In this document: positions 1-64,000 of the stretch, one piece after another
Numbering within the stretch: the stretch's first letter is position 1
Layout of the letters: the number at the start of each line of letters is the position of its first letter
Assembly (NCBI GenBank): GCA_022925895.1
Contig: JAKSYS010000216.1
Coordinates: forward strand, 21,888 to 85,887
DNA length: 64,000 bases
Direction of reading: 5' to 3'
Source of the DNA: Fragilaria crotonensis
Lineage: Eukaryota; Bacillariophyta; Fragilariophyceae; Fragilariales; Fragilariaceae
Notes under the pieces: model-generated
Seen by the model: only the letters and a program-made list of their open reading frames with translations
The model's database searches: none
What the model was told of the DNA's origin: nothing
Program-made: the position numbers and the translations under genes

Positions 1-437
1 CTGTGGCTGTCACGGGTTCGGGCATCCGGATCAAGCGATGGATTGAGCTGTCGCTGGCCGTGCACAAGATCGCAGGGAGAATCGATGGACCTCTCTTCGT
101 AAACGAGAAAGGTTTTCAATCTACAACCGCAGACATGAATGAGGCTTTCCTGGAACTGATTTGCGAGATCTACGAGGGAAATCCCAAGCTGTTCGGGTTG
201 GACATTACGAGTGTTGGAGACCTCTCAGAAAAGTTCAACGTGTTTCGTTCTTTTCGGCGAGGATCGGAGTCGCGAGCCGTCGCAATGAAGGTCTCCGAGG
301 CTGACCGGTACGTGGTCAATCGTTGGAAGAGGAAGGAGACTGCGGGCACCGGCAAGGTGTCTCATTCCATCGATCAACACTACGTGGATATTGCGATGGT
401 GAAGGATTCGTTCATCCGCTACACGAGGGCCATGTGA
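1..437 (+). CDS. C-terminal part of a tyrosine recombinase-like protein (cut by window edge)
   Basis: The frame is open from the first bases of the window, so the start lies to the left; the stop is at 435-437. The visible 144 residues end with features that fit the catalytic C-terminal half of a tyrosine recombinase: an Arg-rich box FRSFRRGS at the place of the HxxR motif, an NRW where the His/Trp residue sits, and a late Tyr in the context FIRYTRAM that could be the nucleophile. The same order (HSIRSG, GRWRS, FMRYLR) appears in the clearer recombinase at 52.1-52.4 kb. A long direct repeat follows about 190 bp downstream, as at the 3' end of YR retroelements. The assignment rests on motif order only; another integrase-like or Crypton-type protein is possible. 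Confidence 0.5.
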   Translation, partial: VAVTGSGIRIKRWIELSLAVHKIAGRIDGPLFVNEKGFQSTTADMNEAFLELICEIYEGNPKLFGLDITSVGDLSEKFNVFRSFRRGSESRAVAMKVSEADRYVVNRWKRKETAGTGKVSHSIDQHYVDIAMVKDSFIRYTRAM

Positions 438-628
438 ATGGAGTGATCATCGTTACGTCGACGCAAGAAGCAGTGTCAGGAGAACTGTATGTGTGTCGTT
501 GGCGAGTCAGGGTTGATAACCCCAGCTGGGTTTGTCCCAGGGAAGCCCAGCATGCTCCAGGGTCGATCATCATGGTTCCTGTTGAAAGAAATCCTCTCGC
601 GGGGAGGTGTGGGTGTTCTCACGTTGTG

Positions 629-1126
629 GGGGTTTTGAATTCAAGTTGTTATTGTTCTGGCGCGATCCAGAAGATAGTGACTGAGGTCTTCCGAACCGCA
701 TCAAGATCGAGTCGAAGGAATTTCAATTGTTTGGAATTGCACGTTCGAGCAGGTATATTTCCTCTCCCAGCCTGCCCGTCTCGGCCGATGACTTTGTTCC
801 GACGTGGCGGGACAGGTTGGGAGATCCAAGGAGAACAACCCTTTCAAGATGTGGATCAGTTGATCCGAGAATCCATGCGGGTACGCATGACCTGAGGAGG
901 TGAAAGGTTGGCACTGTACTACTGTGCACTAACTACCCATCACACGAGCGGAGCCATATGACCTGTGTGGTTCCGCTCACGAGACTCTCATTCGTTTTCA
1001 CTCGCACACTCGTTCGTCGCTTATCAAGTCGATCGAGTGTGCAAATAAGGTAGTTTTAATTTTAACTATCTGAAGATGTACAAGTCGTGGCTCCGATGCA
1101 TGTCCTGCAGGTTAACGGCAAATCCT
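629..1126 (+). repeat. 498-bp direct repeat, copy 1 (candidate B1)
   Basis: The sequence from GGGGTTTTGAATTC to AACGGCAAATCCT matches 1585-2082 with no difference that I could see. Such identity suggests a recent origin or recent insertion. It carries no TG...CA ends, so it does not look like an LTR. It contains an 85-residue open frame that is simply duplicated with it; I do not take that as a gene. Confidence 0.85.
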
Positions 1127-1584
1127 CTGCGCACCTACTGGTCAAGATGGATAGCGGTTGAACGACGGACAAACACGGTAACACTACTTGGTTTCTTCAG
1201 TCTCTGATCACTGTCACTAACACTGTGCCGTTTACTGTTCGCCAGTATGTCATTCTCGGTTTGCCGGGAGAGACTCTGACTGACGAAATTGGCGCACGTT
1301 AGTGCGAACGAACGGAAGTGGCTTCGGCCACGAGATCACGTGACTACGACATCGGATTGGCAGACCTTACCTTGGAATCGGATTACTAGCACGTTCTGGT
1401 AGTTCCCTCAAGGTGATCATGTCAGGATCAGCTCTGATCCACTCTTTGAAGAAGTTGGACTTTTCCCCCTGGACCGTTCATCCAAGGATATCGTCTCGCG
1501 ACTTCAAGGCAGTTTCTTTTTCCCCACCCACCATCCCCTTTTCTTTCCGAGCGGCTCTCTGGCTTTCGTCCATCGCGCTGTATC

Positions 1585-2082
1585 GGGGTTTTGAATTCAA
1601 GTTGTTATTGTTCTGGCGCGATCCAGAAGATAGTGACTGAGGTCTTCCGAACCGCATCAAGATCGAGTCGAAGGAATTTCAATTGTTTGGAATTGCACGT
1701 TCGAGCAGGTATATTTCCTCTCCCAGCCTGCCCGTCTCGGCCGATGACTTTGTTCCGACGTGGCGGGACAGGTTGGGAGATCCAAGGAGAACAACCCTTT
1801 CAAGATGTGGATCAGTTGATCCGAGAATCCATGCGGGTACGCATGACCTGAGGAGGTGAAAGGTTGGCACTGTACTACTGTGCACTAACTACCCATCACA
1901 CGAGCGGAGCCATATGACCTGTGTGGTTCCGCTCACGAGACTCTCATTCGTTTTCACTCGCACACTCGTTCGTCGCTTATCAAGTCGATCGAGTGTGCAA
2001 ATAAGGTAGTTTTAATTTTAACTATCTGAAGATGTACAAGTCGTGGCTCCGATGCATGTCCTGCAGGTTAACGGCAAATCCT
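1585..2082 (+). repeat. 498-bp direct repeat, copy 2 (candidate B2)
   Basis: Second copy of 629-1126. The similarity stops at 2082, where the sequence changes to unrelated DNA; this is the proposed right end of the mobile element. No target-site duplication is visible, which fits integration by a tyrosine recombinase. Confidence 0.85.
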
Positions 2083-2791
2083 TGACTCTGGACTGGATTG
2101 TGGTCTTGGAGAGTCGTACAAGGAAGCGATCCGTGTTAAACCCTCGGGAAATCCGAAATCATAGGTCTCGTATATCAGTGTATTATGCAGTAGCGGTGAA
2201 TTTGCAGGTGCCTGCACGTACCCCTCCATACTGTACCGAAGCATGATCAATGATGTGATGATGTGCAGTTTGATCGCCCTACGAAGTTTTCTTGTCGTAC
2301 AGCGACGTTTGAAATTGCAGAATCGTCCTGGTACTGCTCGTCACGTAGAAACTACGTATATTATGAAACATGGCGTGTGCGGATAAATATGTTGCTACAT
2401 TGTACGGGGTCCGTCTGATACAGATGCATTTTGGGAGATCTGTACCGGTATCGTATTCATAAACATGTTACGGTACTGTAGTTGAATGCGGCACTTTATC
2501 ATACAACGGTGAAGACACTCGGTACTACAGTACCTAGAAGTGAACTCCAGTACTCCAGTATAGTTGAACGCTTAGTACTAGTACTTGCACATTTTTCACC
2601 GGAGCACATAATGCATAATGTGCCAGTACTCCAGTACTCGTACTGTAGGGTTCGGATCTCGAAGCATGAAAGACAACGACGGTGGTCTGACTGCTGACAA
2701 ACAGCGGTGAGGGTTTCACACAAACAGCCTCCCAATATGCAGGCAGTACCCAAAATGCGAACTTCCTAGTATCTTCGTGCCTCTCCACTAT
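2083..2791. other. Intergenic, rich in GTAC / TACTCCAGTAC motifs
   Basis: No gene is supported. The right half (about 2470-2650) is crowded with short palindromic words built on GTAC and with TACTCCAGTA, repeated several times. The same words recur in other intergenic gaps of the window. The stretch forms the 3' flank of the minus-strand VPS60 gene, which ends at 2792. Confidence 0.6.
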
Positions 2792-3451
2792 CTAGGCTCT
2801 CATGGCTGGCAAACCATATTGGTCGACAGGCGCGCTGGGAGCAGATGGCAACCCTTGCGGAGTGGCCGGCATCTGATTGGCTTGGAGATATGACGGTTCA
2901 CTATCCAGCTCGTCAATATTCTCCAATTCATCTCCCAACATCTCCAATTCAGCATCCAAATCGGCTTCATCAATGTCATCGGGCGTGGCGAAATTGCGTC
3001 CCAACGCCTCATTGATCTCATTAAAGTCATCCATCAACTCTGCCATATCGTCGGCAAGTTCGTCGACCGAATCGATATCCAAATCCTGTCGGATTGTCTT
3101 TTTCAATTCCACATTACTAGCCTTGAGAGCCGCAACCGTCGTGACAGTCGCCTTGGCACTTTCAATAGAAAATGCTGCTTGGTCGACATTGAATTGTTGG
3201 CCCATCGCTTGATCTCGTTGTTGTTCGTACATGCGCTTGCGCTTTAGAATTTCCATGGCCCGTTTCTGAAGTTGCTGCTTGGCAGCAGGACTGCTGGTCT
3301 TTTTGATTTTATCCTTGTACATGCGCAGTTCCTTATCGAGAGACTCAATCTTGGCATCCATGGCGTCGACACGTCCTCCCAGTCCCTTGGCAGCATCCTC
3401 CAGGGATGGGGCCGGACCGGCAACCTTTTTCTTGCCAAAAATTCTATTCAT
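2792..3451 (-). CDS. VPS60: ESCRT-III subunit VPS60/CHMP5
   Basis: An intact 219-residue Snf7-family protein. It begins MNRIFGKKK, has a basic first half with the KRMYEQQRDQ segment typical of CHMP5, and an acidic second half ending in a short Pro-rich tail with DQYGLPAM, which matches the DEFGLP end of animal CHMP5. Known role of the family: ESCRT-III accessory subunit at endosomes, recruiting LIP5/Vta1 and regulating the Vps4 ATPase in multivesicular body sorting. The length is normal (human CHMP5 is 219 aa). A single exon is visible, with the start at 3449-3451 and a TAG stop at 2792-2794. It is transcribed away from the kelch gene cluster. The family assignment is secure; the function in this organism is inferred. 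Confidence 0.96.
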   Translation of the reverse strand: MNRIFGKKKVAGPAPSLEDAAKGLGGRVDAMDAKIESLDKELRMYKDKIKKTSSPAAKQQLQKRAMEILKRKRMYEQQRDQAMGQQFNVDQAAFSIESAKATVTTVAALKASNVELKKTIRQDLDIDSVDELADDMAELMDDFNEINEALGRNFATPDDIDEADLDAELEMLGDELENIDELDSEPSYLQANQMPATPQGLPSAPSAPVDQYGLPAMRA

Positions 3452-4870
3452 TCTGTGGGGTTTCTTTAGTAATTTGTCAAATATAATAAAGAATGAATTA
3501 ATGTGAGTGAGAATGATTCATCGATATTGATCCATCGGATGAAATGTAAAACACTCGGAGACCACCTCGAATATCTGAATCGTGCTTCGTAACGCACAAC
3601 GCGGAACGCGGTACTGAAACTATTCCACGATCATTACAGAGAATTCGATGAAACGAACAAAACGTCCAACTCTATTTCAACCAACGCCACTTGCATCGAT
3701 GCAAATTATTCATCAAGATGTCAAGCTTCTTACTTTGGACAACTATGCACTGTGCAAGTTCTTACCTGCAGAGAGGTTTAGTTGTGGATGATTAATACCG
3801 TTTTCTCAATGGAGTGTCTTCGTACTTGTGCTCGAAGGAATGGAGTCTGCTCACGCGTACAGCACCTTAGAGCAGTGGGCAGTACCAGGTACCAGTAGTC
3901 TACTAAGACTCTACGGTCATTTTAGTATTGGCGATTCGGTCCATGTTTGAACGAAGAGTCAACGAGTCGTGCCAAGTTAAGACTCATTCGACTAAAATAG
4001 ATACTCCAGTCTCCAGTCTAACCTCCTACAAGTAGAACCCTATCTGCCATCTGGAGGACTGTAATACCAGATTCAACGTGGGACAGTAATATTTTTCCAA
4101 TCCCTGAGAAATCCCATACACAACGAGACGAACATAAAGACATGAGATAATGGTATGTAACTACCTGGTACCGTTGGAAATGTGTCTCATTCTTCATGCT
4201 TAAGAATCCGAATCCTCCGAGTACTCATACCTTCAACGAGAAGTGTATCTGCCATCGCACAAATGACGGTTTCAAAGAATTGCAAGGCAAGCTAACTTTC
4301 TCGCGTTTTGCTTGAATTCCCAAATGTGTATAGTGTTTAGTGTCCACAGGTGTGGTATTTCTACGTCAGCAAGGTTCTATCACATGGTATCACACATGTT
4401 TAACGCATTATAGCCCCTACGAAGTACTTGTACCTAAGATTCATTGGTATCTTCGGATCGTGGCTGGTGGATGGTAGGCATGGGGCAGCAGTCAGAAGTC
4501 GAGACAAATTTGTAAACGACTTGTGTCACATCCACTATGAATTTTTCGTTTGATGCGTCTAAACAAACATGAAGTCATAGAAAAATAGTCATTGGTCATT
4601 AACTATTTTGCTACTCTACTGGGAGTGTACTCGGATTCTCGGAGTATGGGACATCGGAACGAATCACCAGACAGGCTCCGAGCTTGCACTTCAGTGGAAC
4701 CAAACGCGGATGATTGTCTATTGCGGATGATCATCCAATGGCGACGATCCGCACTATCATTCGTGTTACCACAAGTATAGCCGTTGAACAATCGTATTTG
4801 GTGCCATTGAATTTCTGGCGAATTGCCTATTGTAGATTGACCATTCCGGTAAACTCTCCACTAGAAAGCA
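3452..4870. other. Intergenic between divergent VPS60 and kelch gene 1
   Basis: About 1.4 kb with no convincing gene; the open frames are short and lack recognisable domains. It must hold the promoters of both divergent genes. The last about 100 bp before 4871 resemble the sequence before the second kelch gene (13830-13942), for example the shared GAATTTYTGGCG, so the duplication included the proximal promoter. Confidence 0.6.
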
Positions 4871-6982
4871 ATGATGTTGCTCCGAAAGCCAAAACACTTT
4901 GCTGCGGCTTTTGCTCGTGATCCTGAGGGTAGGAATTCCAATCCCAATCCTGTCAACGATCTCCAGTTCGGAAAAGAATGGAAGGATTTGCCTTGTCCCG
5001 GAATTCTACGGCGCTTTTGCGCAATGACCATGTGGGGCATTGATAAGATGATAGTGGTGGGCGGACGTGATCAAGAATGTCGAATTTTGGACAGTGTTGA
5101 GGTGTATGACTTTTCGAGGTGGGAATGGACGTTCCTTCCTCCTCTGAATCGACCTCGCGAGGAAGGCGTTGCCATCGTTGTGGAGACGAAGCTCTATGTG
5201 TTTGGCGGCTTTGGTAGAGGATGCTATCTGTCCGATTGCGAAGTTTTGGACCTCTGTCAACCGGAAGGGGGCTTTGTTCGCCTCCGAAACGGTTTACCGA
5301 AACCTCTCAAGGGTGCAGTTGCTGTATCGAACGGTCACTGGATATACATCGTCGGTGGTTACAATGCATCCGTTGGACATCTCAATACAGTCTTTGCCTT
5401 GGATACGCACACTTTGGAATGGGATAGTACCTTTCCGAGTCTTTGCACGGCCCGGCACCTTCCAGCAGCGACGGTTTTCGGTGATACACTCGTCGTAGCT
5501 GGCGGTCGGTCCCTTGGAAGGCATGGGGGAGTTAAGCATCTCCGATCAGTAGAATGTATCAACCTCGTCAACGGCACCCGGTGGACCTTCATGACTCCGA
5601 TGGTTTCCTCTCGTTCCGGAGCGGTGGCTTTTGTTTCTGATAGGAATGTCTATGTCGTTGGCGGTGAGGTTAGAGGCGATCATCCTGCCTCCACCCTAAT
5701 GGAGTACGATGGAACACGGTGGAGTCAAAAACCCTTTCGCAGTTTGTTTTGTCCCACCCCTGGAACTCTGATAATATCTCCATCGCGAATGACTATGGTA
5801 TCGATGGACAATTCATGGGACTTCAAAAGTCTCTCGTGTACTTCAGTTCAAGAATCAGACGCCTTTCTCAAGTTTGACTACAAAAAGTTGCAGCGACTAG
5901 AAAACGGACTGAATTCACAACCATCGATCGAGCGCGTCCACGAATTTATGCGTCTCTTCCAACTTGCCTTGGAGTGGGATGAGGAACACCGTGGTAGCCA
6001 CCAACATGGCAAGATTGCCATACAGATTCGCAAGTTGCTGACGCAGCCGCACATCACAAAAATCCTTGACGAGGAAGGCGTTGGTTCTGATTACACTGTT
6101 GCCAATGTAGCCGAGAACAATGATTTCTTTATTAGTGACGACGATGACGAGGAAGAGACGAATGATTATGATATTGATGAGGAGACGAAGGATGACGAGG
6201 TAGAGACGAAGGACGATGAGGCGGAGAAGACGGATACTGAGGCGGAGAAGAAGGAGGATGAGGTCGAGAAGAAGGATGACGAGGCCGAGAAGAAGGAGGA
6301 GGATAACGGGTCACATTCAGTCTTTGATGATTCCGAAATGGCCTGCCCTGACAGATTAGTACCTGGGGTGATCGACGTGAGGCCTCAGTTTGTGGATGAT
6401 GATCCGAGTGCCATGACACTGTTAGACGATTGTTTCGAAGACCCAGTCGATGTATTCGACTCATCGAAGGGACACAGCAAACCGAAATCAGTTCCTAGTT
6501 TCAAAGCGCCAGTGACAACACTTCCCCGAGTTGTCAGCCCCGATCAAGGCAAAGTCAAGGTGTCGACGATTGTCAACTCCGAAGCCAATGATTCGGTTGC
6601 GGTTTCGCTCAGAGTGGTTAGTCCTGACCGAGGTCGCGACAAGGCGTCCAAGACAACGGACGCGAATAAGAAGGCTGCTGCAATACTTCATCCGGTGGTC
6701 AGCCCTGACCAAGGTCGAAGCAAGGCACCAAAGACCCCCACCAAACATCCCATTAAAATACCTCCGCAATCGGCCTATCCGGACCACGGCAGGCGCAAGT
6801 CATCCAAGATTGCAGACGGGGACACAGTTGCCACTTCTGAGTCTTCGCTCTTGACAAAGCAGACACGTGGCATCATCTTCAAGGCACCTAGTAGGAAGGT
6901 TTCCGGTAGACCAGCCATTCCTTTACGAGCTGTTCATGCGATCTGCGATGACGACGCCAGCACTGAGGGGTTTTGGGTGTAG
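4871..6982 (+). CDS. Kelch-repeat protein 1 with acidic low-complexity region and VSPDxGR tail
   Basis: 703 residues, single exon. Residues about 55-305 hold five kelch-type blades, each marked by a hydrophobic stretch ending in GG (MIVVGG, LYVFGG, IYIVGG, LVVAGG, VYVVGG) with following Trp/Tyr positions, so a beta-propeller is expected. A helical segment (about 340-405) that is conserved in all three paralogues follows, then a Lys/Glu/Asp-rich repeat (about 420-480) and four copies of a VSPDxGR-like motif near the C-terminus, which may be proline-directed phosphorylation sites. No signal peptide or membrane segment is seen. The start is supported by the paralogue at 13943, which aligns from its first codon. 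Kelch propellers usually mediate protein binding; the partner is unknown. From 4972 to 5310 the DNA is identical to gene 2. Confidence 0.9.
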   Translation: MMLLRKPKHFAAAFARDPEGRNSNPNPVNDLQFGKEWKDLPCPGILRRFCAMTMWGIDKMIVVGGRDQECRILDSVEVYDFSRWEWTFLPPLNRPREEGVAIVVETKLYVFGGFGRGCYLSDCEVLDLCQPEGGFVRLRNGLPKPLKGAVAVSNGHWIYIVGGYNASVGHLNTVFALDTHTLEWDSTFPSLCTARHLPAATVFGDTLVVAGGRSLGRHGGVKHLRSVECINLVNGTRWTFMTPMVSSRSGAVAFVSDRNVYVVGGEVRGDHPASTLMEYDGTRWSQKPFRSLFCPTPGTLIISPSRMTMVSMDNSWDFKSLSCTSVQESDAFLKFDYKKLQRLENGLNSQPSIERVHEFMRLFQLALEWDEEHRGSHQHGKIAIQIRKLLTQPHITKILDEEGVGSDYTVANVAENNDFFISDDDDEEETNDYDIDEETKDDEVETKDDEAEKTDTEAEKKEDEVEKKDDEAEKKEEDNGSHSVFDDSEMACPDRLVPGVIDVRPQFVDDDPSAMTLLDDCFEDPVDVFDSSKGHSKPKSVPSFKAPVTTLPRVVSPDQGKVKVSTIVNSEANDSVAVSLRVVSPDRGRDKASKTTDANKKAAAILHPVVSPDQGRSKAPKTPTKHPIKIPPQSAYPDHGRRKSSKIADGDTVATSESSLLTKQTRGIIFKAPSRKVSGRPAIPLRAVHAICDDDASTEGFWV

Positions 6983-8071
6983 TTTCTATAGTCCGCTTGC
7001 CTTCTCTTTGGGACGCTCTAGTATTGAGGCACCCATTGCATACATCAGAATTGCATTCAATCTTGAACCATACGTAATGAAGCTCTAAATAATTTCATTC
7101 TCCATGCCTTCGCGTCCATGTCAACAATTAAAGGGCTGGTTTGACCAAGCGTCAAGTAGGTGGCGGTGGGATGATAACTGATTCATGAAAGTCGCGATTC
7201 GGTTGTGTTTGCAATTGTCGTAGGTCCTTTGCACCGATTGGTCCTTCTGCCGAGGTAAAACATAAAGACTAGCCAACTGATCGAGGCCGCCTTTAATTTC
7301 TCTGGTGCTCTTCTCTTTTGCTTGCCATGCCAATCAGGACTTGGTTTTGCGCTTGTGAATCAGCCACAACCAGAGTACAGCAGCTGGAGATGGATTGATC
7401 CTCTTTCGGATTTTACATTCACGTCATTTCTAAGCATCCTTGTTGTGCGCCTGAGTTGAAGCAACCACCATAACGCTAGTAACGCACACGCATGTGCTGG
7501 AATAGGAATGCATCTGAAAACATGGTGCGGACAGACAAATTGCACCCTTTAAATAACATCTGCTAAAGCTTAAGGGCACAATATCTGCACACATCTGACC
7601 GTTCCATTATACTCCACTTCATAGATGTAAGTGCTTAGCAGAAATTGAGATTATAATTGCACACCTTGAATATATGAATGGGGAAGTTAACATAGCTAAG
7701 CTATTTCGTTAAATCTATGTGCATGTTCACCCCTATGTAGCTTGGGCTTCACAAACACAGTGTAAGCTCAGCATTTGTAATGCTTCATTACCTTACGACC
7801 TGGCAATGTAGAACTTCCACGTTTATACTAGCTCCCTCATCATCTGTTCATAATTTGCCATCACGTATTCCTCATATTGTTGTGCTTTCCCATCTGCTAT
7901 AAGCAATCGATTTGGTTTCAAACAAAGCTTGGTTTGAGATTGGAGGTGGCCATCTTCTTGTTGGAGGCAAGTTGTTGTGTTCGACGAGTGTTTTCAGCGT
8001 GCGGCGGTCGGGGTACTATGAGGATGACAAAGTGGGTTTTGTAATATTATTAGATGGTGGTTGGGCTGAGG
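6983..8071. other. Intergenic after kelch gene 1
   Basis: No gene is supported. Only short open frames without domains occur, and I see no clear similarity to the sequence after kelch gene 2. The right boundary is the start of the inverted-repeat transposon cluster. Confidence 0.5.
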
Positions 8072-8083
8072 GTGTGTGTATAC

Positions 8084-8870
8084 CAGGGTTGGGAAAAACC
8101 ACTACTCGTTGTTTTGCCGAAAGTGGTTTTTGCAAAAACCACCGAAAAACCACCGAAAAACCACCGAAAAACCACCGAAAAACCACCGAAAAACCACCGA
8201 AAAACCACCGAAAAACCACTAAAACCACTTGAAAAACCACTTTGCGTGTTAAAATCACGTAGTAAAGTCTTGCCACGTAGAAAAGGTACCGTCATTGTCG
8301 TAACAGTGACTGCAAAAATCACCTGCACACTAGCTAGTTGATGACTTGCATTCAACACAACCACTATAACTCCATACATCATGCTGTGAATCAGAAGATT
8401 GGCAATCACTGTCAATTCCATCAATATCAATGGGTTGGGCAAGATTCCTCCTTATCAAATCATGTGATAATTCGCAACTAAATACTGCGACCATGACGGA
8501 TCATCATTTCCAGGCTCCATCTTCACTCCATTGGCAGCATTTGAATGGACAAGTGCTGGAGGTTGTGTGCAAACACGTGAACTTAACGATACAAGAAATG
8601 TGATCAGTTACACTCTTTGTGGCGCGTGGTTATTGAACAGGTGAGTTACGATTCCTACTTACAATGTACTATGTAAGTGTATTGAGACTACTGGTACTGT
8701 GTGTCAATATGACGGTGTGGCCCTCACTTTACGTACGAGGTCTGCTATTTAATTAGCAAAAACCACTTTTTAGCTCGAACAAGAAAAACCACTTAAATTT
8801 TGGAAAAGTTGTTTTTGGGGGTTTAAACCCAAAAACCACTTCGAGCAAAAACCACACCTTGCCAACCCTG
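8084..8870. mobile_element. Non-autonomous hAT-like element with 8-bp target duplication
   Basis: The element starts CAGGGTTGGG and ends CCAACCCTG, so its tips are inverted repeats of the CAGGG type known from the hAT superfamily. It is flanked on both sides by the same 8 bp, GTGTATAC (8076-8083 and 8871-8878), the target duplication length of hAT elements. It is 787 bp long and codes for nothing. Many copies of AAAACCAC in both orientations lie near both ends, as expected for subterminal transposase-binding motifs. The pre-insertion site is confirmed by the inverted copy near 12650, which reads through without the element. Confidence 0.88.
8134..8221 (+). repeat. 11-bp tandem repeat, about 8 copies
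   Basis: Seven exact copies of AAAAACCACCG in a row (8134-8210), followed by degenerate ones. It lies inside the hAT-like element, and the unit contains that element's subterminal motif AAACCAC. The array thus appears to be a local expansion of a transposase-binding motif. Confidence 0.92.
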
Positions 8871-9134
8871 GTGTATACAGCAAAAAACTTGGAAACTTGG
8901 ATCGAAGTTTCCAAGTTTCCAACGGAATCTCACCTCCAAAAAACAAAATGGATTCCCTAATTCGTGACTTAAGGACCACCGTTACGTAAGGGCGTTCCTT
9001 AACCAGATACATTCGAGGCCACGTTGGACCAATTTTCGGTATTTACTCCGAGTGTGGTCATTTTCATGTATTTTTTCATTCCTTAACGGGGTACATTCGA
9101 TGAGTTTTCCGGGTTCAAAAAACCAATTATGTCT

Positions 9135-9211
9135 GTAATTACATTCGATTCGAGTGTGATTACATTCAAAGGGCTTTTGAATGTGATCACACTCGAATCG
9201 AATGTGATCAC
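9135..9211. repeat. Long hairpin with 36-nt arms
   Basis: Left arm 9135-9170 and right arm 9176-9211 are near-perfect reverse complements with a 5-nt loop (GGGCT). The arms contain ATTCGATTCGAGTGTGAT. The hairpin lies inside MITE B and may be a foldback core or a structured transcript. Confidence 0.85.
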
Positions 9212-9241
9212 ATTGGAATAAACATATACCAATTCCATCTG

Positions 9242-9356
9242 TAGATTTTCCTGTAGAGCACACTCCATCTCTCGCAGCCATCCCTTTCTCTCAATCTTCA
9301 TAGATTTTCCTGTAGAGCACACTCCATCTCTCGCAGCCATCCCTTTCTCTCAATCG
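9242..9356 (+). repeat. 59-bp tandem duplication
   Basis: The unit containing AGATTTTCCTGTAGAGCACA occurs twice in direct orientation at a 59-bp offset. It lies inside MITE B. There are only two copies with no spacers, so it is not a CRISPR-like array. Confidence 0.9.
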
Positions 9357-9641
9357 GCCTCTTCAGTATTGTAGCAGGCGTCAAATTCTACGCGAGTATG
9401 CGAGTAGTACTGGGTTGTGTTTCGTCGTCGTAATTGGCACGGGGCGAGTGTTTCCTGACATCGTGACAAATGTAAAAATCAATTTATAGAATGTACCGGT
9501 AGTCGTACATATTGTTCAAGGATGTGTAGATTCTGCAACGAACGTGCATTGTATGGAATGTACAGTGCTAGTACTATGTTTATGAAAAAGGAGTGTATTG
9601 ATTCAAAATTACGAGTGTATTTTTAAATTACGCAAGGCTAA

Positions 9642-10711
9642 GACCGTTCCTTAACCTGACACACTGAGTCCGACACATTCGATCGGTTTGAATTTTTCCC
9701 TCATTTTCGGCCGGCTCGCGGGTCGAGTGTGTCCATTCATCTTAACCAAAAAAAGTAAGTGTGTCCAGAAACGCAGATGCGAACACACTGGTTTCTACTG
9801 TAATCATGAACAGTGGCAATAGATGCTAGTAGTTTATCGGCACTGTGCGTCATACTACACGACCGATGCAACTACTACTACTAGAGTTCATCATGTTATG
9901 TTCCATTGACAAGTGATTCCTAGAGTATGGTCCGAACAGATGATTACTATGCTAATATTCCTCATCTGAATCCTATCCCTGAAGCTTCATGATATCAAAA
10001 GTTGGCATCTTGGGTGTCCAATTACTTGTAGTACAAGCATGTTTTTACGTGGTCGAAATAGGTTCCGTCGTCTTCGTCATCCTCATCGTTCAATGACAGT
10101 GCTGTACCGAGCAACTTCGTGTCTTGCCATTATCATCTTTGCCGTTGTCGCCGTCTTCACTGTAATTGTCGACGTAGACATTGTCCCTCGTCGTCGTTGT
10201 TGCAACCGGCTGTTCGTCGTCGTCGTTACTGTCGCTCGTATCGTCATAACAATCTTTACTCGGATCGCAGCTGTGAACGGAATATGTTGCCAAGAGAGAA
10301 TGCTGACAGGTTCATACTAGCATCAGTTGGGAGGAATGACATGTCAACACCTTCAACCATTGGAAGAAGATAGTCGATCATGATTGCAATACTGCATGTG
10401 ATCAACAACTTGGAGTATGGATCAGTGTACAATTTACTGTGCGGAATGCACGTATACTTCTATTTTGACGTCACATTTGCGTGACGTTTCATCTCCGAAC
10501 GTTCGAAAATGTTCCAGTGTGGCCACACTGAAAAGGCAGTGTGACACATTCAAACCGGTCTCTGTGTGTGTCGATGGAGCAAACGAGTGTGGCCACACTG
10601 CCTGAAACCCGGAAATGAATGTTTTTAAACATGTGTATCAGTGGGCAAACTGCCGAAGCACATGGAAAAAAATCGAATGTGTCCTCAAATGTGTCAGGTT
10701 AAGAGAGGGTC
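9642..10711. mobile_element. Harbinger-like MITE C, nested in MITE B
   Basis: The left end GACCGTTCCTTAACCTGACACA and the reverse complement of the right end (GACCCTCTCTTAACCTGACACA) are imperfect inverted repeats, and similarity continues to CACATTCGAT. TAA flanks both sides (9639-9641 and 10712-10714). The core CCTTAACC-GA-ACA is shared with MITE B, so B and C belong to one family and C jumped into its relative. No coding capacity is seen. Confidence 0.75.
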
Positions 10712-12659
10712 TAAGGCAATCAACACATTCGCAAAGAAGCGGCAAAATGGTCAAAATCCCGACCGGCTCGGGCTGGCTCGGGGTTAATTGATATTTTTAA
10801 AAATGTCCAACGTGGCCTCGAATGTATCTGGTTAAGGAACGCCCTAATTACATTTCACGAAAACGAGAAGTTTTGACTTCTCGTTCATGTAAAATCCTCG
10901 TCCCCACCGTTACGTAAAAAGCAGTCCACAAATACGAAAACATCAAGTCGACTGAGTCAAGATAGGAATCTTGATGTGAAACACATATATGTTTCAATCG
11001 TTCGCTCCATCCTAGTCGTACTGTGTACTGGGTACGTCTACAGATACGGTAAAGTTGTACGAATTGGAACCAAAAGTTATTAGATCGTCGCTCATCGAAA
11101 TCCGACAATGACGACCGTTTTGACAATGTTCCTCATGTAGAACCATCACAAACCACCGCACTAGCATCGATCGTCGTTTCTACGGCGCATGCAATTGTAG
11201 AAACGACGTCTTCATCTGATCATTATCTGGCGAGAAAACCACGTTCATGTTTGATGCCAGCAGTGACAGTAGACAGTAGCATCTGTCAACAGGGCGAGTT
11301 AAACGCACATAGCAGTAGACCTACCAGAAGGAATCCAGAATCTTGAGATATTTCAAGGAAAGGCTGTGTTTTTTGCGGATCAACGAAAACCTCGGCAGAT
11401 TTTCGTTGACGACGGGATATGAGGCGCATCTGAGTGATTTCCTGAAAGGTTTTGGGGACCCGTTTTCGTACGTAAGCAACGGTGGTAAAATGGACCCTCG
11501 AAAACGAAAAAGTTTTCGTTGTCGTGAAATGTGATTACGTAACGGTGGGCCTAACTTGGATTTCCGCCAAGTTTGGCAATCCAAGTTTCGTATGCGCTAT
11601 ATTTCCGCGCGCGTCTTCGTAATCGGAGTGCTCAAGTACTTGTATTGCTATCAACGGTATCAACTGATGAGTGCGCTCATCGTCGTCGGGAGCCATGTTT
11701 CAACGATGAGGAACGACACCACACCAGAGGGTCCTCATCAGTCACAATATGATTGCCCCAGTCCTACTTTAGCTATTTCGTCTAAAATAGTGAAAGCCAT
11801 TAATTCAAGGGTTGTATTTCTATTCAATCTAAGATAGCAAATGCGTAATAACGAGCGAGTTCGAGAAAGGGAAGGCAATTACAGCCATACGGATGTCGCC
11901 CAACTCAAAGATTTAGGGGCACAGAGACGGAGAAACGCAGCTCTGGTGGGAGAGGTTGCCGTTATTCAGATCCTGAGAAGGGACACATTGAGGGAAACGA
12001 GGCACTGGTGGGAGAATTTGCCAAATAGGAAGCGTGCGGCACGGCAGAAACAACAAGGCAGATCGAACCTTGGCTGACAACAAGGGCCTTCCCTGTGGCT
12101 AAAAATCAGCTCCTTGACGTGACGGAGGCATGATAAGTGTGATTGACGATGAATCTTTCTCATCAGCGGAAAGGTGTGTAGAATCATCCCAAACAACCCG
12201 AACTGGACGTTTCCCCTCCGGGAGTGCCATGGTCCCACATGAGGGAGGAAGCGTACACTTCTCAGGGCGAAGTCCTTCACGCAAGTCATTCCACAAGCAA
12301 GTCTTCTCTTCTTCAAAGTGGCTGCTCAGCACTCATGTCAGGTTCAACGAGACGACGAGGCGATGAGGCGACGACGAGGACTGCATTGTGCGTCATCTGT
12401 TGTGCCTCGTTGTGATAGTGGTCAAGAACGCAGTGCATGTCGAATCTTCGGACAAAACATCTGTCCGGATAGTACTCACGTTTGTCTTCTTCGAAAGAAA
12501 ACTTGGGAGTTTCCAACTTGGAAACAAAGTTTGAATTTTGCTGAATACATGGCACTGCACCTGGACAAAAATAACACAACGATTTCTTTCCCAAGATTCC
12601 GTTGGGAACTTCGAAACTTGGATCCAAGTTCTGAAAATTTTTGCTGTATACACACACAC

Positions 12660-13942
12660 TGAAACCTAAACCTTACGGAATTTCTGCTTCTATCCTAGTA
12701 TTTCTTCTACAGGACTTTTTGTGTATCAGATTGCCACGCCAAACGGACAAAATAGACTGATCGAATTGGTTGGACACTGTTGGTATTCGTAGGTACTCAA
12801 GTACAATGGACTATTATCATTTTCTGATTTGACGGATTTTATTATAGAAGAAGAAAGTCCGCAGATTTCTTTCTCCTAATTTCTTTCTTCTACTTAAGCA
12901 AATTGAAGCTTCTTCAATTTTCTTCTAGTTTCTCCCTTTTTCTCCTTTTTTCTAAACAGCTTCTTCTATTTTCTTCCTTTTGCTTCCTTTCGCTTACTCC
13001 GTTGCAAGTCGTAGAATCTTAGTTTCGTTGATACGAACTCGATCACATAAATACGTGTCGTACATAAAATTCACATTAGAGTTGCGAGGTATAAACTGCT
13101 TTAAAAACCTATTTTGGACCATGCCACACTCTTTTCCAAATGAGCGAGTAGAGCTTCTCTCTTTTTCTTCCTTTTTCTCCTTTTTTCTTCACAGACTTTT
13201 TTCTTTCTTCCTTTCTCTTCTTTTTTCTTCCAGATTTTTTCCTTTCTTTCCTTTACTTGCTTTTTCTTCCGGGGTTTCTATGAATGTATATAGAACTTGC
13301 ATATGAATCGATGGACTTGTTTTGCTCGTCACGTTTTCAATTTCGGTTGATGTCCAAGGTTATCACCTCTCATGGCAAGCAGAAAAAAAGAAACGGTTTT
13401 GAAAAACGTCCTTTAAACATGAAAGAAAAACTAGTCCGAAAGCAAGCATTCCGGACCTCCTGTAGAGAGTAGGGTTAGGACTTCGGACAAAAGCTGGTAC
13501 TTGCAACTTGTAGTACACAGAGTACGTCGAACAGACGTACGAGGGGCGATATCGCTGTTTGATTTTCGGACATATTTGTACGCCAGCTACAGTACTACGC
13601 CTCTAGAAGGAGCTATTAAGTCAATTCTGAAAGAATATGTAACAGAAATTGGGTGCGAATGCTCTTTAAATGACAAATGCAAGCGACCACTCTATCATAT
13701 GATTCTCTTCGTCTATGAGATACAGGATACAGTATGAGTAATATCATACCGTACGTTTTATACGTCCTACACACAGCACGTAACGCGGGTGCAGCATGCA
13801 CACGAGTCCTCCCACTGTTCAACCACACCAAGCATCGGTGTGAACAATCCTTTCATAAAGTTGCCAGAGAATTTTTGGCGGGTTCAACATAGTACATCCT
13901 GTCGTCGATTTTCAATTCTGCGAAACCGTCCATTGGACAACA
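12660..13942. other. Intergenic with long pyrimidine tracts, promoter side of kelch gene 2
   Basis: No gene is supported. About 12840-13000 and 13160-13275 are strongly pyrimidine-rich on the plus strand, built from TTCTTC and TTTTCTCC words. The last 100 bp resemble the upstream region of kelch gene 1. Confidence 0.55.
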
Positions 13943-16900
13943 ATGAAGCTGTTCCGAAAGCAAAAGACCTGTGCTGCGGCTAGTATTCGTGATCCTGAAC
14001 GTAAGACTTCCATTCCAAATACTAGCAACGATCTCCAGTTCGCAAAAGAATGGAAGGATTTGCCTTGTCCCGGAATTCTACGGCGCTTTTGCGCAATGAC
14101 CATGTGGGGCATTGATAAGATGATAGTGGTGGGCGGACGTGATCAAGAATGTCGAATTTTGGACAGTGTTGAGGTGTATGACTTTTCGAGGTGGGAATGG
14201 ACGTTCCTTCCTCCTCTGAATCGACCTCGCGAGGAAGGCGTTGCCATCGTTGTGGAGACGAAGCTCTATGTGTTTGGCGGCTTTGGTAGAGGATGCTATC
14301 TGTCCGATTGCGAAGTTTTGGACCTCTGTCAACCGGAAGGGGGCTTTGTTCGCCTCCGAAACGGTTTACCGAAACCTCTCAAAGGTGCAGTTGCTGTATC
14401 GAACGGTCACTGGATATACATCGTCGGTGGTTACAATGCAACCGTTGGACATCTCGATACAGTCTTTGCCTTGGATACGCACTCTTTGGAATGGGATAGT
14501 ACCTTTCCGAGTCTTTGCACGGCCCGGCACCTTCCAGCAGTGACGGTTTTCGGTGACACACTCGTCGTTGCTGGCGGTCGGTCCCTTGGAAGGCGTGGGG
14601 GAGTTAAGGATCTCCGATCAGTAGAATGTTTCAACCTCGTCGATGGCGCCCGGTGGAGCTTCATGGCTCCGATGGTTTCCTCTCGTTCTGGAGCGGTGGC
14701 GTTTGTGTTTAATGGGAATGTCTACGTGATTGGCGGCGAGGTTAGGAAAGATCATCCTGCCTCCAGCGTAATGCGCTACAACGGGACACGGTGGAGTCAG
14801 AAACCCTTTCGCAGCATGATCCGTTCCTGCCCTGGAACTCTGTTAGTATCACCATCGCGCATGACTTTGGTGCCGATGGATCATTTATGGGACTTCAAAT
14901 GTCTCGCGTGTACCTCAGTCAAAGAATCAGACGCCTTTCTCAAGTTTGAAAAGTTGCAACGACTGGAATACGAACTGACATCTGAACCATCAATCGAACG
15001 CGTCCGCGAATTGATGCACCTTTATCAACTAGCCATGGAGTGGGATGAGGAACACCATGGTAGCCACCAGCACGAAATGATTGCCACGCAGATTCGCAAT
15101 TTGCTCACTCAGCCTCACATTACAAAAATTCTCAACGAGGAAGGCGATGGTTCCGATTCCACCATTGTCACTGTAGCTGAGAAGGATGAGGTCTTCGATT
15201 GTGAAAATGGCGATAATCAGGAGGGGGATTATTCGCAACCTGTCCTTGGTGTCACTGAAATAGCACGCCCTGACGGACCGGTGCCTGGTGTGAATTCAGT
15301 GGCTAGTGCCATGGTGCCTGTAAGAACCGGAGAATGCATGGATGCGCCAGTCTCTGCGTGTGAGGATAAAGAAAATCCATCTGACGTCGAGAGCACTGAC
15401 CTCGTAAGTCAAAGCTTCTCTGACAAGATGCCGATGGAACAACACAATCCTGTTGCCAATGTACACTTAATCAATGACTCAGTCGATGAGAAGAAGGGCG
15501 TGACAATCCCGGTCAACAATTTTTCAAACGCTGCACCATTGGAAGAAAGGAATCAAGATTGTATCCTTAAAAGGGACGAGCAAAATGTAAAAGGAAACGA
15601 TACCCACGACTCGGTGGATGCACTTTATGGCAGCGCAGTCGTCGGAAGCAGAAGCGTGGTTGACAACGATGTGCAAGGCATGTCGCAGACGGGACAATTC
15701 AATTTCGAATCAGTGTCTGACGCAAAGGGGCCTGCTACATCAGGAGACTCCAGCGGTGAATCAGTGGATGTATTCAATGGCACGATTGCTCCCGTTGTTG
15801 CCGGAAGCGCGATGCTATCGGAACAAAGTAAACTCGAATCCGTCGCTACCACTATAGCGCCGATTCCCACAGGAGACTTTAGCGATGATTCTGTGAATGC
15901 ATTCGATGGCACTACCTCCGTGACGGTCGTTGGTGGCGAGGACCTGGCAAGCACGACGCCATCGGAAGTGAGCCATATCGAACCACTCGTTGAGGCTACT
16001 GAGCCGATCATAACAGGAGATTCGAACGATGGCATTACCAATGCAATGGTTATCGGAAGCAGAAGCGTGTTTGGCGACGACATGCCAAGCACGACATCAT
16101 CGGAAGAGAGCAATGTCAAGTCAGTCGGTAGTATTATTGAGCCGATTCCATCAGGAGACTCTAGCGGTTTAGCTGCGGATGATATCAATGGCACTGAAAC
16201 TCCGGTGGTTGTCGGGAGCAGAAGCTTGGTTGGCGACGACGTACCAAGCATTACACCATCGGAACCAAGCAATCTCGAATCAGTCGATTTTATGATTGGG
16301 CCGAGTCCAGCAGGAGACTCGAGCGCTGAAGCTGTGAATGCATTAGATGGCACTACCACCGCAATCGTGGTGGTTGGCGATGACTTGGTTAGGACGACGC
16401 CGCCGGAGCTATGCAATCTCGAACCACTCGTTGACGCGACTGAGGCGATCATCGCAGGAGACTCGACCGATGGCATACTTACTCCTGTGGTTGTCGGGAG
16501 CAGAAGCGTTTTTGGCAACGACGTGCCATTTACGACACCATCGGAACAAAACAATCTCGAATCAGTCGGAGGTATCATTGAGCCGATTCCAGCAGAAGAC
16601 TCTAGCGGTAAAGCTGTGGGTGATATCAACGGCAATGAAACCCAGGTGGTTGTCGGCAGCAGAAGCTTGGTTGGCGACGGCATGCCAAGCATGACATTAT
16701 CGGAACGAATCAATCTCGAATCAGTCGCTACCGCGATTGAGCCGATTCCCACGGGAGACTCTAGCGATGATTCTGTGAATGCATTCGATGGCACTACCTC
16801 CGTGATGGTCGTTGGTGGCGAGGACCTGGCAAACACGACGCCATCGGAAGTGAGCCATATCGAACCACTCGTTGAGGCTACTGAGCCGATCATAACAGGA

Positions 16901-18550
16901 GATTCGAACGATGGCATTACCAATGCAATGGTTATCGGAAGCAGAAGCTTGTTTGGCGACGACATGCCAAGCACGACATCATCGGAAGAGAGCAATGTCA
17001 AGTCAGTCGGTAGTATTATTGAGCCAATTCCATCAGGAGACTCTAGCGGTTTAGCTGTGGGTGATATCAATGGCACTGAAACTCCGGTGGTTGTCGGGAG
17101 CAGAAGCGTTGCTGCCAACGACGTCCCAGGCAAGATGCTGACTGATCCAGTCACTGATGCAATTGGGCCAATCACAGGAGGAGATTTACGGAACGAATCA
17201 CTTGTTGACGCGAATGAGCCGATCACTCCGGGAGACTCGAGCGATGGAATTGCCAAGGCCATGGTCGTCGGGAACAGAAGCGCGGTTGGCGACAACGCGC
17301 CATTCGCGACACCATCAGAAACCAGCGATCTCGTATCAGTCGTTATCGCGATTGAGCCGATTCCAACAGGAAACTCTACCGTTCAAACTGTGGATGATAC
17401 CAATGGCATACTCACTCCTGTGGTTGTCGGGAGCAAAAGCGTTGTTGGCAACGACGTACCAAGCGCGACACCATCGCAACAAAGCAACCTCGAATCATTC
17501 GCCACCACGATTGGACCGATTCCAACAGGAGACGCTGGCGGTGAAGCTGTGGATGAGGTCATTGGCATTATTACTCCGGTAGATGTAGGCCGCAGAAGCT
17601 TTGTTGGCGACGACCTGCCTTCATCGGAACAACGCAATCTTGAATCATCAGCTAAATCGATTGTAAAAGGAGAACGCATTGATGAATCAAACGGCGTCAC
17701 TGATTGCATCACCGTTCAAATGGATATCAGGAGCTCTAGCCTGGCAGGTAACGGCATGCCAATGGTAGTGCCGGAGGGGCCACACAAGGTTGTACCAGTA
17801 CCTGCTACCAAGGTCACGATTACCAATGGAGCCCACATTGTGGAATCTATCGATTCATCTGAAGGGAAGGCCATTCCGATCAACAAAGTGTCAAGTATTT
17901 CGCCGTTAGAACATCGCAAACTTGGATCAGCGCCATCTGAAGGGAAGGCCATTCCGATCAACAAAGTGTCAAGTATTTCGCCGGTAGAACATCGCAAACT
18001 TGGATCAGCGCCATCTGAAGGGAAGGCCATTTCCATCAACAAAGTGTCAAGTATTTCGCCGGTAGAACATCGCAAACTTGGATCAGCGCCCAGTAGCAAG
18101 AAGTTGGGAACTACCCTTCCCCGAGTGGTCAGCCCTGACCAAGGTAGGGGCAAAGTATCGAAGACTATTGTCTCTGCAGCCAACGGTCCGGTAGTCTCTC
18201 CCCGAGTGATTAGTCCTGACCAGGGTAGTCGCACGGTTTCCAATTCAATTGGTGCGAATAAGAAGGCGGGTGAAATGCTGACCCCTGTGGTCAGCCCCGA
18301 CCAAGGTAGAAGCAAGGTATCAAAGACCAAACATCCTGTTAAAACAACTCCGCGAGTGGTCAGTCCTGACGTGGGCACGCACAAGGCGTTCAAGATTGCT
18401 GACGGGAATTCTGTCTCTATTGATTCCTCGCCTTCTGGTAAACAACTACGAGGCAAGACCTTCAAGGCAACCAGTAGACGCGCCATTCCAGTGCGTCCAA
18501 CGCAAGCTACCTGCGATGACGAGTCCAGCGTCGAGGAGCTTTGGGCCTAG
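13943..18550 (+). CDS. Kelch-repeat protein 2 with a very long repetitive Ser/Thr/Asp-rich tail
   Basis: 1535 residues without a break, about twice the length of paralogue 1. Residues about 55-305 form the same five-blade kelch propeller. The conserved helical segment follows at about 340-400. Residues about 560-1250 are a new region of imperfect repeats of about 50 residues with the consensus elements EPIPTGDSS, TPVVVGSRS and DVPSTTPSE. This part looks intrinsically disordered and acidic. Next come three tandem 26-residue copies of SEGKAIPINKVSS, and finally four VSPDQGR-type motifs as in paralogue 1. There is no signal peptide or membrane segment. The repeats stay in frame across duplications, which argues for a functional protein. 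The role is unknown; scaffold or phosphoregulated binding is only a guess. An antisense open frame of 556 codons across the repeats is a by-product of their composition. Confidence 0.88.
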   Translation: MKLFRKQKTCAAASIRDPERKTSIPNTSNDLQFAKEWKDLPCPGILRRFCAMTMWGIDKMIVVGGRDQECRILDSVEVYDFSRWEWTFLPPLNRPREEGVAIVVETKLYVFGGFGRGCYLSDCEVLDLCQPEGGFVRLRNGLPKPLKGAVAVSNGHWIYIVGGYNATVGHLDTVFALDTHSLEWDSTFPSLCTARHLPAVTVFGDTLVVAGGRSLGRRGGVKDLRSVECFNLVDGARWSFMAPMVSSRSGAVAFVFNGNVYVIGGEVRKDHPASSVMRYNGTRWSQKPFRSMIRSCPGTLLVSPSRMTLVPMDHLWDFKCLACTSVKESDAFLKFEKLQRLEYELTSEPSIERVRELMHLYQLAMEWDEEHHGSHQHEMIATQIRNLLTQPHITKILNEEGDGSDSTIVTVAEKDEVFDCENGDNQEGDYSQPVLGVTEIARPDGPVPGVNSVASAMVPVRTGECMDAPVSACEDKENPSDVESTDLVSQSFSDKMPMEQHNPVANVHLINDSVDEKKGVTIPVNNFSNAAPLEERNQDCILKRDEQNVKGNDTHDSVDALYGSAVVGSRSVVDNDVQGMSQTGQFNFESVSDAKGPATSGDSSGESVDVFNGTIAPVVAGSAMLSEQSKLESVATTIAPIPTGDFSDDSVNAFDGTTSVTVVGGEDLASTTPSEVSHIEPLVEATEPIITGDSNDGITNAMVIGSRSVFGDDMPSTTSSEESNVKSVGSIIEPIPSGDSSGLAADDINGTETPVVVGSRSLVGDDVPSITPSEPSNLESVDFMIGPSPAGDSSAEAVNALDGTTTAIVVVGDDLVRTTPPELCNLEPLVDATEAIIAGDSTDGILTPVVVGSRSVFGNDVPFTTPSEQNNLESVGGIIEPIPAEDSSGKAVGDINGNETQVVVGSRSLVGDGMPSMTLSERINLESVATAIEPIPTGDSSDDSVNAFDGTTSVMVVGGEDLANTTPSEVSHIEPLVEATEPIITGDSNDGITNAMVIGSRSLFGDDMPSTTSSEESNVKSVGSIIEPIPSGDSSGLAVGDINGTETPVVVGSRSVAANDVPGKMLTDPVTDAIGPITGGDLRNESLVDANEPITPGDSSDGIAKAMVVGNRSAVGDNAPFATPSETSDLVSVVIAIEPIPTGNSTVQTVDDTNGILTPVVVGSKSVVGNDVPSATPSQQSNLESFATTIGPIPTGDAGGEAVDEVIGIITPVDVGRRSFVGDDLPSSEQRNLESSAKSIVKGERIDESNGVTDCITVQMDIRSSSLAGNGMPMVVPEGPHKVVPVPATKVTITNGAHIVESIDSSEGKAIPINKVSSISPLEHRKLGSAPSEGKAIPINKVSSISPVEHRKLGSAPSEGKAISINKVSSISPVEHRKLGSAPSSKKLGTTLPRVVSPDQGRGKVSKTIVSAANGPVVSPRVISPDQGSRTVSNSIGANKKAGEMLTPVVSPDQGRSKVSKTKHPVKTTPRVVSPDVGTHKAFKIADGNSVSIDSSPSGKQLRGKTFKATSRRAIPVRPTQATCDDESSVEELWA
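15861..17107 (+). repeat. In-frame higher-order duplication inside kelch gene 2 (offset 882 bp)
   Basis: The 365 bp at 15861-16225 recur almost unchanged at 16743-17107. The 882-bp offset equals 294 codons, so the frame is kept. The flanking repeats are more diverged, so this copy event is younger than the basic repeat expansion. Confidence 0.88.
17861..18094 (+). repeat. Three tandem 78-bp units in kelch gene 2
   Basis: Units start at 17861, 17939 and 18017 and differ at only a few positions, for example CCGATC against TCCATC. Each encodes 26 residues (SEGKAI to GSAP). Confidence 0.93.
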
Positions 18551-20249
18551 TGTCGAGATTTTCGCACTCTCTCTGGCAGGTGCCCTTTCAACTTTCAATG
18601 GTCCAGTCTGTGAATTATCCAGAATTATTTTTAGTTATTTTACGAAACTCAATGAAATGTCTTGTTGAGATGGCTTTACAACATTCAAGTCCTAATGGTT
18701 GCTTGATAGGTAGAAACTTTGGAGGTGGAGTCCTGATTATCCACTCCGGGCCCACTTGGCGGCTACTCTTGAGGGATGCCATGCATTTATCATTCTTGTT
18801 GAAATGCAACGGATCTCATTCGCAGTTGTTGTCGACGATATAGATTGCGGCTTGGCACTCAGTCAAGGAACAAAGAATTAGTGAATTTCTGGAAACGTGC
18901 TAGGGATGCAAATACATCGTCAGCCGCGTTCTGAAGGACACGTTAAGAACCGCATTGTGATTGGCAAGCGGCAAGTATCATTTCCTTCTTTGCACTGTTA
19001 TCACCGGCACGCGTGTGCATGTTCCTGTGTTATGCCGGCAACAACCAGCTGTACTTTTCGGCGTCCAATTGATTGTAGTCGTCCTCGTCTTCAACAGCAT
19101 CACAACGATCAGAAAAAGGGATCTGTTTATCTTTTCGATTCCGCGACTGATGCCGCGGCTTGCGTTTCTGGCTTCCGTTTCACAACCTCTTCAAGGATAT
19201 TGTCATCGCCATTGTCGAAACATTTTGGCAAATACTAATCGACATTGCTCGTGTCTCCACCACTCTCTTTCTCTTCACCATTCTGTACCTCGCGAGGTCG
19301 ACGACAGAACTGACAAAATATGATGGGTACTCCATATTGCATATTCCATGACAATTAGGCTGCTACCTACTCCAAGCTCCAAGGTGGGTGCCCATATCTG
19401 TGTGTGTCGCGCTACATTCATCGAAACGAGCATCACTCTCCTCGTGGGCGTGTAGCGGAAGGCCATGAAAAATGAGGTTCAAGGTTTTGAATTCATTCGC
19501 ACATATGACATTGTCATCTACATGTATGTTATATAAGACGGCGGCTATATATGATCGTAGGACAAAGAGTCATAAATTTTTTAGCAGAAGGTTCTGATAG
19601 TTTCTTCATACTTTAGAAACCGTAATTTACCGGATCTACCGTTAAACGGAGTTTATTATGTTTGCAATAACACAACCAACGAGATACTAGAAAATTCCAA
19701 TCCGCGGATTATGAAGTTCACATACGGAGTACTTACTTGTTTTCGGTGAAGAAAGGCCCAAATCGACCAAAGTATCCCAAAAGACAGATGCAAAAAGAAA
19801 AACATGCACGATTTTCTGCAATGTATCTATGGTACAGTGCGTACGAGAACATATGTAATTTATTAAGACATAAAGATATATATTCATCCATATCATTTCG
19901 TCCATACTACTTGTATTGCAGTACTCGCTAATTGTAAGGCAACCTTCCATACTCGGATCAGTCTTCAAAAGTGCGAATGTTCATGTCAAATATGTCATAC
20001 TAATCCTGTGCGAATCAACGGTTCACGCACGACATTCTCAGTCCCCAGCGCCGGATATGAAGGTACTGTGCCTCCCCTCCCTCGCCTCCTGGAACGGCTG
20101 ACCTTTGCCGCTGGTTTGACTCCGTGAGAATAGTAAGCATTCGCATTCACATTCACGTGTTGACACCTATACTGCTCAGCCGTTCATAGCACAACAACTC
20201 TATTGTTTGACATTACAAGAGTTGGTCGACCACTATTATAAGATACACC
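18551..20249. other. Intergenic between kelch genes 2 and 3
   Basis: No gene can be named. At 18961-19350 two overlapping plus-strand frames encode hydrophobic stretches (for example FGVQLIVVVLVF and ILIDIARVSTTLFLFTILYL). These could be remains of one membrane protein broken by a frameshift, or chance. The last 300 bp should hold the promoter of kelch gene 3. Confidence 0.4.
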
Positions 20250-22025
20250 ATGAGACGTTTCCGGAAACCCTTTACCAAACGTGTGAATCCAAACGATGGA
20301 AGAAAGGAACTATCCCTCCATGGAACTTCTCTTACTCATCCCTCGTTGTCAACTCCTGATCCGTTAGAATTCGCCAAAACATGGAAAGATTTGCCCTGTC
20401 CTCGTACTCCTCGTCGATGCTGCGCAACCGCCATGTGGGAATGCAAGACTGATGATTGTTTGCAGAGTGATGTTTCTACGACCAAAATGATTGTCGTGGG
20501 CGGTCGTGATCGGGATCGTCGCATGTTGGACAGCGTGGAAATTTACGACTTTGCACGATGGGAATGGACACTCCTTCCTCCTCTGAGTCGACCACGAGAG
20601 GAATGTGCCGCGATTGTTGTGGAGAACAAACTCTACGTGATTGGTGGCTTTAGTGATGGTTCCTACCTGTCGGATTGTGAAGTCTTGGATTTGATTCGTC
20701 CACACCAACGTGGATTCACTCGCCTCCAAAGTGATCTGCCGGAGGCGTTGACCAGTCTGGCTGTGGTATCGAAAGGTCACTGGATTTATGTATTAGGTGG
20801 TTATCCTGGTGTTGAAGACCATTTCGATACGGTCTATGCGCTTAATACGCGTACGTTGGAATGGGACCTCTCGTTGCCCAACCTCAACGAGAATCGATAC
20901 TTGCCGACATTGGTTGTCTGGAAAGACCAACTGATCGTCGCAGGTGGTCGGACGTGCGATCGGCATGGAAGGGTGCAATATCTTAAATCAGTGGAAACTC
21001 TTGACATTGCTCGAGGCACGAAATGGACAACCATGGCGACCATGCCATTGCCGCGTGCTGGAGCTGTGGGCTTTACTCTCGATGGGAACTTGATCCTAGC
21101 TGGAGGTGAAGAGAGAGACAATCTTCCTGCATTTTCTTTCTTGTGGTACGATGGATCTAGCTGGAACTACAAGCCGTTCCCAGCCATGGTTAATTTGTGT
21201 CCTGGAAATCTAGATGTATCGCTGCAACGAGAACGTCTCGTGTATTTGGATGTTCACCGTGAGTTTAAATTTCTAACCTTCAAAGAAGCGATCAAGCCCT
21301 CGAATGATGACAAGACCAAGCAAACCGACTGGGAGGAGTCTCACCATGCGGTGTTGAAAGACGTTGAGTCCCTGGAAGACGATGATTTGGTTCGGCTTGC
21401 CAACCGTGAATTATTCGGTGACAAGTCTCCTCGGGGAGTTGCTGATCCTGGACCCAATCCAAGGTCTAGACGGATCAACTCCATCGACGCTGTCTCTCTT
21501 GGATTTAAGCTTCTCCCGGACGCTCCTTCGGATGACTCGCCAATGGTAATTCAATCCGTAATGAATGCTAAGACGGTGCCATACATTCCCAGGAGTGATG
21601 CACCACAATCCAAAGTTCAGGAGGCAACAGATCTCGAGGAATTGATTCGAGTCAAGGAAAAAGCCATTGAATTACATCCATCTATGGAACTGCTGTCTGA
21701 GATTATGGAACTCTTCCGACAGGTGATTGAACGGTACGAGGAGGCTGATGATGTCCGGCACGAAGAAATTGCAACGAGGATGCACGTGTTTTTGTCTCTG
21801 CCAGTGATTGCCAAACTCTTGAAAGAATCTGCAGCTGACGCAAACACGCCAGAGATGAGCGACGCTCAAGAAAACCAAATAGTGGCAACGAATGCAATGG
21901 ATGAAGGGATTTCATGTGCAGACTTTGAAGAAACAGTGGACGAAGTCATCACCTCCCTCCTGCGTCGACTCTCCACGTCAATAGATTCCGACGGGAGCTT
22001 TACCGAAAGCTTTAATGAACGTTGA
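20250..22025 (+). CDS. Kelch-repeat protein 3 (diverged paralogue)
   Basis: 591 residues, single exon. The N-terminus MRRFRKPF aligns with MMLLRKPK and MKLFRKQK of paralogues 1 and 2, which supports the start. Blades are marked by MIVVGG, LYVIGG, IYVLGG, LIVAGG and LILAGG (residues about 75-290). A helical segment at about 465-535 corresponds to the one after the propeller in the other two; it is separated from the propeller by a longer linker. The VSPDQGR repeats and the disordered tail are absent. At the nucleotide level it differs throughout, so it has escaped the homogenisation seen between genes 1 and 2. It lies in the same orientation, completing a tandem array of three. Binding partner and process are unknown. 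Confidence 0.9.
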   Translation: MRRFRKPFTKRVNPNDGRKELSLHGTSLTHPSLSTPDPLEFAKTWKDLPCPRTPRRCCATAMWECKTDDCLQSDVSTTKMIVVGGRDRDRRMLDSVEIYDFARWEWTLLPPLSRPREECAAIVVENKLYVIGGFSDGSYLSDCEVLDLIRPHQRGFTRLQSDLPEALTSLAVVSKGHWIYVLGGYPGVEDHFDTVYALNTRTLEWDLSLPNLNENRYLPTLVVWKDQLIVAGGRTCDRHGRVQYLKSVETLDIARGTKWTTMATMPLPRAGAVGFTLDGNLILAGGEERDNLPAFSFLWYDGSSWNYKPFPAMVNLCPGNLDVSLQRERLVYLDVHREFKFLTFKEAIKPSNDDKTKQTDWEESHHAVLKDVESLEDDDLVRLANRELFGDKSPRGVADPGPNPRSRRINSIDAVSLGFKLLPDAPSDDSPMVIQSVMNAKTVPYIPRSDAPQSKVQEATDLEELIRVKEKAIELHPSMELLSEIMELFRQVIERYEEADDVRHEEIATRMHVFLSLPVIAKLLKESAADANTPEMSDAQENQIVATNAMDEGISCADFEETVDEVITSLLRRLSTSIDSDGSFTESFNER

Positions 22026-22751
22026 ATATTCGTGCCGGCATAATCTTGATTCTGTGGTTGCTCCTCACACGAATATGCTGGTGGTGTTTGGTCGATCGAG
22101 GCGAACGGAGCCATGCGGGCCATTACGATCTACTCCAAGTACAGTAGGAAGCAAGCACCTTTGCTTTGTCATTTCATTCCAACAGTAAAACAAAATCAAA
22201 TTAAGTCGTGTGGTTCAATGCGCGTCAACGCCTTCTCTAATTCACGATCTTGAACCGTGAACCATCGATTGACAGGTGGGTGTGATCTTCAACTCTCGTT
22301 CCGACGCACCAACTGGAGGGGAGCTCGTGCAGTATGCACGTCACAACTCGTGATCTAATTGTATCATACTTGTGCAACTCTGCAACATGTACGTGGCGTT
22401 CCGACAGTTACGAGACGTACTGACAATGTTCGTTGTCGAACTTTTGTATTCTAGCTTGAGTCCGCAGCTAGGACACTTTCCTTCCAGTTTGTCTCGGTGA
22501 CTTCGTGTGGACCGTTTGGTTCGACAAAGGTGAGAACCATGTATTGTCGTCAAGGCGCGCACCTGAGAAAGACGTGGTTCGTGGAACAAAAAATCGAAAA
22601 GCCTTTCGAGCGCTCTCAAAAATATCTAATTGATGCTAGAAAAAGTGTAAATATCCGAATTGAAATGCCATACTTGAATCCATCGGCGAGAGAGTGTGCA
22701 CTCGAGTATGACTTAAGAAATGTCTATGGTTATGCTTCAGATTTATGCGCA
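22026..22751. other. Intergenic after kelch gene 3
   Basis: Nothing supported. A 95-codon plus frame at 22497-22784 has no recognisable domain and runs into the next inverted-repeat element, so I do not call it. Confidence 0.5.
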
Positions 22752-23268
22752 GGAAGGTCCGGCCCAAGCACGTTTCGCGATTAACAGATGTACCTTAAGG
22801 CTGTGCGCGCCAGCCAATGACCGGCCGGCGTGATGAGAGCTTGTTAGGATCTTTGTCGTATCATTCGAGCTGGCAAGGTTCAGCAAATGTCAGCAGATTT
22901 CTTTTTCGTCAGCAAATGTCAGCAGATTTGCTTTTCGTCAGCAAATGTCAGCAAACTTGATTCTCGTCAGCAAACGTCAGAAGATGTCAGCATCACCGTA
23001 GCTTTTGTACTGGAAAAAACTCGTTTTCGTCATCATATGTCAGAAAATGTCAGCAGATTCGAATTTCGTCAGCAGACGTCAGCAAATTCGTTTTTTGTCA
23101 GCGGATGTCAGCAGATCTGTCTTTTCGTCAGCAAGTGTCAGCAAAACGACGATGACGCTGGCATAACCAGTTTAGCACCAGCCAGACACAGAACGGAAAT
23201 GATTTTCGCCTCCGGCCAGCGTGAATTCGACCTTGATTCACGACTAAGCGTGTATTGCCGGACCTTCC
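22752..23268. mobile_element. MITE-like element with GGAAGGTCCGGC ends
   Basis: The left end GGAAGGTCCGGC is matched by its exact reverse complement at the right end (GCCGGACCTTCC, ending 23268), and weaker similarity continues inward (CACG). Most of the 517 bp between is a minisatellite. I see no convincing target duplication, so the class remains open. Confidence 0.5.
22880..23143 (+). repeat. 29-bp minisatellite (TCAGCAAATGTCAGCAGATT type)
   Basis: Three close copies start at 22880, 22909 and 22938. Further degenerate ones follow to about 23143, always pairing CGTCAGCA with TGTCAGCA. An open plus frame through it (22887-23312) translates the repeat into FVSKCQQ-like words and is not taken as a gene. 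Confidence 0.85.
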
Positions 23269-23778
23269 AGAGGGCCAAGGAAGGCAGGAATTGGTACACT
23301 GCTGTGATATGACTCGGAAATCATTGGAGGACATGTCTCATGTAGACGATTTTCATTTATACTTGAGTCACGAACATATGTAGTAAGAAAATGAAAATAT
23401 CGTTTTCTGGACTCTTTGCGTTGGAGTCATCGTTAAGGATTTATTCCCCGTCCGCTTAGGTTGTGACGGAGGTACGACAGAGCAAACGCACAAGCACTTC
23501 TATCCGAATGACCCGTCCAAACGTTTTTTTGTCAAGGAAAGTCTGGTATCTCCCGCCGTACTTGAGACACACGGGTGCCGTTAGCATGAGCTCAACTCGA
23601 GACTCGAGTGTACATAGGTCATTCTCGATCGAACGCACAATTCCGATTTGCTTCGGTAGTATGCCATACGTACTAGCTACAAGTAGCTAGCGAAGAGGCT
23701 AAGAGCATTTTTTCAGAAAAAGAATAGTTTCTCATTTTCTCCGGAAATCGTTCACACGCACTTCTGTCCTCATCAAAC
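23269..23778. other. Intergenic
   Basis: Nothing supported in these 510 bp. Confidence 0.5.
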
Positions 23779-24123
23779 ATGAAGATATTCTTCAGAAAGT
23801 CCACTAAGCAGTGCACCACGGCCATGCCAAGTCGATCGACTTTGAAGAGTTCAATGGACAACAAGGGAAGTATGGATTATTACGAGCTACTAGTAGCGTC
23901 AGAACCTAATAATGACGTGCGTCTGAAGAAGAAACAGATTGGGAAATTCCTGGAGGTGGTGTGTCATCCCTCCATTGTGGATTCGCAGCAGATCCAGTCC
24001 CGCCCGTCCTATATTCAATATTCTAGCAGCGTTGCGTCAAATTTCATTGGACTTGTCGAGCATTCCCATCTGCGTCATGATTCTTTAAAATGTGCGGTCT
24101 GCCGGCACGAAGAGCACCCTTAA
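23779..24123 (+). CDS. Hypothetical small protein, 114 aa (doubtful)
   Basis: An open frame of 114 residues, starting MKIFFRKSTK, Lys/Ser-rich in the first third and ending with a CxxC pair (CAVCRHEEHP). Its stop overlaps by 4 bp the stop of the minus-strand phosphoesterase gene, giving a tail-to-tail arrangement. I recognise no domain. It may be chance; it is listed only because it fills the gap neatly and ends exactly at its neighbour. Confidence 0.22.
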   Translation: MKIFFRKSTKQCTTAMPSRSTLKSSMDNKGSMDYYELLVASEPNNDVRLKKKQIGKFLEVVCHPSIVDSQQIQSRPSYIQYSSSVASNFIGLVEHSHLRHDSLKCAVCRHEEHP

Positions 24124-25754
24124 TCACTTTCGGCTTTAGTAATAGAGTTAATAACATCGTAGCCTTCCGCAGTAGAAATCAGCTGCGATCCATCGACAAA
24201 GTCTGCCTTGACCCACCATTGCTGATTGGTGCCTCGCCCATAGTTTGATAACCGTCCCACTGGCGAATCGTAATTCTCAAGCATGTTTGTGGTTTCGAAG
24301 GGTATCCCATTGCTCAGCACACCATGATTCGTGACATTCTTGATGATCCCGGTTTCTATGCACTGCTCTAGCAAGACTTCGCATACTGCCACTGGACCGC
24401 GGCCTCCAACGGCGCGCCGTTTCTTGGTCCCTAGCCATTGCATGTCTCCCGAGTAGCTGGTATCGCAAGCCATGATAAGTTTGTCATCACCCAAACGAAT
24501 CGGTGTTGGCAGATCACCTTGTGGTTGATGTCCAGACAAAATAACTTGCACATCAGCGTCATCCATGAAGTTCTTGGTAAATTCGGCCTCTCGGCTGTTC
24601 GGATCAAAGAACTGTCGTGGCATTCCTGTTTGGGTCCAACTTGAATACACCACAGTAGGGATGCGCTCCTTGGAGGGTAGCCATCCCATCCCATATTGCA
24701 ACAGTCCTGCGTAGTTGCAAACTTGCGACGGCCAATAGTCAAATCCACCCTTGGTGGCCCACACTCCATTCGTTAGTTCTTCGCTCGAACTCAGTTGCCA
24801 CTGCCGTAACTGGGCATGCCCAAACTCATTCAATGCGTCCATCCAGTCCAGCGTTGATATCGACGAATCGGAGTCTTTCAACCATGGCATTGCTAAATCA
24901 TAGTGTCGATTACTACTAATCGACGACATCCAGGGCACAGCACCATGTACCACAAAGAGCTTTCCCAGTTTAAAACAAATGTTGGCTTGTCGTAAATACA
25001 TTCCCATTTCACCGGTTTGTGCATGACAGGAATCCAAATATGATTGCAATACGTCATGATCAGTAACGACACAAGGAACCTCATCATCATCATCATCCTC
25101 TTGATGAATACTTCGTTCTCGTTCCAATTCGTGTCGTCGTAATTCAAACGCGTTGGGAGATCCCATGGTATGGCCCAAGATCCATTGGAGTCTCTGACTG
25201 GTGGTCCACAAGGGATCGGGCATTTCGTGTGGTTTCCACCACACACCTCCGTGGTGTGGACTTGCAAGTTCGTGTCGTATTCGCATCTTGTTAATGTCAC
25301 GATTGCCCATGAGAAAGTGGACGCGATGCGGGTATCGTCGTTTCAAATCTAATAATTGTCGAATGACGAGCAAATCACTCCCACCCTTGTCCCAAACGTC
25401 GCCACCAAAAATGAGCATGGCGTTGGGACAAGTGAATTCAATGCTGGGAATCGCTGTTGTTGTTCTTATTGTTGACGAATCTGATTCGTTACGGAATTGC
25501 AAGACACGAGAGTTCTCCACATAACGATAAAGATAGGCAGCATCACCTTCGACATCGGTCAAAAATGTGATGCGACGCATATTGTTGTTGTTGTCGCTGT
25601 CATTCTGAGGTGTTATCATTGACGATGCCCAACAGCGACGATCTCCCAATTCCATAAATGGTCGCAAAAACAACGCACGACTGGTATGGAGGCATTGTTG
25701 TTGTGGTCTCCAACGGGGAACTGCTGCAACTGCAGCACCTGCTGTGCGGTTCAT
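24120..25754 (-). CDS. Calcineurin-like metallophosphoesterase, possibly organellar
   Basis: 544 residues, one exon. Metallophosphoesterase motifs occur in order: TDVEGD (residues 66-71, with Glu where most members have His), GGDVWDKGGSD (117-127), GNRD (150-153), a VVHG motif near the middle, and SGHQP followed by CDTSYSGD towards the end. These residues would hold the two-metal centre. The DVEG variant of the first motif is unusual; I believe some protist relatives share it. The first 35 residues are rich in Arg, Ala and Ser without acids, like a mitochondrial or plastid presequence. A Met follows at 46, so a cytosolic form is possible. The substrate is unknown; protein phosphatase or nucleotidase are both open. 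Confidence 0.87.
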   Translation of the reverse strand: MNRTAGAAVAAVPRWRPQQQCLHTSRALFLRPFMELGDRRCWASSMITPQNDSDNNNNMRRITFLTDVEGDAAYLYRYVENSRVLQFRNESDSSTIRTTTAIPSIEFTCPNAMLIFGGDVWDKGGSDLLVIRQLLDLKRRYPHRVHFLMGNRDINKMRIRHELASPHHGGVWWKPHEMPDPLWTTSQRLQWILGHTMGSPNAFELRRHELERERSIHQEDDDDDEVPCVVTDHDVLQSYLDSCHAQTGEMGMYLRQANICFKLGKLFVVHGAVPWMSSISSNRHYDLAMPWLKDSDSSISTLDWMDALNEFGHAQLRQWQLSSSEELTNGVWATKGGFDYWPSQVCNYAGLLQYGMGWLPSKERIPTVVYSSWTQTGMPRQFFDPNSREAEFTKNFMDDADVQVILSGHQPQGDLPTPIRLGDDKLIMACDTSYSGDMQWLGTKKRRAVGGRGPVAVCEVLLEQCIETGIIKNVTNHGVLSNGIPFETTNMLENYDSPVGRLSNYGRGTNQQWWVKADFVDGSQLISTAEGYDVINSITKAESD

Positions 25755-26897
25755 GGTCGTTGTGGTGTTTCAATGATTTCAATTTATTTTTGTCATCAGA
25801 GATCCAATTGTAATCACCAACATTGTGAGAGTCAACCAGACTTATATAGAGATTGGAGATACTGTAGGGATGTGAGAGAATGAAGTACTCGTATAGTGGA
25901 AGGTTCAAGCAATCGTCAAGGGAAGGGCCAACGATTGCCCTTGTGTGATTGATTGCCAGAGGTCGACTTCATTCTCAAAACCAACAACGGTACTCCATTA
26001 ATCAGTAGGCGTATCATATCATGTACCAGTACGAAGAAATCGATGACCATGCCAATTTGCAGTGCTGTGAGTTCAATTTGGGAACGCTTGTCACACCCTG
26101 AAACCGACTGGAACACCTGACAAACAAAATTCGCCGAGAATCCATAGGACAGTTCTTTTAAACGCTTCTGACGTGCGAAGCTACTCTGGTACAAGTACGT
26201 CGTGCCAGTACTCGTCATCTCCTGAGGATACCAGTAGTACTACAGTACTACGGTAGTACGAATTGCAAATTATACTGGAGTACTGTATACCGAAGTGCTC
26301 TCTCTGGAAGAAGTCTGAAGCCTGCGTAATTCTTGACTGTGGCGTGGTGATTGATTGGCTATCGTTGAGTGAGCAACGCCGGTCTGTCCCTGATCACAGC
26401 AAAACTGATCTCATAAATCAATATTGTTCTGTAGTACAAGTACCAGTGACCACAAATGAAGAAGACGATCAAGAACACGTAGCTGTGATACACGATAGGA
26501 GATAGGACAATGAACAATAACTACAAAATGTATTGTGCGCACTTAAGTTTTGAACGTCTAACTTGGAATTGCATCAAGCAGACATGCCGTGGACGTAGCT
26601 GGGGTAACAAATTTCAGTCGCCGGCATGTGGGTCGTCCCCGGACATTAAGATCACTATCGCTGCTGTCACTTCACGGGGGGTAAATAAGCTGGAACCATC
26701 GCTCCGGTGTAGTTGTACTCCAGCACTCCGAGTATTCTTTTTAACTGATGTAGCGCATTCACAAAGTAACTATGCCTTGGCATGCATAATGTATGCAACC
26801 TTTGCATATCCGTAAATCAAACCACACACATCACGACCCGCGACTAGTTCCTATAGCTTACACTACTAGTCCAAAAGTTCCATACGTGACTCTTCCT
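25755..26897. other. Intergenic between phosphoesterase and CP12 genes
   Basis: No gene supported. About 26195-26290 is dense in GTAC palindromes such as AGTACTACGGTAGTACG, the same kind of sequence as at 2.5 and 37.6 kb. The left part is the promoter side of the phosphoesterase gene. Confidence 0.55.
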
Positions 26898-27848
26898 TCA
26901 CTTTGGTCCAGATTCAATCGCATTCACAACATCAATAGCACGTTGGATCTCTTCCAGCGCTTCACACGCTTCAATCATTTCCGTAAGACATTCATCCGTC
27001 AACGTCCCACCGAGCGCACCTGCGGCTTCACTCGCGGACGAAATTTCCTCCAACGATTCCCACGCCAATTTGGCTTCGACGGAATCGGCACCAAATTCTG
27101 CCGTGGCGGCAGTTGCCGCCTTGAGTGCGGCACGGACGGCAGGAGTGTCGGCGCCGACGGGCATTTCGACAGGCTGCATTTTGATGGCCTTGACTTCCAG
27201 GGCAATGTTCCGTATCTTGTTGGTCAATGGACCAGTATCTTCGAGGATCTGTCGGAGTTCATCAATCTTGGTTCCGTATTCGATGCATGCGGCAGATGTG
27301 GCATCCACGTCGCACTCGTCTTGGGCACTTGGGACGGACATGGCGTCGCTGTTATATTATTGTTTGAGTATGGTTCGTGGTGAGAGGAGTGAGTGAGAGG
27401 GTGAGTGATGACTTATATAGGGGTGAATAACTATGCACATGACGGGCATCCTGGAACGAAGGAAACCAATGTGTGACATGCCCATTTGAACGTTGTCGAT
27501 ATGGATCACATGCCTTGGCACAAGAAAGAAAGAAAATCATCGAGCACATTGACACATACAGATACGACAATCACAACAATAACAATCATAATATCAATAA
27601 TAACAATAACATCAAACTTACAATTGATTCGTAGAAGCATCCATCTCTTCGACTGCTTCCCATGCCAATCGAGCTTCCGTAGAGGTTGGACCAAACTGTT
27701 TGGATTTGGCCAAGGCCTCTTGGATGATTTTTGATGTGTCAGGACGAACTGCAGCTTGCAAGACTGTTGTTTGACGAGAAACAATGGGGCCAGTAAAGGC
27801 GCTCGTCGTTGTTGCGAACGAAAGGAGGAATGCAAAAGCGAACTTCAT
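26898..27848 (-). CDS. Plastid-targeted protein with two CP12-like modules (2 exons)
   Basis: Exons 27848-27622 and 27348-26898 flank a 273-bp GT-AG intron (donor GTAAGT). Splicing keeps the frame (TT|C = Phe 76) and gives 225 residues. Residues 1-17 are a signal peptide ending TTTSA, followed by Phe18 (FTGP), the pattern that directs proteins into diatom plastids. Module 1 has the CP12 core AWEAVEE (62-68) and a C-x8-C pair at Cys88/Cys97 followed by IEY, like the C-terminal GAPDH-binding end of CP12. Module 2 repeats the core as AWESLEE (171-177) with a different pair, Cys196/Cys204. CP12 is a redox-controlled linker of GAPDH and phosphoribulokinase in the Calvin cycle; that role here is inferred. 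An upstream in-frame ATG at 27950 exists, but starting at 27848 gives a proper signal peptide. Confidence 0.85.
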
Positions 27849-28665
27849 GGTGATTTTACAATGTAAATGACAGATGTTGGCGTGATCAGTTTTTATGTGA
27901 GTGATGGGTTTATCAAATTTTTCACGATGTGCAATACGTAACATACGCAAAGGGAAGACTGGTCGTAGTGCAGTATAGCATGATACGGAGTTGAGAGTTC
28001 ACATGCAAATGTCATATGATACAGCGAGCACATAACAGTACTGGAGCACGTCGTACGCATTGATGCGTTACGGTTTGGATCCGACTCACAAAAACCAAAA
28101 ATTGATGGGTTCGCAACTTGAGTAGTGTTCTCATTTCTGATTTGCCGGATATTACGATGCGACCAGCTTGATTCTACGAGAAGAACAATGGAAAACGACA
28201 CGACAGTCCGTGAGGAACAAGGGGCAATTGAAGTGAAGGCTATTGCAGAATTTCTTCAGCGAACAAAACAGCTGGGGGGAAGCAAGACGTTGAAGTATCA
28301 AAGTCTCCACGTGTGACCCCGATAACCAAGGAATTAAGCTGCGCGCGATGGACGGACACTTCGTCAACTCAGATCCGATTGACAGTCTGACAGTCTGACG
28401 GCGGACAGGGGACTTGGCCATCAAAATCTGACCCAGAGCGACAGAGCGAAAGGAGAGAAAAGTGAACAACCAGATACATCAGATGGGACGTTCGTCAACA
28501 CACGACAGTCAACAACAATCATATAGCCATTACTCGGGGTACCAGGTGCTATAGAACTATTATCAGGAAGTCAATAGTCTCGTTGTACGAGTACCATGGT
28601 AACTTTGCTCCACACGGATCACTACTGTTACCAACCGCGTTGATTCCTCCTGAGAAGTTACAATC
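27849..28665. other. Intergenic between divergent CP12 and SUV3 genes
   Basis: Promoter region of both genes. No coding sequence is supported; the open frames are short and overlap each other on both strands. Confidence 0.5.
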
Positions 28666-31540
28666 ATGTACAAGATTCATGGTCACTCGCGTCGACTGCT
28701 AGCACAAACTACTACCTCATGGCAGACGACGATCAACCGGACTTTATGGCAATCTTTGCTGTTGCATCGACGTCGATTATCGGCGCAAGCCGCAACACAA
28801 ACAGTCACATCAACAACAACGGCAGAGATTCAACATGCATCGTCCATGGCTACTGACGTATCATCCTTGTCCAATGTTGTCCAACATGCTCGACAGGAAT
28901 TACATCCATTGGATACAACCGTTTCCAACAACAACAGCAGTAGCAATGACAACAATACAGCAACGCCAAAAAAGCGTGACGAACGACCAACAAATCGTGA
29001 TCGGTATCGGAATGCCGCACGGTCTCTCCCGTATTGGTTGGGGAATGATCCAGAGTGTTTCCAATGGACCATGGGGGCATTGCAATTGCAACCACAGAAA
29101 GAAGAATATCGAGAATTGTATCAAGCAAGTTTGGGAAGTTTTCTGCAAAAAATAATGGAAGAGCAAACATCACCAATTGTTCAACAGAGTTTGGAGACGC
29201 TCGTCCAACTAGGGTTTGGAGATTTGGCCTATGCCAAGAAATTTCGAAGTATGAAGACGTATCAGACCGACCTTGCCGCTCTGAAAAAGAAATTGGCTCG
29301 AAAAACAAAAAGTCATGCCACGTTATTGAAACAAGTCGAACATCACCAAACTGACATTGCTGCCATGGAGAAAATTGCAAACAAGAATGACGACAACAAC
29401 CCAACAGGACTACAACACGACAATGATGACCGCAATGGCAACAACGAACAGGGAATGAACGTCGGTCGTGTCATTTCATCGGTACGACTACAACTGCAAT
29501 CACTATTCACATTTGGATCGACAGAACAACCCGCCAAGAACAACAACAAAAACGAGATCGATGACGATGACAACAAACAGGAACAATCGTTGTTGTCATC
29601 ACGTCCATCGGCAGCAAATCGAGAACGGGCACTCCAGAAACGGCGTCGCAAATTGGATACTGCCTTGGTTGATTTAGAAAAGAGTGCGACACAGCTCGAT
29701 GCACTCACCAAGGAATTGGAGGACATGGAATCCATGATTTCCATTGAGGAATATGAAAGCACCATGGTTGTCGTCAAATCCGTCTTACGAAATGTGTGTC
29801 CCGAACTTGCCATGCACATTGAGAATCGTCACAAGAATAAAATTGAACGTTACCAAACCATGGATGCCAAGACGGATTTGACGAAACCTCATGAATGGTA
29901 TTTGCACGCACGGTTGGATCGTCGTCGAATCATCTTTCATGCCGGTCCTACCAATTCTGGTAAAACATATGCCGCACTACAGACGCTCATGGCTGCCAAA
30001 AAGGGACTCTACGTCGGACCACTCCGATTGTTGGCGGCCGAAGTGTACGAAACACTAACGTCGAATGGTGTCTATGCGAATTTAGTGACTGGTCAAGAGA
30101 AACGTTTCATTGCCTTTGCGACTCACACGGTGGCAACGGTCGAATTGGCACCAGATTATGAAGATTTTGATGTTGCCGTGATTGATGAGATTCAAATGAT
30201 TGCAGATCCTCATCGTGGATTTGCATGGACGCGTGCGTTGATGGGATTGAGGTGTAAGGAAATACATGTCTGTGGTGGTATGGAAGCAGTGCCCTTGGTC
30301 CAAAAACTAACAGAAGCATGTGGTGACGAGTTTCAAGTCCGTGAATATCACCGCTTCAGTCCACTCATTCCATTGACCGAGAGCTTGTCCAAAACCCCTT
30401 CCAGTGCTGGCAGTTACAGGAATGTCCAGCCGGGTGATTGTGTGGTGGCATTTTCGAGAGCTGACATTTTCGCCATTAAACGAGATTGAAAGTACGACGA
30501 ATCACAAGTGTTGTGTCATTTACGGATCGTTGCCGCCGGAAACACGAACTGCCCAGGCCCGACGCTTCAACAATCCTGATTCTGGTTATGATGTGTTGGT
30601 GGCAAGTGATGCCATTGGGATGGGTTTGAATTTGAGCATTAAGCGCATCATCTTCAATTCCATGTTCAAATCCAATGGAGAAATGACAGTTCAACTGGAT
30701 CATTCCTCTGTCAAGCAGATTGCTGGACGTGCAGGTCGTCGCAATAGTACGTTTCCAGAAGGTGAAGTTACGTGTCGTGATCCTCGTGATATGGAATACT
30801 TGATGAAATGCATGACGACCGAGATCCCGACTGTTCCCAAGGCGGGATTGCTTCCGACAGCCTCACACATTGAATCCTTCGCGGCGGCTCTCAAAACATA
30901 CAAACTCTTATCGAATGACAGTCATTACGATCATTTGCATTTCATGTTGGATCAATTTTCGGAAATGGCGACATTGCAGGGTGATTACTTTTTTTGTCGT
31001 CAAACGTCCATGCGTACTATTGCTCACAATTTGGTCCATGTTCCCATTTCGATGCGTGACAAGTACACGTTGTGTATGGCACCGGTATCGGTGACGAATC
31101 GTCGCAACATGACAACACTGTTGAAATTTGCAGAAAAATTGGCATTGGGACAAGCATCCGGACTAAGTACGAATTCCATGTCGTTGAAAGAAGCCAAAAG
31201 TTTTGATGATTTGGCAAGTTTGTGTGAATTGCACAACGATTTGGATTTATTCTTGTGGTTGCATGGTCGATTTCCGGGCAATGCCATGGAACAGCAGACG
31301 GCAGTCACCTTGAAACAACGTGCGATTGAATGCATTGAAGAGGGATTGCAACAGACGGAGGATCTTGAATTGAAGCACAATTACATTTATCGCGATGCGC
31401 GTTTGCGGCGTAGTTTTGAGAATGCGAACTTCCATAATGGCAGTGATCATGATGGTGATGATGACGTGGAGGCGAACGTTGAGAGCAAGGGACGACATGG
31501 TCGTAAACGAACTGCCGGACTACTCGACTATTTTGAATAA
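28666..31540 (+). CDS. SUPV3L1: SUV3-type ATP-dependent RNA helicase, mitochondrial, with a 2-nt frameshift
   Basis: The N-terminus (MYKIHGHSRRLLAQ, rich in Arg, Ser, Thr and without acids) is a mitochondrial-type presequence. A long linker with coiled-coil and Asn/Asp-rich parts reaches residue about 400. Helicase core: Walker A GPTNSGKT at 427-434 and DEIQ at 507-510, then VIYGSLPP, ASDAIGMGLNLSI and QIAGRAGRR, all diagnostic of SUV3. The known family role is 3'-5' unwinding of RNA in the mitochondrial degradosome. The frame changes at 30481-30489: the first frame ends after FAIKR at a TGA (30487-30489), the second continues EIESTTNH. Restoring one GA in CGAGATT would join them, and no intron fits. 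Either an assembly error or a recent lesion explains this. The stop is at 31538-31540. Confidence 0.9.
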
Positions 31541-31614
31541 AATGATTAATGGGACGCATTTGCACGAACATGGCAAGCATATGAAGTATCGTTAGGGATT
31601 GAATTGTATACCAT

Positions 31615-32760
31615 TCATTTAGTCGACGGGGTGGCATCATTGTCATCGTCATTACGATCATCACCCTCCTCCTCCGCTTCTGTACTGCTACTACTCGTTG
31701 CTACATTCTTATTAGTCGCTGCGACAGATTGCAACAATCGATCGGCATTTAGTGAATCCATCAAATCTTGTGGCACCATGAGTGGATTTTGATTGAAACA
31801 TGGCAGTACCAAATCTTGATGTACAGTTTCGGCATCATTGTTGGTCACAATGATACCCAATTCCGCCAGTAATGAAAGTGTCATGGGATTTGGTCCTTCA
31901 TGTGTTTGTATTTGAAACAAGTACGCACGTTTGGCACGTTTCTTCATGGTTCGGTAGGGACGTTGTTGACGATACAACAATTGAGTTGTCAGATCAACAA
32001 TGGCTTTCCAAACACGAACAGGATGTTCATCGACGGCTTCTTCGTGCAACACATGTTCCAACGCGACATGAATCGTATCCATGGTCGTCGCATAATACAA
32101 TCCTGATTCGGGTGTGACATTCTCAAGGAACAACAATCCACCCGTGGTCGGATCTGCCTTGAGGATGGCATGGAGACAATCATTGGCTAATTCTGATGTC
32201 AGTAGGAATCGATTGATGCGTTTGTAATTGATGAGGGCTGTAATGATAATGTTGGCATCCTTGGGTTCGTGGGGACGAACACAATTAAGTAACAATCGAA
32301 AATGATCGTCTGATATAGTGGCACCTTGTCGATAACCACCCTTTCCAACTTGATTGAGTACGGCAAGGACATGACCAGGAGTGTAATCTTCTGGTAAGAG
32401 CGATTCAATGTCGAATGATTGTAACGATAAATGTTGTTGGCTATCGTCTGCGGTGGTAGCAGTAGCAGTGTCACGAGCCGCAGCAAGACTTTGAGCAATG
32501 ATCGATGAAAACGGTAGAGTCGATACTTCAGAGACCGTCGACATGGACATGGCTGATGACTGCAACACTGTAGGTACAGACACAACCACACCGAGATTAG
32601 ACGCCACACATTGACGTGAACGCATACGGATTGCAGAGCGGACTGCACGTGTCATGCCTGAGGACAATGACAACGACAAGGACATCATGATTGGTTGGAG
32701 AACGTTCGACGATTGAGTTGATGGCTTGTGCGCCGTTATGTGCTGTGAATTTGGGCCCAT
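31615..32760 (-). CDS. Conserved-looking protein of unknown function, probably mitochondrial
   Basis: 381 residues, intact. A start at the Met pair near residue 25 (32688) is as likely as the first Met, since it gives a better presequence (MMSLSLSLSSGMTRAVRSAIRMRSR, basic and Ser-rich). The middle (about 120-330) is mostly helical in appearance with regular Leu spacing, and the last 40 residues are a Ser/Glu/Asp-rich tail. I do not recognise the family. The helical pattern could suit an organellar RNA-binding or ribosome-associated protein, but nothing proves it. It is convergent with the SUV3 gene (75 bp between the stops). Confidence 0.7.
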   Translation of the reverse strand: MGPNSQHITAHKPSTQSSNVLQPIMMSLSLSLSSGMTRAVRSAIRMRSRQCVASNLGVVVSVPTVLQSSAMSMSTVSEVSTLPFSSIIAQSLAAARDTATATTADDSQQHLSLQSFDIESLLPEDYTPGHVLAVLNQVGKGGYRQGATISDDHFRLLLNCVRPHEPKDANIIITALINYKRINRFLLTSELANDCLHAILKADPTTGGLLFLENVTPESGLYYATTMDTIHVALEHVLHEEAVDEHPVRVWKAIVDLTTQLLYRQQRPYRTMKKRAKRAYLFQIQTHEGPNPMTLSLLAELGIIVTNNDAETVHQDLVLPCFNQNPLMVPQDLMDSLNADRLLQSVAATNKNVATSSSSTEAEEEGDDRNDDDNDATPSTK

Positions 32761-33269
32761 CGATTAAATTGCGTGGTTCACGGTCACGGATTACGGCTTC
32801 ATACTGTGAGTCTGTGAGTACCAGCCACGGGAACTGGGAATACTGTAATGCATCTTCGCATCATTTGAAATTGGCCATGAGCATGCCATGATCTGCGTAC
32901 AATTGTACTGGTGCTGGTACTCCAGTGCGTTCGACCAGATCCGAGAGACGCAGCAATTGAGCACCGTAGACCGTAGAAGCAACGTACTCGGAGTACTGGA
33001 GTATTTGGTAAGATCGTGTAGTCTATCGTAGATCACGCATCACGCATCACGCATCACGCATCACCGCATCACGCATCACCCATCACGCACCAGAAACTCG
33101 CGCCTCGCGACTCGCGACTCGCGACTCGCCATCGATACCAGTACTGTACTGCAGTAGTTGTACCGGATGAGATCCACGCCTCCGCTGTCCGCCACCGTCC
33201 ATAACGCAGCCCATGAACCACACAAAACCACTCCCTTGGATTTTGGCAGCCGTGATACATCATTTGACA
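32761..33269. other. Intergenic, promoter side of the SmF gene
   Basis: Contains the heptamer repeats listed separately and a few TACTCCAGT words. No gene is supported. A 5' untranslated leader of the SmF gene must end at 33269. Confidence 0.5.
33032..33131 (+). repeat. Two adjoining 7-bp microsatellites
   Basis: About eight copies of ATCACGC at 33032-33090 are followed by four copies of CTCGCGA at about 33098-33130. They lie about 140 bp upstream of the SmF start codon. Confidence 0.88.
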
Positions 33270-33633
33270 ATGGTAAGTGATTGACGGCATTGTAGTTATG
33301 CTGCACGCCTTTGTCATTTCCTAATCTCAAACCTCTCTCACACTCATGAAACACACACACATTATCTCTCTCTGTCTATTGATGCGATAGTCCCAATTTA
33401 TTGTAAATCCCAAACCATTTCTTGCCGATTTGGTCGGGAAGCAAGTTCTGGTCAAACTCAAATGGGGACACATGGAATACCAAGGCACTCTTAACAGCAG
33501 TGACAGTTACATGAATCTATATCTCGAGCGAACGGAAGAAATTATTGATGGACAATTTGCTGGCTTTTTGGGTGATGTCTTGATACGATGCAACAATGTC
33601 CTGTATCTCAAGGCAGCTCCAGCAGAAGAATGA
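33270..33633 (+). CDS. SNRPF: Spliceosomal Sm protein F, intron directly after the start codon
   Basis: Exon 1 contributes only ATG (33270-33272), followed by the donor GTAAGT. The intron ends TAG at 33390 and exon 2 runs 33391-33633. The spliced product is 81 residues, [20 protein letters not shown]..., and aligns with human SmF (MS-x-NPKPFL-x-GK-x-VKLKWG) over the whole length. Sm1 carries [14 protein letters not shown], with a one-residue insertion (His), and Sm2 carries [13 protein letters not shown]. SmF is one of seven Sm proteins forming the ring on U1, U2, U4 and U5 snRNA. Without the splice, the conserved NPKPFL start would lack an ATG, which supports the model. Confidence 0.93.
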
Positions 33634-34794
33634 ACTGCTTGTGTGCGTGTTTTTACTGCTACCACAAGGAGGAAGACTACGATTTAAAATGGTACGGTGT
33701 GATATCCATGTTGTACAAGGGGGTAAGTACAAACTGCATATCCTGTATCAATCCATACGTTTTGTTACTTGTTGCCACGAACGGTGTGGGTAGAGAGAAG
33801 AAGAGAAAGATTTGGTCCATGATATCAAATTCTCGTCCGACTAGGTGCAGGAACCACGCCGCAAGGCGAGCCGAACTAGTTCACTGCAAAGCGAATACTA
33901 CGAAAGCGACCATACCCTCACCTTTTGCAAAAACAACTACAAGCGCTGAGGACCATAGATGCCTGAACAGCATCAATCACCAACCCATAGAATATGAGAC
34001 CATCCTCTTTTTTCATTTCCTGCTCTTCTTCCACGTGACGTTGCAGTTATAAAGTGACATTTCTTAAATGAAACTATACACTAACTTTCTGTTTTGGTCT
34101 TATTTCCCCATTTTGCAGACCGGGGCTCGTACCCATGTGCGGGCAAGGCATGGTTATCATGGTGAGTTGTTGTTGTTGTTGTTGTTGTTGCCGTCGTCGG
34201 CAGCGTCTATGCATATCTTATTCTACTTGCAAAATCAGTCTGTGATTAGACGTGATCTGTCTGACTCTGGTGCCGAAGGAGAAGGAAAACGTCAAACATT
34301 GATTCAAAAGGAATGTAGTTTGGCTCTTTCTTTGTCCCTCGGATGTACACCAGTATTGCAGTATACATCTTGTATACGCACTGATGACACGATCCCTGTG
34401 GTATATGAGACTGGTTTCATGGTTTGCCATTTTCCTGGAATCGATCGATGGTTGGCCATGACCTACCAAACACTTTCGTCAATACGGAGACTGCAGAGTT
34501 CGTGATTTTCTTGTTTCGTAAAACTCACTCACACCTGTGTCTTACCATGTATACTCTAGATGCAGCTGTTTAGGGACAACGAAGGCACATTGCCACCAGA
34601 CAAAGAATTATAAATTTACACATGTATTCGGTAGCATAATAATTCCATGAGAGAAAATAGTATGCTTCGCTCCTGCAACTTTTCTCAAATGCTACTCCTA
34701 CAATACAACAACCACGTCTTTCAGTCTTGACTTCGAGTCATGCTTCAAGTGCATGTATGGTACACAACCATCACTCGTGATGCGTCGTCCTTTT
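33634..34794. other. Intergenic after SmF
   Basis: A plus frame of 145 codons at 34068-34505 contains a poly-Leu run from a TTG microsatellite and no domain; I do not call it. Otherwise nothing is seen. Confidence 0.5.
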
Positions 34795-36982
34795 TCAAAA
34801 GCGCGTAATGTTGCCATCATAAAGGAGATAATAATCTCCTCGTTCGAAATTATCCTGCCAGTTTGGATCGTACTGTGCCAACTCATCACCGTAGTCACAA
34901 TCGGTCGTAGTGTTGGGATCGCAACATGTGCAACAGGAACAGATGATGGTGGTATTGACGGCTCCACAATCGGAACGAGCAAAGTCCCAATCAAGATTAA
35001 CCAATTCCTCACATAACAAAGATAAATTTCCAGTCAATTTTGGATTCCCATCCAAAAGAAGCGCCTCTTTATAGGAAGGAAGTGAACAAGATGAGTATAG
35101 TTAAAAGTCAGACAATTTCCCACACAAAGATGTCAAAACTTACGAAGGGAGGACACGAATCCCAATTCCGTCGGAACGTTTCCTTCCAACTGGTTTCGGT
35201 TCAAGAAAAGGAACTGCAAGCTAACCATGTTCCCGATTTCCGATGGAATTTTACCTGTGAACTGGTTGGCATCCAGATCTAGCAACACAAGTCTGTCAAG
35301 ATCTTTCAACCATGTTGGAAGCAGCTAACAACAAGGGAAGAAGAAGACGATAAAAAAAGCAGACAAATTCAGAAAGTGAGGAGAGATGCGACTTGGCGTG
35401 TTCGCCAAGGTTGGGTTTGTCTGAGTTTACTTACCCCAGTTCGTCCCGAGCGCTTTAGACTCAAATCCACAAGGTTTGTAAGACCTTGGTATTCCTCTGG
35501 AATAGACCCCGCAGTAAAGTTCGTACCCGCCATGAATAGATAAGTCAGCTTTGTTAGTTCACCAATCTCCGAAGGCATGCCCCCGGTGAATCCAGTTGAA
35601 GTCAAGTCTAGATGATCCAACTCGGTCAAATTTCCAATAGTCTTGGTGGGGAATGAACCGGTGATGGGATTGTCGTAGAAAGCCAAAAATGAGAGGCTAC
35701 CATTGGCAGGAATGGAATCGGGAAACTCGGTGAGCTGGTTGTCATGGATATCAAGGATTGTGAGCGAAGGCAATCCCATGAGATGCACAGGCACCGTTCC
35801 ATTAAGCAGATTGCCGGAAGCATCCAAGATTCGAAGGTTAGAAAGATCCTGAAGGAATGTGTCGTCCACGGTACCTGTGAATCCATTGCTATCAATGTAC
35901 AGCCCGGTTAACTTGGTAAGTCCTTCCAGCACGCTCAAATCACCTGTCATGGTATTGTCGTCGACGGCAAAAACACGAAGATCGGTAAGGGAGGCAAGGG
36001 AATCCGGCAAGGACCCGCCGATATCATTCGCCGAGAGGCTTAAAAACGTCATGGAAGTCCACTGATCAATCCAGCTAGGGAGGGATCCGGATATTGACGA
36101 GCCCGAGAATTCAATAGAATTCAACTTCTTCAGGTTCTGCAGGGTATCCGGCAAGGACTCGACAAGAAAAATTTCTCGATAAAAGATGAAGCTTTCGAGT
36201 TCGGCGAGAAGACCCAATTCGGAAGGAAGGCTACCAGTAAGGCCAATTCCAACTTGACACTCCTGGTGAGTCGAAATGTCGGTTCATAACGTAATCAAAT
36301 GTCACAGAAGTGGGCACTTACAAAACTGAATCTTCTTGATCCGTTGACTGGTTTCATCGCAGGATGCTCCTTGCTCGTAGAAGTCATTTGTCCTTGTCCG
36401 CAAAATAACGTTCCAGAGACAGCATGTATTCGCCGCTTCCAAAAAGTTGCTCTGATCTAACCATTGCTCGCCACGGAGAGAGTAGTAGAAGACGACCAGA
36501 ACATAACGTTCCATCCAAGCGATCGATTCGTCCGACGTCGATTCGGTTGGTACATCGAGTCCCATGGACTCTACCATGAATTCAACAGCTCGGCTCTGTG
36601 GGCTGTCCAATTCGGCCAAGGATTCTGCGGAAGAGTATCCCTGTTGCACAACCCACGCCTCGACTGCCGCTCTACGATTGGCCATGACGGCAGGGCTCAT
36701 TGTGGGAGACGTGTCGCCGATGCTGTCGTTCGGGTTGCCCGTACTTGCACTACTATTGTTTCTGGACAGCACGACCGCGAGAGAAATGATTGTTACCAAC
36801 ATGACAACGACCATGATGATGAATGCAGGGATTAGCCAACGTCGTGCTCGGGGAGGAGACGGAGGCGATTCGGTCACCAACTGACGAGCACTTCCTTCGA
36901 CAGGGAGGTCGCCTTCAGGAGAGATGCTCACACTCCTACCACTAGTAGGAGATCCAGCCTCATATTCTTCAGGGTTGCCCAT
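34795..36982 (-). CDS. Transmembrane leucine-rich repeat protein 1 (4 exons)
   Basis: Exon 1 (36982-36322) encodes a Ser/Pro-rich N-terminus, a single membrane segment at residues about 49-72 (WLIPAFIIMVVVMLVTI...) and a capping region with a Cys pair. Exon 2 (about 36259-35435) and exon 3 (35324-35144) encode about ten LRRs of plant-like type (LTxLxLxxNxFTGxIPxE). Exon 4 (35066-34795) encodes a Cys-rich end (CSCCTCCDP). The introns after exons 2 and 3 are GT-AG and keep the frame. The junction of exons 1 and 2 does not: donor GTAAGT at 36321-36316 and the nearby AG acceptors leave the frames one nucleotide apart. The protein is probably anchored with the LRRs outside the cell or in the lumen; recognition or adhesion is only inferred. 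The paralogue at 38.4-40.6 kb has the same exon pattern. Confidence 0.8.
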
Positions 36983-37860
36983 CGTTGCAATATTTGAGTT
37001 ACACCAGGTTGAAAGCTTGAGTAATGTGATCGGGCGAAGTATCCGTCCAGTAACTTCTCATACGAAGACCTGAGAATCAATCGAATCCTGATGATTCCTG
37101 ATGCAGAGGACGAAAGAACACGACTTGTGGTACAGTAATCGAATGAATCCTTGCCAGCTCAACGTCACCTCTATATATGCACAGTGCATATTCCAAATTA
37201 GTGACTATGTGTGTGACGTGTGTCTGGTACTATACGAATAACTGATGTCGTCGACCACATATTTAATTAAGAAGGATCATTTCACTTCAAAAATTTGCGT
37301 AACAACACCAGAACACTTATGTACTACTGCATCAATCGGCAGGAGATCCGCTGCATACATCGGGGTAAACGCGTATTTTTCGGGTCGTGTGCATGTATCA
37401 CTACACTATATGCTCTCTATATATACTGGTATGTATGTCATATCCATACACACAGCAGCTATTGTCCTCGATCATTTTATTTGGATCCTTTGTAATGTAC
37501 TACTATGATATACAGTACAAGTACGGAGTACGTCGTACAACGAGCAGTAGGTACTGTACAGTATGCTCGTATTCTCAACCCGCACATTTTGCATGAGCCG
37601 AGTACCTCGTACTCCAGCACAGTACATAGTGGAACATGTACTTGAAACTCGTACAGTAGTACTCCGAGTACAGTTGGGTTAGAAGCATAACGGCTAACAA
37701 GCAACATGCAAACATGCAGCATAAAGAAACACCTGCATTCCGCCCTACGGAGTATGTCATACGCGCATTCAACGAGTACTCCAGTATCCAGTATCCATAT
37801 CTACTTTATAATGTCTACAGTCGTACCGTACTGGCGTATCGAGTATGATAGCAATCCCTT
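36983..37860. other. Intergenic, GTAC-rich
   Basis: No gene supported. From about 37500 to 37690 and at 37770-37800 the sequence is crowded with GTAC, AGTACTCC and TACTCCAGTA words. The left part holds the promoter of LRR gene 1. Confidence 0.55.
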
Positions 37861-38070
37861 GCCCTTCGCACCGATGATGTTGTGCTTTCTGCCTCCATGA
37901 ACTCGAAATTGACAGAAAATGATGCCATCGCAGCACCAGGTAATCATAACATGCATCACAGTTGCAGCTTCTCTTGTTCAGGGACACTCATTGGTTGGAT
38001 CACACCATGTTGACATTATTGCACATGGAGGTGTCGCAATCTTGCCGAATTGGATTCCAGAGACGTGAAG
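37861..38070 (+). pseudogene. 5' fragment of the 2OG-Fe(II) oxygenase gene (duplicated piece)
   Basis: About 210 bp that match 50028-50237, the start of the oxygenase gene, at roughly 85-90 percent. The matching protein words include NDAIAAPGNHNM, and HGGVAILPNW in another frame. An indel stops the frame after GTLIGWITPC, and the similarity ends near 38070. It is a truncated copy and cannot make the enzyme. Confidence 0.8.
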
Positions 38071-38420
38071 AATGACATAGGATGCGGTTCATGGTTTGCC
38101 AGTCCCTTGAATCGATTGCAGTTGGCTACGAGCAACCATCCCATCTCCCTATTTGTGACACTGCAGAACTCTCGATTTCCTTGCTTCGTTCCCAGCACAA
38201 TTGTATCTTCCCACGTGCAGATGTATTGTGTATCGGGATGATGAAGGCTCAGGACCACCAGAAAAGAATGATGCATTTGCTCCGACGTATTACTTTTCCT
38301 GAGAGAATGTGGACTGCCTCGCTGCTGCATCTTTCTCAAGTGCTAATCCTACATTTTTATGCGTTGACGTCAGTCGAGCATCCAATCCATAAAGTACACA
38401 ACATCATTTGGTTTGCGAAC

Positions 38421-40590
38421 TTAGAGGCGCGTAATGTTCAAGTTGTTAAAGGAATAAACATCGCGATCGAAATCATTTCCCCAGTTGGGATCGAACTGTG
38501 CCGATTCATTACCGTACTTACAATCGGTCGCATTGTTGGGATCACAACACAGGCAACAGGTGCAGCTGATGGTGGCATTGGTAGCATTATTGACAGCTCC
38601 ACAATCAGAACGAACAAAGTATGTCGTACGAGTCTCCAATTCCTCACAGAGTAACGCTAAATTTCCAGACAAATTCGGGTTCCCATCCAAAAGTGCCCTT
38701 TTCAATAAATGACGAAACGAAATGATGTCGTGTGAGACAATTGTGGTGCAACTGAAAGTGTGGCCCCACGGCACACACGCATATGTCAAGACTTACGAAG
38801 GGTGGACGCAAATCCCAGTTCTGTCGGAACATTTCCTTTGAACTGGTTGTGGTTCAAGAAAAGGAATACCAAGTTCACCATGTTCCCGATAATGGTTGGA
38901 ATTGTACCGTTGAGCTGGTTGCCATCCAAATCAAGAAGCACTATTCTGTCAAGATCTTTCAACCATGTTGGTAGAAGCTACGAAAGTAGAGGCATGGAAA
39001 ACAAGCAGGATAACTCAGAAAAAGGTGGATGTGACATGCAGTGGAAAGTATAAGTTCACGTACCCCAGTTCGTGCCGAGCTCTTGAGACTCAAATCCACG
39101 AGGCTGGTAAGACTTTGGTACTCGTCTGGAATAGAGCCCGCGGTAAAGTTCACACCGGCCATGAAAAGATACGTCAGATCTGTTAATTCACCAATCTCCG
39201 AAGGCATTCCGCCGGTAAATCGAGTCGATGATAAGTCAAGATGACTCAACTTGGGCAAATTTCGGATGGTTTCGGTGGGGAATGAACCAGTGATGGGATT
39301 GTTGTAGAAAGCCAGGAGTGAGAGGCCGCTATTGGTAGGAATGGAATCGGGAAACTCGGTGAGCAGATTGTTATTGATGTCAAGGATTTCCAACAAAGGC
39401 AACCCCATGAGATGCACTGGCACTGCTCCTTCGAGGAGGTTGCCAGAAACATCCAATATTTGAAGGTCGGAAAGATTCTGAAGAAAGGTACTGTCCACGG
39501 TACCAGTGAATCCATTGCGATCGATGTATACATCGCTTAAATTGGTTAGTCCTTCCAACACGCTCAAATCCCCGGTCATGGAGTTGTCGTCGACGGCGAG
39601 AAGAAAAAGATTTGTAAGGGAGGCTAGGGAGTCTGGCAGGGATCCGCTGATTTCATTCGATGAGAGGCTTAAAGAAGTCATCGAAGTCCACTGACCAATC
39701 CAGCTAGGAATGCTACCGGATATTGTCGAGCCTGAACAATCAATGTAAGTCAACTGCTTCAGATTCTGTAGGGTGCTGGGAAAGAACCCGTCAAGGTACT
39801 CTTCGTTCAAAAGCATGAGGGTTTCGAGTTCAGCGAGAAGACCCAATTCGGAAGGAAGGCTACCAGCCAGGCCAATTCCAACTGTATGTTCTTGGTTAGC
39901 CGAATTCTCGATCCACATAGTACTGACACAAGCGACAGAAGTGGGCACTTACAAAACTGAAAATACTTGATCCGTTGACTGGTGTGATCGCATGATGCGC
40001 CTTGATCGTAGTAAACTCCCGATAGCTTCACCGCAACGTTCCAGATGCAGCATGAATTATCCGCGTCCAAAAAGTTGCTCTGAGCTAACCATTGCTCGCC
40101 ATTAAGGGCATAGTAAAGACCGCAAGAGCGTAACGCTCCATCCAAGCGATCGATTCATCCGACGTAGTCTCGGTTGGAACATCAAGTCCCATGGACTCCG
40201 CCAAGAACTCTACAGCTCGGCTCTGTGGGCTGTCCATTCGGCCAAGGATTCTGCGGAAGAGTATCCCTGTTGCACAATCCACGTCTCGATAGCCGCTTTA
40301 CGATTGGACATGACGATGGGGCTCATGGTCGGAGTAGCCTTGTCGATGCCGGTCGGGTCATCAGAATTATTGTTTCTGAACAGCTCGACCGCGAGAGCAA
40401 TAATTGTTACGAACATGACAACGACCATGATGACCAATGCAGGGACTAACCAACGTCGTCCTCGGGGAGGAGACGGAGGAGATTCGGTCACCAACTGACG
40501 AGCACTTCCTTCGACAGGGAGGTCGCCCTCGATGCTCACACTCCCAGCATTAGTAAGAGATCCAGCCTCCAATTCTTTAGGGTTGACCAT
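38421..40590 (-). pseudogene. Transmembrane LRR protein 2, broken paralogue
   Basis: The same architecture as LRR gene 1: exon 1 from 40590 (MVNPKELEAG, membrane segment WLVPALVIMVVVMFVTI), exon 2 to 39065, exon 3 38977-38797, exon 4 38697-38421 with the Cys-rich end. Exon 1 has two 1-nt deletions relative to gene 1. Near 40236, CCGAATGGAC replaces CCGAATTGGAC. Near 40112, TCTTTACT replaces TCTTCTACT. At exon 4 the AG acceptor leaves the frame off by one. The donor after exon 2 is GTACGT instead of GTAAGT. The LRR part itself is intact and well conserved, so the decay is recent or the indels are assembly errors. Confidence 0.75.
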
Positions 40591-41179
40591 CGTTCCAACG
40601 TTATCAGAATTCCACCAGATAGAAATGTTGAGTAATATGATCGTGCGAATGAAACTCGCACTGATACAATCATGTGTATCGCAACTCGTACAGTATCAAT
40701 CGACCATGCCTTCACTAAGTCGTATACCTACTACTACTGTAATACGCATGTAGAGCCAGTGTATGTCCACTAATCGAGCCGGCCATCACCTGCATTACTG
40801 TACGGTAGTACTGTCTTCTACTGAGTACTGGTACGGTGTTGGGTACTTCTCTCTGCAGAGGAGCATCCTGAGATTCGTATGTAAAGTCGACGTGAAATTT
40901 AATCTCTAGAGTATATTTCAGGGAGTCGATTTTTTTCGAAAGCTCGATCGGCTCGATTAGGGGACATACACGGGCTCCCTAAATTCATGAAACAAATAAA
41001 GCCACCATGTAGGGCATAGCATATTCCCAAGTAGAAAAAACTCCGTGCTGTCGCCGTCTTAAAACGGAGGACTCGCGGTATTCTGAAGGTAGAGTATCAA
41101 GTAACACTAAAAAGTGTTAAAAAGCACAAGTACAATCAACAACAGCTGAACTAACATTAAGATTGGGATTGAGTCTCTT
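40591..41179. other. Intergenic before the coiled-coil relic
   Basis: Contains a GTAC-rich patch around 40780-40850. No gene supported. Confidence 0.5.
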
Positions 41180-41991
41180 AAGCCCAAAAGGGGCATCCGC
41201 CATTTTGCATGAAAACCAGCACAAAGAAGAGTCGATCCGAGCAGCTGCAGCACAGGCACAGCGTCGCAAGGATGAAGAAGTATGTACTGCCAAGGCTGAA
41301 GCACGCTGGCTGAGGCCAAGAAGGCTGCTGCCGTTGCTGCAGCGGAGAAACAGCGCCTGGCGGAGGCTGCTGCTAAGGAACGACGTCGCGAACAAGAAGG
41401 CAGGCAACAGAGCTCTGCTCCCGACAGGCGCAGCATGAAAGCGATTCGAAAAATGCAGCCGAATGGCTGCGTTGGTTCAGAAATGTTGACAAGAGGAAGA
41501 ACACGCCGCCAAGGATGCTGAAGCGGAAGCACGTTGTCGCGAACAAGCTGAGGCAAAGAAAGCGGCGGAAGTTGCTGCGTTGGCTCAATGTCGTCAGCAA
41601 GAACAAGAAACGTGCGGCTTAGGCTCCTGAAGCAGAAGCGTGTCGTCATGAACAGGTGGGCGAGATGAAGAAGGCCGCTGCTATATGTGGTGCAGCTGAG
41701 CGTCATCGTAAAAAGAGACAGAGCGCGAGGCTTAGGCCCAAGAAGCTGCTGAGAGGCGACGGCAGCAGGAGAAGGAGCAACAAAGAAAGGCCGAGAAACG
41801 CAAGGCTGCAAAAGAAGCTGCTCCCGCGTAGGAGGTCCTCCAACGAGCGTTCCCAAGATCAAGGAAGGGAGATCGGCGGGCATGATATCATCGAAATCTG
41901 TGGTAACGAGACCGCCCAAAGACTCGGCAGCAAAGCCAATGGCATCGTCGATGTTCGTTGCGGCGTTGCGGCTCGTGTTTTGTGTTATTCT
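41180..41991 (+). pseudogene. Relic of an Ala/Glu/Lys/Arg-rich coiled-coil protein
   Basis: Across several plus-strand frames the sequence encodes helical, highly charged words such as LAEAKKAAAVAAAEKQRL, EAAAKERRREQE, AEAKKAAEVAALAQ and RQQEKEQQRKAEKRKAAK, interrupted by stops and frame changes. A further coherent stretch (SVPKIKEGRSAG, VTRPPKDSAAKPM) follows the last block. A real gene with many indels explains this better than chance. Opposite-strand frames up to 270 codons are by-products of the composition. The function of the ancestor cannot be named. Confidence 0.55.
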
Positions 41992-42751
41992 GACTCTGGA
42001 GTCTGGAGTACTTGTGGTCTCAGGGTACTGTACCCACCACTGGTAGATAGTATTGCAATACGTAGAAGAGTACCGGGAAAAAGTTGCATTCGTTCCATAT
42101 ACGAAGCACGTAAATATACCGTAGGTGCAACAGATGTTGAAGAGCCCAAAATGCTGGTACCTACTATCGTTTGCAGTTGATATGCCCCACGCAAACGCAC
42201 AGAAAACGTCATCAAGTACCCCTATTATGCAACGTAGTACCAGTTGCTAATTAATCCGCAAGATCCGTGGATTCCTGTTGGATAGTACAACACCGGTTGC
42301 ATTTCCGAAGTAATACCAGAGTACCGCAAGCTATTATTTGCGTATACTATTGTGTCAAATATGCATCTATCCTAGATAGAATATCTATCATACGACTATA
42401 CTACCTGGTACAGTACTACTAGCTAGCTAGCTATTGACTATTGACAAAGAGAATTGATGTGGTGGTCTGTGTCTTGGCCTGATCCAAACGCTGCAACATT
42501 CAATTGTTCTCCTGAAACCGTCAAAACGTCAAAACTGTTTCTCTATCGCGTAGGGTGGTATGGTACAGTACCGTATTTTGTATTTGTACTGTACCCCAAA
42601 TGTAAGTACATCGGTAGCAGGTCACCGAGAAAAAAACGATGTCTACGACCAGTGAAAAACTTGAAAACAAACTTGAAAACAAAGATTTAAACTTATATCG
42701 CTTGATCATTAAAGTAATTCATGTAATAATAGGCTTCGGCATGAAGAATCA
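41992..42751. other. Intergenic
   Basis: No gene supported. It contains a CTAGCTAGCTAG run at about 42418 and more GTAC words. Confidence 0.45.
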
Positions 42752-43125
42752 AAATGACCTGACGTTTCAGCAAAATTCAAGAATTTGCTCTGCTAAAGGA
42801 TCTAAAAAGGGCTCACTTTTGGAGTTCGAGTGGGTCAAAAATGTACATCGATTTTCGGCAAAGGGTACAGGAATCCGAGGGGTACAAAATTCCGAGAAAT
42901 ACAGTGGGAGTACATCAAAATCTTACACCCTGCAGCCCGGAGTCAAGTTTATACTTCGGCTCTACCGTATTTCTCGGAGATTTGTACCCCTCACATTCCT
43001 GTACTCACCACTCCCAAAATATTGTACATTTTCGAACCACTCGACTCAAAAATTCCAATTTTTTATCCGATTTTTTATCCTTCGGCAGAAAAATCCTGGC
43101 ATTTCATTGAAACGTCAGGTCATTT
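42752..43125. mobile_element. Foldback element with arms of about 170 bp
   Basis: The left arm begins AAATGACCTGACGTTTCA and the right arm ends with its reverse complement at 43125. Similarity of roughly 70 percent continues inward through GTACAGGAAT and GAGGGGTACAAA to CCGAGAAATAC on both sides, leaving a short centre. A 25-bp piece (GGGTACAAATCTCCGAGAAA...) occurs again at 43312-43336. No coding capacity; no clear target duplication. Confidence 0.6.
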
Positions 43126-44528
43126 GAATTCCACTTGCTGAAAGCTAGCTATGCATGTATAACTCTAATAATCAGAAGACAAGTTTAAATATTCACTTTC
43201 CGTCGTTTCATTTGCCAGCGCAACATTATTTTTTCACGGATTCCCTTTATCCATCTGACATTTTTGATGAACATTTGGTGGGATTCTGGCACCCCTCGAT
43301 GTACATTTGGTGGGTACAAATCTCCGAGAAATACGGTAGTACCTCCTACTAGTAGTACCAGTAAAAATGCGAAAACAACTGCCGTACCTGCCGGTAAAGA
43401 CCAATTGTGGTGATCTCTTGCATGGCTGGTTTGCTCATCCTGCGACTGCATATCGTAGAGGCACGTAGACTCAGTAATCTAAAAATTTAGTTGACGCACC
43501 ATCATCCCATCAAACTCGATCCACACCCAGCTCTTATTCTTCTGACACCTCTTTCGTCTTCATTTGGAAGATACCGTTCTCCAGTTGAGGTACATATCCA
43601 TTCACAAAGCCGGCGTCAAAGTAATTGCAGCCTTGTGGGTTTTTAATGCCTTGACAAGACGCTCAATAAGCAAGCAAGGGGTAACCTAAGTGTTGGTGGT
43701 GTGCCATCGGCATTCTTCTTGTTCTTGCTCTTATAAAGGGAATAGTATGCACAAGTGTAAGCCCTTGCTCGGCCGTCTCGAAAGCTTTCGCACGGTCTCA
43801 GTTTGAAAAATATCCCTGCTTGCTGTGCATTTAACAACTAATCCTTTGAAAGCATCTTTGCTCCTTTTAAAATGCAATGGCTTACTTCTGTAAAGCCCGT
43901 TTGTCACTCCCCAGCTGTATTTGATGCCTTCAACCAGCTAACTCTGCATAAAATTTTGGCAAAATAATGACCAAAACACCAAGCTCATCCCCAACATGTT
44001 GGAGCACAGTCATCTCCTCTGCAAAATCCATAGAGATTGCCATCAGAACCCTTAAACTCCACTCCTCCGCACCCTCAAATACTTCACCATCGTTGTCAGT
44101 TGCTGGATCCCTGGTGTATTTTTCAAGATTTGCTTCATTGATCCATCCCCTTGTTTCCCAAAGGACCTACAAAAGGCCCTTTGGTTGCCCCTTGTAGCCT
44201 TTCTTTTCTTGTGTTCATATGATTTTGATGTCAACATTGTTTGTTTTTGCAAGTTCTTGCAATTCCACAAGTCAATATTGGCGTCGCTCAATTCAAGAGA
44301 TTGAGAGGACCAAGTTCTGTTTTGAGTTCAGAAATTGTCTTGTTCCTGGTCCGAGGATTACCAGGCAGAGGTGGGAGTATTTGATCTTGGCGGTTGAGTT
44401 CTCTCTCTTGGACAGTCATATAAATGAATTTGAACTAATTATAAGGGTTTTCACCGCGTGTTGACCGTGAGGCCATCACTGTGTAACCCCTTCCGGCGGA
44501 AACTCCGCGAGAAGTACTGTTATTGTAT
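43126..44528. other. Intergenic with possible decayed coding sequence
   Basis: A third copy of the foldback element's GTACAAATCTCCGAGAAATACGG lies at 43312-43336. On the minus strand at about 43560-43640 there is a coherent stretch (FDAGFVNGYVPQLENGIFQMK) with stops around it, which may be a remnant of a gene I cannot identify. Nothing else is supported. Confidence 0.35.
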
Positions 44529-44679
44529 CTAAGTCATGCAATCACAAATAATCAAATAATGTACAAGCCATGGAGGATGACTGAAGTGTGGGAAGAGCCT
44601 GGTGGAAGTGTGTCCTTGCACAGTAGTAGACTGGTTCTTTGGAGGGCAGTGCAGGGAAGGACAGTAGTCGGTAGACCAG

Positions 44680-44985
44680 GAGTTGGTAGGTTTCTGGTAG
44701 TCAGTTTGTTGGTAGTCAGTAGGTCGGTAGTCAGTATGTTGGTTGTCAGTAGTTTGATAGTCGGTCGGCGGTGGATAGCCAGTAGGTCGGTTGTCAGTAG
44801 GTCGAAAGTCAGTAGATTGATGGTCAGTAGGTTGGTAGCCGGTATGTTGGCAATCAGTATGTCGGTAATTGGTCAGTTGGTAGTCAGAAAGTCGGTGCAA
44901 GTAGTCAATTAGTCGGAAGTCGATTTGTCGGTATGCAGTAGGGCGTTTGTCAAGTAGTCGGCGTTCGGTAGGTAGATATACAATA
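44680..44985. repeat. 15-bp minisatellite inside a minus-strand open frame
   Basis: About 18 diverged units of 15 bp (AGGTCGGTAGTCAGT type). On the minus strand they keep a frame open and encode a five-residue repeat DYRPT / DYQQT / DYQKPT. The frame spans 44529-45296 (255 codons) with Cys and aromatic residues at both sides, but shows no domain. It could be a repetitive protein or simply a minisatellite without stops; I favour the latter. Confidence 0.7.
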
Positions 44986-45470
44986 GTGAGACGGTGTTCA
45001 AAAGGACAGTACTCAGAGGATCGGTGTATACGACGGTGTTCGGGCGGACGATGGAGGTGCATGAAAAACAGGGAAATATGTAAGAAGGGTGGATCGGCTC
45101 TGTAGAAAACATACCAGGTACATACGTAGAACGAGAATTTCATTTGTGAAACAGAGTCATCTTCACTTTGAAATTTCTCTGTACCCTGATGTTCAATTGT
45201 CAAGATTCTTGTGAGGACATCATTGTGCTGGTCAAGAGAACAGGTAGCAATGGACGAAAATAAACGAGAGGGGTTGGGGAGCCCTTCTTTGATCATTGTT
45301 CGGTGTGCTCTAATCGGTGTAGAGACAGTACTAGAAAACGGACGACGGACGGAAAGGTATTACAAAAACTCAGAACGAAAAAATGTGTCTCTTGGACAGT
45401 CATCCAGAACGGCGCAGCATCGCCAGGTTTGAAGACAAACGATTGTGTGTCACCGACATTAATGGTACGT

Positions 45471-46060
45471 TTAAATTGACTCACGCATTCTTGGTTGCAT
45501 TCCTCCGAACCTTCGGTTCATAGCTAATATAGGCATCCAACCTGTTTGCCAATTTCTTTGCATGTCATTGGGAGTGATCGAACAAGACAAGGGCAAAGTC
45601 AAACTGCTGAGGGAAGATAAATAAACGGAATCAACATAGTCTTTTAATTGAATGGTCATATGATTACATGTCCAATATCCTCCCTCATTATTTGTTCCCA
45701 GTTCAAAATAGACAACAAATGGAGTTTGCTTTAAGTCCTTCTGCTTTGAAGCTTGACCATGGATTGCTACTGCTGCATTGACATCAACGTAAGTTTTTCC
45801 GCGACGAGCTTCATTGATATCCTCCAATTGAACTCTACTAATCTGAACCCTGCAACCAGTCTCACGCAATTAAAAGGCGGACATCATGAGACTCCTTAAG
45901 ACATCTGTCTTCGGAAGAAGGGCGCGTTGACTTTCTGGTCCACCCCGTTGTCAACTTCCTAGTAAGAATTGACTACTGCAGTAGACGCTCTCGTCCTGGC
46001 CAAAGATCATGAGCGGCTTGACAGCACCTGGCGGTTTCCTCACACTCAAATTCTCTCCAA
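45471..46060 (-). pseudogene. Relic of a DDE-type transposase
   Basis: Read from right to left, fragments in changing frames give SVRKPPGAVKPLMIFGQDES, then QLEDINEARRGKTYVDV, TPFVVYFELGTNNEG, CNHMTIQLKDYVD, and finally FALVLFDHS followed by a stop. The order FGQDE ... FVVYFE ... QLxDxVD ... FLFDHS matches a transposase-like family that I recall as common in diatom genomes, with Asp residues suited to a DDE triad. Several frameshifts and a TGA after DHSQ make it inactive. The superfamily (perhaps IS630/Tc1-like) is from memory and not certain. Confidence 0.5.
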
Positions 46061-46979
46061 AGGAACCGAAACTCATTGTCATGGACATCAACAACACTGA
46101 CATTATGCTGGGTGGTGACTGGTGACAAGATGGAATGGGTGACACAGCCAGAATCCAGAATGCAGACATGAGGTGCTTGAGAATCGTCACGTGTAGAATG
46201 ATGTGTAGTAGTGTGTACTCCTGAGTCCAGAGTATCAATTTCACTGTCATATCACTACTGCAATGATTCATACAGTAATGTACCCCCCATTTGACCCTAC
46301 TAGGTACCAAGTACAAATTCATCGTACTCGTCGGTATGAGGGAAGGGTCAAATTTTATCCCCACCTTTAACTTATATTAACCCCCAATAAAGAATGCTTT
46401 CTTTGAAAAATCTTGAAAAATCTCTCTTGTACCCACAATCCCACAATATTGAATGCAGTTAGCAGGACACAATTGCCACACACAACGCAAAATTCGGCTT
46501 ATGCGTCGCTTGCAGGCACCCGGGATTCCTTTGCGGGTGCAAGAAAATCGCAATTCTGGCCACCTGTGTCCGTAAAGCAATCTCAAGAGTCTGCGAGGAG
46601 ATCATGTACAATGTTTTCATCCAATAGGAGCACTTGGAGAGCACATTTGAATTCTAATTTGACATGTCACTCTTTGAATTCACTCGAGCAGCTGTCTTGC
46701 TTGTTTTCTGTTGTCTCCTTTTGTCAAAGTTGACCATTGTGGACGTCGTTCAACATGGTCACACAGCAGGCTCCGGTAGCTGGCTCTCTTCTCTCTTGTT
46801 CAATGTAAGAGACATCTGCTGATGCAGCAGATGTCTTTGGCTTTCTTTTTGATGATAAGAATGATGCTGATGATAGATGTCTTTTACTTGATGGACACGA
46901 CAACGACGATGACAATTTAGGCCTTACAGCAGCAGTTGGCCGTGCTCCTTCGTGGGTTGCGTCTAATCGCGCGGGTCGA
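46061..46979. other. Intergenic between transposase relics
   Basis: No intact gene. From about 46815 the plus strand becomes open and acidic (FLFDDKNDADD, LLDGHDNDDDNLG); this may be the N-terminal part of the relic that follows. Confidence 0.4.
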
Positions 46980-48290
46980 ATGTCTCCAATCATAGGCACC
47001 GCGGCAGCACGTAAAATAGATTTCAAGTTTTTATGGCGCACTGAGTATATTGTTGATGATGTTGAAGAGGATGAAGCACCAGCAACGCCACCACCGGTTA
47101 GAAAGCAGACCAGAACTTTTATGCAAGCCAAGGAAACCACAAGCAAAGAGCACATGGTCAAGATACTTTTTGATGCCCACACTCCAAGTAACTTACATCA
47201 TCAAACTATATGGAAGAGATGCCAAGAAGCTTTGAAGATTATTCTGAGTTCCTTGTGATCTCTTTGTTGTGTTGGTGGGCCTTTGCAAGAAGGTGGTGGA
47301 CGGATTGGACGCTGAAAAATTTGACGCCACAGGCACCACGCTCACGTCCAATCCCAACAAAATGAAGGTTCTCGGGCGGTGTACATCCTGGGAGGAACTG
47401 GTGCTACTCAGCACCATGTTGGGTTGCAAACAAACTTGCTTTAGTGAGGAGGTTCATTGTTGCACCTTTGGCGTGGATTGTCAAAATGTCTTTGATTCAG
47501 AAGGAGTACATTTTCATGCCGACAAATGATGAACAATTTGAAATTGCTGTTGTTGGTAAGTATCCAACACGGGGCTTCTGCGTCGTGTGGTGGTGGAGAT
47601 TTATGTAGGCTGGGACAAGTGTCCCAGTATGAACCAGAACATGCACTCAGGCAAGGAGGGTTTCCATTGATTGCCTGATATGAAGTCAGTGCATTTCTTG
47701 CAAGTTTGTTCACCAGTCTATTTCAGATGGACAACCTGGGACCAGAAATAACAATCGTATTGTCAGTAATGATGATTTGGTCTTTCCACTGTTGGAAACG
47801 GATGGCTGCAGTCCAAAGCCTGAAAGCAGCTTATCCTGACGGACAACATGGTGTTTCTTTTTGTGTATATTCGATTTGTGACGAGGCTGGTATCCTCGCC
47901 GCAGTGGTGAAGTGGTGTCGAAAGATAGAGTCCGTGCAAAGAGACATTTAAAGAGTCTTTGGGATTTTCAAGGCTAGGTTTACGTTTTCAAGAATTTCAA
48001 CAGCTTGAAACACCATTCAGCCATTGATAAATCTTTTGTCACATGTTGTATTTTGCACAACATGCATGTTGTTTGAGTCAGATGGATGGTTGGATCCCAA
48101 CATACCACCTTTTCCTGGCAGATTCGAGGAAAGATTGTCGAAGAAAATTGGCACCATTTAGCTATCGGAATAAATGGAACGTACCTCTGGCATTTGTAAT
48201 CGAGTCGAGGATGACGCCAGCATCACCACCAATGAAATACGTTAAAGAAGGATGCATGGGCAACGAATAGGGCAAAAGTAATTGCAGCAC
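46980..48290 (+). pseudogene. Relic of a PIF/Harbinger transposase
   Basis: Plus-strand fragments in changing frames follow the order of plant/HARBI1-type DDE transposases: YVGWDKCPSMNQNMHSGKEG (about 47600), DGQPGTRNNNRIVSNDDLV (about 47730), FFLCIFDL near 47870 corresponding to a VYLICDGGY-like block, then an FG-LKxRF-like block at about 47960 and DKSFVTCCILHNM at 48030-48070, the hallmark C-terminal CxxLHNm signature. At least five frame changes and several stops interrupt it. The upstream frame (46980-47258, KFLWRTEYIVDD, VRKQTRTFMQAKETTSKEHM) probably belongs to the same protein. Such a protein could once have moved the TAA-flanked MITEs at 9-11.5 kb, but no shared termini link them here. 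Confidence 0.6.
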
Positions 48291-50037
48291 TGGTTGACCA
48301 TCATCAGTTTGGTACGGTTAATAGGGACAACAAACATTAATTACTAGAAGATCGAAAATGGTCACCAGCACACCAGTTTAATTGTAGTAGAAATGTACTA
48401 TAAGTAAAGAATGAGGATCAAAGTTGTTACGTAAAGTAATTTATCATTGCAATGCTGAGGTAATATTTTGTTAAAGCTGGTTCTACTAGCTTCTGGGCTC
48501 AAAGCCACACCAATCACTTGGACGAGGGGAGAGTTTCATGTTCTTTGGTGCCTTCATGAGGATCCTCATCAGTGTACATGCCACCGACTGCGTTGAGAGC
48601 AGAGAGATTGATTACAGGAGCCAAAGTGTGGAACCTGATTTCATCGTCAATTGGCTCATCACCACTGATGATGCCAGCCCCGTCGTTCGCTGGTGTCAAC
48701 TCGACCTTGATCGCCACTGCTGCAACGCGAACATCAGAACGCGGCACTCCTGCTGCCGGTGGTGCTGGCAGGTAAAGGCAAGCAAAAATTGCGTCTGCTC
48801 TCATCCCCGTCGATAAGATTGTCGGGAGACTCGCCATCAGCTGGCACAACGATAAGATTGTTGGGAGACTCCTCGCCGTCAGCTGACACAAAAGAAGGAA
48901 CAGTATCGACATCAATATCATCAACACACACATCAAATCCTGTCGCAAAATTGGGACCTGCAGCGACCGCAAAAAGAATAATACTCATCATCTTTACCAT
49001 CATTACAATACAATTCTTTATCTTTCAGCAATATTTGCAAACCACCCTTTTGCTTCCTAAGCCAACTTATCAAAAGAAGTGTGATCAACAATTTGCCAGC
49101 AGTGCCAGCATAAGGATGCATTCTATCTCTTGCATACTTAAAGAAAATCCCAGTTGGGATCTATTGATGCAAGCAAGGCAAGCCTGAACTGGTGATCGAG
49201 GGAGTTTTGCACTCGCCCGAGTAATACGATTTCATCGGTTATCATCGTCGTGATCAACAGCACTATTGCTTTGCAACATTGCTGACCAGAGTTGCAATGG
49301 TGCGGAGTGGTCCAGAGCACATCCATAGGAAAGACTCAATGCTGGGTAATCCTTTGATGTTCCCAATTTGACACCATTCTCCCAAACATTTGGGACAGCA
49401 TCAGTTGGCCAAGCTGATGATGCAGATAGCCAACAATTCAGTGAACTCAGGATACTCTTGTTGGAAACTGTATTGCTACACAGCTTGGACTTTTTGGGGG
49501 ACAACAGCAATGAGTGACGGCATCGTCACAAAATGGCCTCTTGAAATTTTCTGTTCTGGAGTATTGCGTACTTCAAATGGAGGAGCCTTCACGAGCAAGG
49601 ACAGTGATGCAAGCAATGTCATTACTCAGGTTTGGGAACATGATGATGGCCGGGGACAGAAAATTATTGCAACACATCCCAATTGGTCTCAATTCAGAAC
49701 CAATTTCACAAGCGAAACCACCAGCCACTTCCTGACGTACGATGACAGGAAAATGGGTGAAGTGAATACCTTTCTGATTTCCAGGATTCCCTTGACGTAA
49801 CGATTACGAGATAGGAGTGCCATTTAGTCGGATCTGTTCAAAGTTTTATGCGAGACATTACACAAGAAGTAGTACGAGTACCTCATGATATGGAAGTAGG
49901 AGTGCGGATACATACAGCGTATGCTGATAGGCAACGGAAGATGAGAACTTCAGTATATCAGATCTGTATACTGTATTAACGGCATTTCTTATCATCGAGG
50001 ACAAGCACTGGCACAAGGCACTTCGCACTTCGCACAG
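48291..50037. other. Intergenic with uncertain open frames
   Basis: On the minus strand, 49003-48734 starts with a hydrophobic leader (MMVKMMSIILFAVAAGPNFA) followed by an acidic repeat (ADGEESPNN, ADGESPDN). A shift of one nucleotide near 48760 would continue it to 48514 (VRVAAVAIKVEL, DEPIDDEIRF). This may be a decayed secreted protein. A plus frame at 49390-49800 (136 codons) has no domain. Neither is called as a gene. Confidence 0.35.
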
Positions 50038-51190
50038 ATGATGTTTCGCCTCCATAATCTCGAAATTGACGGAAATGATGCCATCGCTGCACCAGGTAAT
50101 CATAATATGCTTTACAGTTGCAGCTTCCTTGTTCAGGGACACGCATTGGTTGGATCACACCATGTTGACATTATTGCACATGGAGGTGTCGCAATCTTGC
50201 CGAATTGGCTTCCAGAGACGTTGACGAACGATATGAGACGCGATGCCCGAGTCCTCTTGATGCTGGATACTTTACTCCCGATGGACTAACCAACACAGCC
50301 CTCACCAAAGATCAGCAGGATTCTCTCCTCGTGCCGATCGTCAGACATTCCGCGGAGGTGATGGTTGGGATGACGTGTCTGCTGGTGACCATGGGACGCG
50401 GACCGAGTTTGCCAATCGCATGACCGCCCTGCGACTCGAACTGGCGCAAGGATTGAATCGACCGACAATGGGACTTGAAGGACAAGGAGGAAGCGATCGA
50501 AATCACGAAATGACGTACAACTGGTACGAGCCTGGAGCGAAATTGGGACGACATCTTGATGAACATCACGAAGAAACCAAGGGACCAAAAGGTTGGCAAA
50601 TGCCGACACGCCGATCAGTCACGTGGTTGGTTTATCTAAATGATGGGTGGACTAAAGAGGATGGTGGAATATTACACTGCTTTTCCCGTCAAAGTCGATC
50701 GAGCGCGCCTGTCGGAGCTCACGAAGGAAATTTACAAGTGGGTTGGATGGATCATGTGCATCCGGTGTTTCTAGAATCGTGGCGAGAAGAGAGCGGCCTA
50801 TCGGCTCTCTACAGGTTGACATCCGATAAGCGTCCCTCGGTGGAGCGAAAATACGTCAGTGCTGGTGATTTTGACATGCCACACCAGCCCATCAAGTTCC
50901 AAACATTTTTGCGTCAGGAGTATCGACAAGGCAGTCGATTTGAACAAATATCAACTGCTCGTCGGGATCCTCGTTTTTTCGACAGTACACAACCGCTGGT
51001 GTCGTCGTCAGCGTCCACTGAGAATGAATCATATCCTGTGCATATTGTAAATGTCGTTCCAGCAGCTGGGACCTTGGTTTTGTTTGATTCAGTAACGCTT
51101 CCTCACCTGGTAGGAGAAGTGACAGGACCGAGGCAACGAATCGCGGCGACAGGGTGGTTTCATGAAGATAACCAGGCGCTGCCTTTTTAA
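50038..51190 (+). pseudogene. 2-oxoglutarate/Fe(II) oxygenase-like gene with two frameshifts
   Basis: Frame 1 starts MMFRLHNLEIDG and reaches HGGVAILPNWLPET, TNDMRRDARVL. It then shifts near 50252 into LDAGYFTPDGLTNTALTK, and shifts again near 50322 into DRQTFRGGDGWDDVSAGD, after which 272 codons stay open to 51190. Each shift can be mended by one extra nucleotide. The catalytic part shows HLDEHHEE (HxD), VTWLVYLND, GTLVLFDS with a distal His (LPHLVGE), and RIAATGWFHE with the Arg for 2-oxoglutarate, as in prolyl-hydroxylase-like dioxygenases. The substrate is unknown. The long intact C-terminal part suggests either very recent decay or assembly indels. A truncated copy of its start is at 37861. 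Confidence 0.72.
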
Positions 51191-51339
51191 TTCCGTTTGT
51201 TCGGAGCTACAAGTAAATCCCTGGATTGCGCGAGCATAATTGTGAGCGTAGTGAAGGTCGCATGAATCAAGATAACAATCAACGGCTTCATGGGTGTTCA
51301 AGTTAATCAGGCATAGTATTGTACACTGTTGTTTACACC

Positions 51340-51633
51340 CGAAATAAATTCCGAGTCTTGTCCAAATTTCTCTAAGTCCGTTTAGTCGGATGAGTCGTCT
51401 GCTTCGTGGTTTCGTCGTACCGTTGTCTCGCGCACTGTCGCGTCGATTCGTGTGTTGTCTGTGGTCATTCTCGTTTCTCTTTTGTGCTCGTGAGACTAGT
51501 AGAAATAAATAGATGGCATCGGAATCTGGTCCTAATAGTTTTGTCTCTCTCCTGGTTCGTCTCGCGGTGTCGGTCCCGTGATAGTTATCTAGCGGGGTCC
51601 GTCGCGCGATTGTGAGTCGACCTGGTTTCCGCC
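51340..51633 (-). repeat. B2 terminal repeat of the YR retrotransposon
   Basis: 294 bp, starting CGAAATAAATTCCGAG on the plus strand, matching B1 (51876-52163) except for a few short indels. Confidence 0.92.
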
Positions 51634-51719
51634 CCATGCAGAGCATGGCCAGGAGGTAACCGCGCCAGGGGCGCTGATGAACCTAGGCATCGGGCCAGAG
51701 AGGAGGTGTGGGTGGGTGG

Positions 51720-51875
51720 GATTAACTAGAGTAGTGTCTTTGTCGATTCGAGTTCGTTCGGATTGTGAGCAATTCGTATCTTGTGTTGTGTTGTGTCGTG
51801 GTGTTCGTCTGTCTGTGTCTCGTGTTCGTCTGTCTGATGGCGACTGCCCGTCCTTTCCGATCTTCGGACATGCCA
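51720..51875 (-). repeat. A2 repeat of the YR retrotransposon
   Basis: 156 bp from GATTAACTAGAGTAGTG to TTCGGACATGCCA; matches A1 at 57935-58090 with a few substitutions and single-base indels. Confidence 0.92.
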
Positions 51876-52163
51876 CGAAATAAATTCCGAGTCTTGTCCA
51901 AATTTCTCTAAGTCCGTTTAGTCGGATGAGTCGTCTGCTTCGTGGTTTCGTCGTACCGTTGTCTCGCGCACTGTCGCGTCGATTCGTGTTGTCTGTGGTC
52001 ATTCTCGCTCTTTGTGCTCGTGAGACTAGTAGAAATAAATAGATGGCATCGGAATCTGGTCCTAATAGTTTTGTCTCTCTCCTGGTCTGCCTCGCGGTGT
52101 CGGTCCCGTGATAGTTATCTAGCGGGGTCCGTCGCGCGATTGTGAGTCGACCTGGTTTCCGCC
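51876..52163 (-). repeat. B1 repeat of the YR retrotransposon
   Basis: 288 bp, nearly identical to B2. It abuts A2 directly and overlaps the C-terminal frame of the recombinase (52119-52436), so the recombinase ends inside the repeat. Confidence 0.92.
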
Positions 52164-53330
52164 ATTTTCCGGTTGTCGTTCGTCCGCAGAATCTGGGGCG
52201 ATCGTGTAGAAAGATTGTCGACTCGTCATGCGTGCGGCTACTCCGAGTGTCGAGTCCGGCACTTGAATTCGGAGGTATCTCATGAACGTCTGGCTTCGCC
52301 ACCTCCCCACCATCTGAATCGTCTCACTTGGAACTCCGGCGAGGTGCATGGCCATCGCGGCGCCTGATCTGATCGAGTGAGTGCCGATGCCACTCGCCTG
52401 GAGGCCAAGCCTCTCTCCCCTGCGAGTCGTCGCCATCCTGAGCTGCCTCAGTATGGACTTGGAAGAGATGTGTGGGGTTCGTCTGAGTCCTGCGTCCTGA
52501 CGGCGTTAATCTTCGGGTTCGTCCGTGAATGGCAATCGTAACCCCGTACCTCGTCGTCAGGTCCGCTAGCACGCGGACGGGGCAGATGTCCGTTTGTCCC
52601 TGCCTGTCGTTTCGATGCTGAGTCACTGTCGCGCCTTTGTCCCCGTTCTTTGTCGCCGGAAGGTGATCGACACGGTGTCGGCATTCTCCAGTTGTCCTCG
52701 GTCGGTTGTCTGCAGGTCCTGTCCCTTCTGTCGGAAACGAACGTCGTCCACTCTGATCACTGATGTCGTCCGTCGGCTTCCGACATCGGAATATTCGCAC
52801 GACCTCATGGCGAAAAAGAACGCGACCACCACAAGTTGTCCAATAGCGATGTCCGTCTCGTTTCTTGCCCAGGATCGAACCTTTGAATCACCTCTAACGG
52901 CAGCGCCTGCTGTGGGTAGGTCCTGGGTCCCGTCGGCGTAACGTTTCAGTTGTAAAGCCAGAAGGGGTCGAGTCGTCCGGCGGCGTCGTGGATTGGGCTC
53001 TCAAATTTGTTAAGCCTGAAGGCCTGAGCCACACCGTCGAGGGTGGCACGAATGGAACCGGACAAGGGTCCATTGCCAGCTTCCTGAGGTTGTCGGGAGC
53101 GAAGCCGTCCGTCCCGAAGGGCGGCGGCGAAGCAGGCGAACGTTTCTGCTTTCGCTCGTCCGAGTCCTGGAGAAAAGGCTCCCTCCGACTCCGTCGATTC
53201 GTCCGAGGAATCTTTCGTAACAGCGCCAGCTGCTATCGCGCTTGGCACGGGTTGAGTCGGCAAGAGCTGCGTTTTGGGCAGCAGCTGCAGCCAGCCTCCA
53301 ATCTGCGAAATAAGGGCTGGCCGCAAAGGG
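52119..53330 (-). pseudogene. Tyrosine recombinase of the YR retrotransposon
   Basis: The N-terminal domain is seen near 53300 as ALADSTRAKRDSSWRCYERF. The first catalytic Arg lies in AFFFAMRSCEYSDVGSRR (frame 52832-52623). The C-terminal catalytic box lies in frame 52436-52119 as GIGTHSIRSGAAMAMHLAG (HxxR), VGRWRS (Trp/His position) and FMRYLRIQ (Tyr nucleophile). All key residues are present, but they lie in different frames, so at least two indels separate them. In this class the recombinase inserts a circular DNA copy without target duplication. Confidence 0.85.
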
Positions 53331-53770
53331 ATGATCCTGAAGTTCTGTGGAACAAACGGTGAGCAGTTTTTCGTGATCAAGTCTGTCAGTGCCGCGTCGT
53401 CTAGAGCGAAATCTCGGGAGAGCATGTCCGCCACCTTGTTCTCTTCCTGGGAACGTTGAAGTTCGACTTAGCAAGCCATCCCGCTGCTGAGGTGCTGTCT
53501 CCTGACTGAGCAGAACGTCTTCGTCCACGCGGCCCCTTCGTGGAATTCCACGATCATCCCCACAAAGGCAGCAAGGAACTCGAGAGTGTTTAGGGTCGCT
53601 CGCCCCAGCAGGTGCTCTGGTAGCTGATATCGCCACGCCAGGCCGCTCTTGAGGCAGTAGCCTCCGATGCCTTGTGGGCATGCGTCCACCCTCACTATGC
53701 GCGTCGGCCACCGGCAAACCAGCCTGTTGATCGAGATACCCGCGACGCCTTCTGAAGGAAAGCCTTCCAC
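52946..53770 (-). pseudogene. RNase H region of the YR retrotransposon
   Basis: Frame 53770-53468 shows RVDACPQGIGGY (first catalytic Asp) and NTLEFLAAFVGM (Glu), the pattern of retroelement RNase H. The linker to the recombinase, ADMLSRDFALDDAALT, is in frame 53434-52946. The frames do not join, so the domain is interrupted. Confidence 0.75.
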
Positions 53771-54750
53771 AGAATCAGGTCGTCCAGTTGGGGTTTGGTC
53801 AGTCTCGCCTTCCCGGCCTGCTTCGAACGCTCGCAGGCCTTGTATAGCCTTCCCATAAAGTGTCTTGCGTAAGGGATGACGTAGGCGGCGTGGCTAAAAC
53901 GTCCGAGTGTCGTCTCCAGGTCTCTCGTCGTCACGAAGGCATGTCTGTGCGTCAGCATCCTGTCAACGGCTTGCGTCCAGCTCATGTGCTTATCGTGAGG
54001 CAGTGCGACGATGAAGCGGCGTGTGTCCACGATCCATCCGAGGATCATCTTCCTCTCGGATGGTTTGGCCTCGGCCAGGAACTTTGGGATCGCAAGGATA
54101 TCGTCTCTGGGAAAGTCTCCTTAACCTCGGGGTCGCAAGGCCTCCCGACCAGGTGGAGCGCCAGCGGGATCGCGGCAGCGCTCTTTCTGCGTCGCGGGGT
54201 TGAAGGCCCCAAAAATGTCGTCCAGGTAGCAGTCGAAGCGAGGGAGGTCGTCGAGGGTGGATAGTTCACTGGAAGTAGTCCGCCTTGCCGAAAACACTCA
54301 TTTTGTCGACCGACCCTTTGTCATTGTCCACTGCCCTTCGGTGTCCAGGAGGTGCTGGTGCGGCGAGTGGTAGACGCTCGGATCCCAGTCGTCCCTGCGG
54401 ACAAGGTCGTTTGCCAAGTCCGTGATCATCTCCGACACGTCGCTCCATTGCGATGGGTTTGGCGCTCCACCGAACGTCATCCTCAGCGCCACTAACAGCA
54501 GGTCGTCGATACTGTGCAGGACTTCATGGCTGTGGCTGCTTTGAGATGGATTCGTCTGTAGGCGGATTTGCAGTCGACCTTCGTCATCCAGATAGGCTCG
54601 TCTGGCCATAGTTGGCGCAGGAACGAGATGTGGTACATGAGTCTGCTGAATGCTTTTCCGAAACGTGCTTCTGTCAGTTGGGATGTGTCCACGCGTTCAT
54701 TTACGCCGTCCTGCCACTCCGCTCGGGCTGAATGACTGGTCATGTGTCAG
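53695..54750 (-). pseudogene. Reverse transcriptase of the YR retrotransposon
   Basis: Fragments in order: FGKAFSRLMYHISFLRQ and MTKVDCKSAYRRIHLKA (Asp of motif A), LLVALRMTFGGAPNPSQWSD (motif B), CYLDDIFGAF (the YLDD active site, near 54230), then ILGWIVDTRRFIVALP and LGRFSHAAYVIPYARHF of the thumb/connection. At least two frameshifts interrupt it. The domain content identifies the element as a retrotransposon. Confidence 0.88.
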
Positions 54751-54761
54751 TCGGAGTTTCT

Positions 54762-57700
54762 CTATTGAATTTCCTTTCGTCGATCGACGTCTGCGCGACC
54801 ATCCCCAGGCGCGACCTCGCATCCCTTGATCTCTAAGGCGGCTTCTCGCGGCAGTGGTAGCTGCCAACCCCTTGAGGCTTCGTCCTTCAGCATGGATATC
54901 AACTTTGCCTCGTGGCCTCGGGCCGATTTGTGATTGCCGCGAGCTAAGTTGGCGCGCACGTCCGCGAGGCGGTCAGAATCCGAGATCTCGCGAAGCGGGA
55001 ACTCGGCCCCTTCGAGATGCGCTCCTGAAAACGCGGCCAGAGGGTGGGCGGACAGGAGCGGGGCGAGAAGTTCGGTGGGGCGAAACTCGGATCCCGGCGT
55101 CAGGGCGCTGAACGGCTGGGCCCGAAGGGCGGCGTCGAGGTCGAGGGCGTACCGTTTGAGCACCGCGAGGTTGTGGCGGGCGGCGTCGTGCGTCCAGTCG
55201 AAGCGAAACTCCGTCGCGTGGGTGCGCGGTTGGCCGGAGTGCAAAATGGTGGCAAGGGCATCGGCCAGGCGTGGTTCGGGAGTCGGGAACGGCGAGTCGA
55301 CGTTCGGGAGCGGGATCGTCGGCAATGGCACCAACGATGGGAACTTACCGGGAAGCGGGCGTGGCGTGTCTGCGAGGGCTGATGTCGGCGCGTCGTGGGC
55401 GTCTCCGGGCGACAATGCGCGCGCCACGGAGTGGTCGGTCGGTGGCGAGTCGAGGGCGGAGCGTAGCGCCCAGGCCCGACTTCGTTTCGTGACGGGTCGT
55501 CGCGGGCTGGCGAGATGCGGGCGTCGGCGACGTGGCGGGGCGAGAAGGTTCGTGCGCGTGGGTTCCCGCGGGACTGTCTCGGGCGGCAGATTCCGATAAA
55601 GTCCGGGGCGTCCTACGTGGCGTCTGTTGTGGAACTCGGCCGTCGACCGTTCCTGGTCGAACGCCCATTGCGACGGCTGTGCGACGAAGGCGGGCTGGAA
55701 GTAAGCAGATGCAGAGGGTCCTAATTTTGTTTTCTTGCTGGGCGGCGTCGCGTCGGACGAGGGGCGCATGCGCGCCCGGCACTGCTCTATCCACGCTCGT
55801 ACGGCGGTCGTCTGTTCGGTCGTGAGGGCGACGTGAGGCGCTCAAGAAACAGCTCTTGACGCACTTCCCGTTTAGGTGCCACCTGCAGCACATGTTCGGG
55901 ATCGGTCCACTTCGGACGTGATCGAGGAACACCTGCCAAGTGTCGTTCGCGTCTCTCGGAAAAGGTCCTGCTGTGGGTTTGTGACTGCGTCCGCGGGTTG
56001 CCCGCGACGTCCGGCTCGAGCGCTCCCGGCGGCGGCTACAGGCTGCGAGTCGCCCTTTGGTCGACTCCACGTCCCAGCCGCTCCTTGAGGAAGTCGCAGG
56101 CCGGGAAGACAAAGGCGCCGTCCTCCAACTGCTGCCGGGTGGACCTGAATTCCAGGAGTGCTGGGTTGATCTCGTCCCGTGTTCGACTCCAGCGCAGAGA
56201 ACTAGGTATTGTTGCATGCGTTTTTCGATGAACCAACCTAACCTGCACGCGGCTGAGGGGTCGGCGTGCGCTAGCTGGCGGAAGCGTCGCCAGTGTGGAT
56301 CCGACCGCCCTGGTCAGGAAACGGCTCCACTCGTCCAACATGTGTGTGAGCGGGGAATTGGCTCCGAAAAGGAGCTCCAGCACTCCGCTCATGTTCTCGA
56401 TAAGCCGCGCGAGTTCGTGAAAATCTTTCGGCACCGTGAAGTTGAGTTTCGTCATGCTCTTGATGTCCTTCTCTGAGAAGCCCGTGGTCGTGTCGGTCGT
56501 CTTGAGTTGCATTTGCACGAGGGTGCTGGCGTGATCAGAGGCTTCTCGCCCGATCGCTGCTGCTCGGGCGAACGTCTGGGGACCGCAACAGAAGAGGCTG
56601 AAGGCCCCTGGCCGGTCAGGTGTGTCGGCCGTGAAAGACGCGGTGCGGATTGCGGCGCAGAAGCCCATGGGAATGAACGCGTCTCGACCTTTGGTGTTCA
56701 AGAAGTGGTGGATGTGGTTTTGTACGTAGGCCACGTTACTAAGCGTCAGGATGTCCGAGAAAGACTGGACCGGGCGGCTGCGAATCATCCTGTCGGCGTC
56801 CCTTTCGGACACGAAGAGGACCATTCGTTTCGTCGACGGCGGAAAGAGTCGCCTGTCTTCGACGTTTGGGGGACGAGGTCGCTGCGTTGCTGCCTGTCGC
56901 TCCAGTAACGTTGACAGGTTTCGAATGGCGTCCTCCGTGCGTCCTGGTGCTGGCATGGTCGTCCGTCCGAATGAGGCTCCTAGCTCTGACCGCCAGATGC
57001 TTGAGGTGTAGCGATTTCGCCCATTCGTCCGATCGTTTGGAGTATGCGTTTGATGCCGCCACCCTCGCTTTGTCGGTCCCGGGTCCTCGAGTTTACCGCT
57101 ACGCTGAGGACCCACCGCGGGATGTAAGAGGCTGCCTCCGCGCGGATGGTTGCTCTGGACGGGTCTGGGTCCTCGCTCGCTCTCTGTTTAATGGCGTTGA
57201 CGATCAGTAGGGCGAGCTCCTCTGGCGCGGTGACGTAAGTGTCCATGATGGCGGCTGCGATGAAGGCCGGCACCGGGACGGTGGGCTTCATCGTGAACCC
57301 GACGACCGTGACGTCGTCTGTGTCGTCCTCGCTCGCTTCGACTGGCTTGCTTGGCTTCGCCCGGTGCTTCGTTCCGCTTCCTTTCTTCGGTCGTCCTCTG
57401 GTTGCAGTCGGCAGGGTGCCGGCTGGCTCGGCGTCGCGCGTGGCTCCGGTGCTGACGCCTGACACCTGGGCACGTGTCGTCAGAGATTCATTGATCGCCG
57501 CCAGTACGTCCGACGTAGAATTCCACGAGAGCATCCTCGACCAATCAAAAGGCGTTCCGATGTGTCGCTCTACGACCTGTTTCGTGTCGACCGCCGCGGC
57601 GGCGAAGCCGCCAGCCCCATCAGTGCCCAAAGGGCGTTCGTCCCGTCGTTGAGTCCATCGTCAGCGTCGTGGTGGAAGTGGTGAAAGAGTCGGATGACTC

Positions 57701-57900
57701 CGTGCGTGTTTACCATAAGGTGGGCGACTTCCGGAGAGCACAAGTGTACGAATCCTGTAGAATTTGTACTGACCGAGTTCGTCTTCGAATTCAAGGCGCT
57801 GAGCTTTTCGACGACCTCCCACTGGTCGAGCTTCCTGAAAACGTCCAGCCACGTCAAGGTCATCGTCATCGGTGAGCGAGCGTCGTCTGACCTCTCCATT
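54762..57900 (-). pseudogene. gag-like region of the YR retrotransposon
   Basis: Several overlapping minus frames (57899-57570, 57630-56980, 57115-56036, 56217-55345, 55769-54762) each carry part of one polyprotein. A likely zinc-binding segment is CCRWHLNGKCVKSCF near 55890. The frame at 55769-54762 (335 codons, Pro/Arg/Ala-rich) leads directly towards the reverse transcriptase. Long plus-strand frames over the same DNA are shadows caused by high G+C. Confidence 0.6.
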
Positions 57901-57934
57901 GCGTCTGTGGTTCAAGTCGGGTCGGGAGAGGCCA

Positions 57935-58090
57935 GATTAACTAGAGTAGTGTCTTTGTCGATTCGAGTTCATTCGATTGTGAGCAATGTAGACTCTGTGT
58001 TGTGTTGTGTCGTGGTGTTTGTCTGTCTGTGTCTCGTGTTCGTCTGTCTGATGGCGACTGCCCGTCCTTTCCCGATCTTCGGACATGCCA
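57935..58090 (-). repeat. A1 repeat of the YR retrotransposon (5' end of the element)
   Basis: 156 bp matching A2 at 51720-51875. The match ends at GGACATGCCA (58090), which defines the element's 5' boundary. Confidence 0.92.
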
Positions 58091-58157
58091 TGCCGGTACC
58101 GAACAATAAAAATGGAACACAAGCGTCATCCTATGGTACTGGTACTTGTACAATATA

Positions 58158-58979
58158 TGACAGACTTCCAGTATCGCCCTACATATTTTTACATCTATCC
58201 CGATCCCAACTGTCGCCCGTGTGCACAGTAAAACGTTACATCCGTGCTCCAGTAACCAGTGCGACACTGCACGACTGGAATCAAAACTCTCGTCGATTTG
58301 AATTTCATGTTCATCTCATCCCATGAGATTGAACACTCATTTTCAAACGAGACTCAACGCCTCGTGTACCGACGACCACACCGCGGCACGAAACGACGTC
58401 TCCGAGAAACGAGGAGTGTTCCTCATTGTTCCAAAGGAACACTCCCCATCTATCAGACCTCTCATCCCTTGGTGCACCTCTCCTTCTTCTCACAATTGTC
58501 GAAATTACTCATTTTAGTGCCACTTACCTTTTTTCTGCACATACTGTGAATATTGCACATCATGAATGAAATTGACCATGACGAATTTTACCGCCGGTCG
58601 TCAAATTGTCAACCTCACCATACTGTACATATATCAGTAGTCAGTACGACGGTACTCACTATTACGACAGCACACAACACAGCAATCAGTACAGCAGTAC
58701 TTTGCACATCACTCTTCTGCCCGGCCATAGTCCGTGCACGTCTGAGTCTATCGTTACCGTACATAACGATAAACTATTAGACAGTGCCCACTATGACCAA
58801 AGCGATATTATTACTAGTCAGTCCTCGCACATTTATGTAGCGATAGACCGACAGATAGTATACGTATCGTTGTCTGTAGCGGTAGACAGCATTGTATTGC
58901 TGTACCGTTTATAGACACACTAAGCAGTAGTCAGTGTCGTACTAGACACTTACCTACTGGGGCGTACCCGTAACGGTTA
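58158..58979 (+). repeat. 5' LTR (minimum extent)
   Basis: Matches 63187-64000 at well over 95 percent, with small indels such as CATCTATC against CCATCTATC. It starts TGACAG. The real end is further right; the repeated GGTTGCTCGC words at about 59050-59090 lie near the probable boundary and primer-binding site, which I cannot place. Confidence 0.88.
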
Positions 58980-61283
58980 CGTCCTGGTTCTTAACCCGAA
59001 CCCTATGCCGACTGCGCGTCGACAGGTTCCGTTAACCCGAACCATATCATGGTTGCTCGCCAGGTTGCTATCCTGGTAGCTCACCTGGTTGCTCGCGACG
59101 AAACCTGAGCCTATTCAATTTAAATTTGGTGCCTAGCACCGATTTAAATTGTTCTAACCTTTGTTCTTTCCTTCCAGCTCAACTTTTATACCAGCAGTAC
59201 ATGTTCCTACTGCCTGAGAATTGAAATTCTCATTCCTTGTGCTCACTTTTTTGCAAAACTTGTCTAACCCAACTCACCCTTCATCCTCAACTTTGCAACT
59301 CTCACCATGGTCAACCCAGCACTAACCCATTTGCCTCCAACTGAGGCCAACTGCCCACCCACCCATTGTGTCAAACCAACAAAGCACATGGCGAACTATG
59401 TTGCCGCCGACGGCGACATTACAGCTCCTTTTGATGCACTCAAAATGCTGTCCTACCTTTCAAGAAGCATTCCTTTTCCTATGTTGCAACTCTAACACTT
59501 CTTCCATTGCTGAATCTAACACCTACAGGCCCAAGAAGAGCCCAAGCAAGCTCCAGGCCATTTTCAGCACACGCAACGGCCCTGACTCCTGAGCAAGAGT
59601 CCGCCGTCATCTCGTTTTCTTGAAACCATCGATCAAGAACGCCTCCAAGACACCAACACCAACAACAGAGTTAACTACGCCTGCGAACTCTCCTACGAAG
59701 CAGGATCTACCGATATGGGTCGCTCCCATTCTCTTTCCATCGAACCAGGCGCCATCAACGACATCGCAGCCGCCGAACTCCAAGACAATCAAGACAACAA
59801 TGCGCGCAATACCTTCGCTTCCACCATCATCCCGCGCCAAGAAGACCTCCAACTCGCCTCCTACGAAAGGCCTATCAAGAACCAACGTGTCAGATTCAAT
59901 TTTAACGTCGAAACCATCAAGATCAAGAACAATGAAGTCGCGAAATGCGACTCTTTCAAGATTCCGGCGACGAACGCCGAAGACCTCCACTACGACAAGA
60001 GGGGTATCATCCAAACCGCCTTCGGCTCTCCAATGCATGTCCACAATCAAAATTCCGACGAATACTCGAGGAGAAATCGTCCGAACAGTGGACTGCATCA
60101 AAGAATTAGCGCAGAACGTACGTTTTATACGCCGTGCAAGCGCGAAGCTCGCAAGAGCGATTCTGACGACGACATCACATCAAGCGAAGCCAGAGCTTCC
60201 ACAACATGTCTACTTTCTTCAGGCACCAAGAATTGGCGGAGAACAAGCAAAACAATAATGGCAATAATGGACAAGTTCCAAGGCCAAAATTGCAAATTCT
60301 CCTCTGAGTGCCTCTCCAAGTCTCCAGAACTGCTGAATCCACCTACAAGTACTACAATGATGCAGCTTCCTATGAGATTGGAAGAACTTCACAGAATTTC
60401 TTCCCAACTTTACCTGAGAAGGTCATTCCATTTGTAAGGCACCATAACAAAGCAGTCATACAGCATGACAACCTTATCTTGCCTGTGACCCTCCGGTTAC
60501 AACTTCCCATCAAACTGTCAGCACTTCAATTGCTACTCAGAATGATGAGAACACCCCTCCACGTGACGCCATCAATGGCCCTGTTCCGCACGACGGAATT
60601 GGTCCGATGTCCGAACGCGATCCCGAATTGAAAATGCCGTTAACCCCAACTTCAACGACGACATTTCCGATAACGGCCTTGACATAGGTAACATGTCATG
60701 CGGAATCCGATGGAAACGAACGATGACAGAGATATTCATCAAGACTCCCGGACGAGAAATCGAAATTCCCTACGTCGAATCCCCTCCCACGCCGCCTACA
60801 CAGACAAGACTCCGCGGACACCACCTACGAATCTGCGGACATGCTGACGACTACGATTCCAGCACAGCCACAGACTACGTCCGCCTTCCGCCACCCGCCG
60901 GACACCAAGATCTACCGTGACTCAGACATCAAGCACAAGAAAACTACCCATTCTCAGTCACACTTCCACAATTTTTGAACAGAAAGCCTGTAGCTTTTGA
61001 AAGCTGCAATCCCTTCAGTTTTCTGTCAATTGCTGAGAACTCACAAGTTGCATCCCACCACCGACAGCGCCTCCGATTGCCTACTATCTACGACTGCAGG
61101 CATCACCAACTTGATCAAGACAATGTCACACAATCACCCAGAATACCCATACACAAACAAGACACCAGAGACACTCCTTCATGTCATTCCTGGTGAGTCT
61201 AGTTCTGTGTGTTCAAACAATGAAAACAAAGAAAATCTATTACTTGCAACTCACTTACTCCTCCTGGCCACAGACACAATGAT
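58980..61283 (+). other. Long leader / 5' internal region of the LTR element
   Basis: Two overlapping plus frames at 59620-60258 and 59715-60437 are open without a domain. One of them (LSIEPGAINDIAAAELQDNQ, then EVAKCDSFKIPATNAED) looks like real protein, so a decayed extra ORF or N-terminal gag part is likely. Nothing resembling pol is found. Confidence 0.4.
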
Positions 61284-62816
61284 GTGAATGTAGCAACAGA
61301 GGATTATTGCAATGTGATAAGATATGAATTTGAGAAACAACAAAGCCTTTGCAAACACAATGCCCTTGCTGTTCAAACTCCCAGATCATTAATTTTACCC
61401 AAAAATCCGAAAACGCAGACATCAACAACAAACGCTCCGTCAACCGAAAATGCACCTCCAGAAGGAGCAAATGCTCACCAAGAAGTGCACCACCCAATGT
61501 TTGCAAACACGCCAACTAATTGTGAAACATTTTTTGATGACAATGAGCATGAAAACAATGATGATGATCTGCCTCAAACTCCCTTAACCTCCCCAGATGG
61601 TGCCCTGACATCATCAACCAGAACTGACTTCACATATCCACCGATTGAAGACCTCACAAGGACGCTCCTGAAATATGCCAAGATTGCAAACCTTCAGGAA
61701 CTTAGCTTCCCAACTGACCTTCTCTCACGAAGACGACAATTCAATGCCTTCATGGATAACCTCCGAATCATATGCAGCATATCACCATGGACACGCCAAG
61801 TCTTTGACCTTTGGCCGAGACAAATCAATTACTCTCATCCATGTGTTGGTATTGCAATCTTCAATCTGATTTTCACCAACATCTGTGAGCCCTGCCAGAC
61901 ACACATTATTGACTGTTCCCCAGATGCCAGAACAGCCATTCTGACTCTAAGACGTCACTGTGCACCGCTCACCCAAGATCACATTGAACGACGCGCGAAT
62001 CCTTCTACTCCATCAAGCAAGGACATCAAGAAGTTGCAACATCCTACTTGAATCGCATTCGACATTATCGCGCGACTGTTATCACGCCGGAATCACAAAC
62101 ACCGATGCTGATATAATCAAACGAGCCATTCATGGCGGCAGCAATCACCACTTCTATGCTGCTTCCTACCAACGCTTTGATGCCGACATCCGTCGAGCAG
62201 AATTACATGACAAAGAACTACCAACATTTGCGGAACTTGAGAGCCACTTATTGAATATTGATGATTCCTGTGGACTTACTCTCCTTCCCAAAACCAGCAC
62301 AATTACAACCAACATGCAAATTCTGCACACCAACCTTCATCAAGTCTGCCTTTTCAACATCAAGGCACAACTTATGATGATTTTCCACCACATCAACAGC
62401 AAGCCTTCACCAGTTCTTCAATGATGCAACCAAATGCAGCCAAAAACAAGAACAGGCCACCAAATCATTTTCAAAATCAAACAAACAATCTGGCCTCTGA
62501 ACATCCAAGAAGACAAACAATGACAATGATTGCAGTATTGCAATGCAACAGCCTCAACCTTTTCAAAAGCAACATCGCAACACAAGACCTCATTTCAGAC
62601 AAAATTCTTCAAACAAATCAAAGGCGTCCTCCAGATAATTTCAGCTCACCCAATGCTGCAAATATTACATGCTACAATTGTGGACAACTTGGCCACTATG
62701 CTAATCGATGCATAACCGTCAACAGATCACAAAACAGCAACCACGGAGGACTCCAAACACAAATCCAAACAATGATGAAACCGCACCCACAACCAACGTG
62801 CTTATTACATCACTGA
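61284..62816 (+). pseudogene. gag with CCHC zinc knuckle, several frameshifts
   Basis: The first frame (61284-62051) carries the capsid-like core: DLLSRRRQFNAFMDNLRIIC, DLWPRQINYSHPCVGIAIF and LTLRRHCAPLTQDHIER. A 2-nt shift near 62000 leads to FYSIKQGHQEVATSYLNRI. A second shift near 62075 leads to RDCYHAGITNTDADIIKRAI and FAELESHLLNIDDSCG (frame 61960-62424). The third frame (62421-62816) has CYNCGQLGHYANRC, a perfect CX2CX4HX4C nucleic-acid-binding knuckle. Both early shifts sit in CGCGCG where CGCG would restore the frame. The gag identity is firm; whether this copy makes protein is doubtful. Confidence 0.8.
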
Positions 62817-63178
62817 TTCAATTCCATCTCAATCACATGCTTTTCACCATCAAGCATACATTGCATCCTGCAATGACCAGGGCAACTTCAACTGCCCAAA
62901 ACCAGTTACTTCATGGCCTGATATTGACACCCCTGAGCAGATGGCAATCAACAGAGTATAACTCAATGATTTCTAACCATCAGTTCCAATATCTCCATAC
63001 AGGCCAACAACAAGACACACTACACATCAACTACACTGAAAACCTTGTGAATCACACTTCACAGACATTCCCAAAAAATGCAAGTCTCACCAAAACAAAA
63101 AACAATCTTCAGATCAAAAGATTCTGTATGTTTCCAAAGCAAATGCTACAACATCAGAAATCAACAGAGATTTGATTC

Positions 63179-63186
63179 AAGAGGGG
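63179..63186 (+). promoter_or_regulatory. Polypurine tract
   Basis: AAGAGGGG immediately before the TGACAG start of the right LTR, the usual site of plus-strand priming in LTR retrotransposons. Confidence 0.75.
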
Positions 63187-64000
63187 TGACAGACTTCCAG
63201 TATCGCCCTACATATTTTTACATCTATCCTGATCCCTAACTGTCGCCCGTGTGCACAGTAAAACGTTACATCCGTGCTCCAGTAACCAGTGCGACACTGC
63301 ACGACTGGAATCAAAACTCGTCGATTCAATTTCATGTTCATCTCATCCCATGAGATTGAACACTCATTTTCAAACGAGACTCAACGCCTCGTGTACCGGA
63401 CGACCACACCGCGGCACGAAACGACGTCTCCGAGAAACGAGGAGTGTTCCTCATTGTTCCAAAGGAACACTCCCATCTATCAGACCTCTCATCCCTGTTG
63501 CACCCTCCTCTTCTCACAATTGTCGAAATAATTCATTTTAGTGCCACTTACCTTTTCTGCACATACTGTGAATATTGCACATCATGAATGAAATTGACCA
63601 TGACGAATTTTACCGCCGGTCGTCAAATTGTCAACCTCACCATACTGTACATATATCAGTAGTCAGTACGACGGTACTCACTATTACGACAGCACACAAC
63701 ACGGCAACAGTACAGCAGTACTTTTGCACATCACTTCTTCTGCCCGGCCATAGTCCGTGCACGTCTGAGTCTATCGTTACCGTACATAACGATAAACTAT
63801 TAGACAGTGCCCACTATGACCAAAGCGATATTATTACTAGTCAGTCCTCGCACATTTATGTAGCGATAGACCGACAGATAGTATACGTATCGTTGCTGTA
63901 GCGGTAGACAGCATTGTATTGCTGTACCGTTTATAGACACACTAAGCAGTAGTCAGTGTCGTACTAGACACTTACCTACTGGGGCGCCCTGTAACGGTTA
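63187..64000 (+). repeat. 3' LTR (truncated by window end)
   Basis: Second copy of the sequence at 58158-58979. Few differences between the LTRs suggest a young insertion. Confidence 0.9.

Follow-up and report, generated by a model that had tools for sequence, protein, structure and literature searches.

DIRS-order retrotransposons are recorded in the diatom Phaeodactylum tricornutum (PMC5859163), and Ngaro elements are described in Ectocarpus (PMC12477816) and Cafeteria (PMC8547959). In two accounts (PMC3266345, PMC6681497), knowledge of how such tyrosine recombinase (YR) retrotransposons integrate rests mostly on models. A structural description of a Ngaro-like element in a diatom was not found in the literature searched (a search of partial coverage, with Repbase outside its scope).

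Here we describe an element within a window of 64,000 nucleotides from Fragilaria crotonensis. It is very probably a diatom YR retrotransposon of Ngaro-like type, present in many copies, whose circular form would be opened between G and T at the B–A border by its own YR and inserted exactly. The kind of element is already known; the new detail is the exact G^T crossover, read from empty sites. The crossover point can be read off directly here, since near-identical copies in large number, related families and target sites still unfilled all occur in a single genome. A single G^T position, with neither duplication nor homology, constrains the recombination step.

Layout and coding regions of the element

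The features of the window copy are as follows.

51340-58090, minus strand: whole element, 6,751 bp, with ends 5'-T...G-3' (from the repeats, the junctions compared with 20 other copies, and the empty site G000:C524)
57935-58090, minus strand: A1 repeat, 5' end (repeat comparison)
55849-57899, minus strand: gag-like region, running from the ATG at 57899 as far as a CCRWHLNGKCVKSC zinc-finger-like motif (55890-55849), its frames broken in the window copy
54013-54584, minus strand: reverse transcriptase (RT) motifs A (54584-54543), B (54486-54436), YLDD (54231-54202) and ERKMILGW (54057-54013); reading frames broken, with about 83 bp absent
53408-53698, minus strand: RNase H motifs DACPQG (53698-53657), LNTLEF (53593-53564) and VADMLSRDF (53434-53408)
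52122-53255, minus strand: YR, with its N-terminal part (53255-53205), Arg in AMRSCEY (52811-52791), HxxR in GTHSIRSGAA (52385-52356) and Tyr in FMRYLR (52286-52269)
51876-52163, minus strand: B1 repeat (repeat comparison)
51875-51876, minus strand: G^T crossover point where B1 meets A2, interpreted as a copy of the circle junction (from junctions and empty sites)
51720-51875, minus strand: A2 repeat, directly adjoining B1 (repeat comparison)
51634-51719, minus strand: 86-bp spacer between A2 and B2 (from the repeat positions)
51340-51633, minus strand: B2 repeat, 3' end (repeat comparison)

The original prediction had placed A and B direct repeats here with B1 touching A2, and its positions proved exact to the base. 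The longest exact shared run is 52 bases for the A repeats and 114 bases for the B repeats; in five shuffles of the window, no 20-base word was ever repeated (0/5). No inverted repeats of at least 30 nt (exact seed of 12) were present between 50000 and 60000, and the inverted terminal repeats of DIRS1-like elements were thus not encountered. The YLDD, RNase H, HSIRSG and FMRYLR motifs expected between the repeats were all located at 54231-52269 on the minus strand. The element is also richer in G+C than its surroundings, as had been claimed (59.1% versus 46.3% elsewhere in the window; 49.1% in the best other 6,751-bp stretch). The description of the element as complete holds for the terminal and internal repeats, all of which are present, but not for the coding part: several breaks interrupt the reading frames, and the window copy lacks about 83 bp near element position 4637 that copies of 98% identity retain. 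The host had been called diatom-like, and the silicon transporters in its genome mark it as a diatom (control genomes gave 1/14 match, under the cut-off).

The gag-like region, which has no Pfam match, is named by position only; the order is the same in C24, a copy of a third family (family III). The assignment of RT and RNase H rests on motifs, and motifs A, B and YLDD and those of RNase H are conserved in three families. Whole-protein searches of Pfam, NCBIfam, PHROGs and PDB sequences gave no RT or RNase H family match, and one such search listed three unrelated enzymes at E values of 1.6 or worse. In hhalign comparisons, the RT profile aligned with Gypsy-type RTs of the same genome over only 17 columns, at the YLDD stretch (probability 0.9%), and with P0003, another stretch scoring to RVT_1, over 21 columns. 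The sole, weak bridge to RVT_1 is the C82 stretch. It matches the element RT in single-pair comparisons (BLASTP E = 3e-7; hhalign probability 70%), and its Pfam RVT_1 score exceeds the cut-off only when its neighbours are included (28.3, then 31.8 bits). Scans with the RT alignment gave no relatives in viral_contigs or genome_contigs.

The recombinase carries the R, HxxR and Y residues of a tyrosine recombinase, and these catalytic residues are conserved. The window YR matches Pfam Phage_integrase at E = 0.0016, under the cut-off; the C24 YR matches the same family at E = 5.5e-4 (also under the Pfam cut-off) and the phrog_1 integrase at E = 1.4e-4, with no match in NCBIfam or PDB sequences. 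The YR protein had no relatives in viral_contigs. In three families, YR is read in the -1 frame relative to pol and overlaps the pol end, at an identical 203-nt offset in 5/8 sequences (the other three differ by 1–2 nt). It would be expressed by -1 frameshifting or some equivalent mechanism; no plain canonical -1 slippery heptamer was seen by eye in the aligned pol/YR overlap.

On architecture rather than on a tree against named elements, we file the element as putatively Ngaro-like and not PAT, since the interval from RNase H to YR is too short to hold a methyltransferase, and a hydrolase would not fit after YR. Its split direct repeats follow the A1-[ORFs]-B1A2B2 order of Ngaro. Only 203 nt lie between the motif that ends RNase H and the N-terminal motif of YR, and Pfam found no methyltransferase in the element proteins. 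The YR ORF ends inside B1, leaving no room for an SGNH hydrolase ORF; because that ORF is reported for amphibian Ngaro (PMC9210276, as described there), it does not define the whole Ngaro group.

A PAT-like or VIPER-like identity is unlikely, although two features favour it. PAT-like (PMC4157794) and VIPER-like (PMC6681497) elements, as described, have the same repeat order; moreover, Ngaro and Viper are described as usually lacking ORF overlaps (PMC3266345), whereas pol and YR overlap here. PAT, however, encodes a methyltransferase in its published description (PMC4157794), for which this element has neither the space nor a Pfam match, and VIPER is stated to be known only from Kinetoplastida (PMC3783388). 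The predicted likeness to Ngaro/PAT therefore stands for the repeat order, with the PAT side disfavoured.

Copies, empty sites and the insertion point

A genome search with the repeat block gave 145 candidates. Of the 40 scored, 38 were full length, 30 at 96-100% identity (window included) and 8 at 89%. All four repeats were whole, in the order A1-ORFs-B1-A2-B2, in 17/20 fetched copies; an internal deletion shortens A1 in two others (L021, L022), and the fetched stretch of the last (L031) contains no A1. The same unit occurs in family III, whose RT-RNase H is about 60% identical. Between families I and II, the RT-RNase H region has a dN/dS of about 0.07 at a dS of 2.1. The recurrence of the unit bears out the predicted split-direct-repeat YR retrotransposon.

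The prediction had also proposed a search for full copies with open frames; full copies were found, but the longest frame among 21 copies is 874 aa, none reaching the 1,257-aa pol frame of C24. In an all-against-all comparison of 14/21 copies (L021, L022 and five family II copies left out), every pair shows more indel events than substitutions, which suggests that the broken frames of the 98% copies may be assembly errors. The window copy itself is a comparatively diverged member, and its frames are broken.

Both members of a repeat pair change together between subfamilies. B1 and B2 differ by no substitution in 12 of 15 family I copies and by one in the other 3, and by none in 5/5 family II copies, whereas B repeats of the two families differ by 23.3 substitutions on average. 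A1 and A2 differ by no substitution in 12/13 family I and 4/4 family II copies, against 8.6 differences between families (L021, L022 and L031 left out; the window counted apart). The comparison rests on family I versus family II because variation within family I is too small for joint change to be seen: the mean difference in B there is 0.20 substitutions, and at none of the 6 variable columns do both repeats vary. Such joint change fits the requirement of a circular-DNA model.

The junctions are uniform. Fetched copies have T before the A block in 20/20 and G after the B block in 21/21, family III and its kin add T in 6/6 and G in 6/6, and C24 is likewise. The crossover thus lies between the G and T of the B-A border in three families. 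Flanks were joined at 19 sites, L026 (left flank too short) and L031 having no joined flank, and 18 entered the search (the tandem repeat L024 was excluded; the L025 unit lacks its first bases). At least 7/18 joined flanks matched elsewhere across the joint, a lower bound for flanks queried together with L020, which had 39 matches among those listed and contributed no site to the fetched set. All six fetched empty sites fit, three without any difference at the joint and two with small differences beside it; that of the window insertion is G000:C524. A seventh insertion, C24, has joined flanks matching 9 places at 140/140 bases. The empty sites show that insertion is exact, with no target-site duplication, loss or required homology; the absence of duplication, as in Ngaro, holds at the six fetched sites and the nine exact C24 matches. 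Across 19 sites, no target-site motif emerged beyond a T as first right-hand base in 11/19.

An insertion by end-joining of linear cDNA, with the element a YR retrotransposon by descent only, has a very low probability. It would account for two features: the joint between element and target is flush, a form that duplex tyrosine recombinases do not usually leave, and the circle junction requires no core homology with the target (G|T at the target in only 1/6 fetched empty sites). End-joining, however, leaves small losses or additions, whereas the ends are identical in every left and right junction counted above and again in family III, and both the active-site residues of the YR and its frame are conserved.

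A reading of the A and B blocks as a chance arrangement, in which unrelated insertions or local duplications came to lie next to an RT/YR fossil, had nothing in its favour and can practically be dismissed, because the whole unit recurs in 17/20 copies and another family, paired repeats change together between subfamilies, empty sites lack exactly the whole unit, and shuffles yield no comparable repeats.

A model for integration

In our preferred reading, insertion through the element's own YR, element RNA would be copied by RT and RNase H. Following the published split-repeat model, the internal B1A2 block would provide a template from which the B-A border of the circular DNA is restored. The YR would open this circle between the G and T of the border and join it to target DNA. 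The circle itself is a postulated intermediate.

A more speculative version of insertion by the YR, to which we give a small probability, is that a single-stranded circular cDNA is inserted by one strand exchange, the host copying the second strand. It is prompted by the flush, homology-free G^T joint in three families, unlike that of a duplex YR with a multi-base overlap, and integrons, which insert single-stranded cassettes, offer a comparison. If it were true, YR retrotransposons would represent eukaryotic single-strand recombination that needs no target homology.

Comparison with known YR retrotransposons

The Ngaro elements of Cafeteria burkhardae, a stramenopile flagellate, resemble the diatom element in their published description (PMC8547959): they are GC-rich, 6-7 kb long and ordered A1-[ORFs]-B1A2B2, encode a Gag-like ORF1, RT plus RNase H and YR, and form several families per genome. 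They differ in that their ORF2 is assigned to Pfam RT and RNase H families, whereas the diatom RT escapes Pfam, and in that the diatom YR is read in the -1 frame and overlaps the pol end. Ectocarpus, also a stramenopile host, has Ngaro and PAT-like families, with many Ngaro families in one genome (PMC12477816), a likeness by description. For Phaeodactylum tricornutum, also a diatom host, the report (PMC5859163) gives a count of 14 elements totalling 18,118 bp, which match in YR order by name and from which Ngaro-likeness cannot be read. PAT elements share the split direct repeats, and Pat1 is described with a zinc-finger Gag (PMC4157794); the A1...B1A2B2 repeats of the kinetoplastid VIPER-like elements are likewise split and direct, with nearly identical sequences (PMC6681497).

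DIRS1-like elements share with the diatom element the YR, the absence of target-site duplication and a frame overlap, the last in half of 28 annotated elements as described (PMC3266345). DIRS1 has inverted terminal repeats in that account, in place of direct split repeats. Its published model proposes that a 3-bp circular junction recombines with an identical genomic triplet (PMC3266345), in contrast to the G^T crossover of the diatom element, which needs no identical target.

Repeats and copies of the element

The repeat comparison placed both A and both B repeats on the minus strand at exactly the bases originally given:

58090-57935, minus strand, A1, direct repeat
52163-51876, minus strand, B1, direct repeat abutting A2
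51875-51720, minus strand, A2, direct repeat
86 bp, minus strand, spacer between A2 and B2
51633-51340, minus strand, B2, direct repeat

The longest exact run in common is 52 bases for the A repeats and 114 bases for the B repeats; no 20-base word occurred twice in five shuffles of the window. The region between the repeats contains the YLDD, RNase H and tyrosine recombinase (YR) motifs in the order originally stated, and the G+C enrichment noted there was confirmed (59.1%, against 46.3% in the remainder of the window). The diatom host is borne out by silicon transporters: PF03842 had 19 matches in the genome, 18 of them above the cut-off, and matched 1 of 14 control genomes, below it. One host locus (C97:29749-33762, part in L012) is a single 1,456-aa open frame with three silicon-transporter units.

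Elsewhere in the window, duplicated blocks (35100-40530) include one with a leucine-rich-repeat protein. A 94-bp piece recurs at 98% 12 kb apart (37973-38066 and 50128-50221), the latter near a 2OG-Fe(II) oxygenase ORF (50375-51187) that adjoins the element. Three kelch-repeat genes are consecutive (4871-6982, 13943-18550 and 20250-22025); inside one of them, repeats of 441 bp, 159 bp and 78 bp form an array. Just outside the 5' end of the element, over 58000-64000, the GC skew becomes strongly negative, at -0.18 to -0.35.

A search of the 62-Mb genome matched the B1A2B2 block at least 40 times. The 40 scored, out of 145 candidates, comprise 30 full-length matches at 96-100% (window included), 8 full-length matches at 89% and 2 partial ones. 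Of the twenty copies fetched, 15 belong to family I and 5 to family II. Among thirteen family I copies, pairs are separated by 4-27 substitutions and by 20-55 indel events over 6.9 kb. Against these, the window copy shows 45-55 substitutions, and it has 125 missing bases and 31 substitutions of its own; no other of the 14 compared is thus as diverged. Its description as complete holds for the four repeats but not for the genes: the frames of gag, pol and YR are all disrupted, and about 83 bp are absent near element position 4637.

Paired repeats are nearly identical within copies. Of the 15 family I copies, 12 are free of substitutions between B1 and B2 and three carry one each; all 5 family II copies are free of them. 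For A1 and A2, the copies without a substitution number 12 of 13 in family I and 4 of 4 in family II. Between the families, mean substitutions reach 23.3 in B and 8.6 in A. Both members of each pair have therefore changed together, as demanded by the model of reverse transcription published for split-repeat elements (passages of PMC6681497). Inside family I no such joint change is visible: copies average 0.20 differences in B, and at each of its six variable columns the variation is confined to one repeat. In the window copy, three substitutions separate the A repeats and three the B repeats.

A third family and the coding frames

A related element elsewhere in the genome has a longer pol frame:

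C24:69473-76126 (L054, L035, L055), third YR retrotransposon family, repeat order as in the window element

Its A repeats are 111 bp and its B repeats 177 bp, and its reverse transcriptase (RT)-RNase H region is 59-61% identical to those of families I and II. Between families I and II this region has a dN/dS of about 0.07 at a dS of 2.1; comparisons with C24 are saturated (one dS of 3.4, the other not computable). In C24 a gag-like ORF is followed, after one stop codon and in the same phase, by a 1,257-aa ORF containing a CCRYHLNGRCVKSC motif, a proline-rich stretch, RT and RNase H. None of 21 copies of the other families has a pol frame of this length, the longest frame being 874 aa. Copies differ by more indel events than substitutions, so assembly error may account for some of the breakage.

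The C24 YR lies in a 461-aa frame, overlapping the end of the 1,257-aa ORF in the -1 frame. The distance between the RNase H end motif and the YR N-terminal motif is 203 nt in the window and in C24, L042, L025 and L034; in L033, L024 and L017 it is 201-202 nt. Within the overlap, the families resemble one another in both frames. The YR frame of C24 has its first methionine within the catalytic-arginine motif, with no ATG before the catalytic domain; that of L042 has it earlier, yet past the N-terminal motif. A frameshift or some other device is therefore probably needed to express the YR.

RT and RNase H, which had no match in Pfam, NCBIfam, PHROGs or PDB sequences, are assigned as putative domains from motifs, conservation and one bridging stretch. 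YR matches were significant in two libraries, yet below Pfam's cut-off, and none was found in NCBIfam or PDB. The bridging stretch is weakly similar to the RT of the window element and is perhaps another YR or unclassified retroelement:

C82:89583-90155 (L053), divergent RT, motifs B and YVDD separated by a long insert

One contig (C880, 107,979 bp; L043-L045), possibly an organelle genome, holds 14 of 111 RVT_1 matches, a pattern that would fit many group II intron reverse transcriptases.

Crossover point and empty sites

Outer junctions and the B1-A2 border, TTTC-GT-GGCATG, were inspected directly in 16 of the 20 copies and the window; junctions of L018, L021, L026 and the right end of L031 came from separately inspected stretches. 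T precedes GGCATG in 20 of 20 readable left junctions and G follows TTTC in 21 of 21 right junctions, with variable bases further out. For at least 7 of 18 copies, the joined flanks matched elsewhere in the genome across the joint. In the six empty sites fetched, the target is unbroken, and the added T and G are absent from it. Three show no difference at the joint; at that of L027 the target itself reads G|T, which leaves the exact base of the joint ambiguous, that of L029 matches at 94% with a mismatch adjoining the joint, and the window element's own (C524) has a 5-nt length difference a few bases right of the joint.

The C24 border is CACTTC-G^T-GGGATA, and the joined flanks of C24 match nine places at 140/140 bases. 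In 12 more junction stretches of its kin, T was present in 6 of 6 left and G in 6 of 6 right junctions; C487 and C474, with left flanks that resemble each other, may represent one event. Junctions and empty sites thus describe the element as a circle opened between G and T, whose placement in the target, as read from these sequences, is without duplication, loss or shared core.

Two elements lie inside dispersed repeats: L020, whose joined flank is matched 39 times among the matches listed, and C24, for which 31 of 33 matches to the joined flank span the joint. Such surroundings can help with dating and with the reading of insertion sites.

Relation to known elements

The element is filed as Ngaro by its architecture. 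No methyltransferase can fit ahead of the YR. Nor can a hydrolase fit behind it, as the YR ORF terminates within B1. Ngaro is set apart from PAT by the missing methyltransferase (passages of PMC4157794). In titles, abstract openings and some passages of the Ngaro/DIRS and diatom literature, we found no structural account of such a diatom element; for the diatom Phaeodactylum tricornutum, a table passage counts 14 DIRS elements and gives no structure (PMC5859163). Passages on Ectocarpus mention DIRS/Ngaro-like elements (PMC3145265) and give 15 Ngaro and 5 PAT-like families (PMC12477816). The kind is already known, and what is added here is the family and the empty-site reading; another stramenopile, as described in part of PMC8547959, has the same architecture as the window element.
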